From: Kiritimatiellia bacterium
Lineage (GTDB): Bacteria; Verrucomicrobiota; Kiritimatiellia; RFP12; UBA1067
Direction of reading: 5' to 3'
Assembly: GCA_017563185.1 (NCBI GenBank)
Contig: JAFXIL010000067.1
Coordinates: forward strand, 1-41,801
Length of the DNA: 41,801 nt
Notes under the pieces: model-generated
Told to the model about the DNA's origin: nothing
What the model saw: only the letters and a program-made list of their open reading frames with translations
Databases searched by the model: none
Shown here: in pieces, positions 1-41,801 of the stretch
Position numbering within the stretch: position 1 is the first letter of the stretch
How the letters are laid out: every line of letters starts with the position of its first letter
Program-made: the position numbers and the translations under genes

Positions 1-603
1 CCATCCGGCCGGATGGAGGATCAGCACTTCGTCGAGACGCACGTCGCGGCAGCCCACGAAGAACACGCAGCGTCCGGGGATGTTGGTGTGGCTGTTGCGG
101 ACCCAGCTGTAGCCGGTCCAGGTCTTCCTGCCCGAGTCGTGGTGGAACTTCTCCGCGTTGCCGTCGATCGTGCCCGCGCCGGTGATGGCCACGTTCGTCT
201 GCCCGACGGTATAGAACATGGCGCGCCGGTTGAAGCGCGGCGCGCGCTCGGCGTTCCACACGTCGTTCGTCTCGAAGAGCGGGTACTTGAGCGGGTTCTC
301 GCCGCCAAGGAGCGTGGCGCCGCGTTCGATGTGGAGATCGACGTTGCTCTTGAGGCTGAGCGTGTAGGTGACGTATCTGCCGCCGCCCGGCACGAGGACT
401 CGGCCGCCGCCGCTGGCACAGCATTCGTCTATCGCCCTCTGGATGGCGGCGGTGCTGTCCGTCGCGCCGTCCGGCTTCGCGCCGTAGCGCGTGACGTTGA
501 AATCGGCGCAGAACGCGCCCGATGCGACGGCCGGCCCCGCTAGCGCGACGGCAAGAAGGGTTTTCAGCCAATGAAGTTCATTCCGCTGGAGATCGTCGTT
601 CAT
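1..603 (-). CDS. GH28 polygalacturonase-like secreted protein, N-terminal part (cut by window edge)
   Basis: This frame is open from the ATG at 603 to the left edge (201 codons), so the C-terminal catalytic part lies outside the window. After a hydrophobic leader (LKTLLAVALAGPAVASG) comes the segment VTRYGAKPDGATDSTAAIQ, the standard opening of right-handed beta-helix pectinases. It is followed by GGGRVLVPGG, NVDLHIERGATLLG and NVAITGAGTIDG, typical of glycoside hydrolase family 28 (polygalacturonase and relatives). The likely role is hydrolysis of pectic galacturonan outside the cytoplasm. The hexuronate-type MFS transporter lies just upstream, which fits use of galacturonate. The start has no Shine-Dalgarno sequence, and a TATAAT box ends only 6 nt before the ATG, so the mRNA is probably leaderless. 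Rhamnogalacturonase or xylogalacturonase specificity cannot be excluded. Family confidence is high; substrate is inferred. Confidence 0.88.
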   Translation of the reverse strand, partial: MNDDLQRNELHWLKTLLAVALAGPAVASGAFCADFNVTRYGAKPDGATDSTAAIQRAIDECCASGGGRVLVPGGGRYVTYTLSLKSNVDLHIERGATLLGGENPLKYPLFETNDVWNAERAPRFNRRAMFYTVGQTNVAITGAGTIDGNAEKFHHDSGRKTWTGYSWVRNSHTNIPGRCVFFVGCRDVRLDEVLILHPAGW

Positions 604-609
604 GCCGCC

Positions 610-615
610 ATTATA
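610..615 (-). promoter_or_regulatory. Extended -10 promoter of the GH28 gene (leaderless)
   Basis: On the minus strand TGTGGTATAAT is a perfect -10 hexamer with a TGn extension. No good -35 is present at 17-18 nt. The -10 ends 6 nt before the ATG at 603, so transcription should begin at or within a base or two of the start codon. Confidence 0.6.
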
Positions 616-818
616 CCACATTTGTTTTTCCGCTGCCATGGCAAAACCATCCAAACGGCGCGGGGGCGAAAGTTACATCTGCATCGCCCGGCCATTCGCC
701 CTTGCAGCATAAAATCCTCAAACCTTGAAGCGCTGGTTTAATCTCTCGCGCAAAGAACATTCCGGGAATTCAGCAAGGCCGAGAGGCATCATATATCTCA
801 CCACCGCTTCCCGGCCAC

Positions 819-834
819 GGCCGGAAATCCGGCC
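819..834. terminator. GC-rich hairpin after the MFS gene
   Basis: A perfect inverted repeat, GGCCGGAAATCCGGCC, lies about 15 bp past the stop codon of the MFS gene. It lacks a T-run on the minus strand, so it may be a weak or factor-assisted terminator, or only an RNA 3'-end stabiliser. The remaining sequence from 604 to 849 holds the GH28 promoter and no convincing gene. Confidence 0.4.
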
Positions 835-849
835 TTCTTCGTAATCGCC

Positions 850-2307
850 CTATTCCACGATGGGCTTGTACCTGGGCACGAGCAGCTTCATGACGCACCA
901 GGCGACGAGATACGCAACGCCGCACACGCAGAACACGATCATGTAGGCGGCCGGCTTGCCCTCGAAGCCCATGAAGGAGAACGCCTTGCCAGCACCCTGC
1001 GCATAGGTGAAAAGACGGCCCGCGTACACGTTCACGAGGAAGGCGCCGAAACCGCCCGCCATCGCGCCGATGCCGGTGATGGAGGCGATGGTCGATTTCG
1101 GGAACATGTCGCCGACCGTCGAGAAGATGTTGGCGCTCCACGCCTGGTGCCCAGCCGCCGCAAGGCCGATCAAACAGGCCGGGAACCACACGGACGTGTT
1201 CGAAAGCGGCTGCGCGAAGAGCGCCGCGAGCGGGAAGAACGCAAAGAGCAGCATCGCAGTCATGCGGCACATGTACGGATTGCCGCCCTTGTACCCCTTG
1301 TTGACGAGCACCGTAGGCAGCTTGCATCCGTAGATGGAGACCACCGTCACGATCAGGTAGAGCGTGAACACGAGCGCCTGGCCCATCGGCGTGGAAGGCG
1401 CATGGCCCTGTTCCTTGAAGTACGCCGGCGCCCAGAAGAGGTAGAACCACCACACGCCGTCGGTGCAGAACTTGCCCACGATGAAGCTCCACGTCTGACG
1501 GTAGGTGAAGCACTTGAGGAATGGGATTGGCTTCTCGTCGGAAGCACGGACCGCCGATGCGCCTGCGTCTCCGGTTGATTCTTCGTCCTGCGAAACGTAG
1601 TCGAGCTCGGCCTTGTTCATGAACTTCGAGTCGTGCGGCTTCGTGTAGAGCCACTGCCAGAAGAACATCCATACGAAGCCGACGCCGCCGATGATTATGA
1701 AGGCGAGCTCCCATCCGAAGTGCTTCGCGAGCGAGGGAATCGTGAGCGGCGCCATGAGCGCGCCCACCGAGGCGCCGGAGTTGAACACCGAAGTCGCGAA
1801 CGCGCGGTCCTTCTTCGGGAAGAACTCGGCCGTCACCTTGATCGCCGCAGGGAAGTTGCCCGCCTCGCCGAGCGCGAGGAAGCCGCGGCACACGAGGAAC
1901 AGCCACACCGAGACGGACGCCACCGCCGCCGCCGCCGCCGATCCGGCCTTGACCGCGCGCAGGGCCGCGACGGTATCGACACCGTCGACGAACCAGCACG
2001 TCGCCACGCCGCAGCCAGCATGAAGGCAGGCCGCGAGCGACCACACGAAAATCGCCCACAGGTAGCCCTTCTTCGTGCCCATCCAGTCCACGAACTTTCC
2101 GGCGAAGAGGCAGGCCACGGCGTAGAATATCGAGAAGAAGCCGGTGATCATGCCATAATGGGCGTCGGTCCAGTGGAATTCCGGCTGGATGAACTCGGGG
2201 AACGTGAGGGACAGCACCTGGCGGTCCAGATAGTTCACCGTGGTCGCCGCGAACAGCAGCAGGCAGATCGTCCACCTGAAGTTCGACATCTTCGTGTTCT
2301 CGCTCAT
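850..2307 (-). CDS. MFS transporter, ACS/hexuronate (ExuT-like) family
   Basis: This 485-residue polytopic membrane protein has about 12 hydrophobic segments. The first helix is followed by NYLDRQVLSLTFPE, the signature of the anion:cation symporter branch of the major facilitator superfamily, which imports hexuronates and related sugar acids. GEAGNFPAAIKVTAEFFP and the loop motif FNSGASVGA are also typical of ExuT/GudP-type porters. The start at 2307 is chosen because it has a good ribosome site (GGAGG) and makes an ATGA overlap with the regulator gene upstream, implying translational coupling. With a GH28 enzyme next downstream, galacturonate or glucuronate uptake is the most likely role. 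A short Ala-rich insert (SAAAAAVAS, near residue 125) follows the third helix and is unusual. Exact substrate is inferred. Confidence 0.9.
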   Translation of the reverse strand: MSENTKMSNFRWTICLLLFAATTVNYLDRQVLSLTFPEFIQPEFHWTDAHYGMITGFFSIFYAVACLFAGKFVDWMGTKKGYLWAIFVWSLAACLHAGCGVATCWFVDGVDTVAALRAVKAGSAAAAAVASVSVWLFLVCRGFLALGEAGNFPAAIKVTAEFFPKKDRAFATSVFNSGASVGALMAPLTIPSLAKHFGWELAFIIIGGVGFVWMFFWQWLYTKPHDSKFMNKAELDYVSQDEESTGDAGASAVRASDEKPIPFLKCFTYRQTWSFIVGKFCTDGVWWFYLFWAPAYFKEQGHAPSTPMGQALVFTLYLIVTVVSIYGCKLPTVLVNKGYKGGNPYMCRMTAMLLFAFFPLAALFAQPLSNTSVWFPACLIGLAAAGHQAWSANIFSTVGDMFPKSTIASITGIGAMAGGFGAFLVNVYAGRLFTYAQGAGKAFSFMGFEGKPAAYMIVFCVCGVAYLVAWCVMKLLVPRYKPIVE

Positions 2308-2714
2308 TTTTTGCCTCCGTTGCCTTTTACGGTCTTGCCCTTCGCCGCGCGACCTGCGCGGCCGTCCAGAAACTCGCGCACGCGCTCCATCGTCTCTGCG
2401 CTGAGAATGTGCTCCATCAGGCATGCGTCCTTCTCGGCGTTCGTCTCGCCCACTCCGAGCTTGAGCAGGAACGCCCTGAGGATGGTGTGGCGCTCAAGCA
2501 CCATGGTCGCCACGCGGCTGCCCTCCTCGGTGAGCTTGATGCTCTCGTACGGCTCCTGCGTGACGAGGCCCAGCTTCTTGAGCTCGGCGATGGCCTTCAC
2601 GACGCTTGGCATCTTCACGCCGATGGCGCGCGCCACGTCGCGCACGCGCGCCTGGCCGTTGTCGCGGATGAGCAGATGTATCTCCTCGATGTAGTCCTCA
2701 AGAGACTTTGTCAT
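2304..2714 (-). CDS. DtxR/MntR-family metal-dependent transcriptional regulator
   Basis: This 136-residue winged-helix repressor has an N-terminal HTH (SLEDYIEEIHLL, then VRDVARAIGVKMPSVVKAI) and a dimerisation/metal-binding half. It lacks the SH3-like third domain of DtxR/IdeR, so it has the short MntR layout. Probable metal ligands can be matched to Bacillus MntR: D7, E10, H76, E101 and H102. The position equivalent to MntR E99 is C98, as in iron-sensing DtxR (C102). The ligand set is therefore mixed, and whether it senses Mn or Fe cannot be told. It follows a strong AGGAGG ribosome site, overlaps parA by 17 bp and overlaps the transporter gene by 4 bp. The C-terminal tail is Lys/Gly-rich. 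Regulation of the downstream sugar-acid transporter is only an inference from coupling. Confidence 0.88.
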   Translation of the reverse strand: MTKSLEDYIEEIHLLIRDNGQARVRDVARAIGVKMPSVVKAIAELKKLGLVTQEPYESIKLTEEGSRVATMVLERHTILRAFLLKLGVGETNAEKDACLMEHILSAETMERVREFLDGRAGRAAKGKTVKGNGGKK

Positions 2715-3576
2715 CTCCAGCCTCCTCCTGATTTGTGACCGTCGGCTCCTGCGCAGGCGTCTCCTCGCGCACGGTTACAGCCGCCTCGCCGCGCGTGGGA
2801 TTGCGCTTCGCGAACTCCTTCGCGAAGGCGCGGTACGCCTCGGCTCCCCTGCACGACGGATCGTAGAACACGACGGGCTGGCCGTAGCTGGGAGCCTCGG
2901 TCGTGCGCACGTTGCGGGGGATCATCGTGTCGTACACCTTGTCGCCGAAGTGCTCGCGCACCTCGGCAATCACGTCCTGCGCAAGGCGGGTGTTGGCGTT
3001 GACCATAGTCATGAGGATGCCGTTGAGCTCGAGCGCGGGGTTGGCGCCGTTCGCCTTGAGGCGGGCGATGAGGTCCTGCATCACGCTAAGCCCCTCGAGG
3101 GCGTAGTACTCGGCCTGCATGGGCACGAGTATGCCGTCGGCAGCGGCGAGAGTCGATGTCATGAGGATGCCGAGAGAGGGGGGGCAGTCGAGAAGGATGT
3201 AGTCGAACACGCCCGCGTCGCGGATCGCCTGCAGCACGTTGCGCACGACCTGCAGGCGGTCGGGACGCTGCGCGAGGTCGATCTCGCATCCGGAGAGGTT
3301 CACCTCGGAAGGTATGATGTTGAGGTTCTCGTACGCAGTGGGCTGGATCATGTCCGCTATCTGCTGCTGCCCTATCAGGCACGGATAGAGCGACACCCCG
3401 GCCTGCGGCGAGAGGCCAAGGCCCGTCGTGGCGTTCGCCTGCGGGTCGAGGTCTATCACAAGCACGGTGTGGCGCGTCTTGGAAAGCGCCGCCGCCAGGT
3501 TGACAACCGTCGTCGTCTTGCCCACGCCGCCCTTCTGGTTGGCCACGGCTATCACGCGAGTGACTATCTTCTCCAT
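2698..3576 (-). CDS. ParA/Soj-family ATPase
   Basis: This 292-residue P-loop ATPase has the deviant Walker A motif KGGVGKTT (residues 15-22), VIDLDPQANATTGLG (Walker A' region) and YILLDCPPSLG (Walker B). These mark it as a ParA/Soj chromosome-partitioning ATPase, which forms ATP-dependent dimers on DNA. The C-terminus has an acidic, Glu-rich tail beyond the core fold. No parB and no parS-like palindrome was noticed nearby, so this could be an orphan ParA that positions another cargo. The gene starts 1 nt after the stop codon of the unknown gene upstream and overlaps the regulator gene downstream, so all are probably one transcript. Confidence 0.92.
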   Translation of the reverse strand: MEKIVTRVIAVANQKGGVGKTTTVVNLAAALSKTRHTVLVIDLDPQANATTGLGLSPQAGVSLYPCLIGQQQIADMIQPTAYENLNIIPSEVNLSGCEIDLAQRPDRLQVVRNVLQAIRDAGVFDYILLDCPPSLGILMTSTLAAADGILVPMQAEYYALEGLSVMQDLIARLKANGANPALELNGILMTMVNANTRLAQDVIAEVREHFGDKVYDTMIPRNVRTTEAPSYGQPVVFYDPSCRGAEAYRAFAKEFAKRNPTRGEAAVTVREETPAQEPTVTNQEEAGDDKVS

Positions 3577-3577
3577 T

Positions 3578-4276
3578 CTACCCCCGTCTCACAAGTTTGA
3601 AGAATCTATCCTGATACTGCTCGAAAACGCCCTTCCTGCGAAGGAGGGCGCCAAGCTCATGCACGAGGCGCGGATCGGCCTGCGCCTTCTCGAACGCGGC
3701 CTCAATCTCGATGCGCACGGTCTCGGGAAGTCCGTCTAGGGCGCTGCGCCTGCGCGCGGCCTCGAGCTCGCGCACGTTCACGGGCGCCGAGGCGTTCACG
3801 TGCAGCCAGAAGAAGTGCACGAGCGACACGTCCCACGGATCGTCCACGCCCTGTATCACCGCGCCGAAGACCTCGTTGCGCTCCACCACGTCGGCCACCA
3901 CGCGTGCGGTTATGGCCTCCATCGAGTCGGTCACCACCTGCTCGGAGAACGCCTCCTGGGAGAGCTTGTAGCCGTACTGGAGGATGCGTATCGAATCTTC
4001 ATGCTGCTTGAGAAACTCCAGATACGCGCGCGCCTGCTCGCCGAAGCCCTCCGCCGCGCCGTCCATGTACGCCTCGGGGGTGATTATCGCGGGCTTGTGG
4101 GCCTCGAGACGCCCTTCACGCACGCGCACCTTCCCGGGATCGTCCGGCAGCTCCGCGATGTGATGGTACAGCACGCGCGTCTCGCCGAACGTCTCGAGCG
4201 CGCGCGAGGGCCCGCGCACCACGTTGGTGTGGTGCACCGCGTACCAGAAGTCAAAGTTTTTCGTTCCTTCTTGCAT
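3578..4276 (-). CDS. Conserved hypothetical protein, first gene of the parA cluster
   Basis: This is a 232-residue soluble protein with no signal peptide or membrane segment; I cannot assign a function. It begins MQEGTKNFDFWYAVHHT, and its middle (FLKQHEDSIRILQYGYKLS, VVTDSMEAITARVVADVVER) looks mainly helical. It ends in a basic stretch (FFKLVRRG). The ATG at 4276 is preferred over longer in-frame starts because a TATCAT/CATAAT -10 box lies directly upstream and the extra N-terminal residues of the longer frame look non-coding. The gap to parA is 1 nt, so a role tied to ParA, for example as cargo or partner, is a reasonable guess. Coding character is strong. Confidence 0.75.
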   Translation of the reverse strand: MQEGTKNFDFWYAVHHTNVVRGPSRALETFGETRVLYHHIAELPDDPGKVRVREGRLEAHKPAIITPEAYMDGAAEGFGEQARAYLEFLKQHEDSIRILQYGYKLSQEAFSEQVVTDSMEAITARVVADVVERNEVFGAVIQGVDDPWDVSLVHFFWLHVNASAPVNVRELEAARRRSALDGLPETVRIEIEAAFEKAQADPRLVHELGALLRRKGVFEQYQDRFFKLVRRG

Positions 4277-4283
4277 GTGACTG

Positions 4284-4292
4284 ATTATGATA
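4284..4292 (-). promoter_or_regulatory. -10 element for the parA-dtxR-MFS cluster (near-leaderless)
   Basis: The minus strand reads TGATATCATAAT, giving two overlapping -10 candidates: TATCAT with a TGn extension, and CATAAT. Both place the transcript start within about 5 nt of the ATG at 4276, which has no ribosome-binding site in front of it. Confidence 0.45.
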
Positions 4293-4319
4293 TCAGAAAT
4301 CGCGCGCGGAAACAAGCAT

Positions 4320-4781
4320 CTAGCGCACGCCGTTCCATTCTTCGAAGCGCTTGCGGGCGAGCGCCTTGTACTTCGCGCCCGTGCCGCCGTTGACGAAGGG
4401 ATCAATGGAGATGCCGCCTCGCGCCGCGAACTTGCCAACCACCTCCATGTACTTCGGCTTCAGGAGGCGGCTCAGGTCGTCGTATATGACGTTCACCACG
4501 TCCTCGTGGAAGTCGCCGTGGCTGCGGAATCCGAAGAGGTAGAGCTTGAGCGACTTCGACTCGACTAGCAGGCGCGAGGGGATGTAGCGTATCGTGAGCG
4601 TTGCGAAGTCGGGTTGGCCGGTCTTCGGACACAGCGTTGTGAATTCGGGGCACGTGAAGGTGACCCAGTAGTCGCGCTCCGGATGGCGGTTTGCGAAGGC
4701 GTCCAGAAGGGACGGGTCGTACCCGCCCTCCGGACGCACCGTGCGCCCCAGCGCCTTCAGTCCGTCGAGGTCTTCTCTCAT
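4320..4781 (-). CDS. queF: NADPH-dependent 7-cyano-7-deazaguanine (preQ0) reductase
   Basis: QueF reduces the nitrile of preQ0 to the amine preQ1 in queuosine tRNA-modification synthesis. From the ATG at 4781 the protein is 153 residues, the short (Bacillus-type) unimodular form. The nucleophile C51 sits in [13 protein letters not shown] with the proton donor D58. The QueF substrate motif ESKSLKLY begins at E74, and the H92-E93 pair in SHGDFHEDV matches the His/Glu of characterised enzymes. A longer start at 4808 would lie inside the upstream gene and is rejected; the chosen start has AAGGTG in front of it. The gene begins 2 nt after the oxidoreductase stop codon, so they are probably co-transcribed. 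No other queuosine genes are in the window. Confidence 0.95.
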
Positions 4782-4783
4782 TC

Positions 4784-6199
4784 TCACACCTTGTAGAACT
4801 CTTCCCACTCCTTGCGCGGCGCCGCCGGTCCCGCAAGATACTTCGCCGCCTCTGCGTCGTTCAGGATCGCCCCTGTCTTAGGGTCGATCTTGATCGACCT
4901 CCTCAGGCGCTGAGCGATGCAGCCGAGCGTGAACATCTGCGAGAGCGGCCCCGCCACCGAGAACGGCGAGCGCGTCTTCTCGCGCCCCATCACTCCGAGC
5001 AGGAAGTTCGCGTAGTGGTTGGAGCCAGGCTTCTCGTACTCGGGCAGCTTCTCGTTGGACCCGACCTTCTGCAGCGGGCTCGAGTGCGACCCTCCCTGCC
5101 AGATCGTGCCGTCCGCCATGTAGATCTCCTTTCCGGGATTGAGAGAGAAGCCCTTCTCCTTCGCTGCCGCAGCCACTCCTCCTGGCGGCGGAATGTATCC
5201 CTGCCCCTTCGGCGTCTTGTAGCCCCTGGGAAGCTCGGGCAGGTTCTGGCGGCCCTCGTACCACTCGATGTCGAAGCCCTTGCGTCCGGGCTTGGACGGG
5301 AACCGGAACGTGAGCGTGTTGTTCATCGGGAACACGAACGGGTTGTGCCCCGTCACGTTCGAGATGCGGATCTCGCTCGGCAGCCCAAGGTCGTAGAACT
5401 GGTGGATCGTGTCGAGGATGTGCGCTCCCCAATCGCCGAGCGCGCCATTGCCGAAGTCGTACCAGCAGCGCCAGTCGCCGTTCACATAGTCGCGGTTGTA
5501 CGGACGCATCGGCATCGTGCCCAGCCACACGCTCCACCCGTCACGCCCCATCGTCTCGGGAATAGGCATCTCCGGCGGCATCGCGTTCACGTTGCCGTTC
5601 CACTTGTGCCAGCGGCGGCTGGAGTTCATGTGCGCCACCACCTTCTTGATCTCGCCAAGCACGCCTGAGGCACGATAGTCGCGGAACTGATAGTAGTTCG
5701 CGCCCGAATGGCCCTGGTTGCCCATCTGCGTGGCGACGCCGCTCTTCTTCTCGGCGGCCATCATGAGGCCGATCTCGCGGAATGTGTGGCCCATCGGCTT
5801 CTCGGTGAAGATGCCCTTGCCCATGCGCATCGCCATCATGGCAATCGGGAAGTGGGCATGGTCGGGCGTGCATGCGGCAACGGCGTCGATCTCGCCGCCC
5901 ATCTCCTCGAGCATCTTGCGGAAGTCCTTGAACCGCTTCGCGTTCGGGAATTTCTTCAGGGCGTTCTGCGTGTGCTTGGCGCCCATGTCGGTGTCGCAGA
6001 GCGCCACGATGTTGCAGAGCCCTGTCTTGGCGAACGACTGTATGTCGTGCCAGCCCTGGTTGCCTATGCCGCACACGGCAAGGTTCACCTTGTCGCCAGG
6101 CTTCCACGGCTTGCCGCCGGCAAGGGCGGGAACGAACGGAAACGCACCAGCGGCCAGCGCGGCCTGCAGGAACGAACGGCGGGATGTTTTAGCATTCAT
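4784..6199 (-). CDS. Tat-exported Gfo/Idh/MocA-family oxidoreductase
   Basis: The 471-residue protein starts with a twin-arginine signal ([19 protein letters not shown]), so it should be exported folded with its cofactor. The NAD(P)-binding Rossmann half follows ([34 protein letters not shown]). [10 protein letters not shown] holds the conserved EKP lysine, and [10 protein letters not shown] begins the sugar-binding half. Secreted members of this family occur in Planctomycetes, Verrucomicrobia and Kiritimatiellota and act on sugars or cyclitols; the substrate here is unknown. The start at 6199 is fixed by the Tat motif and an AAGGAA ribosome site. Residues upstream in the longer frame fall in a low-complexity CTTCGAAC spacer. 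It lies just downstream of a secreted GH2 gene, suggesting a shared glycan role. Confidence 0.9.
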
Positions 6200-6224
6200 C
6201 TTGAGGTTCCTTGGGAGGGGTAGA

Positions 6225-6275
6225 GGGTGAGATGTTGAGAGTTCGAAGTTCGAAGAGACAAGTGGCGAGTGAGAG
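6225..6275. repeat. Low-complexity GTTCGAA-type spacer between the GH2 and oxidoreductase genes
   Basis: The short spacer carries repeated GTTCGAA/GTTGAGA words, similar in character to the longer octamer array at 24656-24719. No promoter or terminator is evident. Confidence 0.35.
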
Positions 6276-6276
6276 G

Positions 6277-9060
6277 TCACTCGAATGCAAGGGTTGGGTC
6301 GAACGGGAAGCGACCGAACTTCGCGCCGTAAATGGCGAGGCCGGCCTTGTCGGCCTCGAGACGCACCACTGCCTTGCCGTTGCCCTTGGCGAGCAGTTCC
6401 GCGCTCACCTCGGCCTCGACGAGATATCCGTAGCTGCCGGCCTCGTGCAGGGTTCTGTCGCGCTTCTGCGAATGCCAGGAAAGGATGCCGCGATGGTCGG
6501 CCGGGTCGTCGGGCAGGACCATCGTCTTAACGAGCTCTCCGTTCACATACACCTTCACGGCGCCAGGCCACTTGACGTCGCTCGTCATGGGATAGGAGTT
6601 CGGGTTCTTGGAGCGGTCGGCGAAACCGCCGCCGAGCATGCAGTCGAGATCGACGGCGCCCTTGTCCTTCACGCCGTCTGCGTCCTTGGCGTTGAGACGC
6701 TTGGATCCCACCTCGGCGCGGAACATGGCCTTCTTTCCGGCGGGCACACCCGTGAACTCATATTCGAAGAAGCCCTTCCCCGCGCCGCACGCCTTCAGGC
6801 CGCCGAGCACGTTCCACTGCTTCTGGCTCCACTCGGCACGCGCGAATGCGCCAGGCATCACCGTGAGCGCGTTTGCGGCCTTCTCGCCGCGCGTCACGAA
6901 ACAGGCGAAATTGCGCGCGACGGGCGTGGGCGAAGAGCCCTCGTCCTCTGGACCGGCAAAGAGGCCGAACAACACGATGCCGCACGCCGTCTCGCCGGGC
7001 AGGACCACGGGCACGTCGGCAATGCGACCGTTCTGCCAGGCGCTGGCCGTGAAAGTGGGTCCCTTCGGGAGATTCTGCTCGCGGAAGCGGCCGCAGACGT
7101 CCCAGTAAAGCAGCTTGCCGCGCAGGGAGAGGCTGCGCCCGGCGTACCTGTCGGTGGTGAGCGAGATGTCAACCGGCATGGTCCAGGTCTCGCCGGCCTT
7201 GAACTCGCGGCACATCTCCTTGTCGAGCGGCAGGTACGCGTCCGCATGAAGATCCTTCAGCTTCATCCTCCCCTGCGTGAGCTCCTCGATGCCAGTGTAC
7301 TTGGGCGTGCGGTCGAAACGCACATATCCGTTCCACTCGTTGATCACGTCGTGGTGCTCCGTGTAGAGCCAGCCGCAGCACTGCAGACGGCGGCGGAATG
7401 CGTTCATCATCATGTGGTAGTCCCAGCTCCAGTCGCAGTCTCCCGTGGAGCCCTTGTATCCCCACACGTTGCCGCACTCGCTGTTGAACATCGGCGCGGA
7501 GCCCTGCACGAAGCCGCCCACGTAGTTCGCCTTCGAGCCGGGGAAGGTCTGCTTGCAGCGCCGCTCGACCTCGGCCTCCCAGCTGTATCCGGGCAGATAG
7601 CAGTGCCATGTGTTGAGGTCGGTGACGACATGGTCGTTGTGGCAGGGCGAGTTGTCCTCTACGAGGCGCGTGGGGTCGAGCTGCTTCGCGCGGGCGTAAA
7701 TCTTCGCCACCTCGCGGCGTACCCAGGGGGCGTAGCGGCGGGCGCAGTTGCCGCCCCAGTTCTCGCCGTCCGCGAAGAGTCCCCACGTCTCGTTGAACAG
7801 CACCCACGAGAAGATGGACGGGTGGTTGAAGTCGCGGCGCACCATCGCCTCGAAGCAGAAGGCGTGCTCGCGGAACATCGCCTCGCTCGCGGCGCCCCAG
7901 GCGTTCGGCACGTCGGCCATGATCAAAAGGCCGAGCTTGTCTGCCCAGTAGAGCTTGCGCGGAATCTCGACCTTGATGTGTACGCGGTTGCCGCTGAGGG
8001 CGAGCTTCTTCGAGATGAGTATCTCGTTCTTCATGAACTCGTCGGACGGAAACGTGTAGAATCCATCCGGGTGGTAGCTCTGGTCGAGCGTGAGCTGCAG
8101 ATAGACGGGCTTGTTGTTCAGCGTCACGCACGGATGCTCCGTGCCGGGTATCTTGCCCACTCCTATCTTGCGCATTCCGAAGTACGTGGCCACCTTGTCA
8201 GGAGGGAAGTCTTCACGCGCCTCTGCGGGCGCAAGCGAACACTGCACCTCGTAGAGGTACGGCGAGTCGAGGTCCCACAGCTTCACGTCGCGCAGCGGGA
8301 TCTTCAGCTTCGCGCCCATCTGCCCGGGTGCGATGGCGATGGAGGCGGGCTTCGCGCGGTCTGCCTCCTTGAACTTGACCTCGAAGCTGAGCGGCACCTT
8401 CGCGGGCGCGCCAAGCGCCACGTCGGCCGTCACGGTGCCGTTCTCTATGTCGGGAGTGAAGTGCACCTTGTCGAGGTACTCCTGGCCGCGTGCCTCGAGA
8501 TAGACCGTCTGCCACACGCCGCGCGCGTTGCCATAGCCCTGCTTGCCGAAGAGACGCCAGCTGCTGCGGGAGCTTTCGGACGACTCGTCCCACGCGCGCA
8601 GCGTGATCTTCTGCGCCTCGCCCCACTTTATGTGACCCGTGATCTCAAACTCGAACGGAGTGTAGCCGCCAGAATGCTCTCCGAGTCTGCGGCCGTCGAA
8701 CCACGCAGTCGTATCGTGGTCGCTCGCACCCACCACAAGAAACACGCGCCTTCCCTTCCATGCTGCGGGCACCGAGACGTCGCGGCGGTACCAGCCAATG
8801 TCCGCCTCGTCCTTCACGCCCGAGAGCGCGCTGCCCCAGGGAAACGGAACGACGATCGACTTGTCGAACTTCGCGTCATCTGCCGAGAACCACTTCTCCT
8901 TCACCCCGGCGTCCGCCTTGTCGAACGCGAAGCGCCAGCTGCCGTTGAGGTTCAGCCACTCGGCGCGTTCCCAGTCAGGACGCGGATGCTCCGGAAGCGG
9001 AATTTCCGCAAAGGCCGGAATGGTCGCAGCCGCCAAGGCGAAGGCTAGTATCTTGGTCAT
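6277..9060 (-). CDS. Secreted glycoside hydrolase family 2 protein
   Basis: This 927-residue enzyme has a Sec signal peptide (MTKILAFALAAATIPAFA). The sugar-binding domain begins WLNLNGSWRFAFD and continues through VVPFPWGSALSGV. A beta-sandwich domain and a TIM barrel follow. FNETWG carries the probable acid/base E424, and FNSECGN the probable nucleophile E528. About 350 further residues form extra C-terminal beta domains (VYVNGELVKTMVLPDDP suggests a carbohydrate-binding or LamG-like module). Family 2 includes beta-galactosidases, beta-mannosidases and beta-glucuronidases; the sequence alone does not settle which. The start at 9060 is set by the signal peptide and AAAGGAA. A promoter is seen 50 nt upstream, so the gene is transcribed separately from the propeller gene. 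Confidence 0.93.
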   Translation of the reverse strand: MTKILAFALAAATIPAFAEIPLPEHPRPDWERAEWLNLNGSWRFAFDKADAGVKEKWFSADDAKFDKSIVVPFPWGSALSGVKDEADIGWYRRDVSVPAAWKGRRVFLVVGASDHDTTAWFDGRRLGEHSGGYTPFEFEITGHIKWGEAQKITLRAWDESSESSRSSWRLFGKQGYGNARGVWQTVYLEARGQEYLDKVHFTPDIENGTVTADVALGAPAKVPLSFEVKFKEADRAKPASIAIAPGQMGAKLKIPLRDVKLWDLDSPYLYEVQCSLAPAEAREDFPPDKVATYFGMRKIGVGKIPGTEHPCVTLNNKPVYLQLTLDQSYHPDGFYTFPSDEFMKNEILISKKLALSGNRVHIKVEIPRKLYWADKLGLLIMADVPNAWGAASEAMFREHAFCFEAMVRRDFNHPSIFSWVLFNETWGLFADGENWGGNCARRYAPWVRREVAKIYARAKQLDPTRLVEDNSPCHNDHVVTDLNTWHCYLPGYSWEAEVERRCKQTFPGSKANYVGGFVQGSAPMFNSECGNVWGYKGSTGDCDWSWDYHMMMNAFRRRLQCCGWLYTEHHDVINEWNGYVRFDRTPKYTGIEELTQGRMKLKDLHADAYLPLDKEMCREFKAGETWTMPVDISLTTDRYAGRSLSLRGKLLYWDVCGRFREQNLPKGPTFTASAWQNGRIADVPVVLPGETACGIVLFGLFAGPEDEGSSPTPVARNFACFVTRGEKAANALTVMPGAFARAEWSQKQWNVLGGLKACGAGKGFFEYEFTGVPAGKKAMFRAEVGSKRLNAKDADGVKDKGAVDLDCMLGGGFADRSKNPNSYPMTSDVKWPGAVKVYVNGELVKTMVLPDDPADHRGILSWHSQKRDRTLHEAGSYGYLVEAEVSAELLAKGNGKAVVRLEADKAGLAIYGAKFGRFPFDPTLAFE

Positions 9061-9109
9061 GTCATGTTCCTTTTGCGTGCGTTTTACGCGGGATGAAGTA
9101 GTTGCCAAT

Positions 9110-9138
9110 ATTCTACCAAAACAAGCCACGACCCGCAA
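9110..9138 (-). promoter_or_regulatory. Promoter of the GH2 gene
   Basis: The minus strand carries TTGCGG (9133-9138), a 17-nt spacer and TAGAAT (9110-9115) with a TGG extension before the -10. The 5' UTR would be about 45 nt. Confidence 0.6.
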
Positions 9139-9242
9139 GAGCGCATGACAAAACGACAAAACAAGAATCGGCAATTTTCGCTCGTGTCTCGGCTCTCGGC
9201 GTTCGCGAACTCAAGCACAGCGGCGCCGGCTTCAGACATTCT

Positions 9243-10619
9243 TCATCGACGTGCTTCGCCGGTGAGCTTGGGGTCATCGAGGTCAAGGCGGTAGAGCACC
9301 TGGGTGTAGTCCCAGCGCGGGGTCTTCGGCGGACGGTCGGCGAAGCTTGACGTATAAGTGCCCTCGAAGAGCAGCACTGGCGATTTGGGATCGCGTCCCT
9401 CCATGTGGATCACGGGATTGTAGAACGTGTAGTTGTCGTGCGTGAGCACCTTGACGGCGTCCTCCCACGGGCCGTACGGAGACTCGCTTTCGACATACCA
9501 CACCTCGCCGAAGCCGGATGGCTTCCCGAACTTCTGCTGCACTATCGCAACGTACTTGCGCCTGTATCCGCTCCACGCCATCTGCCCCGAGGCGGGCGTC
9601 ACCTCCGAACCGTCGCGCGCGCGAATCTTCGTCGGCTTCTCAACCTTCTCCCACTTCGACTCGTCGAGGTAAGCTTCGTACGAATCGGGAATCCGCAGAA
9701 ACGGAAACGGGTTGCCGAAGAGAAGCCACTTCTTCCCCTTGGGGCCAATGTACCTGCTCACCGTGCAGTCCGGCATGCGCGGGGACTTTGGCCGCTCGGC
9801 CGAGCGCGTCCACACGGTCTTGACGATCTTGAAGCGCTGCTCCTTGTCGTCCCATTCGCACAGTCCCGTCTTCTCCGGAGTGCAGAACTCCTTGATCTGG
9901 CTCCACGCGCCGCACAGATGCTCGTCACCCTTCGCGTCCTTGACCGTCACGAGGCCGAATATCCATATCGGGCCGCCGCCCTGGCGCTCTATCACGCCGC
10001 AAAGGCGTCCCTTCGCGTTCGTGAACGGCCGATACGGCGGATCGACGGGCGGAACCATGCTGGGGAAGGCGGGCGCAGGCGTTGTTGCCGCCGTCACGTT
10101 GAAGATGCCGAGCGGGTAGTTCTGCATGTTCGTATCGCCCCAAAGCCAGAACACGCGCCCCTTGTAGAGCGCGGTCTGCACGCTGTCTCGCCCGAACTCG
10201 CCGCTCTCGCGCGCGTCAAGACGCTCGCCGCACTTCTGGCTCTCGGCGAAGAGGCCCGCGCCGCCCACGCGGCCGAGGCGCTTCGCGATCTGGTTTCGCG
10301 TCACCTTCACCACGTGTTCGCCGCCCGGACGAGGAACGAAACGAAATCCCGCGTTGCCAAAGCCATCCTTCTTCATTCCGTATCCGTGGCTCTTGACTGT
10401 GAACCACGTCTCGCGGCCCATGAGCTCGGGCGAGTCGATCGCCGCCACGCCCGCATTGTCCGTCACGTACCGCTGGGCGTGCGTGGTGGTGAGAAACACA
10501 AGCGGCACCGGCCAGCCGTTCTCCGCGTCAACCACCTTCACCTTGCACGGCTCCACGCCCGCGCACGCAAGCGCAAACGTGGATGCGAGGATGAAAGATC
10601 CTTGACTTGCGGACATCAT
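9243..10619 (-). CDS. Secreted beta-propeller-like protein with an N-terminal regulatory-type beta domain
   Basis: The 458-residue protein has a signal-like N-terminus (MMSASQGSFILASTFALACAG). Residues ~25-110 (CKVKVVDAENGWPVPLV, TDNAGVAAIDSPE) resemble a carboxypeptidase-regulatory/transthyretin-like beta-sandwich. The rest has repeated WxxG/D strand motifs (VFWLWGDTNMQNYPLG, GQMAWSGYRRKYVAI, PYGPWEDAVKVL, LLFEGTYTSSF), like the five-bladed propellers of GH43/DUF4185-type proteins. I do not recognise a characterised enzyme; a sugar-related role is likely by neighbourhood. The ATG at 10619 follows GGAAGA and lies 14 nt after the PPTase-fusion stop codon, so it is probably the last gene of the KS-like operon. 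The much longer open frame reaching 11576 runs antisense-like through that gene and is not real. Confidence 0.72.
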   Translation of the reverse strand: MMSASQGSFILASTFALACAGVEPCKVKVVDAENGWPVPLVFLTTTHAQRYVTDNAGVAAIDSPELMGRETWFTVKSHGYGMKKDGFGNAGFRFVPRPGGEHVVKVTRNQIAKRLGRVGGAGLFAESQKCGERLDARESGEFGRDSVQTALYKGRVFWLWGDTNMQNYPLGIFNVTAATTPAPAFPSMVPPVDPPYRPFTNAKGRLCGVIERQGGGPIWIFGLVTVKDAKGDEHLCGAWSQIKEFCTPEKTGLCEWDDKEQRFKIVKTVWTRSAERPKSPRMPDCTVSRYIGPKGKKWLLFGNPFPFLRIPDSYEAYLDESKWEKVEKPTKIRARDGSEVTPASGQMAWSGYRRKYVAIVQQKFGKPSGFGEVWYVESESPYGPWEDAVKVLTHDNYTFYNPVIHMEGRDPKSPVLLFEGTYTSSFADRPPKTPRWDYTQVLYRLDLDDPKLTGEARR

Positions 10620-10633
10620 GGGAAATCTTCCTT

Positions 10634-13600
10634 TTATGCAAACATGCTTTCGGGGATGAAGCAGCTGGCGAGCACATGCCCCTTCACCACCGCGGAGGCG
10701 ACGTGCACAGGGCGGCCGGTGAACTGCCTGAACGACTCGAGCCACTGCCCCGTGAGGCGCAGCTCCATCTCGCCCGTCTCCGCCTGGAACGACTCCACCA
10801 CAAGTTCGCGCGGCGAGTAGCGTATGCCCGTTCCCAGCGCCTTCGACACCGCCTCCTTCGCGCACCAGAACCTGACGGCCGCGCTTGGCGCGCTCGCGGC
10901 GCGCACAGTGAGCTCGCGCTCCTCGTCGGTGAAGACGCCGTGCGTGAACTCTTCGGAGAGGTCGCGTCCAAGCGCCTCCACGTCCACCCCCACGCGCGCG
11001 TTCGCAGCCACCACCGCCACCACGAACTGCGCGGTGTGCGCGATCGTGAGGTCTATGGACGAGGCAAGATAGTCGCGCCAGTTGCCGATGGCGTGCGGCT
11101 TCCCGCTGTCGTCTCGCCAGATCTGCACGTCGGCGTCGCACCAGCGGGCCTGGTAGTTCTCGTGCAGGAAGCGGCGTACAGCCTCCTTTGCCGCGAGGCG
11201 GCCGAAAAGCCATTCCGTGCGCCGGCCGGCAGAGCCGGAAAGGTCGGCGAAGTCGCCGCGCTCCGTCTTGCCCAGCACGACCTGCGAGAGAGTCTTGAGC
11301 CACAGCTCCTCGTTGCGCTCGAACACGGGATAGGGCACCTCGGTGACGAAGGCGGACGCCACGCGCGTCGCTGGAGAGCCGAGTATTGCGGGCGGCAGCG
11401 GACACGTGAGAAACGTGGTCGCGGGATCCAGGATCTGCTTGCGGAACTCCTCCGAGACGCGTTCGGTGATCTCCTCGTAGCCGCGCATCTCGAGCATCAG
11501 CTGTCCGTTGCCGTCGGAAGCCAGGATGTCCGTCACGAGCGACTTCGGCGTGACGCCCGTGTGGCGCAGATAGCACTGCAGCCGCGTCCCCTCGGGAAGC
11601 GGCGCGTAAAGGCTTATGCGGCGCACGCGGAACGGAAACGAGAGCGCGCCGGGGAAGCGGCGCTCATGGCTGCGCCACAGCTGGAAACCGTCCGCCACCG
11701 CCGCGAGAAGCTGCGGATTAAGCGCCCACACGGGGAACTTCGTATGGGGCACCGAGCCTTCGGAGGACGGCACCTCCACCTCGTAGTCGAGGCCTGTCTC
11801 GCTCCAGTGGTCTGCCGCGCGTATGCAGTGCAGGCTCTCGCCGGAGAAGAGGCGGTCGGGGTATATGTCGCTGCCGGCCCAGTGCACGTCGCGCGCCTTG
11901 GAGAGCGGCGGCGGCACGAACGCGGGAGCGGCCGGGTATTGCTGCGCGAAGACGAACGTGCCCTCAAGCGCGCACCAGGTCCATTTCGAGTCGGGCGCGT
12001 CCTCGCGCACCTGCACATGCACGGCCACCTGGTCGGGGTTGGCGCTTGCGGTGCGTTCGGCGCGCACGAAAAGGCGCAGTCTGTCGTCGCGGAACGCGAC
12101 TGTGCGGCGGCACTGGAGGTCTTCCACCGACACCACGCGGCGGGCGGGCACTATCGCCTGCGCGACTTCTGCCATGATCTCGGCCGCCGCCACTGGATGC
12201 AGCAGCACGAGGCCGTGGAGCTTTGCGTCTGAAAACGCAATGCGCCCGGCGGCGCCGATCGCGAAGTCGGCGAGAAACGGAGTGTTTGCGAAGGTGAAGG
12301 TCTTCACCACCTCGCGTATGCCGGGCTGGTCGTCCACCGTCTCGGCATCGGAGACCAGCGGACTCGTGGCGCCGTACATGAACTGCTGCTGCCGCTGCCA
12401 CGCCCGAACCGCCGCGGCCGCGCGCCTCTCAGCGCCCTTTCTGCGCGCGCCAGGCGTGCTGTCGGCCGCGCTTGCCATCACTCCGCCAAAGGACGCGTCC
12501 GCCGCAACCAGCGCAAGACGCGGGAAGTCTCTTGAAAGGCGCAGTTCCGTCTCGGACCTCACCTCGAGCGCGAACGGCGCGTCGAAGTCTATGAGCCTCG
12601 GCCTGCGGTGCGCAAAGAGCGCCGTCGTCTCCACGGGGGCTCCAATTGCCGCAAGCGCCCCCACCGTGTGCTCCAGCTGCTGCAGGCCGGCGCGGTGAAT
12701 CACGTCCGCCGCAAGCGCCATGTGCTCCTCGCCCTTCAGAACGTCGTCCACCACGCCCGTCAATACGCCTCGCGGCCCAGCCTCGAGAAACACGCGGTAG
12801 CCATCCTCGTACATCCGCCTTATCGTGTCGCCGAACCTCACCGGCGCCACCCACTGGTCGGCCGCCTCGTCGCGCGCACGGCGCGTCTTCGGCGGCAGCG
12901 GGGCGGCGCTGCCGCACGAATAGACCGGTATCGTTCCCGGCTGGTCCACCCACCTGCTCGCCAGCTTGTGGAAGAGCGGCAGCACCTTGCGGCACCAGGG
13001 CGTGTTGAAAGGACGGTCCACCGGCAGGCGCATGCCGCGCACACCCGCCGCAACAAGCGCCTTCTGCACTTCGTCCACCGCTTCTGGCGCCACGGCGAAC
13101 GTGCTTTGCCGCGGCGAAAACACGAACGCCGGCTGCACCTTGTCGGGTCCGAACGATGCAATCGCCTCTGAAAGCGCGTCGGGACGGGGCGACACCGCAG
13201 CGAGCAGAACGCACTTCGGCAGTCCCTGGTGCGCCACCGCGTTGTTGACCACCTTGTACGTGTCGCGCAGGAAGTCCAGCCTTTTCTTGCGGTCGAACTT
13301 CTTCCCGAAGAGCCCTCCTGCCACGAGCGCGTTGAGGTCGCCGCCGGCGAAGCCGGTAGCGCCCTCTGGACGTATTCCAAGCGCCTCCAGGATGCGCGCC
13401 ATAGCCGCGTTCGCGGTGTAGGTGGAGACCACCGTCTCGGCGTATGCCCCAGCCGTGAACACGTCGGCGTCGTGCCGGTAGTACGAGGCCGGCGGGAACA
13501 CGAACGCCGACGGCTGGAACTGCCCGGCGTCTGCAAGCGCCGCCTCCAGCTCGTCAAACGGCAGACGGCACTCGCGGAACCTCACAGAGAGGTCGCGAAG

Positions 13601-13975
13601 CATGTCGGGGTAGAACGACGCAGCGCCAGGGAAGACGAACGCGAGCTTTCCAAGGCCTTCGCCCAGCAGATGGCGCCTGAAATAGTAGGTGCCGCTCTTG
13701 TCGCGCACGCGAGCGGTGCCGCCGCGTATGCGCCCTGCGGCCGAGATGAGACGCGCGCGCAGCTCGCCGGCCGAGCGAGCCACGATGGCCAGCACTGCCG
13801 TGCGCGATTCGGGGAAGCGTCTGGCGCAGGTGTACGCCACGTCGCGCAGCGGCACGCCGGGAGCCTGGTCGAGAAAGCGCACAAGAGCATCCGCTGCGTC
13901 AGCAAGCGCAGCGTCGTCCGCCGCGCCCAAGAGCACAAGCTCGCTGCCGAACGCCTCGCTGAGGTCTGCGTTCAT
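10634..13975 (-). CDS. PKS-like fusion: degenerate acyltransferase, degenerate dehydratase and intact 4'-phosphopantetheinyl transferase
   Basis: This is a 1113-residue multidomain protein. Residues ~110-430 have the malonyl/acyl-transferase fold (LAFVFPGAASFYPDML), but the GHSxGE elbow reads GFAGGD (Ser replaced by A210) and the catalytic AFHSP His is FNTP (N324). Residues ~555-850 resemble a double-hotdog PKS dehydratase, yet the expected LxDH reads LADF (F571), LPG reads LHP, and the HPxLLD Asp appears to be Ala (NPQLLAAV). Residues ~885-1105 form an Sfp-type PPTase with GVDVE (D998, E1000) and WCAKEAVSK (K1040, E1041, K1045), all metal/CoA motif residues present. The gene overlaps the KS-like gene by ATGA. 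The frame is intact and its codon use normal, so it is not an obvious pseudogene. The AT and DH parts are probably structural or binding domains; the PPTase may be active. No ACP is encoded in the window. Confidence 0.82.
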   Translation of the reverse strand: MNADLSEAFGSELVLLGAADDAALADAADALVRFLDQAPGVPLRDVAYTCARRFPESRTAVLAIVARSAGELRARLISAAGRIRGGTARVRDKSGTYYFRRHLLGEGLGKLAFVFPGAASFYPDMLRDLSVRFRECRLPFDELEAALADAGQFQPSAFVFPPASYYRHDADVFTAGAYAETVVSTYTANAAMARILEALGIRPEGATGFAGGDLNALVAGGLFGKKFDRKKRLDFLRDTYKVVNNAVAHQGLPKCVLLAAVSPRPDALSEAIASFGPDKVQPAFVFSPRQSTFAVAPEAVDEVQKALVAAGVRGMRLPVDRPFNTPWCRKVLPLFHKLASRWVDQPGTIPVYSCGSAAPLPPKTRRARDEAADQWVAPVRFGDTIRRMYEDGYRVFLEAGPRGVLTGVVDDVLKGEEHMALAADVIHRAGLQQLEHTVGALAAIGAPVETTALFAHRRPRLIDFDAPFALEVRSETELRLSRDFPRLALVAADASFGGVMASAADSTPGARRKGAERRAAAAVRAWQRQQQFMYGATSPLVSDAETVDDQPGIREVVKTFTFANTPFLADFAIGAAGRIAFSDAKLHGLVLLHPVAAAEIMAEVAQAIVPARRVVSVEDLQCRRTVAFRDDRLRLFVRAERTASANPDQVAVHVQVREDAPDSKWTWCALEGTFVFAQQYPAAPAFVPPPLSKARDVHWAGSDIYPDRLFSGESLHCIRAADHWSETGLDYEVEVPSSEGSVPHTKFPVWALNPQLLAAVADGFQLWRSHERRFPGALSFPFRVRRISLYAPLPEGTRLQCYLRHTGVTPKSLVTDILASDGNGQLMLEMRGYEEITERVSEEFRKQILDPATTFLTCPLPPAILGSPATRVASAFVTEVPYPVFERNEELWLKTLSQVVLGKTERGDFADLSGSAGRRTEWLFGRLAAKEAVRRFLHENYQARWCDADVQIWRDDSGKPHAIGNWRDYLASSIDLTIAHTAQFVVAVVAANARVGVDVEALGRDLSEEFTHGVFTDEERELTVRAASAPSAAVRFWCAKEAVSKALGTGIRYSPRELVVESFQAETGEMELRLTGQWLESFRQFTGRPVHVASAVVKGHVLASCFIPESMFA

Positions 13976-15342
13976 CGCCTGTCCTCCGTAGTAGGCTCCT
14001 CCTCGAGAACAAGCGCCGCGCGCCGTCCGCCAAGATCCTCCACCATCACCGCCGCGCGTCTTGGCGAACTGGGATCGCCCGTTATCCACGGACGCGCGTC
14101 GTTCAGCAGATACACTGGGCTTCCAAGATTCGCCAGGCTCTCGAGCGGATGCGCGGCGGGCATCTGCGGCGGCAGCACCTTGCGCCGCAGCGCAAGGGCG
14201 GCCTTGAGGATGGACGCGGCGGCCGACGCGAGAAGGCAGTGGCCCACATTGCCCTTGACGGACCCTATCCCCACAAGCGGCCCTCCAGGCTTGTGCTCGC
14301 CCCACAGCTTCTGCACAGCTGCCACCTGCTCCGCGTCGGCATCCGGTATTCCACTGCCGTCGCCTTCTATGAGCTGTATTGACGCAAGGGGCGCGTCCGC
14401 ACGGTCCGCAGCAGTCTGCAGCATCACATCCATCGGCTGCGCGCCGCACGCCACAGAACGCACAAGCGCGTAGATGCGGTCGTGCGCCTTGAGAGCGTCG
14501 GCTTCGCGCTTCAGCACAAAGAAAGCGCCGCCTTCGCCTGGAATGGTGCCCGTACCGTCGCGGCTGAACGGCACGAGCTCCGTGCCCGTCGAGAACGTGA
14601 CTTCGCCGGAGAGGCCTTCGAGCATCGCGCGGTTGAGGGGGGATGCGACGGCGCCGGCGAGAGAGACGTCGGCGCGGCCGCTGCGGAGGTCGTCTATCGC
14701 GGCGCGCAGGGCGGCGATGCCCGAAAGGGCGCCGGCGTCAAGAGTGGTGGCGCCGCCGGTGAAGGAGCATTCGCGCGCCATCCAGTCCGCAACGCGATGG
14801 CCGAGGCCGGCGAGAAAGCTGCGGGCGTCGGGAGCGGGAAGGGAATCGACGAGCGAGGAGCGGACCATGGCGAGAGCGTCCTCCGGCGCGGAGCGGAAGA
14901 AGCGGCGTATGATGTCCATCGTCTGGTCGATGAAGAAAGTGTGCTCAAGCCAGTTGACAGTCGATGCGCTGAAGGGCGGCGCGTAGCCGAAGCGCACGGT
15001 GCCGCGAACGGGGTCTGCGGAATGTGGACGCATCCCGGCGTCAACCAGCGCATCAAACGCAAGCTGCACGGCAAAATAGAGATCCTGGTTTTCCCCGGAG
15101 TTTATCTGGCGCGGGAAAGTGATGTCGCGCGGCACGCAGGCGTATAGGTCGCCCAGCAGCCCTGCATGCGTTGGATACGGACGCTCGAATAGATTGTGCG
15201 CGCCAGGCGCAAGCGTCATGTCCACCCCCAGCGGAGATATGGCGCTTTCACGGTGCATCACTAGACGCCAGAACGCACCAGGATCGGACGCGCCGGCAAA
15301 TCTGCATGAAACACCCACTATGGCTATCGAGCATTTTTCCAC
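13972..15342 (-). CDS. Ketosynthase-like protein lacking the catalytic Cys and one His (CLF/pseudo-KS)
   Basis: The 456-residue protein has the thiolase-fold beta-ketoacyl synthase layout: CSIAIVGVSCRFAGASDPGA at the N-terminus, PFSRDGTGTIPGEGG in the middle and GSVKGNVGHCLLASAAAS near the end. The nucleophile position (DxACSS in active enzymes) reads DAGALS, giving A205. The first catalytic His (EAHGTG) reads EGDGSG, giving D328. The second His is kept as H368. Condensation is therefore not expected; the nearest known parallel is a chain-length-factor partner. GTG at 15342 is preferred as start because the promoter's -10 lies immediately upstream and the TTG at 15360 would not be transcribed. 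It is translationally coupled (ATGA) to the AT/DH/PPTase gene. Confidence 0.83.
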   Translation of the reverse strand: MEKCSIAIVGVSCRFAGASDPGAFWRLVMHRESAISPLGVDMTLAPGAHNLFERPYPTHAGLLGDLYACVPRDITFPRQINSGENQDLYFAVQLAFDALVDAGMRPHSADPVRGTVRFGYAPPFSASTVNWLEHTFFIDQTMDIIRRFFRSAPEDALAMVRSSLVDSLPAPDARSFLAGLGHRVADWMARECSFTGGATTLDAGALSGIAALRAAIDDLRSGRADVSLAGAVASPLNRAMLEGLSGEVTFSTGTELVPFSRDGTGTIPGEGGAFFVLKREADALKAHDRIYALVRSVACGAQPMDVMLQTAADRADAPLASIQLIEGDGSGIPDADAEQVAAVQKLWGEHKPGGPLVGIGSVKGNVGHCLLASAAASILKAALALRRKVLPPQMPAAHPLESLANLGSPVYLLNDARPWITGDPSSPRRAAVMVEDLGGRRAALVLEEEPTTEDRR

Positions 15343-15350
15343 GGGGTAAA

Positions 15351-15379
15351 ATTCTAGCAAGATACTCGTGAGATGTCAA
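15351..15379 (-). promoter_or_regulatory. Near-consensus sigma-70 promoter of the KS-like operon
   Basis: The minus strand has TTGACA (15374-15379), exactly 17 nt of spacer, and TAGAAT (15351-15356). That is 11 of 12 consensus bases. The transcript should begin near 15344-15347, within a few bases of the GTG start at 15342, so the message is nearly leaderless. Confidence 0.8.
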
Positions 15380-15401
15380 TGAGTGCCTAGTAATGACAAC
15401 A

Positions 15402-15437
15402 AAAGAGGACGGCGCGCATAGGCGCACCGCCCTCTTC
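15402..15437 (-). terminator. Rho-independent terminator after the LamG-like secreted protein gene
   Basis: On the minus strand a long GC-rich stem (AGAGGGCGGTGCGC paired with GCGCGCCGTCCTCT around a CTAT loop, one internal mismatch) is followed by TTTTGTT. It lies about 30 bp past the stop codon and separates this gene from the KS operon promoter. Confidence 0.85.
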
Positions 15438-15466
15438 CATTGAACTTCGGCTAGACCGAACGGATG

Positions 15467-17074
15467 TTACTGAGCAACGACCGTCGCCTTCATGAAGTTC
15501 GTGTTGTCGCCAGTCACCTTGATCGTGGCAACACCATCCGCGTCGAACGTGGCCGTGTAGGCAGCAGCCTCGGCCTCGGCAAGAGCGCCGAGCGTGGCGG
15601 CCGTCTTCACCTTGAGCGCGCCATTGATGCCGTCGAGGGACACCTTGGCGTCGCCAGCCGTGGCCTTGACCGTGATCTGCCAGCCATCAGCGACTTCCTC
15701 GATCGAGGTGATCGCGAGCGCAGGCGCAGCATCCAGACCCGTGTTGAGCAGGTAGGCGTCAAGCGCATATTCGCAGCCGGCGATCTGAGCAGGCGTGAGG
15801 TTCTTCGCATCGGCCCAGGCCTTGGCAGCGGCGGTCGTCACACCATCAAGGCCCGTGGCGCCGGCGGCCTCAGGCGTCGCAGCGAGCTGGGCGGTGTAGT
15901 TGTAGGTCTGACCAGCCTGAGAGACCGTGAACGAGGTGCCTGCGGTGTCATCACCCGCAACATACCAAGGCGCATACGTCACCTGGACGGTGACCTCGGT
16001 GTTCGGCGCGACATCAATCGTCTTACCGCTCGTCGCTGCCACAGTGTCTTCACCGATCGTGTAGGAGACGGCGGAGATGCCCTCGCCCCACTTGAGCGTG
16101 AAATCAAGCGTAGTCACAGCGCCGATGAAGTTAGGCGTAGCCGTGTCGATCTGGAAGTCGTCGATCGCACCCGACCCCTTGAAGCCCACGCCGCGGAAGT
16201 AAGGCTCCTCTTCGGAACCAAGAAGCGAACCGAACACCGAGCCATTTCGAATATCAGTCGCCAGAGCTTCTGTGATATCCTTTCTATTAAGAAGATTGAT
16301 GACGAAATCTTCCGTGAGCGCCTGTTTGTCGGACTTCAGAAGCACACCGTCCAAGTAGATCATGAAGCAAGGATATGCTTCACCGCAAATGTCGGCGATT
16401 GCCTTGACCGTCAAACGATACCAAACGCCGGGAACGACATTGGCATTTGAAATCGTGAACTTCTCCGGCGTACAAGTGCCCTGCTCGTCCATGACGTTCG
16501 CGTAAACGCAAAGATTCGTCACAGGGTTTTCCTCATTCGTCGCATCGACATTGAGCCAGATGGCGATTCTGTCCTGCTCCGCATCAACGGTAGGAATCTC
16601 ACCGTCCTCGGTAGGCGTAAACTGCACCATCGTGTCAACGTAAAGAACACCATCATCTCCCATGTCTAGCAGACAAAGGCCGTCGCCAAGAATGCGCTGC
16701 TGACCATCCGACGTCGTCTCGGTGACACTGCGCCAGAGAGTGCCGCCCTCGGTGGAAAGTTCAAGATACTTCTCCTGGGCAAGCGTCTCATCTGCGAACG
16801 CGGCGGGAACGCCGAACCGGCCATTGTAGTTGAACAACGGCAGATTCTCGTCAACGCCATACACCTTCACGGTGGAGCCGTCGGTAGAACCATTGGCCGG
16901 CTCGTACGCGAAAAAATATCCGCTCGCAACGCTATCCGCGCCGGTATCGGTCCTGCTGCCGATATTGCCCATTCCAGCGGTGAACCCTTCGAAGCCGATG
17001 CTGTTCAGCGGATCAACAACGGCAAACGCAGCGACCGTCGCCGCGCACACACATGCAAACAACAGTTTTTTCAT
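15467..17074 (-). CDS. Secreted LamG-like surface protein
   Basis: This 535-residue protein begins with a Sec signal peptide (MKKLLFACVCAATVAAFA). Residues ~25-310 look like a concanavalin/LamG-type jelly-roll (SIGFEGFTAGMGN, GVWYRLTVKAIADI, FMIYLDGVLLKSD, FKGSGAIDDFQIDT). A beta-sandwich follows (WGEGISAVSYTIGEDT, NTEVTVQVTYAPWYV), then an Ala/Asp-rich helical stretch and a last beta-domain ending FMKATVVAQ. No catalytic motif or membrane anchor was found. This architecture fits cell-surface or secreted binding proteins of Kiritimatiellota/Verrucomicrobia. The ATG at 17074 follows GAAAGGA. The gene has its own promoter and a strong terminator, so it is probably monocistronic. Base use is somewhat less GC-rich than in the neighbouring enzymes. 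Function is unknown. Confidence 0.78.
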   Translation of the reverse strand: MKKLLFACVCAATVAAFAVVDPLNSIGFEGFTAGMGNIGSRTDTGADSVASGYFFAYEPANGSTDGSTVKVYGVDENLPLFNYNGRFGVPAAFADETLAQEKYLELSTEGGTLWRSVTETTSDGQQRILGDGLCLLDMGDDGVLYVDTMVQFTPTEDGEIPTVDAEQDRIAIWLNVDATNEENPVTNLCVYANVMDEQGTCTPEKFTISNANVVPGVWYRLTVKAIADICGEAYPCFMIYLDGVLLKSDKQALTEDFVINLLNRKDITEALATDIRNGSVFGSLLGSEEEPYFRGVGFKGSGAIDDFQIDTATPNFIGAVTTLDFTLKWGEGISAVSYTIGEDTVAATSGKTIDVAPNTEVTVQVTYAPWYVAGDDTAGTSFTVSQAGQTYNYTAQLAATPEAAGATGLDGVTTAAAKAWADAKNLTPAQIAGCEYALDAYLLNTGLDAAPALAITSIEEVADGWQITVKATAGDAKVSLDGINGALKVKTAATLGALAEAEAAAYTATFDADGVATIKVTGDNTNFMKATVVAQ

Positions 17075-17152
17075 CGTTTTTCCTTTCATCCTCTTCAGGG
17101 CAACAGAAAATTCCGCGCCCGTCGTAGGCCCGGTTCTTCTGCTGACGGTTAG

Positions 17153-17181
17153 AGTTTAGCAAAAAACCGAGGCTTGTGCAA
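17153..17181 (-). promoter_or_regulatory. Likely promoter of the LamG-like protein gene
   Basis: TTGCAC (17176-17181), 17-nt spacer and TAAACT (17153-17158) preceded by TGC are read on the minus strand. The 5' UTR would be about 70 nt. Both hexamers are imperfect. The sequence between thrC and this site is T-rich with no clear hairpin. Confidence 0.45.
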
Positions 17182-17200
17182 TAGTGGATGAAAAAATATT

Positions 17201-18601
17201 TCAAAAAAGTTCGCGCACGGCGGCATCGATTCCGTCCACGTCAACAACCTTCGTCTGCGTGACGGTAGCCGTCTCAAGGGCGGCGAACGACGGGGGCGGA
17301 TTCGCGAGCACGTTTTCGCCGAAGGCGCGAAGGCACGTTTCAGGGAACTTGTACGGCGTCGCGGTGGCGGCGACGAGGCACGGCACGCCGTCCTTCGGCA
17401 GCCCCAGCCTGCGCGCCACGGCAGTAGCCACCGCGGTGTGCGGATCAAGCACGTATCCGCACTCGGCGCGCATGCGGCGCATTTCTGCCTCGGTCTCCTC
17501 TGGCGTGACGCTGCCGCACAGGAACTCTTCCTGAAGACGGGCCTTGGCGAAAGGAGAGAGAGCGTAGCGGCCAGTGGCGGCGAATTCGTCCATGAGCCGC
17601 TTCGTCTCGGCTGCCGCCGCGGCAGGGTCTTCGAGTCCGCCGCAGGCAAGCCATATCTCGCGCTCCACGTTCGAGCTGCGGCGGATGTCCATCGACGGCG
17701 AATTCGTGACCGTGAACTTGTCGCCCGGATCGTACACGCCCGTAGCGATGAAGCGCGCCAAAACGTCGTTGACGTTCGAGGCGCACACAAGCCGCCTTAT
17801 GGGCGCGCCCATCAGCTTCGCGTACTTCGCCGCGAGAATGTTGCCGAAGTTGCCCGAGGGGACTGCCACGTCGAACTCGCCGCCCAGCTTCGCGGCCGCA
17901 TAGAGGTAGTAGCCTATCTGCGGCACAAGGCGCCCGATGTTGATAGAGTTGGCCGACGAGAGCCACACGCCATTCGCGGCGGCTTCGGCGCGGATGGCGG
18001 AATCTGCGAAGATGCGCTTCACCGCGGCCTGCGCGTCGTCGAAGTTGCCGCGTATGGCAATGCCGTGCACGTTCTTCGCCGACGGCGTGGTCATCTGGAG
18101 GCGCTGGATGCGCGAGGTGCCGCTGTTCGGGAAGAACACCGCGATCTCAACGCCGGGCACGTCGGCGAAGCCGGCCATCGCGGCGGAGCCGGTGTCGCCG
18201 GAAGTGGCGGTGAGGATGAGAACGCGGCTGCATCCTGCGCGCGACGCGGCGGCGGACATGAGAACAGGCAGCACGGAGAGGGCTACGTCCTTGAACGCGC
18301 CCGTCGGACCATGGAACAGCTCCAGCACATCGAGCCCTCCCGCGTGCACCAGCGGCACTGGCTCGGACGGAAACTTGGCGAGCAGATTGCGAATGGCATC
18401 TTCGCGTACCGCCTCCGCCGCATCGTCGAACACTGCGCCCAGCGCGGATCGCTCGGCCTTCTCAAGCGTGCCGCAGCCTGCAGCCGCGAAAGCCGCAGGC
18501 ACCCGTGCGGGCACGTAGAGACCGCCGTCCGGCGCAAGGCCACGCAGAATCGCATCCAGCGAATCCGCCGTCCCGCACGAGCGCGTGCTCAGAAACTCCA
18601 T
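17201..18601 (-). CDS. thrC: Threonine synthase
   Basis: ThrC converts O-phosphohomoserine to threonine with PLP, the last step of threonine synthesis. The 466-residue protein matches the long (type I) family. It opens MEFLSTRSCGTADSLDAILR with GLAPDGGLYVP, has the PLP lysine K104 in HGPTGAFKDVALSV, the phosphate-binding segment TATSGDTGSAA, NSINIGRLVPQIGYY and PSGNFGNILAAKYAK. It starts 18 nt after the ACT gene with a GGAAGGAAG ribosome site, and so closes the paaK-ACT-thrC operon. A threonine-synthase operon containing an ACT-domain protein could be under amino-acid feedback, but no direct evidence is visible. Confidence 0.95.
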   Translation of the reverse strand: MEFLSTRSCGTADSLDAILRGLAPDGGLYVPARVPAAFAAAGCGTLEKAERSALGAVFDDAAEAVREDAIRNLLAKFPSEPVPLVHAGGLDVLELFHGPTGAFKDVALSVLPVLMSAAASRAGCSRVLILTATSGDTGSAAMAGFADVPGVEIAVFFPNSGTSRIQRLQMTTPSAKNVHGIAIRGNFDDAQAAVKRIFADSAIRAEAAANGVWLSSANSINIGRLVPQIGYYLYAAAKLGGEFDVAVPSGNFGNILAAKYAKLMGAPIRRLVCASNVNDVLARFIATGVYDPGDKFTVTNSPSMDIRRSSNVEREIWLACGGLEDPAAAAAETKRLMDEFAATGRYALSPFAKARLQEEFLCGSVTPEETEAEMRRMRAECGYVLDPHTAVATAVARRLGLPKDGVPCLVAATATPYKFPETCLRAFGENVLANPPPSFAALETATVTQTKVVDVDGIDAAVRELF

Positions 18602-18619
18602 CTTTTTCTTCCTTCCCTC

Positions 18620-19009
18620 TCAGCCCTTCAAGGCCGCCTCGGCCTTGGCGTTGTCGTTGAAGCTGAATACGAGTATCGCCTTCTCTCCATGGCCGAGCGC
18701 GTAGGCGTAGGAGTAGTTTATGTCGAGGCCTGCACCGTCGATCTTCTCCATTAGCTCGGCCATGCCGCCAGGACGGTCCGGCACCGTTACTGTGATCACC
18801 TCCGTCTCGCGGACGGCGAAGCCGGCCTCGGTAAGGACGCGCGCGCCCTTCACATGGTCATCCACGATCATGCGCACGATTCCGAAGTCGGCCGAGTCGG
18901 CAAGCGAGAGCGTGGCGATGTTCACCTCGGCCTTCGCGAGCGCGCGGCAGATGCCGGCGAGCTGGCCAGGCTTGTTCTCGAGGAAGATGCTGATTTGGCG
19001 GATGATCAT
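18620..19009 (-). CDS. Double ACT-domain protein
   Basis: The 129-residue protein is made of two ACT domains in tandem. The first (residues ~3-65) begins RQISIFLENKPGQLAGICRA with the usual N-K-P-G-(Q)-L turn; the second (~70-125) has VTVPDRPGGMAELMEKI. ACT domains bind small ligands, usually amino acids, at dimer interfaces. Stand-alone double-ACT proteins are often found beside phenylacetate-CoA ligase genes, as here. It starts 1 nt after the paaK stop codon, with its ribosome site (AGGAGA) inside the last paaK codons, so expression is coupled. Ligand and partner are unknown. It does not look like the acetolactate synthase small subunit, which has one ACT domain and a longer C-terminal domain. 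Confidence 0.88.
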   Translation of the reverse strand: MIIRQISIFLENKPGQLAGICRALAKAEVNIATLSLADSADFGIVRMIVDDHVKGARVLTEAGFAVRETEVITVTVPDRPGGMAELMEKIDGAGLDINYSYAYALGHGEKAILVFSFNDNAKAEAALKG

Positions 19010-19010
19010 C

Positions 19011-20312
19011 TTACTTTCTCCTGTTGTCGATTACGCGCTTGATCTTGCCCTCGCTGCGCGGGAGCGAGCCGGGGGCCACGAGGGAGATCTTCGGCGACAG
19101 GCCCACGATCTCCTTGATGGACGCCGCCACGCGCTTGCGCACGGCCTCCATGGCGGACATGGAGTCGCTCATCGTGTCGGCCGTGACCTCCACCTTGATC
19201 TCGAAGCGGTCCATCGTCTCCGTGCTCGAGAGCTCTATCATGTAGTGCGGCGCCACCTCGGGCACCTTCATTAGGCACGCCTCGATCTGGCTCGGGAACA
19301 CGTTCACGCCGTGGATGATCAGCATGTCGTCGCTTCTCGCGTGCACGCGGTCCATCACGCGCATCGTGCGCCCGCACTGGCACTGCCCCGTCTGGAGGCG
19401 CGAGAGGTCGCGCGTGCGGTAGCGCACCATGGGCGTTCCCATGCGGTCGAGCGTGGTGAACACGAGCTCTCCCTCCTCGCCGTCGGGCAGCACCTCCAGC
19501 GTGTCGGGGTCGATGATCTCGGGATAGAAGTGGTCCTCCCAGATGTGAAGGCCGTGGCAGTATGGACAGTTGCCCGCCACGCCCGGCCCGGCAATCTCGG
19601 TGAGGCCGTAGATGTCGTGGGCCGTTATGCCCGAAAGCGCCTCGATCTTCTCGCGGATCTCGTCGGTCCACGGCTCCGCGCCGAACACGCCGTGCCTTAG
19701 CTTCGTGTCTCGCCGGAAGTCTATGCCCATCCTCTCGGCCACCGTGGCGAGGTGCAGGAAGTAGCTCGGCGTGCAGCAGATCGCCGTCACGCCAAGATCC
19801 TTCATCAGCATGATCTGCTTTTCGGTGTTGCCCGCGCCGGTAGGCAGCACGGCGCAGCCGAGAGCCTCCGCGCCGTAGTGCGCGCCGAGGCCGCCGGTGA
19901 AGAGCCCGTATCCGTACGAAACCTGCACCACGTCGTCCTTCGTGATGCCGTACATGGCCATGCAGCGGCAAACGCCCTCGGTCCAGACCGCCACATCGCC
20001 TGCGGTCTGCGGAATGCAGATGGGCTTGCCCGTGGTGCCGGAAGAGCAGTGGAAGCGGTTGATCTCGCTCATTGGAGCGGCGGTGAGGCCTAGCGGATAC
20101 TCGTCGCGGAGGTCGGTCTTCTTCATGAAGGGGAACTTCGCGAGGTCCTTGAGCGTAACGAGGTCGCGCGGCTTCACGCCCTTCTCGTCGCAGCGGCGGC
20201 GGAAAAGCGCCACTCGCTCGTACTCGTACGGTATGAGCTTCTGCAGCTTCTCAAGCTGCATCGCCCGCAGCTTCTCCACGGGCATGAAGTCTTTTTCTGA
20301 TATGGCATTCAT
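19011..20312 (-). CDS. paaK: Phenylacetate--CoA ligase family adenylate-forming enzyme
   Basis: This 433-residue member of the AMP-forming acyl-CoA synthetase superfamily should activate phenylacetate or a related aryl acid to its CoA thioester. Visible motifs are the P-loop CSSGTTGKPICIP, DIYGLTEIAGPG (Y-G-x-T-E adenylate motif), the hinge region DRVHARSDDMLIIHGVNVFPSQIE, and the C-terminal lysine region PRSEGKIKRVID. In anaerobes such enzymes often salvage aryl acids toward aromatic amino acids together with indolepyruvate ferredoxin oxidoreductase; no such gene is in the window. The ATG at 20312 is chosen over longer frames because of GGAAA spacing and the promoter 31 nt upstream. It heads an operon with the ACT protein and thrC. 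Confidence 0.92.
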   Translation of the reverse strand: MNAISEKDFMPVEKLRAMQLEKLQKLIPYEYERVALFRRRCDEKGVKPRDLVTLKDLAKFPFMKKTDLRDEYPLGLTAAPMSEINRFHCSSGTTGKPICIPQTAGDVAVWTEGVCRCMAMYGITKDDVVQVSYGYGLFTGGLGAHYGAEALGCAVLPTGAGNTEKQIMLMKDLGVTAICCTPSYFLHLATVAERMGIDFRRDTKLRHGVFGAEPWTDEIREKIEALSGITAHDIYGLTEIAGPGVAGNCPYCHGLHIWEDHFYPEIIDPDTLEVLPDGEEGELVFTTLDRMGTPMVRYRTRDLSRLQTGQCQCGRTMRVMDRVHARSDDMLIIHGVNVFPSQIEACLMKVPEVAPHYMIELSSTETMDRFEIKVEVTADTMSDSMSAMEAVRKRVAASIKEIVGLSPKISLVAPGSLPRSEGKIKRVIDNRRK

Positions 20313-20342
20313 CTGATTTCCAATTCTGCTGATCACTTTGTC

Positions 20343-20348
20343 ATTATA
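20343..20348 (-). promoter_or_regulatory. Extended -10 promoter of the paaK-ACT-thrC operon
   Basis: TTGTGGTATAAT on the minus strand gives a perfect TATAAT with a TGn extension; TTGTGC lies 18 nt upstream as a weak -35. The 5' UTR is about 25 nt. No clear terminator for ilvB is seen in the 118-bp gap. Confidence 0.65.
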
Positions 20349-20430
20349 CCACAATCCGCCGTCGCCGCACAACAACGTAGAGCGGCCGTGCAATCATGCC
20401 ACAAAGCCATGTCGTTCATTGCGGAACGCA

Positions 20431-22161
20431 TCACTCGAAGATCATGCCCTCGACCGGCTGGCCGCCTGGCTGCATCGGAAATACGTTCGCGCGCGGCTCC
20501 ACAATCACCTCCACGAGCGTGGTCCTGCCGGAGTTCACCGCCTTGCGGATGGCGCCCTCCAGCTTCGCCGGGTCGATCACGCGCACCGCGTCGGCGCCGT
20601 GCGCCTGGGCGAGCTTCACGAAGTCGGGCAGATAGTCGTACTTGAGATCCTGCTCAAGCCGTTCGTTCGCGAGCCTGCCCTTCACTGAGAGGATCGACCC
20701 TGCGTAGCGTTTTCCGTAGAAGAGCTCCTGCCACTGGCGCACCATGCCGAGGCATTCGTTGTTGATCACGACGAACGTGACGGGCAGCTTGTGCTCCACC
20801 GCCACCACGAGCTCCTCGAACGTCATCTGCGCACCGCCGTCGCCGCACACTGCCACCACCTTGCGGTCGGGACGGCCGAGCGCCGCGCCGATGGCGGCCG
20901 GAATGCCGAACCCCATGGTGCCCATGCCGCCGGAAGAAAGGAAGCGCCTCGGACGGTTGTGGCGGAAGTACTGCGCCGTCCACATCTGATGCTGCCCCAC
21001 GTCCGTCACCAGCACCGCCTCGCCCTTCGTAGCCTTGTCGATCGCCTCGATCACCTGCTGCGGCATGATCACGTTCGGATGCATGGGCCTGTACGTCATC
21101 GGACGCCGCTTCTTCCACTCCGCGATCTGCGCGAGCCAAGCCTCGTGCGTGGCGCTCTTCACGCGGGATGAGACAGTCGTGAGCACGTCCTTCACGTCCG
21201 CCACGATTCCCAGCGACACGCGCACGTTCTTGCCTATGGACGCCGGATCGCAGTCCACATGCACTATCTTCGCCTTCTTCGCGTACGCCGCGAGCTTGCC
21301 GGTCACCCGGTCGGAAAACCTCACGCCGAGCGCGATCAGAAGATCCGTGTGGTTGATCGCGTAGTTGGCGGCCGCCGTGCCGTGCATTCCGGCAAAGCGC
21401 AGCGAGAGAGGGTCGTGCTCGTCAAAGGAGCCCAGGCCCATGAGCGTGGTGGCCACGGGAATCTGCGCGCGGTGGGCAAGCGCGGCAACGTCCTTCGCCG
21501 CGCCGCTCGCGATCACGCCGCCTCCCGCGTAGATGACCGGGCGCTCCGCCTCGTTGATGAGCTTCGCGAGGCGGGCGATCTGCGCAGCCGTTGCGTAGCA
21601 CTCCGGATGATAGGCGCGCAGAGACACGCGCTCCGGGTACTGCGCAGTCGTGAGAGCCCTCTGCACGTTCTTCGGAATGTCTATCACCACCGGGCCGGGC
21701 TTACCGTGCGTGGCGATGTAGAAAGCCTCCGCGACGATCTCAGGAAGCTCGTCCGCGGAGTGGACGAGGAAGTTGTGCTTCGAAACGGCGCGCGTGATGC
21801 CGGTAGTGTCCGCCTCCTGGAAGGCGTCCGTGCCTATCTGGTCCATCGGCACCTGGCCCGTGATGCACACTAGCGGCACGCCGTCCATGTTCGCCGTCGC
21901 GAGGCCCGTCACCGTGTTGGTGGCGCCAGGGCCAGACGTCACGAGGCACACGCCCACCTTGCCCGTGGCGCGCGCGTAGCCGTCGGCCATGTGCACACAG
22001 CCCTGCTCGTGGCGACCCAGCACGAACTGGAACGGCGCCTCGGGAAGGCAGTTGAATATGTCGAGCACGCTGCCGCCCGGATATCCGAACAGCACTTCCG
22101 TGCCCGCCTTCGCGAGTGAATCAACTAGCGCCTGCGCGCCGGATTTCTCCTGCTTCTTCAT
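20431..22161 (-). CDS. ilvB: Acetolactate synthase, large (catalytic) subunit
   Basis: This ThDP enzyme makes acetolactate or acetohydroxybutyrate, the first common step of valine, leucine and isoleucine synthesis. The 576-residue protein shows FGYPGGSVLDIFNCL, LGRHEQGCVHMADGYARATG with the catalytic Glu, CLVTSGPGATNTVTGLA, and the Mg/ThDP motif GDGGAQMTFEELVVA ... NNECLGMVRQWQELFY. These are typical of biosynthetic, FAD-containing ALS. It begins 22 nt after the Sel1 gene with an AAAGGAA site and is probably the last gene of the purL-hisS cluster. The small regulatory subunit gene ilvN is not adjacent, nor is ilvC. Confidence 0.95.
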   Translation of the reverse strand: MKKQEKSGAQALVDSLAKAGTEVLFGYPGGSVLDIFNCLPEAPFQFVLGRHEQGCVHMADGYARATGKVGVCLVTSGPGATNTVTGLATANMDGVPLVCITGQVPMDQIGTDAFQEADTTGITRAVSKHNFLVHSADELPEIVAEAFYIATHGKPGPVVIDIPKNVQRALTTAQYPERVSLRAYHPECYATAAQIARLAKLINEAERPVIYAGGGVIASGAAKDVAALAHRAQIPVATTLMGLGSFDEHDPLSLRFAGMHGTAAANYAINHTDLLIALGVRFSDRVTGKLAAYAKKAKIVHVDCDPASIGKNVRVSLGIVADVKDVLTTVSSRVKSATHEAWLAQIAEWKKRRPMTYRPMHPNVIMPQQVIEAIDKATKGEAVLVTDVGQHQMWTAQYFRHNRPRRFLSSGGMGTMGFGIPAAIGAALGRPDRKVVAVCGDGGAQMTFEELVVAVEHKLPVTFVVINNECLGMVRQWQELFYGKRYAGSILSVKGRLANERLEQDLKYDYLPDFVKLAQAHGADAVRVIDPAKLEGAIRKAVNSGRTTLVEVIVEPRANVFPMQPGGQPVEGMIFE

Positions 22162-22183
22162 CTCTTCTTCTGTTCCTTTTCCT

Positions 22184-23305
22184 TCAGTCTCTCTGTGCGT
22201 TCTGCTGCAGCCACGCCTGAGCGTTGCGGTCGCCGCGCGCAGCACGCGAACGGATCTTCCACTCCATGGCCTTGCGTTCGCTCGCCGCCACGCCGTCACC
22301 CTGCTCGTAGCACGTCGAAATGTTGTCCATCGCCGGCGGATACCCGCTGTCGGCCGCGCGCATGAAGAGCCGGAAGGCCCTGGCGGCGTCCTTCTTCACG
22401 CCCTCGCCCTTCCAGTATGCCACTCCGAGCGTGTTCACGGCCTCCGCGCAGCCGCCGTTCGCGGACTTCTCCAGCAGCTCCACGGCCTTCTTGTAGTCCC
22501 TCTCCACGCCCTCCCCCCTTCGGAGGGCAAGCGCGTAGTTGTACTGCCCGAACGGATTCTCGTAGCTTGCGGACTTCGCAAACCACTTCGCTGAAAGCTC
22601 CGCGTCGCGCTCCACGATCGTTCCGTCGCGGAAGAATCCGCCGATGTTGTTGATCGCCTCCGGATGGCCCTTCTCGGCCGCGGCCCGGAAGCAGTTGAAG
22701 GCCGCCTGGTCGTCGCGCTCGGTGCCGAGGCCGCGCCAGAGGCACATGCCTAGGTTGTAGAGGCCGTTCGCGTCGCCCTTGCCCGCCGCGTCCTTGAAGC
22801 AGTCGTGGGCCTTGCGCATCAGCCGCTCGGCCTGGTTGGAGGTGGTGTTGGGATCGGTGAGCGCGAGCGAGAAGATGAGAGACCCCCAGGCGTTCTCGGC
22901 CTGCACGTTGCCGGCGTCGGCGGCGCGGTGGAGGAGATTCGTGTCGCCGGAGTCGAGCGCGAGCAGATAGAGAGCCATGGGGTTGTTGCGCTCCACGGCG
23001 ATCTTCTTGATGGGGCCGCGGTTTTCGTCCAGATACCTTCTGCGCGTCGCCTCGTCAAGGCGCGCGGCCGGCGGAGCGTCGCGCTCGCGCGACACGAGCC
23101 CGAGCACGAACGCGTAAACCGCCTTGCCCGCCTTGGCCTGCGCGGCCACCTCCTCCGCAGCCTCCGCGTATGCGCGCGGCGAGCCGCTGGCGCGCGAGTT
23201 GAGCAGGCGAAGCACGGCGTGGGACGGATTCGCCGCGGCCGCCGCAGCGGCTGCCGCGGCGGCCGTCAGCGCGCAAAGCATCTTCGCTGTAGTTTGCATC
23301 GTCAT
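22184..23305 (-). CDS. Secreted Sel1-repeat (SLR/TPR-like) protein
   Basis: The 373-residue protein has an Ala-rich signal peptide (TAKMLCALTAAAAAAAAAAA). The rest is made mostly of Sel1-like 36-residue helical repeats. Repeat cores are easy to see: GDANGLYNLGMCLWRGLGTE, GHPEAINNIGGFFRDGTIVE, NPFGQYNYALALRRGEGVER, GCAEAVNTLGVAYWKGEGVK and GYPPAMDNISTCYEQGDGVA. Such repeats form protein-binding solenoids, often in the periplasm or cell envelope. No catalytic domain was found and the partner is unknown. ATG 23305 is supported by GGAG at the right distance, 35 nt past hisS; the next in-frame ATG at 23299 is an alternative. Co-transcription with hisS and ilvB is likely. Confidence 0.85.
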   Translation of the reverse strand: MTMQTTAKMLCALTAAAAAAAAAAANPSHAVLRLLNSRASGSPRAYAEAAEEVAAQAKAGKAVYAFVLGLVSRERDAPPAARLDEATRRRYLDENRGPIKKIAVERNNPMALYLLALDSGDTNLLHRAADAGNVQAENAWGSLIFSLALTDPNTTSNQAERLMRKAHDCFKDAAGKGDANGLYNLGMCLWRGLGTERDDQAAFNCFRAAAEKGHPEAINNIGGFFRDGTIVERDAELSAKWFAKSASYENPFGQYNYALALRRGEGVERDYKKAVELLEKSANGGCAEAVNTLGVAYWKGEGVKKDAARAFRLFMRAADSGYPPAMDNISTCYEQGDGVAASERKAMEWKIRSRAARGDRNAQAWLQQNAQRD

Positions 23306-23340
23306 GTCACTCCTTTCCGGCGCCGCGCGCCTTCTGCGGG

Positions 23341-24615
23341 CTAGAGGGCGATCGCCGTCTCCTCCCGCGTCGCAAGGTCCTTGATCTTCGCCTGGCCGGC
23401 CGCCACGTCGTCCGGACCCAGGAAAACGGCCTTCGCGCACGAACTCGCCCCCGCGCGAGAGAAGAACTGCTTCGGCTTGGCCTTCCTGAGGGCAAGGTTC
23501 ACGCACTCTCCCTGCGCGCGCAGCTTCGCCGCGAGCGCCAGCGCCGCGTCGCGCTGCTCCGGGAACATCCACCCCACGTACACGCCCTTCTTCGGCACGG
23601 GCGCCTCTTCGCCGAAGCGCGCCTTCAGAAGCTCTGTCACCACCACGTCGCCAAAGCCGAGCCCCACCGCCGTCGCAGGCGCGCCGCCTATCGTGGTGAG
23701 CAGGTTGTCGTATCTGCCGCCACCGAAGATGGCGCGGAACTCGCGCTTCGCGTCGAAGCACTCGAAAACAATGCCCGTGTAGTAGCTGAGGCCGCGGATG
23801 ACGGAGATGTCGAATTCTAGACAGTCGGCAAAACCCGCGATTGCGGCGAGACGGAAGAGCTCGCGCAGATCCTCTACGCCGCTGCGCGCGCCCTCCGCAG
23901 GCGCACCCGCGAGAGCGGCGGCCTCGTCAAGCGTCTTCAGATCCATGATGGCGAACGTGGCCTTCACGCCCGCTTCGTCCACGCCGCCGTCGCGCAGCAT
24001 GGCGGCGATCTCCTCGTCGGGCATCTTGCCGCGCTTGTCGAGCGCGAGGAACACCTGCGCGTGCAGGGCGGCAGGGATGCCGCTCGCCGCGAGCAGCTCG
24101 GAGAGAAGCGCGCGGCTCGACACGTGCACGCGGAAGTCGGCGTTGGAGAGGCCCATCCGGCGCAGCGCGTCGCAGGCGGCGCCCAGCACCTCCACTTCGG
24201 CCAGGACGCTCTCCTCGCCGATAATGTCGCAGTTCCACTGGTAGTGCTCGCGCTTGCGTCCCTTCGTCATGCGCTCGTAGCGGAAGCACTGCGCGATGGC
24301 CGTCCATTTTATCGGAAACGCGAGCGTGCCCTGACGCTGTGCCACCATGCGCGCGAGCGTGGGCGTCATCTCGGCGCGGAGGGCAAGGTGACGGTCGCTC
24401 TTGTCGTTGAAATGGTATATCTGCTCGCCCACCTCCTCGCCCGCCTTGCGCGCGAGAAGCTCGTAGCTCTCCACGACGCACGCGTCGTAGGGCTCGAATC
24501 CGGCGGCCTCGCCGGCGGCGCGGAACGCGTCGAACACGCGGTTGCGCCACGCCATGTCCTCGGGATAGAAATCCCGCATGCCCCTCGGGGGCTCGAATGA
24601 TATCTGCTCTGCCAT
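23341..24615 (-). CDS. hisS: Histidyl-tRNA synthetase
   Basis: HisS charges tRNA-His. The 424-residue class II synthetase has EPPRGMRDFYPEDM at the N-terminus, motif 2 CFRYERMTKGRKREHYQWN with the ATP-binding Arg, and the histidine-specific motif RGLSYYTGIVFE. Motif 3 is GGGRYDNLL ... TAVGLGFGDV, and an anticodon-binding domain starts about residue 330. The ATG at 24615 is preferred over a TTG at 24630 because GGAG lies at a usable distance. A -10-like TATACT is found just upstream, after the octamer repeat, so hisS may have its own promoter as well as read-through from xseB. Confidence 0.95.
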   Translation of the reverse strand: MAEQISFEPPRGMRDFYPEDMAWRNRVFDAFRAAGEAAGFEPYDACVVESYELLARKAGEEVGEQIYHFNDKSDRHLALRAEMTPTLARMVAQRQGTLAFPIKWTAIAQCFRYERMTKGRKREHYQWNCDIIGEESVLAEVEVLGAACDALRRMGLSNADFRVHVSSRALLSELLAASGIPAALHAQVFLALDKRGKMPDEEIAAMLRDGGVDEAGVKATFAIMDLKTLDEAAALAGAPAEGARSGVEDLRELFRLAAIAGFADCLEFDISVIRGLSYYTGIVFECFDAKREFRAIFGGGRYDNLLTTIGGAPATAVGLGFGDVVVTELLKARFGEEAPVPKKGVYVGWMFPEQRDAALALAAKLRAQGECVNLALRKAKPKQFFSRAGASSCAKAVFLGPDDVAAGQAKIKDLATREETAIAL

Positions 24616-24637
24616 CTCTTTGATCTCCAATGACGAT

Positions 24638-24643
24638 AGTATA
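24638..24643 (-). promoter_or_regulatory. Possible extended -10 promoter of hisS
   Basis: The minus strand reads GTGATATACT, a TGn-extended -10 hexamer (TATACT). No convincing -35; the upstream region is the CTTCAAAC octamer array. The 5' UTR would be about 16 nt. Confidence 0.45.
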
Positions 24644-24655
24644 TCACATTCTGAT

Positions 24656-24719
24656 GTTTGAAAGTTTGAAGGTTTGAGAGTTTGAAGGTTTGAAGGTTTG
24701 AAAGTTTGAGGGTTTGAAG
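24656..24719. repeat. Tandem 8-bp repeat (GTTTGAAG) between xseB and hisS
   Basis: Eight head-to-tail copies of an 8-bp unit, GTTTGA(A/G)(A/G) on the plus strand, are followed by a partial copy. Variation is confined to the last two bases. It lies in the 158-bp gap between xseB and hisS and just upstream of the hisS -10. It is a simple tandem array, not a CRISPR. Confidence 0.9.
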
Positions 24720-24773
24720 GTTTCGGGGGTTATGAGCGTGAGGGACTAACATCAAGACCAGAAACCCCGAAAC

Positions 24774-25007
24774 TCATTTCAGAATGTCGAGCGGCGCCAC
24801 CTTTGGCGGCTCGCCCGGGGCACTCACCACCTGCTCGATGCGCTGGCGTATGGACTCCAACGCCGTCGTGCACGAGGCCACGAGCTTGCGTCCCTCCTCG
24901 AAACGCTTCATCATCTCGTCGAGCGAAAGCGTGCCGCTCTCCATCTCCGCCACCAGCCGCTCAAGCGTCTTCAGCGACTCTTCGAAGTTTATCTCTCCCT
25001 CTGCCAT
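24774..25007 (-). CDS. xseB: Exodeoxyribonuclease VII small subunit
   Basis: XseB is the small subunit of ExoVII, which degrades single-stranded DNA in repair. The 77-residue protein matches the family length and core: NFEESLKTLERLVAEMESGT, SLDEMMKRFEEGRKL and CTTALESIRQRIE, forming a helical hairpin. The ATG at 25007 has AAGAAAGG in front of it. An earlier ATG at 25025 overlaps the purL stop codon (TAATG) and would add six residues. The large subunit xseA is not in the window. Co-transcription with purL is likely. Confidence 0.93.
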   Translation of the reverse strand: MAEGEINFEESLKTLERLVAEMESGTLSLDEMMKRFEEGRKLVASCTTALESIRQRIEQVVSAPGEPPKVAPLDILK

Positions 25008-25024
25008 GCCGCAGCCTTTCTTCA

Positions 25025-28000
25025 TTACCTCGCACCCACCGCGAACGCGTACGCGTTGCGGAACATCCGCATCCACGGCCCCGCCTCGCCAGCGAACACC
25101 CCCGGATTGTAGCTGAGCTGGCTCGCGCGGAAGCCGCGCTCGGGATGCGGCATCATGATCGTGGCGCGCCCGTCGGCGGTGGTGAACGACGTGAGGCCGC
25201 CAGCCGAGCCGTTGGGGTTCCAAGGATAGCGCTCCGTAGGCATGCCGCGTCCGTCAACATAGCGCAGAGCCGGCAGGGCAGATGCAGGCCTTGGCCCTTC
25301 CCATTCGACGCGTCCTTCGCCATGCGCCACGGCCACCGGAATGCGGCTTCCGGACATCCCCATGAAGAAGATCGACGGCGACTCCAACACCTCCAACGTG
25401 CAGTAGCGCGCCTCGAACTGCTCGGACGTGTTGCGCCTGAACGCCGGCCACCCTTCCGCGCCCGGAATGAGATCCTTCAGCTGCGAAAGCATCTGGCAGC
25501 CGTTGCACACTCCAAGCGAGAACGTCTCAGGACGATGGAAGAACTTCCAGAACATCTCCTTGAGACGCTCGTTGAAGAGTATCGAACGCGCCCAGCCGCT
25601 TCCCGCGCCCAGCACGTCGCCATAGCTGAAGCCGCCGCACGCCACAAGCCCCTGGAAGTCAGCAAGGTCCACGCGCCCCGCAAGAAGATCCGTCATGTGC
25701 ACGTCCACGCTCTCGAAGCCCGCAAGCGCGAACGCCGCCGCCATCTCGATGTGCCCGTTCACGCCCTGCTCGCGCAGGATGGCCATGCGGGGCTTATTAT
25801 TCCCACGCAGAGACGCAGAGGCACGGAGATATTTCCCGCCCCCCCTCTTTTTCTCTGCGGCTCTGTGGCTCTGTGTGAAATTATCGTCAGGATCGTAAGT
25901 GAGCTTGAAAGCGAGCCCCGGATCGCTCTCGTCGAGGCCGTTGTCGTACTCCTCGCGGGCGGTGACGGGGTTGTCGCGCAGCGCCTGCATGCGGTAGGTG
26001 GTTTCGCTCCACGCACGGCGAATTGCCGTGATGCTCGTGGAGAGGACGCGGCGCGCGCCGACGCATACCGTGAACGCGCGGTCGTCCGCGGGCGCGCCGA
26101 CAACATGCACGCAGCCGCCAAGACGCGCGCGGCGGAAGATCGCGAGCACCTCCTTCAACTTGTCGTCGGGCACCTGCAGAACGGCTCCGGGCTCCTCCGA
26201 GAAGAGAACGGCGAGCGGATCGAGCGGATTGCCTTCGGCGTCGGCGTCCGGCAGCGTCACGTCTAGGCCGCGCCCGCCGGTGAGGGCCATCTCGGCGAGC
26301 GTCACGGCGAGGCCGCCGTCCGACCGGTCGTGGTAGGCAAGCGCAAGGCCGTACGCCACGATCTCCTGCATCGCGTTGAAGAACGCCTTGACTGACTTCG
26401 CGTCGGCATCGGCGTTCTCGCTGCCGAGCTGGTTGTACACCTGGGCTAGGCAGCTGCCGCCGAGGCGGTACGCGCCATGGCCGAGGTCGATGTAGACGAG
26501 CGACGATGCGCCGCCCTTCAAGTCGGGCGTGAGCGTGCGCCGCACGTCCTCGACGGGGGAGAAGCTGGAGACGACCAGCGAGAGCGGTGCCGCCTGGCGG
26601 TGCGAGACGCCCTTGGAGTCGGTCCACGTGGTGTGCATGGAGCAGCTGTCCTTGCCCACGGGGATCGATATGCCGAGCGCGGGGCAGAAGTCAAGTCCCA
26701 CGGCCTTCACGGTGTCGTATAGGTTGGCGTCCTCGCCGGGCTCGCCACACGGCGCCATCCAGTTGGCTGAGAGGCGCACGTTCGTGATGTCGCCGCAGTC
26801 CGCCGCCGCGATGTTGGTGAGCGCCTCGGCGATCGCAAGGCGGCCGGAGGCCGGCGCGTCGATGAGCGCCACGGGCGTGCGCTCGCCCGTGGCCATGGCC
26901 TGGCCGTGGTGGGTCTTGTAGCCCATCATCGTCACGGCGCAGTCGGCGGCGGGCAGCTGGTAGGGGCCCACCATCTGGTCGCGCGCCACAAGGCCCGTGA
27001 CGGAGCGGTCGGCGATCGTCACGAGGAACGTCTTGTCGGCGACCGTGGGCAGGTGCAGGAGGCGGAAGAACGCGTCCTGCGGCTTGACCTCGCGCAGGTC
27101 GAGCCGGTCGTGCGCCGTCTCCACGCGCCTTACGTCGCGCACCATGCGCGGCGGCTTGCCGAGCAGCACCCTGATGTCCATGTCGATCGGGCGGTCGTGG
27201 AAGTAGTCGTCCTCAAGAACGAGCTTTCCGTCGCCCGTCGCCTCGCCGATGAACGCCACAGGGCAGCGCTCGCGCTCGCACAGCCTCTCGAAGAACTCCT
27301 TAGCCTCGCGCCTCAGCGCGAGCACGTAGCGCTCCTGGGCCTCGCAGCACCAGATCTCCATCGGGCTCATCGAAGGCTCTTCGTTGTGCACCTTCCTGAG
27401 CTCGAACCTGCCGCCAGTCGCCTCCACCAGCTCCGGACACCCGTTCGAGAGGCCGCCCGCGCCGATGTCGTGTATGGAGAGAATGGGATTCTTCCTCCCC
27501 ATCGCCGCGCAAGCGTTGATCACGCCCTGGCATCTGCGCTGCATCTCGGCGTTGCCGCGCTGCACGCTGTTGAAGTCGAGCGCCTCGTCGTTAGTGTCGG
27601 TCATCATCGAGGAGGCCGCGCCGCCGCCGAGACCGATGCGCATCGCCGGCCCTCCGATCTGCACTATGTACGCGCCAGTCTTGACCGGCTTCTTCTCCAC
27701 CTGGTCGCGGATTATCACGCCATGCCCCCCCGCGAGCATGATCGGCTTGTGGTAGCCGCGGTAGATTCCCGCCGCCTCGCCCTCGTACGTGCGGAAGAAG
27801 CCGGTCAGCTGCGGACGCCCGAACTCGTTTCCGAAGGCAGCCCCGCCTATCGGCCCATCCGTCATGATCTCAAGCGGCGTCGCAAGCCTCTTAGGAAACT
27901 CGGCATACACCCGCTCCCAAGGCTGCGGCGCACCGGGGATGTGGAGGTCGCTCACCATGAAGCCGCAGATGCCGGCGTGCGTGCGCGAGCCGCTGCCCGT

Positions 28001-28993
28001 CGCGGCCTCGTCGCGGATCTCGCCGCCCACGCCCGTCGCCGCGCCGGGATACGGCGATATCGCCGTGGGATGGTTGTGGGTCTCGACCTTCATCAGCTGG
28101 TCGAGCTGGACCTTGCGGAAGGAATACGGCGCGCCTCCGGATTTTCCGGAAACGCCGGATCCCCCGGGGTTCGTGCCAAACATCTCGGTGGCAAAGCCCC
28201 CCACCACGCTCGAGTTGTCCTTGTAGGCGACGAGCGTTCCCTTGCCGTTCTTCTCGTGGGTGTTCTTGATCATCCCGAAGAGCGAACTCGGCATCTCCTT
28301 GCCGTCGATGATGAACTTCGCGCCGAAGATCTTGTGGCGGCAGTGCTCGCTGTTCACCTGGCCGAACATCACGAGCTCCGTGTCGGTGGGGTTGCGCCCC
28401 GCCTCCTTGAAGGACTCGGCGAGATACTGCATCTCGGGTTCGCTGATGGCAAGGCCAAGCTCTGTGTTCGCCTCGCGGATGGCCTCGACGCCGCGCGCGA
28501 GAACGTCGAAGGAGCGTCCTGGACGCGGGGGCGGAGACTCGAAGATGTCGTCCAGCGAGTCGTACACGCCCTCCGTCATGCGGTCGTACAACGCCGAGAG
28601 CGCCTGCTGAGAGGGCGACGGCGACACTGCGAATCGTATGCCGCGCTCGACGCGCGCTATGCCCTTGAGGCCGCAATTGCGGAAGATGTCTGTCGCCTTC
28701 GAGCTCCATGGCGAGATCGTGCCCTTGCGCGGAGTCACGTAGAAGAACGACCAGCCGTCTTCTCCGCTCAGGGCGGCAGAGGCGCCGCCGGCGCCCTCCG
28801 CGTTCAGCAGCAGGGCGGCGCGCCCGAGCGTGGCGGCGTCGGGGCCGTCGCCCTCGCCCTCGATGGCGTACACCCACGTCGCCTCGATGCGCGCGTTTCT
28901 GAGCGCGCCGTCGCGCGCGCCCATCGCCGCGCGTAAAGCGTCAAGACGGAACTGCGAAAACGCCGCAGTCCCCGAAAGAAGAATCGGTTTCAT
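25025..28993 (-). CDS. purL: Phosphoribosylformylglycinamidine synthase (FGAM synthase), large fused form
   Basis: PurL converts FGAR to FGAM with ATP and glutamine in purine synthesis. At 1322 residues it is the fused form found in E. coli. N-terminal and linker domains precede [16 protein letters not shown] and [20 protein letters not shown] of the first synthetase half; a second half follows. The C-terminal class I glutaminase has [32 protein letters not shown], the nucleophile Cys in [10 protein letters not shown] and the His-Glu pair in MPHPERGFR. It is about 27 residues longer than the E. coli enzyme. Nearly all the excess lies in the linker before the glutaminase domain (around residues 1038-1065), where an inverted-repeat element is inserted in frame. 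A TGATATAAT promoter and small hairpin precede the gene. Confidence 0.97.
25805..25878. repeat. In-frame inverted-repeat element inside purL
   Basis: A 74-bp element has a left arm at 25805-25828 (ACGCAGAGACGCAGAGGCAC and four more bases) and a right arm at 25852-25878 rich in CTCTG words, with a C-rich centre. It is flanked by ATTAT on both sides (25796-25800 and 25880-25884). The left arm agrees with the copy in the SNF2 gene at 21 of 24 positions and the right arm at 24 of 27. In purL it is translated without a stop (…[14 protein letters not shown]… and …LRASASLRG…) and sits exactly where the E. coli enzyme has only a short interdomain linker. Confidence 0.85.
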
Positions 28994-29000
28994 TATAAAA

Positions 29001-29030
29001 GCCTCTCGTTGTAAAACGAGTAAGATTATA
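29001..29030 (-). promoter_or_regulatory. purL promoter -10 and leader hairpin
   Basis: The minus strand has TGATATAAT (-10 at 29025-29030, TGn-extended, weak -35). It is followed at about the +1 region by CTCGTT-TTAC-AACGAG, a 6-bp hairpin (29004-29019). AGAGG then serves as ribosome site for the ATG at 28993. Confidence 0.6.
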
Positions 29031-29075
29031 TCATATTGAGCGGCCAGTGCCTAGTGGCAGACGAATTGGCCAAGG

Positions 29076-29255
29076 TCAACGCTGCCTGATCGCGGGACGG
29101 AAGAACTTCGCCCCGCCGCCGCGCGGATACACGAAGAGCGCCGTGTCGCCGTCCGTCGAAGTGACCACGTATCCCGCCGCCCATTCCGGTGCAGCCCATC
29201 GCCTGCCCCGATGCGAGCCAGTTCGCCACCCGTCTGCCGGATCCGCAACGCACAT
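29076..29255 (-). CDS. Doubtful small ORF or gene remnant after the giant surface protein
   Basis: A 59-residue frame starts in a TGATG overlap with the stop codon of the 1558-residue protein and ends near the purL promoter. Its C-terminal half (EWAAGYVVTSTDGDTALFVY, then PRGGGAKFFRP) reads like genuine protein with beta-strand character. The N-terminal half is Arg/Gly/Trp-rich and looks less natural. It may be a coupled small protein, a remnant of an older gene, or chance. I recognise no family. Confidence 0.3.
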   Translation of the reverse strand: MCVADPADGWRTGSHRGRRWAAPEWAAGYVVTSTDGDTALFVYPRGGGAKFFRPAIRQR

Positions 29256-32200
29256 CACCGTATGAAGAGCGTCATGCCGGTCACAAAGTAGATGCCGTCG
29301 TCGCGCACCTCGATGAACATGCCGCGCCTCTTCATCGCGGCCGAACTGCGGAATCTGGACATCACCTCGTAGGGCGGCGCCTCCTTCCATAGGAGCGCCG
29401 GCTTTCCAAGGCCCTCCGTGCGGTCGCCGATTTCCACGGTCACCGACGTCGCCTCGGTGACAACCACTTGCGGCGGCGGCGGATCCTGCGGCTCCTCGTC
29501 TCCGCCCGCCTCGGGGTCGTCTGTGCCGGAATCTCCGGTTCCCGTACTGGACGCAGGCACCTCTTCGGCCTTGAAGTAGAACGAGAGCGCGCCTTCCTCT
29601 CTGTCGTCGTACGTATCGGTGAAGCGCGAGAGGTCGAGAGTCACCTCAAGATGATCTGCGGCGCCTAGCTGCACCTTGGGCCGCGTAAGGAATCCCTCTG
29701 CGCTCTCCGAGACAACAGGCGGCGCGTACGTCTCGTACACCACCTTCGTCGCCGGCGAGGCGTTCAGCTCGCGGAACGTCGATCCCTCGTGGAAGACAAG
29801 CGACTTGACCGGCGTGAGGTTGCCGGTGTTCTGCCAGTAGCGGCCATAGACATCCACCGCGCATCCGCCTGCCGTCGGGCTCGATATGTGCGTCTGGAAC
29901 CAGCCGTTCGTTGCGATGACGATCCTGCCTTCGCCGGAGTACGACATGTTGCCGGCGAAGATTCGCGTCTCGCCCGTGCCGTCGTACGTCACGGTGTTGC
30001 CGCCCATCGTCATCGTGTTGGCGTTGTAGTTGTAGAATATCATGCCCATGTTGCCGGCGGCGTAGATCGTGGCGTCCGCGCCGAGCGTGACATTGCGCAG
30101 GAACGACATGCCGGTGTTCTGGGCGTAGGCCGTCGCAGCGTCGATATCCGCTGTGCTGATCAGCGCGCCCCTGCCGTCAGGGCCAGCACCTGATAGCGTG
30201 TAGTCGTAGTCGTGGTAGATGCGCCCGTTGAGGTCGAACTGCGCGCCATCCTCCACGACGATGCGCGAATACTGCGCGCCGCACGTCGCGCCGCTCGCCT
30301 TCTTCACCAACCCCTCCTCTACGACCATGGACGTGATGCCGCTGCCGCTGAAGTCATACACTTTGGACATCACGAGCGTTCCCTTGCCAGTCTTGTGCAC
30401 CTGCAGACCAAGCCCGCCGTAATCCGCCGTGCCTGGAGTGCTGCCGCCAAGCGTGATGTTCGACACGTCGCACTCCTCACCCTCCGGCACGTCGAAATAC
30501 AGATAGCTGGACGGGCTGAGCGTTGCATACTTGCTTATGTAGGTACGCCCGTTGTAGCGGGCGATCTGCAACTGATACGAGGTTCCGGCCTTCAGACCCG
30601 TGCGCACATACGGGCCCCATGTCTGGGTGCCGCTGAGATTGGATGTTTTGGGCATCAGACCGCTGACGGAATTAATTCCAACGCTCACATATTGCCCCCA
30701 GGTGGAATTCAACCGCGTTGTCTGAGTTTTGAAGTAGCAGGGACGATCTTTCACCAAAGTGAAATTCTGCATGGCGCTTATGCCCCCTGAACTTGATCCA
30801 AGATAGAGCAGATTGCCACTATAAGACGAACCGCTCACGAAATTGTACGCGTCTGGATTCAGCACGTTGCCCGATGTGATGCGGCCCGTGCCATGCGTCT
30901 TGCGCAGCTTCAGGTCATAGCCCTTGAGCAGAATCGTCTTGCCGTTCATGTCGAAGTCGATCGCGCGCCAGTCGGCATCGGCATCGAGCGTGATGTCGTC
31001 CTGCAGGAACACGGACACGTTTGCGGCGTCAAGCTCGTCCTTGTGCTGTGCCAGCGCCTGGAATTCCCCGTCGGTCGCGAACAGCGCCTTCATGTAGTCC
31101 ATGCCAAGCGTCCACTCGCCGTTGTAGAGGTTCACATCCTCGTCGTAGAAGGCCCAGTGGTCGTGTTCGACGTCGTACTTGACGAACGAAGGCACCTTTC
31201 CGGGGAAGATGTAGAGTCCGTCGGGCCTTGGCAACAGCCCCAGCCGCTCCTTGTTCGCATCGTCCACGACAAAAAAGGCGGTGGACAACTCCGACCACGC
31301 CATCAGAAGAACGCTTCCCGAAAACTCCCGGTCCCCCAGATCGACCGTCACGGTGGAACCGGAGTAGAACGTCGTATTGGTGCCGTCGAACACTCCGTCG
31401 ATGCGCGAGAGATCGAGCGTTGGCTCAAGGTGCGATGCGTCGCCGAGCTGCACGGGCAGGCTCGTCAGCGTGCACTCTCCGCCGTTCAAGTAATTGGCAC
31501 ACGGAGCAAACCTATCCGCCACGACAACCGTGGGAATGCTTCCGGAACCTGCAGCATCGCTCAGAATGCAGGCGCTGCCGGGCTCGAACACGAGCGATCC
31601 GACCGAAGTGAATCCGCCGCAGTCATGGTTCAAAGTGCCGAACACCGTCACGTCGCAGTTCGCCGCAGCCGAGTTGTGGGCGTAGAACGACAGCGCTGCT
31701 CCCTGCGGCACGATGATCGAGCCGGCGCCGCTATACGTCACATTGCCGGCATAGACCGTGGTGTTCGTGTACGTGATCGAGTGCCCTCCCATCGTCATCG
31801 TGGTGGCTGCCCAGTTGCCGTTCTTCAAGTTGAATTCATGGGTGCCGCCGATCACGGCGTTCGTGCCGAGCGTGATGTTGCGCGCGATGAACGACGCATT
31901 GAAGGCATCCGCCACCTCCGTGTTGTTCACGATGGCGCCAAGACCGTCCACACCCGAGCCGGAGATGGTGAAGTCGTAAGCGGCCGAAGACGCACCCAGC
32001 GTGTCGAACTGTCCTTTCTCCAAAACTTCGATACGCGAATTCTTAGCACCGCATCCGGTGTTGTTTGCATTCTCCAATACGCCTTCCTCCACAACAGTTG
32101 ACATCACTCCGTTTCCGCCAATGTCGCCCTTGGCTGTGGACATCACAAGTTTTCCTTTGCCCATCTTGTGTATCTGAAGGCCAAGCCCGCCATAATCGGA

Positions 32201-33931
32201 AGTGCCGGGTGTGCTGCCACCAAACGTTATATTTGAAGGATCATATTCCTCTCCTTCGGGGATGTCGAAGCAGAGGAAACTCGTTGGGCTGAGCGTCGCG
32301 AACTTGCTCATCTGAGTATGTCCGCTGTGGCGAGTGTACTGGATCGTATACGAAGTCCCCGCTGTCATGCCTGTGCGAACGTATGGTCCCCAGGTCTGGG
32401 TGCCGCTAAGTGCTCCTGCCCAGCTCACGATATTATTTTGGGAGTTGATCCCGACACTCACCCATTGACTCCATTTCGAACTTAATCTTTTTGTCTGCAT
32501 CTTAAAATAGCAAGTGCGCGACTTTGCCAATGTGAACGTCTGTCTCGCACATACGGCTCCGTTTCCTGAACCTAGATAAAGCAAATCACCTTTATAGTAC
32601 GATCCCGAGACGAAAGAGTATCCGTCGGGATTTAGAACGTTGCCGGCGGTGATGCGGCCTGTGCCCTGCGGCTTGTGGACGTAGAGGTCATAGCCCTTGA
32701 GGGTGATCACCTTGTCGTTGAGATTGAAGTCCATCGCGCGCCAGTCCAGATCCTCCGTCAACGTGATGCCGTTCTGGAGGTGCGCCATTCCGCCCAGCGC
32801 GTTTACGAGTTCATTTGTGAAGGGAACGAGCGCCTGGTATTCGGCGTCGTTCGCGAAGACCACCTTCACTCCGGCGATGCTTGACGGAGCCTCGCCGGGA
32901 AGCAGTTCGCTCTCCGGGGCGCAAGTTGCGTCCGCATAGTAGTGGAACGCCCCGTTCACCAACTTCGCAAACACCTCGGCCGTCGTCGAGTAGAATGCCG
33001 CCCTTACGGTGCCAGGCCGATTGGCGGAGAAGCTGACGGTGGCGCTGGTCAACTCGCCCTGCGTGAGCTCGGCGCCTTCGGGCAGTACCCACCTGTAGAA
33101 CCTGAATCCCTCGTCTGGAACTGCCGTGACGGTGATGGTTTCCGACCGATCCTGCCTTACCGTTGCCGAAGCGGCGGCGGCAGCCTCGCCCTCGCCTACG
33201 CGGATTGCGCCGTTGCCCTGCGCCTCTACCGAAATCGCCACCAGTATGTTGCCGTCTTCGTCGAACGAATAGCCGGTGCCGAGCATGAGTTCGCCGTCAA
33301 GGTCGTTTGCCAGGAACGTGGAGCGAACGGTGTCGTAGAGGCCGATGACGCCGTCGGAATTTAGCCTGGCCGGCACAAGATCGCAGCGGAGGTTTCCGTC
33401 CGCATCGCGCAGCTTGAAGGAGTAGAAAGTCCAGGAGCCGTAGTTTTCAAGGCCGGTTTCCACGTCGGTTGTGTGCGACGCGAAGAGGCAGAGTTCGGAG
33501 GCGGGAGTGTATTCGTCCGTGTCCATCTCCACGCTCGCCGCAGTCATGCCGGCAGCTACGTCCGTCACCACGCCCGCGCCCGTGGCATAGTCGGCCGTGA
33601 CGGTGTACTTCTTCGCGGGGACGAGCGCGGCGGCGGTGGTGACCTGGTTGGTGTAGCGGTCGAAGCGCACTTTGTCCGCAATCATGAAGGTGGTGAACTG
33701 CCCGGTGCTTCCGGAGCGCGAGCACCACAGGTTCTGGTTGCCGCTCACCGTGGAGAGCTCGAACATCAGCTCCGCCTTGTCAGTGCCGGCGGGCAGGAGT
33801 CCCGTTCTCACCCTGCACTGTCCGCTCGCCTTGACAAACGGCAGCTGCGTGTAGCCCTCTGGCAGACCATCGGCCATAGCCATCGAGATCGCCATCACGG
33901 CGGCAAGTCCCGCCTTGAATTTCACATTCAT
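29255..33931 (-). CDS. Giant secreted beta-strand repeat (autotransporter-associated type) surface protein
   Basis: This 1558-residue protein has a Sec signal peptide (MNVKFKAGLAAVMAISMAMA). Residues ~25-225 look like a LamG/jelly-roll domain. Residues ~232-316 (VSVEAQGNGAIRVGEGE, then ITVTAVPDEGFRFYRWV) form a divergent InlB B-repeat-type domain. The rest is a duplicated unit of about 590 residues (~321-912 and ~914-1552). Each copy contains GTGRITxGNVLNPD, LSGTQTWGPYVRTG and the line GGSTPGTxDYGGLGLQ; the strand-rich pattern GKGxLVMS ... VVEEGxL is typical of passenger-type beta-helix repeats. No membrane barrel or sorting signal was found at the C-terminus, which ends IYFVTGMTLFIR. It is probably displayed or shed at the cell surface; ligand unknown. 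A good promoter lies about 110 nt upstream. Confidence 0.85.
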   Translation of the reverse strand: MNVKFKAGLAAVMAISMAMADGLPEGYTQLPFVKASGQCRVRTGLLPAGTDKAELMFELSTVSGNQNLWCSRSGSTGQFTTFMIADKVRFDRYTNQVTTAAALVPAKKYTVTADYATGAGVVTDVAAGMTAASVEMDTDEYTPASELCLFASHTTDVETGLENYGSWTFYSFKLRDADGNLRCDLVPARLNSDGVIGLYDTVRSTFLANDLDGELMLGTGYSFDEDGNILVAISVEAQGNGAIRVGEGEAAAAASATVRQDRSETITVTAVPDEGFRFYRWVLPEGAELTQGELTSATVSFSANRPGTVRAAFYSTTAEVFAKLVNGAFHYYADATCAPESELLPGEAPSSIAGVKVVFANDAEYQALVPFTNELVNALGGMAHLQNGITLTEDLDWRAMDFNLNDKVITLKGYDLYVHKPQGTGRITAGNVLNPDGYSFVSGSYYKGDLLYLGSGNGAVCARQTFTLAKSRTCYFKMQTKRLSSKWSQWVSVGINSQNNIVSWAGALSGTQTWGPYVRTGMTAGTSYTIQYTRHSGHTQMSKFATLSPTSFLCFDIPEGEEYDPSNITFGGSTPGTSDYGGLGLQIHKMGKGKLVMSTAKGDIGGNGVMSTVVEEGVLENANNTGCGAKNSRIEVLEKGQFDTLGASSAAYDFTISGSGVDGLGAIVNNTEVADAFNASFIARNITLGTNAVIGGTHEFNLKNGNWAATTMTMGGHSITYTNTTVYAGNVTYSGAGSIIVPQGAALSFYAHNSAAANCDVTVFGTLNHDCGGFTSVGSLVFEPGSACILSDAAGSGSIPTVVVADRFAPCANYLNGGECTLTSLPVQLGDASHLEPTLDLSRIDGVFDGTNTTFYSGSTVTVDLGDREFSGSVLLMAWSELSTAFFVVDDANKERLGLLPRPDGLYIFPGKVPSFVKYDVEHDHWAFYDEDVNLYNGEWTLGMDYMKALFATDGEFQALAQHKDELDAANVSVFLQDDITLDADADWRAIDFDMNGKTILLKGYDLKLRKTHGTGRITSGNVLNPDAYNFVSGSSYSGNLLYLGSSSGGISAMQNFTLVKDRPCYFKTQTTRLNSTWGQYVSVGINSVSGLMPKTSNLSGTQTWGPYVRTGLKAGTSYQLQIARYNGRTYISKYATLSPSSYLYFDVPEGEECDVSNITLGGSTPGTADYGGLGLQVHKTGKGTLVMSKVYDFSGSGITSMVVEEGLVKKASGATCGAQYSRIVVEDGAQFDLNGRIYHDYDYTLSGAGPDGRGALISTADIDAATAYAQNTGMSFLRNVTLGADATIYAAGNMGMIFYNYNANTMTMGGNTVTYDGTGETRIFAGNMSYSGEGRIVIATNGWFQTHISSPTAGGCAVDVYGRYWQNTGNLTPVKSLVFHEGSTFRELNASPATKVVYETYAPPVVSESAEGFLTRPKVQLGAADHLEVTLDLSRFTDTYDDREEGALSFYFKAEEVPASSTGTGDSGTDDPEAGGDEEPQDPPPPQVVVTEATSVTVEIGDRTEGLGKPALLWKEAPPYEVMSRFRSSAAMKRRGMFIEVRDDGIYFVTGMTLFIR

Positions 33932-34041
33932 CGTTCTTCTCCAATAGCTGGAGCAACGCGCTCGCGCACGCCGCCCCGGTTGTGACGGAAATTCCTCCGC
34001 CGACCACCCGGCCGACACCATTCCACAATCAAACTTGAAGA

Positions 34042-34071
34042 ATGATACCATATCCCATTGCACATTGACAA
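34042..34071 (-). promoter_or_regulatory. Promoter of the giant surface protein gene
   Basis: TTGTCA (34066-34071), 18-nt spacer and TATCAT (34042-34047) with a TGG extension are read on the minus strand. Each hexamer differs from consensus by one base. The 5' UTR is about 105 nt. Confidence 0.65.
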
Positions 34072-34109
34072 GCGATACTTGTCCAAAAAAGCATCGCGCC
34101 ATAATTCAA

Positions 34110-34139
34110 GCGCGGGCGGCAAAGATGCCGTCCGCGCCT
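34110..34139 (-). terminator. Hairpin terminator after the outer-membrane barrel gene
   Basis: The inverted repeat GCGCGGGCGGCA-AAGA-TGCCGTCCGCGC (one mismatch) lies about 60 bp beyond the stop codon. On the minus strand only TTGAATTA follows, so the T-run is poor. Confidence 0.5.
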
Positions 34140-34198
34140 TGCAATGCACGGAATACGCCTTTCGCGTGCTTCGCGCATTTCGCTGTTCTTAGGCCGCG

Positions 34199-35134
34199 TC
34201 AGAACGCGAAGGTCACGCCCACGCCGCCGTAGAAGTTCCAGGAGTGGTTGCAGCCGTGGCCCCAGGCCGCGTTGTGGCCGCGCGCGCCGGCGCGCATGTT
34301 GGAGTCGAAGATGTAGTCGCTGTAGGCGACGTATCCGGTGAGCGACACGCCATGGCCGAGGTTCCAGGTGAGCTCGCCCATGACGGTGGTGTCCATGATG
34401 CCGCCGTGGTCAAGCTCGCGGCCGTGCTTCACAAAGTCGTAGTGGCGCACGCGCGAGGTGTTGCCGAAGCCCTGGCCGACGGAGGGACGGAACACGAGCA
34501 CGGGGTCGTCACCCTCGTTCTTGCCGTCGATGAGCGGGAAATCGTGGCCGAGGTTGAGGTTCACGTAGGTGCCCTCGTCGGCCATGATGTCGCGCTCGAT
34601 GGCAAGCGTCGGCTCGACAATCGAGAAGATGCCGTCGGAGAGGCCCAGCTCGAGGTTGAGGTACTGCGTGTCGTCCATGCAGCGGCCGTCGTCGTGGTAG
34701 CGGCGGAAATACTCGTAGATGTAGTTGAAGTCAACGGAGAGCTTGCCGAACTCCTCGCTTAGCTCGAACTCGTGCGCAAGGCCCACGATCGCGTCGAACG
34801 TGGAGCGCTTGCCTGTGCGCCGACCGTAGCCGCCGCGCTTGCCGTTCGTCTTCGTGACGTCGTAGATAGCCTCTGCGCTGAGATAGAACCAGTCGCAGAA
34901 CGTCGCCTTCACGCTCGGGGTGAGGATCGGGTCGCGTCCGTCGATCACGCCGTACGTCATGTAGCGAGAGTCGAGCTGCGCGCCCGCCTCGAACGCGACG
35001 ATCTGCGTCTCGCCGTACGAGATTCCATCGCCTGGCGCCCAGGCCAGCTCTGCGCTTTCAGCCTTTTCCTGCGCAACGGACGCAAGCCCCGCCGCCACGG
35101 CAGCTGCAAACGTCATCATCTTCTTCATGTGCAT
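34199..35134 (-). CDS. Outer-membrane beta-barrel protein
   Basis: The 311-residue protein has a signal peptide (KKMMTFAAAVAAGLASVA, cleavage before QEKAE likely). The rest is built of alternating amphipathic strands rich in aromatic residues (VKATFCDWFYLSAEAIYDV, KLSVDFNYIYEYFRRY, GVSLTGYVAYSDYIF). It ends GGVGVTFAF, the terminal-Phe signature recognised by the Bam assembly machinery. About 12-14 strands are suggested by eye. No family name is recognised; a porin, channel or surface sensor are all possible. ATG 35134 follows AAGGAA, and an in-frame ATG at 35128 is an alternative. A 5'-leader hairpin and a TTGACA promoter are found upstream, so it is monocistronic. Confidence 0.82.
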   Translation of the reverse strand: MHMKKMMTFAAAVAAGLASVAQEKAESAELAWAPGDGISYGETQIVAFEAGAQLDSRYMTYGVIDGRDPILTPSVKATFCDWFYLSAEAIYDVTKTNGKRGGYGRRTGKRSTFDAIVGLAHEFELSEEFGKLSVDFNYIYEYFRRYHDDGRCMDDTQYLNLELGLSDGIFSIVEPTLAIERDIMADEGTYVNLNLGHDFPLIDGKNEGDDPVLVFRPSVGQGFGNTSRVRHYDFVKHGRELDHGGIMDTTVMGELTWNLGHGVSLTGYVAYSDYIFDSNMRAGARGHNAAWGHGCNHSWNFYGGVGVTFAF

Positions 35135-35161
35135 ATTTCTTGTATTCCTTTCCTTTTTTTC

Positions 35162-35217
35162 CCGCCACAATGGCGGCGAACGCCTAATAGTTTGCCAAAT
35201 CTAACTTTTGCTGTCAA
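35162..35217 (-). promoter_or_regulatory. Promoter and leader hairpin of the beta-barrel gene
   Basis: TTGACA (35212-35217), 17-nt spacer and CAAACT (35189-35194, TGG extension) make a promoter with a perfect -35 and weak -10. In the leader, CCGCCA-TTG-TGGCGG (35162-35176) forms a 6-bp hairpin ending about 10 nt before the purine-rich ribosome-binding region. Confidence 0.5.
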
Positions 35218-35668
35218 GCCTCCTCTTGCACATTTTCGAGGTTCGAGGTTCGACATCGTGCATCACTCTGCCATCCGCAGTGGTAAATATTTCTGCCTGA
35301 GACTCTATGGCATTCCCCTCTCTCAACTTGATAGACACGCCGCGACTTACCTGCACTTTCTTTGGTTGCGACCCATAATCCCAGCTCGTCAAATGAATCA
35401 CAAGGTGAGTTTTCACACATTGCATACAAATTTCCCCCTCCATCTTCCTCAATCGGATCGCGATTCAGCCAGCGCATGTGGCCCGTGTGGTAGAAGCGGT
35501 AGCGGAAGAAGCCGGCGTGTCTGCCGGCCTTGGCGACGAGCCTGCCGAAGGCGTCGTAGGAATATGATATCCCGCGTCGCGTCCTTCTGCGGCGTATTGA
35601 TACTCCACCGCCGCCATTGCGTTCGAGGACGGCATCTGGGCCTTGCATATTTCATCCTTGAATGTCAT
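35201..35668 (-). pseudogene. Decayed Rhs/YD-repeat C-terminal fragment
   Basis: The Rhs core signature is clear in one frame: YSYDAFGRLVAKAG, then YRFYHTGHMRWLNRDPIEED and NLYAMCENSPCDSFDELGL. It corresponds to the conserved end of Rhs polymorphic toxins just before the variable tip. No full-length gene precedes it. The upstream part (MPSSNAMAAVEYQYAAEG) and the downstream part (SWDYGSQPKKVQVSRGVSIK, ending RRLDSKS) read sensibly only in other frames, so at least one and probably two frameshifts are present. The stretch is visibly richer in A+T than its neighbours. It is best read as the remnant of an acquired Rhs element. It fills most of the 656-bp gap between the barrel gene and the plus-strand oxidoreductase. 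Confidence 0.75.
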
Positions 35669-35708
35669 TTCAATCGCCTCTTGATGCTATGCACATTATG
35701 AGCTCGCC

Positions 35709-35723
35709 GGGGGGACTGTCCCC
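35709..35723. repeat. GGGGAC-T-GTCCCC palindrome
   Basis: A 13-bp perfect inverted repeat (35711-35723), extended by two further Gs on the left, lies between the Rhs remnant and the promoter of the plus-strand oxidoreductase. Such GGGGACTGTCCCC words are often part of REP-like or RAYT-associated repeats, but only one copy is seen here. Confidence 0.45.
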
Positions 35724-35756
35724 ACATGTTATTCTTTGCTCTACACGAATTTATGT

Positions 35757-35762
35757 TATAAT
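35757..35762 (+). promoter_or_regulatory. Extended -10 promoter of the plus-strand oxidoreductase gene
   Basis: ATGTTATAAT gives a perfect TATAAT with TGn extension 28 bp upstream of the ATG at 35791. The -35 is poor (TTTGCT/TTGCTC). Confidence 0.6.
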
Positions 35763-35790
35763 ATGTGAAATCTTTTTGGAGAGATCAATC

Positions 35791-37155
35791 ATGAAAAAAA
35801 CCACTAGACGCACATTTCTGAGAGCGGCCGCAGGAACGTTCTTCATTCCCGCGCGGATGCTGTACGGGCAGGAGCTGCCGCGCAGGCAGCTGCGCCTCGC
35901 CGTAGTCGGCGCAGGCGGCATCGGCGGAATGACGAGCAGCGAGCTACGCAATGCGGGCGCAACCGTGGCGGCGCTCTGCGACGTCAACTCCGCCAGGCTC
36001 GCAGGCGCGGCGCGCCACTACCCCGGCGTTCCCACGTACATGGACTGGCGCGAGCTCTTCAAGCACCACAAGGACTTCGACGCCGTCGCCGTCTGCACGC
36101 CGGACCACACCCACGCCATCATCGGCCTCAACGCGATGCGCCTCGGCAAGCACGTCTACATCCAGAAGCCCCTCGCCCACTCCTACGAGGAATGCCGCAT
36201 GCTCATGGCCGAGCAGAAGCGCACAGGCGTGGTGGCGCAGATGGGCAACCAGCACCATCCCCGCGGCAAGGCGTTCCGCATCCTCGCCGAGACGGGCATC
36301 ATCGGCGAAGTGACGGAGGTGGTGTGCTGGACCGACCGGCCCGGCCGCTTCTGGCCGCCCGCGCCCAAGAGCTATCCCGCCACAGGCGCGTTCAACCGCG
36401 GCTTCACCGCCGAATCCTGGGACGTCTGGCTCGGCCCCGGCCCCGTCCATCCCTGCTCACCCCTCATCGCCCCTTTCAAATGGCGTGGCTGGTGGGACTA
36501 CGGCACCGGCGCAATCGGCGACATGGCAATCCACAACGCCGACCCCGCCTTCGAGATCTTCGGCTGGAATGCCCCAATCTCCGTGAAGGGAATCTGCGAC
36601 GAGCCCGTGATGGCCTCATTCCCCGGGCGCGCCAAGATCGAAATGACCTTCGCGCCCACGCCCAAGAGCCCGCGCACAGTGAAATTCACGTGGATGAACT
36701 CCAGCCAGACGCCGCCGCTCCCCAAGGGCGTCCATCCCAAGTACGCCTTCGGCGACAACGGCCTCATGTTCGTCGGCACGAAAGGCATCTTCAACGGCGT
36801 GGTGTGGGGCGGCGGAAGCCCAATCGTGATCGCCGCCACGGACCACGAGTGGAACAAAGAGACGAAGAACATGCAGCGCGAGGGAGCGAAGGCTATCCGC
36901 GGCCTCGAGTTCCACAACCACTATGTGGAGTTCGTCAACGCGGCGAAGGCCGGCACCCCCGAGGCCTGCGCAAGCAAGATGTCGTACGCGGCGCCGTTCA
37001 CGCAGTCGCTCCTCGTTGGCGCGATAGGCCTACGTTTCCACAACCGCGAACTCCACTTCGACCCGGCGGCGGGCCGCTTCACCGACTGCCCCGAGGCGAA
37101 CGAGTTCCTGAAGGCGCCCTCGCGCGGCGCTTTCTCGATGAAGGACTTCGCCTAG
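35791..37155 (+). CDS. Tat-exported Gfo/Idh/MocA-family oxidoreductase (second copy)
   Basis: This is the only intact plus-strand gene. The 454-residue protein begins with a Tat signal (KTTRRTFLRAAAGTFFIPA). A Rossmann domain follows (LRLAVVGAGGIGGMTSSELR, VAALCDVNSARLAG, AVCTPDHTHAIIGLNAMRLG). The EKP motif reads QKPLAHSYEE, keeping the Lys, and the sugar-binding half contains GNQHHPRGK and WWDYGTGAIGDMAIHNADP. It is a distant paralogue of the gene at 4784-6199. Export suggests action on free sugars or glycan fragments in the periplasm; the substrate is unknown. ATG 35791 is set by the Tat motif and GGAGAG. The gene converges on the SNF2 helicase gene with only 13 bp between the stop codons and no terminator seen. 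Confidence 0.9.
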   Translation: MKKTTRRTFLRAAAGTFFIPARMLYGQELPRRQLRLAVVGAGGIGGMTSSELRNAGATVAALCDVNSARLAGAARHYPGVPTYMDWRELFKHHKDFDAVAVCTPDHTHAIIGLNAMRLGKHVYIQKPLAHSYEECRMLMAEQKRTGVVAQMGNQHHPRGKAFRILAETGIIGEVTEVVCWTDRPGRFWPPAPKSYPATGAFNRGFTAESWDVWLGPGPVHPCSPLIAPFKWRGWWDYGTGAIGDMAIHNADPAFEIFGWNAPISVKGICDEPVMASFPGRAKIEMTFAPTPKSPRTVKFTWMNSSQTPPLPKGVHPKYAFGDNGLMFVGTKGIFNGVVWGGGSPIVIAATDHEWNKETKNMQREGAKAIRGLEFHNHYVEFVNAAKAGTPEACASKMSYAAPFTQSLLVGAIGLRFHNRELHFDPAAGRFTDCPEANEFLKAPSRGAFSMKDFA

Positions 37156-37168
37156 CCGAAACGGCCGG

Positions 37169-40100
37169 CTAGAGTCCAACGATGGCTCGGATGTCGTCGT
37201 AGGTGAGCTTCTGGACGGCATCGGCGTCGGTGGTGCCCACCGTCGCGTCGATCACCAGCTGCTTCTTCTTCTGAAGCGCCAGCACCCGCTCCTCAACCGA
37301 GTTCTCGGCGATCATCTTCACCACATAGACCGTCTTCTTCTGGCCAATGCGGTGCGCGCGGTCGGTCGCCTGGTCCTCTACGGCCGGATTCCACCACGGG
37401 TCGAAGTGCACCACCATGTCCGCCCCCGTGAGGTTCAGGCCCGTGCCGCCAGCGTGAAGCGAGATGAGGAAAAGCGGAATCGACTCGTCGGTGTTGAAGC
37501 GGCGGCACTCGCCAAGGCGGTCCTTCGTTTCGCCGTCGAGATAGCAGTACGTGATTCCACGCGCCTCCAGTTCGCGCCTGAGTATGGTGAGCATGGTCAC
37601 GAACTGGCTGAACACGAGCACGCGGTGCCCGCCGTCCATCGCCTCGTCGAGCATCTCGAAGAACACCTCGAGCTTGCCAGATAGATCCTGTGAATTTTTC
37701 TCACACAGAGACTCGGAGGCACGGAGCCCCCCATCTCCTCTCTGTGTCTCTGTGCCTCTGTGTGAGATTCCGGGATGTTGCTCGCGGTACTCCTTGAGGA
37801 GCTCGAGGTGGGAAGCAACCTGGCGAAGGCGCATGAGAAGCGCAAGTATCTCCATGCGCGACTTCGCGAAGCCCTTTGCCTTCACCATGTCTCCGATTTT
37901 TCCGCGCGCGTCCGCTAGCAGTCTGTTGTACCAGCTCTGCTGCGTGATGGTCATCGGGCAGTATGCCACCTTCACGATCTTGTCTGGCAGATCCTTAGCC
38001 ACCGATTTCTTGAGGCGCCGCAGAATGAACGGATGGAGCTTGCGGTGAAGGCGCTCCTGTTCGGCGCGCCCCTCCTGCCCGCCCGCCTCTATCGGCTCCT
38101 GCGTTGTGGCCTTGAACTCCTCGTACCGGCCGAGATAGTCCGGCATCAGGAAGTCGAAGATGCTCCACACGTCCGCCACGGAGTTCTCGACGGGCGTGCC
38201 GGTCAGGACTAGCTTTTGCACCGACTCAAGGCGCTTCGCGGCGCGTGCGTTGCGCGTCTGGCGGTTCTTGATGTGCTGCGTCTCGTCAAGCACCACCACG
38301 CTGAACGTCTTGTCGAGATAGGCGGCCTCGAGGTCGCGCTGCAGAAGCGCGTACGAGGTGATCACTAGGTCATGACTCTGGATCGAATCGAAAGTCTCGG
38401 CGCGGTTCGGACCCGACACCACGAGGCGTTTCATCCACGGCGTGAACTTCTCTGCCTCGGCGGCCCAGTTCTGCACAAGCGACGTGGGGCACACCACGAG
38501 CGCTGGCTTGCCGCGCGCCTCGGGATCGGTGCGGGCGAGCGATATCCACGTGAGAGTCTGCAGCGTCTTTCCAAGGCCCATCTCGTCCGCCAGCAGTCCA
38601 GAAAGGCCGCTGCGCTCGAGGAAGCGCATCCAGTAGACGCCCTCCTTCTGGTAGGGCCTTAGCGTGTTCTCGAGCGGACCAAGATCCACCTTCTCCCACT
38701 TGGCCCCCGGATCGCGGTTGCGCTTCGCGGCCGTCTCGCGCCAGTTCGGCGCGGGGGCGTCGTCAAGCTCCACCGCGTCGGCGATCACGTCTAGCGACGC
38801 GCGGACGTACGGTGCGTAGAGGGAGGCCACTCGGAAATGCCCCGGCTTTGCGCCGGCGCTGCTCGGGCAGTCCGCGAACACGCGGCGCATCTGGGCCACG
38901 GCGTCGGAATCGAGCAGCAGCGTCTCGCCGTTGCGCATCAGATACGAGTCGCCGCGGTTGATTGCGGCCTGTATCTCGGCGGGGGGGATGTTGCGCCCGC
39001 CGTCGTCGAACGTGCAGCCCACCTCGAAGGCGCCATCCTTCGATCCTGGCACGTCGGCAACGTCCACAAGGGCTATCACGTGGCCCATTGAGTCCACCAT
39101 CTCGTCGAGCTGCTCCGAGAATATAACCTTCCATCCGCTGCGCGCGAGCGATGGCGCGCCGCCGCCAAGGAAGTTAAGCACGTCGCGCGGCTCCGTGATG
39201 AAGCGGCGGCGGCTGTCGCCATCCTTCTCGAAGCCCAGCGCCTCGAGGGTCTTCACCGCGGCCTGCTCAGCGGCGAGATTACGCGTATGGTAGAGAAGCA
39301 TGTCGTCGGGATCGGGACGGCATATATCGTACGGGCCGGCGGGATTGCAGCAGCGTATCTCGCGCGAGCCATACACTGCGTAGATGTCGGCTCCAAGCGA
39401 AGCGCGGGAACCGGCCACGCAGAGCTTGATCACGGGCTTGTCGGGCACAAAGCGGAAGAGGTCCTCGTCGGGCGAGATCTGTACGTCGCACACTCTGCGC
39501 AGCACGGGCAGATTGCCGAGGATGAAGGAGGCCATCGCCTCGCGGGGGATCACCTCGTCATGCTGGTACAGGGTGCGGAAGGCGTCCTGCAGCACGTTCG
39601 CGAGCGGCGTGAACGTGCCGCGCCCCGGGCCCGCCTCGCCGAGCGGACGGCTCCACACGAACCCCTTTCGCCCATGCACGAAGAAGCGGTCGCAAGACGC
39701 CACGTGCTCGAACGGAAGATCCGCCCACGGGTAGAGCGCGAAGCTGCCGCTCTCCTCGAAGAATTCGGCCCGCAGCACCGAACGCACAGGATCTCCCTTC
39801 GCGCGAAGCTCCACGATGTTAAGGAAGTCGCCGGGCGACAGCACCATCTCCGGCGTGGCCGGGCCTTCGCAGATGTCCTCCAGCACGTCGAGCAGATTGC
39901 ACGCGGCGGGGGAAAGGTACACGCCAGGCGCCTCGCGAAGGCGCGGGTCGTCGGGCGAATGGCGCACGCCCGCCTTGTCCACGAGCGCGAACGTCGTCTT
40001 CACGCCGCCCGCGTAGAACTCGTCACGGAAGGTCGCCTCGTTCCACGAAAGGTCGATACGCATCGGCACGCCCTTCGGGGATCTGAGAATGTACGCGGAT

Positions 40101-40465
40101 GGGTCGATGGCGGCGCGGCGGCGGGCGGCGCGCAGTTCGCGCTGGTGGTTCTCCTCGGCCTCGGGATCCGTCATGCGGCACATCAGATAAAGCGCCACGG
40201 CCACGACGTGCGGACATATCATGCCGAGCTGCTGGTTGGTGCGGCAGGGGCAGTGCGACTTCACGTGGCCTTCTGGAGAGAGCGTGAAGCCGGTTGGCAT
40301 GTCCCATCCGCTGGACTGCGAAATCTTGCCTGTCGCCTTGCGCGCGGCGTCGTTCCATTCTGCCGAGACCACCTGCCCGTGCGCGGCGATCGCAACGGCC
40401 TGGTTGAAAACGTCCGCGCCGCCCCATCCGGCCAGGATCTTCTCGTTGAAGTCGCGCGGCGTCAC
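37169..40465 (-). CDS. SWIM zinc-finger SNF2-family helicase/ATPase
   Basis: This 1098-residue DNA-dependent ATPase has an N-terminal SWIM finger (HCPCRTNQQLGMICPHVVAV, CxC...CxH). A long middle region without recognisable domains follows, then the SNF2 core: Q/loop LRPYQKEGVYWM, Walker A LADEMGLGKT, Walker B VVLDETQHIKN, motif III LTGTPVENS, and helicase-C motifs VLVFSQF, LFLISLHAGGTGLNLTGA and DQATDRAHRIGQ. It probably remodels or translocates on DNA in repair or transcription. The start codon is GTG, overlapping the tatD stop codon (GTGA). A 63-bp inverted-repeat element is inserted in frame at about residues 901-921, in the linker between RLRQVASHLELL and SGKLEVFFEML. Motifs on both sides are intact, so the protein is probably active. 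Confidence 0.93.
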   Translation of the reverse strand: MTPRDFNEKILAGWGGADVFNQAVAIAAHGQVVSAEWNDAARKATGKISQSSGWDMPTGFTLSPEGHVKSHCPCRTNQQLGMICPHVVAVALYLMCRMTDPEAEENHQRELRAARRRAAIDPSAYILRSPKGVPMRIDLSWNEATFRDEFYAGGVKTTFALVDKAGVRHSPDDPRLREAPGVYLSPAACNLLDVLEDICEGPATPEMVLSPGDFLNIVELRAKGDPVRSVLRAEFFEESGSFALYPWADLPFEHVASCDRFFVHGRKGFVWSRPLGEAGPGRGTFTPLANVLQDAFRTLYQHDEVIPREAMASFILGNLPVLRRVCDVQISPDEDLFRFVPDKPVIKLCVAGSRASLGADIYAVYGSREIRCCNPAGPYDICRPDPDDMLLYHTRNLAAEQAAVKTLEALGFEKDGDSRRRFITEPRDVLNFLGGGAPSLARSGWKVIFSEQLDEMVDSMGHVIALVDVADVPGSKDGAFEVGCTFDDGGRNIPPAEIQAAINRGDSYLMRNGETLLLDSDAVAQMRRVFADCPSSAGAKPGHFRVASLYAPYVRASLDVIADAVELDDAPAPNWRETAAKRNRDPGAKWEKVDLGPLENTLRPYQKEGVYWMRFLERSGLSGLLADEMGLGKTLQTLTWISLARTDPEARGKPALVVCPTSLVQNWAAEAEKFTPWMKRLVVSGPNRAETFDSIQSHDLVITSYALLQRDLEAAYLDKTFSVVVLDETQHIKNRQTRNARAAKRLESVQKLVLTGTPVENSVADVWSIFDFLMPDYLGRYEEFKATTQEPIEAGGQEGRAEQERLHRKLHPFILRRLKKSVAKDLPDKIVKVAYCPMTITQQSWYNRLLADARGKIGDMVKAKGFAKSRMEILALLMRLRQVASHLELLKEYREQHPGISHRGTETQRGDGGLRASESLCEKNSQDLSGKLEVFFEMLDEAMDGGHRVLVFSQFVTMLTILRRELEARGITYCYLDGETKDRLGECRRFNTDESIPLFLISLHAGGTGLNLTGADMVVHFDPWWNPAVEDQATDRAHRIGQKKTVYVVKMIAENSVEERVLALQKKKQLVIDATVGTTDADAVQKLTYDDIRAIVGL
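37703..37765. repeat. In-frame inverted-repeat element inside the SNF2 helicase gene
   Basis: Arms at 37703-37726 (ACACAGAGACTCGGAGGCAC and four more bases) and 37739-37765 flank a C-rich centre. Perfect 12-bp ends, TCTCACACAGAG and CTCTGTGTGAGA, bound a 69-bp unit (37699-37767). It is the second copy of the purL element, with a centre 11 bp shorter. It is translated as HRGTETQRGDGGLRASESLC. The second translated arm is read in the same frame as in purL (LRAS-SL), while the first is read in a different frame. Confidence 0.85.
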
Positions 40466-41136
40466 GCAAGAGCCTCCGTGAAGCGGCGGGCGTTGACGTC
40501 GAGAGCACGCTCCAGATCCGCCGCATCGACTCCGCGAATCTCGGCGAGCTTCGCGTAGATGAGCCGAAGCGTCTCCGCGCGTGAAGGCGCGCCGTCCTGC
40601 GGCGCGGCGGATTCGTCCATGTCGGTCTCGATCAGCAGGCGCTCAAGCGGAATGGACTTCGCCATCGCGCGGTAGTTCACCGCATGGTCGTTGAGAAGCG
40701 CCGGACCCATCGAGACGAAGCCGTTCATCGCGAAGATCTGCGGCAGCAGCCCTTCGCTGCGCGAGAAGCCGTGGAAGAGAAAAGCGGGAATCCTGCCGGC
40801 GTGCGGCACGCACGCCTTCACCACCTCGCCCCAGCACTTCGCGCCGTGCAGCACTGCCGGGCGCGCAAGCGCGGCGGCGAGGGCGAGCTGGCGCTCGAAC
40901 GCGGCGCGCTGCGCCAGTGGGATGGTCTTCGCGCGCAGACGGTCGAGCCCGATCTCGCCAACTCCCGCATGGACATTCTGCGCAAGGTCTGCCTCAACCC
41001 CGGCGACCACCGCACCGACGCCTTCGCACTGCATGTCGCCCGTCTGCCAGGGGTGGACGCCGCAGAAGCGCCACTCGCGCCCGTCGAGCGAAAGATATGC
41101 GTCGTAGACGTTGCGGTGGAAATGGGCGTCCGTCAT
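40462..41136 (-). CDS. TatD-family metal-dependent hydrolase/DNase
   Basis: The 224-residue protein has the amidohydrolase-type TatD fold. Metal ligands can be followed along the sequence: DAHFH (HxH near the N-terminus), VGEIGLDRL (Glu), AVLHGAKCWG (His), FLFHGFSRS (His) and IETDMDE (Asp). It is shorter than E. coli TatD (about 260 residues). TatD proteins are 3'-5' exonucleases or related phosphoesterases in DNA repair and degradation. The ATG at 41136 gives the natural TDAHFH start; a TTG two codons earlier is possible. It overlaps the SNF2 start codon by GTGA, so a linked role in DNA processing is plausible. Confidence 0.88.
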   Translation of the reverse strand: MTDAHFHRNVYDAYLSLDGREWRFCGVHPWQTGDMQCEGVGAVVAGVEADLAQNVHAGVGEIGLDRLRAKTIPLAQRAAFERQLALAAALARPAVLHGAKCWGEVVKACVPHAGRIPAFLFHGFSRSEGLLPQIFAMNGFVSMGPALLNDHAVNYRAMAKSIPLERLLIETDMDESAAPQDGAPSRAETLRLIYAKLAEIRGVDAADLERALDVNARRFTEALA

Positions 41137-41138
41137 CT

Positions 41139-41777
41139 TCAATGCACGGCCGCCACGGGCCAGAACGTGAGTGTGAAACCGCCGCCGCGCTGAAGTTCGA
41201 GGCGGATGCGCGCGTCAGGCGGCACGCCTGTGATCGTCTCGCGCACCATGCCCGCGGCCTGGGCTTCAGGGGTGTCTTTGGAATTTGGGTCGCGGACGAC
41301 TTCCACGATGTAATCTTCGTAGCGGGGTGCGGTCTTGGGCAGCTGCAGGTAGAGGTCTTCGAACCTGAACGTGAGCGCGGTTGGCTCCACGGCGAACGCG
41401 GCGGCCTTCCACACGTCCTTGTAGCGGCGGGCGCACACCACGAAGTCTCCCGGCTCGCCTCGCATCACGCGGAATGCGTCGGCGCGCTGCGAGGATGCGT
41501 TCTGGCCGGTGAAGACGAGAAACGCCTCGCACGCGGCGGGCGTAACGCCGGGGCCGAAGGACGGCTTGGGCAGCGGCTCGCGCACGAACGGCACCACGGC
41601 GAACGCCGCGGTGAGAAGATCCTTGCCGTCCTCAAGATCGAGCGACGCGACGGGAGGTTCGATCTCAAGGCGCGCCTCGGCGAGATCCGCCGGACGCGTC
41701 CACGCAAGCGGCGGCAGGTTGGGGCTGGACGCCTTCAGCACGCCCTCGTGCCACTCTAGCTTTGCCAGCGGTTCCAT
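41139..41777 (-). CDS. Hypothetical protein (5' end possibly beyond the window)
   Basis: A 212-residue soluble protein reads from the ATG at 41777. The frame stays open to the right edge, so the true start may lie outside the window. I do not recognise a family. Tryptophan- and proline-rich segments such as LEWHEGVLKASSPNLPPLAW, repeated beta-like stretches (FRFEDLYLQLP, YEDYIVEVVRDPNS) and the C-terminus GGGFTLTFWPVAAVH suggest a beta-sandwich. No signal peptide is seen from this start. It ends 2 nt before the tatD start codon and is probably in one operon with tatD and the SNF2 gene. Confidence 0.6.
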   Translation of the reverse strand: MEPLAKLEWHEGVLKASSPNLPPLAWTRPADLAEARLEIEPPVASLDLEDGKDLLTAAFAVVPFVREPLPKPSFGPGVTPAACEAFLVFTGQNASSQRADAFRVMRGEPGDFVVCARRYKDVWKAAAFAVEPTALTFRFEDLYLQLPKTAPRYEDYIVEVVRDPNSKDTPEAQAAGMVRETITGVPPDARIRLELQRGGGFTLTFWPVAAVH

Positions 41778-41801
41778 CTTAGCCAAACTTGAGTCCGTCG
41801 A

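Follow-up and report, generated by a model that had tools for sequence, protein, structure and literature searches.

The locus analysed here raises the question of what a polyketide synthase (PKS)-like operon, stripped of catalytic residues and carrying a complete PPTase, is kept for. The stretch of DNA examined (41,801 nucleotides from a Kiritimatiellia bacterium, hereafter the window) contains a two-gene operon on the minus strand (15342-10634), which encodes a KS-like protein followed by an AT-DH-PPTase protein. In the original prediction, it was read as a repurposed complex of the PKS/PUFA synthase type with a working-looking PPTase. The present analysis supports this reading at the level of sequence and suggests which carrier protein the PPTase may serve.

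Anatomy of the operon and state of its active sites

The following features were located in the window:

15351..15379 (-), sigma-70-type promoter TTGACA-N17-TAGAAT, 11/12 consensus
13972..15342 (-), KS-like ORF, 456 aa, GTG start
14728..14730 (-), position of the KS catalytic Cys, codon 205, here Ala (register from structure alignments)
10634..13975 (-), AT-DH-PPTase ORF, 1113 aa, ATG start
13748..13948 (-), KS-AT linker domain (CurL/RhiE-like), residues 10-76, Pfam PF22621 3.1e-6
12716..13657 (-), AT-like domain, residues 107-420, Acyl_transf_1 6.5e-8
11456..12358 (-), double-hotdog DH-like region, residues 540-840, PS-DH 7.2e-6
10637..11308 (-), Sfp-type PPTase domain, residues 890-1113, ACPS 3e-15
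10976..10990 (-), PPTase metal motif GVDVE, residues 996-1000; G996, D998 and E1000 invariant in 47 sequences
10850..10867 (-), PPTase motif WCAKEA, residues 1037-1042; W-C-A-K-E invariant

Both frames are intact and coupled, the stop codon of the KS-like gene overlapping the start codon of the AT-DH-PPTase gene in ATGA. The near-perfect promoter described originally was recovered as well; a TTGACA-17-TAGAAT arrangement is expected by chance 0.3 times per shuffle and is found, together with the GTG start, also in the two closest relatives. Since the GTG lies 9 bases beyond the -10 element, the operon mRNA is probably leaderless. No RNA element was found by Rfam in the region 9000-19000.

The KS-like protein matches the Pfam profile ketoacyl-synt (1.4e-21) and the corresponding C-terminal domain (1.9e-16). 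For the AT-like domain, NCBIfam fabD gives 3.5e-16, which is under the curated cutoff, and the PPTase domain matches TIGR00556 above cutoff. Against NCBIfam NF045894, a model of one type I PKS, the two proteins align as consecutive parts (KS-like protein 161-431, then 449-864). The KS-AT linker is, in known PKSs, the part docking on the KS. Structures were predicted using AlphaFold2 with pLDDT 89 and pTM 0.89 for the KS-like protein, and with pLDDT 84 and pTM 0.53 for the AT-DH-PPTase protein, so that the arrangement of the domains in the latter is uncertain. In Foldseek, the KS-like model matches PKS ketosynthases and the KS-AT structures of PKS and FAS; by HMMER, the best PDB match of the KS-like protein is the KS-CLF didomain 6riw (ORF10 in the table of matches), which we take to be PfaC. 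The AT-like domain matches AT domains (TM 0.7-0.8 of target), and DH structures were matched too. Homology to the KS-AT-DH protein family is thus seen in both sequence and fold.

The register of catalytic residues was determined with HMMER against the solved structures of the PfaC KS-CLF (6riw), MAS, CurL and FabD, and with Foldseek. The register assumed originally held in these alignments. The KS nucleophile is replaced by Ala205 and the first catalytic His by Asp328, as predicted; Lys363 and His368 are retained. The AT Ser is Ala at position 210 and the AT His is Asn at position 324. The DH His is Phe at position 571 and the Asp of the second hotdog is Ala when aligned with intact relatives. 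These AT and DH substitutions had been named correctly, and so had the completeness of the PPTase, in which the motifs GKP, AHT, GVDVE and FWCAKEAVSKALG (FWCAKEAxxKALG) are all present. The latter domain therefore shows what defines an Sfp-type PPTase, i.e. P0/P1 GKP and (S/A)HT, GxDxE and WxxKEAxxK, and its WCAKEA motif is kept in every related family having the operon.

A functional type I PKS/PUFA synthase is defined by the KS Cys-His-His triad, the AT Ser-His dyad and the DH His/Asp, none of which is complete here, and no ACP, KR or ER is encoded in the operon. Because these defining active sites and the ACP are missing, the operon is not classed as a functional PKS/PUFA synthase.

The only PPTase of the genome, its probable carrier proteins and its neighbours

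The genome of the window (G000) has one match to PF01648, a profile which could miss a very divergent second PPTase, and this match is the fused PPTase domain. Other genomes, mostly draft MAGs, were compared by family, with f1, f2 and so on as anonymous labels and f1 as the window's own family. A PPTase match was obtained in 105 of 115 f1 genomes, nearly all of which have exactly one, located by its coordinates inside an ORF of ~1100 aa. Those f1 genomes in which the AT-DH-PPTase protein was not found also have no PPTase match at all. An additional PPTase over cutoff occurs in G011 only, a genome which also has a PKS of 2522 aa. In the order-mates f3, f4 and f5, the fused PPTase is likewise the only one, and f2 has stand-alone PPTases in addition to it. 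The sister family f6 of the same order has a stand-alone PPTase instead of the operon, and stand-alone PPTases prevail in the other orders of the class. The f6 enzymes (genomes G242-G255) are divergent, mostly about 280-390 aa long, have weak PF01648 scores and are long-branched in the PPTase tree. In the PPTase-domain tree, the fused PPTases are grouped by a weakly supported branch (60/59), and branches are long.

Fatty acid synthesis of type II (FAS II) is normal in the window genome, with a canonical AcpP (GADSLDSVE), FabH-FabF-FabZ and a FabD-type match. A lipid-type locus with two tandem ACPs was also noticed (L082:6173-8916, contig G000:C61), in which sequences resembling an AMP-ligase/hotdog fusion, an exporter and an acyltransferase were recognized by eye. 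No ketosynthase is encoded near these ACPs; genome-wide, only FabF and the pseudo-KS of the operon were found, and a multidomain partner PKS is absent from this genome. The genome-wide look for an ACP and an active KS that had been envisaged thus yielded carriers and no PKS-type KS.

Because the fused PPTase is the only one of the genome, its carrier is very probably the ordinary fatty acid AcpP, in addition to the two ACPs of the lipid cluster; with AcpP present and no second PPTase detected, it would by necessity be the enzyme activating AcpP. Being the sole PPTase in genomes with a FAS ACP, it would correspond to a housekeeping holo-ACP synthase. Of the earlier suggestion of a chain-length factor (CLF)-like partner for a carrier encoded elsewhere, the carrier stands (very probably AcpP). 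The CLF was rejected, since the genome has no partner PKS KS and the ancestry is that of a true KS with a CASS/H/H site in relatives.

The gene immediately upstream on the same strand is panB in both genomes of f2 and in 13 f1 loci, which belong to basal branches, the gap to the operon being usually a few tens of bases or an overlap. Its identity was assigned by TIGR00222, above cutoff in the member tested. PanB catalyzes the first step of pantothenate/CoA synthesis and its adjacency points to phosphopantetheine metabolism as the role of the operon. The linkage is absent in the window's genus; panB was not found in G000, indicating that the link was lost in this genus, nor in G033. Both species are probable pantothenate auxotrophs, and the window species presumably takes up pantothenate.

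At the other end, 14 loci of one f1 branch (L038, L041, L045-L048, L050, L051, L053, L066, L070, L071, L073 and L078) have a gene for a KamA-like radical SAM protein of the TIGR00238 family (below cutoff), placed at the 3' end of the AT-DH-PPTase gene or overlapping that end.

Conservation within the family and stepwise loss in its relatives

The AT-DH-PPTase protein is encoded in 107 of 115 f1 genomes and in all 29 of high quality, nearly always as a single, stop-free copy. A truncated version consisting of the PPTase only was found nowhere in f1, and the separate KS-like ORF is present in the operon wherever the sequence allows. Catalytic residues were surveyed in 39 KS and 49 AT-DH-PPTase sequences of f1. 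In place of the KS nucleophile, most sequences have A, I, M, T, L, G, S or N, Cys being confined to the genus of L061/L062, and the position of the first His is D in 25, H in 13 and A in one sequence. Lys363 and His368 are kept in 38 of 39. At the AT Ser position, A (24), S (18), G (4), V (2) and Q (1) occur, at the AT His position N (48) and D (1), and at the DH His position none of the aligned f1 sequences has a His. Losses are therefore uneven among f1 relatives, and the PPTase motif is invariant while the KS, AT and DH residues drift. In place of the AT active site, there is a nearly invariant GxxGGD together with PFNTxxC, in which P322-T325 are invariant.

For close pairs, dN/dS is about 0.03-0.06 in the KS-like gene, 0.03-0.12 in AT, 0.02-0.09 in DH and 0-0.14 in the PPTase, hence mostly 0.02-0.12 in every domain; for more diverged pairs, it rises up to 0.1-0.3 in all domains alike. 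The KS-like gene is about as low as the PPTase. Judged from these sequence comparisons, it is a separate, catalytically dead gene under strong selection.

Outside f1, the concatenated tree was rooted by G289, a genome of another order having the same two genes with all KS, AT and DH residues intact. G289 has a separate stand-alone PPTase and, about 6 kb away, a 2535-aa ER-KS-AT-ACP-KR protein. Within the tree, the first family to split off is f4, which has kept the KS Cys but not the AT Ser. It is followed by f2 and then f5, both with an intact AT; the KS Cys is lost in f2 and occurs in a single species of f5. Families f3 and f1 come last (AT His lost, KS mostly lost). The DH His is lost in all five; f37 is the sole exception among operon-bearing families. 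Residual chemistry is possible where the KS site (f4, one f5 species, one f1 genus) or the AT Ser and His (f2, f5) are intact.

Family f18 (L170/L171 in genomes G157/G163) is the mirror image of the window. Its KS (ACASS), AT (GHSSGE/YHTP) and DH (LLDH or LRDH) sites are intact, its PPTase domain breaks off ahead of the GxDxE and WxxKEA motifs, and these genomes have another, stand-alone PPTase elsewhere. It would seem that two halves of one fused ancestor have been retained reciprocally.

As the catalytic residues are all intact in relatives from other orders, the window operon descends from an active lipid or polyketide synthase. Orthologues with normal residues, which were named originally as a sign of sequencing error or recent decay, do exist; they belong to other orders or to other families of the same order. 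Their restriction to relatives outside the window's family shows an ancient loss, stepwise across related families, and not an error or recent decay.

Proposed role, alternatives and comparison with known systems

We consider it probable from these comparisons that the operon is the clade's housekeeping holo-ACP synthase embedded in a pseudo-PKS scaffold. The C-terminal Sfp-type PPTase would transfer 4'-phosphopantetheine from CoA to the AcpP of type II FAS and would also prime the remaining ACPs encoded by this genome. Together with the AT- and DH-like domains, the KS-like protein, joined through translational coupling and the KS-AT linker, would form a pseudo-PKS, which folds and assembles and makes no chain in the window species. 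This pseudo-PKS would have been retained since the PPTase depends on the assembly for its job; its likeliest roles are docking of apo-ACP by the old ACP-binding faces or a control of the PPTase responding to acyl- or malonyl-CoA. Linker-AT-DH and pseudo-KS would represent the former PKS core; its surfaces facing the ACP could keep apo-ACP close to the PPTase, or a CoA thioester could be sensed by the AT pocket, which is altered but conserved (GxxGGD, PFNTxxC). Concerning its origin, the operon may derive from an active lipid synthase made up of KS, AT-DH-PPTase and ER-KS-AT-ACP-KR proteins. The PPTase of this synthase would have assumed the duty of a stand-alone PPTase that was lost, and a stepwise loss of the partner PKS and of the catalytic residues would have followed. 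We tentatively go one step further, as a possibility held at less than even confidence: primary fatty acid synthesis of the clade may proceed via a PPTase holoenzyme that requires the pseudo-PKS (KS/AT/DH) for regulation or docking, e.g. as a sensor of CoA thioesters linking the supply of CoA to the activation of ACP.

Instead of being a passive docking scaffold, the pseudo-AT/KS could regulate PPTase or FAS by sensing malonyl-CoA, acyl-CoA or acyl-ACP as a ligand; this is rather unlikely, but would agree with the new, nearly invariant AT constellation in the window's family, the purifying selection on AT and DH and the panB link to CoA synthesis. However, conservation of the AT could be purely structural and the ligand role is putative. 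A little less likely still, the complex could help to make a lipid or polyketide as a CLF-like or ACP-handling partner of FabF and FAS enzymes in trans, the PPTase being one function among others. The retention of KS Lys363/His368 and, in 18 of 49 sequences, of the AT Ser would fit such a role, as would the KS or AT sites persisting in some relatives and the tandem ACPs of the lipid-like locus. This is opposed by a nucleophile position varying freely within one family, by the loss of the DH His in every operon-bearing family but f37, and by the missing ACP, KR and ER in an operon whose genome has no partner PKS. Although the stepwise and repeated loss of catalytic residues would also be expected of a neutral remnant, dead weight on an essential PPTase, the retention of a separate KS-like ORF with a dN/dS about as low as that of the PPTase and the lack of PPTase-only versions in the family contradict this, and it is very improbable. 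Sequencing or assembly error, or recent pseudogenisation in one genome, is refuted by the same substitutions in long intact ORFs of many independent assemblies.

The domain kinds of the operon are those of PfaA-PfaE and the secondary lipid synthases. In a survey of the latter, each cluster had at least one KS, ACP and KR domain (Shulse and Allen 2011, PMC3098273). G289 resembles these synthases in having the KS, the AT-DH-PPT and the ER-KS-AT-ACP-KR protein, whereas the window operon lacks ACP, KR and ER and has lost its KS, AT and DH sites. Proteins from Streptomyces and Rhodobacteraceae (KS-AT-DH-PPT or AT-DH-PPT; H1, H3), compared by domain order and identity, have the same domain order and 26-28% identity over 64-70% of the length; within biosynthetic clusters, they are neighbours of a large PKS or an SDR protein. 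In enediyne PKSEs such as CalE8, the PPTase is fused behind the DH, and the synthase is active and has its own ACP. The PPTase of the window protein is likewise found behind the DH, but the synthase part is inactive and there is no ACP in cis. With the Sfp/AcpS holo-ACP synthases, including those of bacteria with a single broad PPTase, the fused domain shares the superfamily motifs and the predicted position as sole PPTase serving AcpP. The known enzymes are small and stand-alone or part of an active FAS, whereas here the PPTase is the tail of a pseudo-PKS beside a pseudo-KS.

Fusions of a PPTase with an active PKS are already known, as are bacteria having one PPTase only; in the literature searched, no description was found of a family-wide housekeeping PPTase on a dead PKS with a co-encoded dead KS. 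In this uncultured gut family of Kiritimatiellae, the predicted sole AcpP-activating PPTase is the tail of a dead, conserved PKS-like protein. A secondary-metabolism enzyme would thus have acquired, through its tail, an essential and near-universal bacterial activity, the formation of holo-ACP; the synthetic part of this enzyme subsequently lost its catalytic residues, while its sequence stayed under constraint. The related families provide a natural case of pseudoenzyme evolution with active, half-active and inactive states, including the reciprocal outcome in the sister lineage f18, where the PKS was kept and the PPTase half lost. The annotation 'polyketide synthase' is misleading in these genomes, and the function of the pseudo-KS/AT is now directly testable.

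Two further ORFs of the window were noted. Directly downstream of the operon, a 439-aa secreted-looking protein is encoded (9243-10562, minus strand), which has no Pfam or NCBIfam match. A protein of 1615 aa (29255-34102, minus strand) has a divergent InlB B-repeat match and is likely a surface protein.
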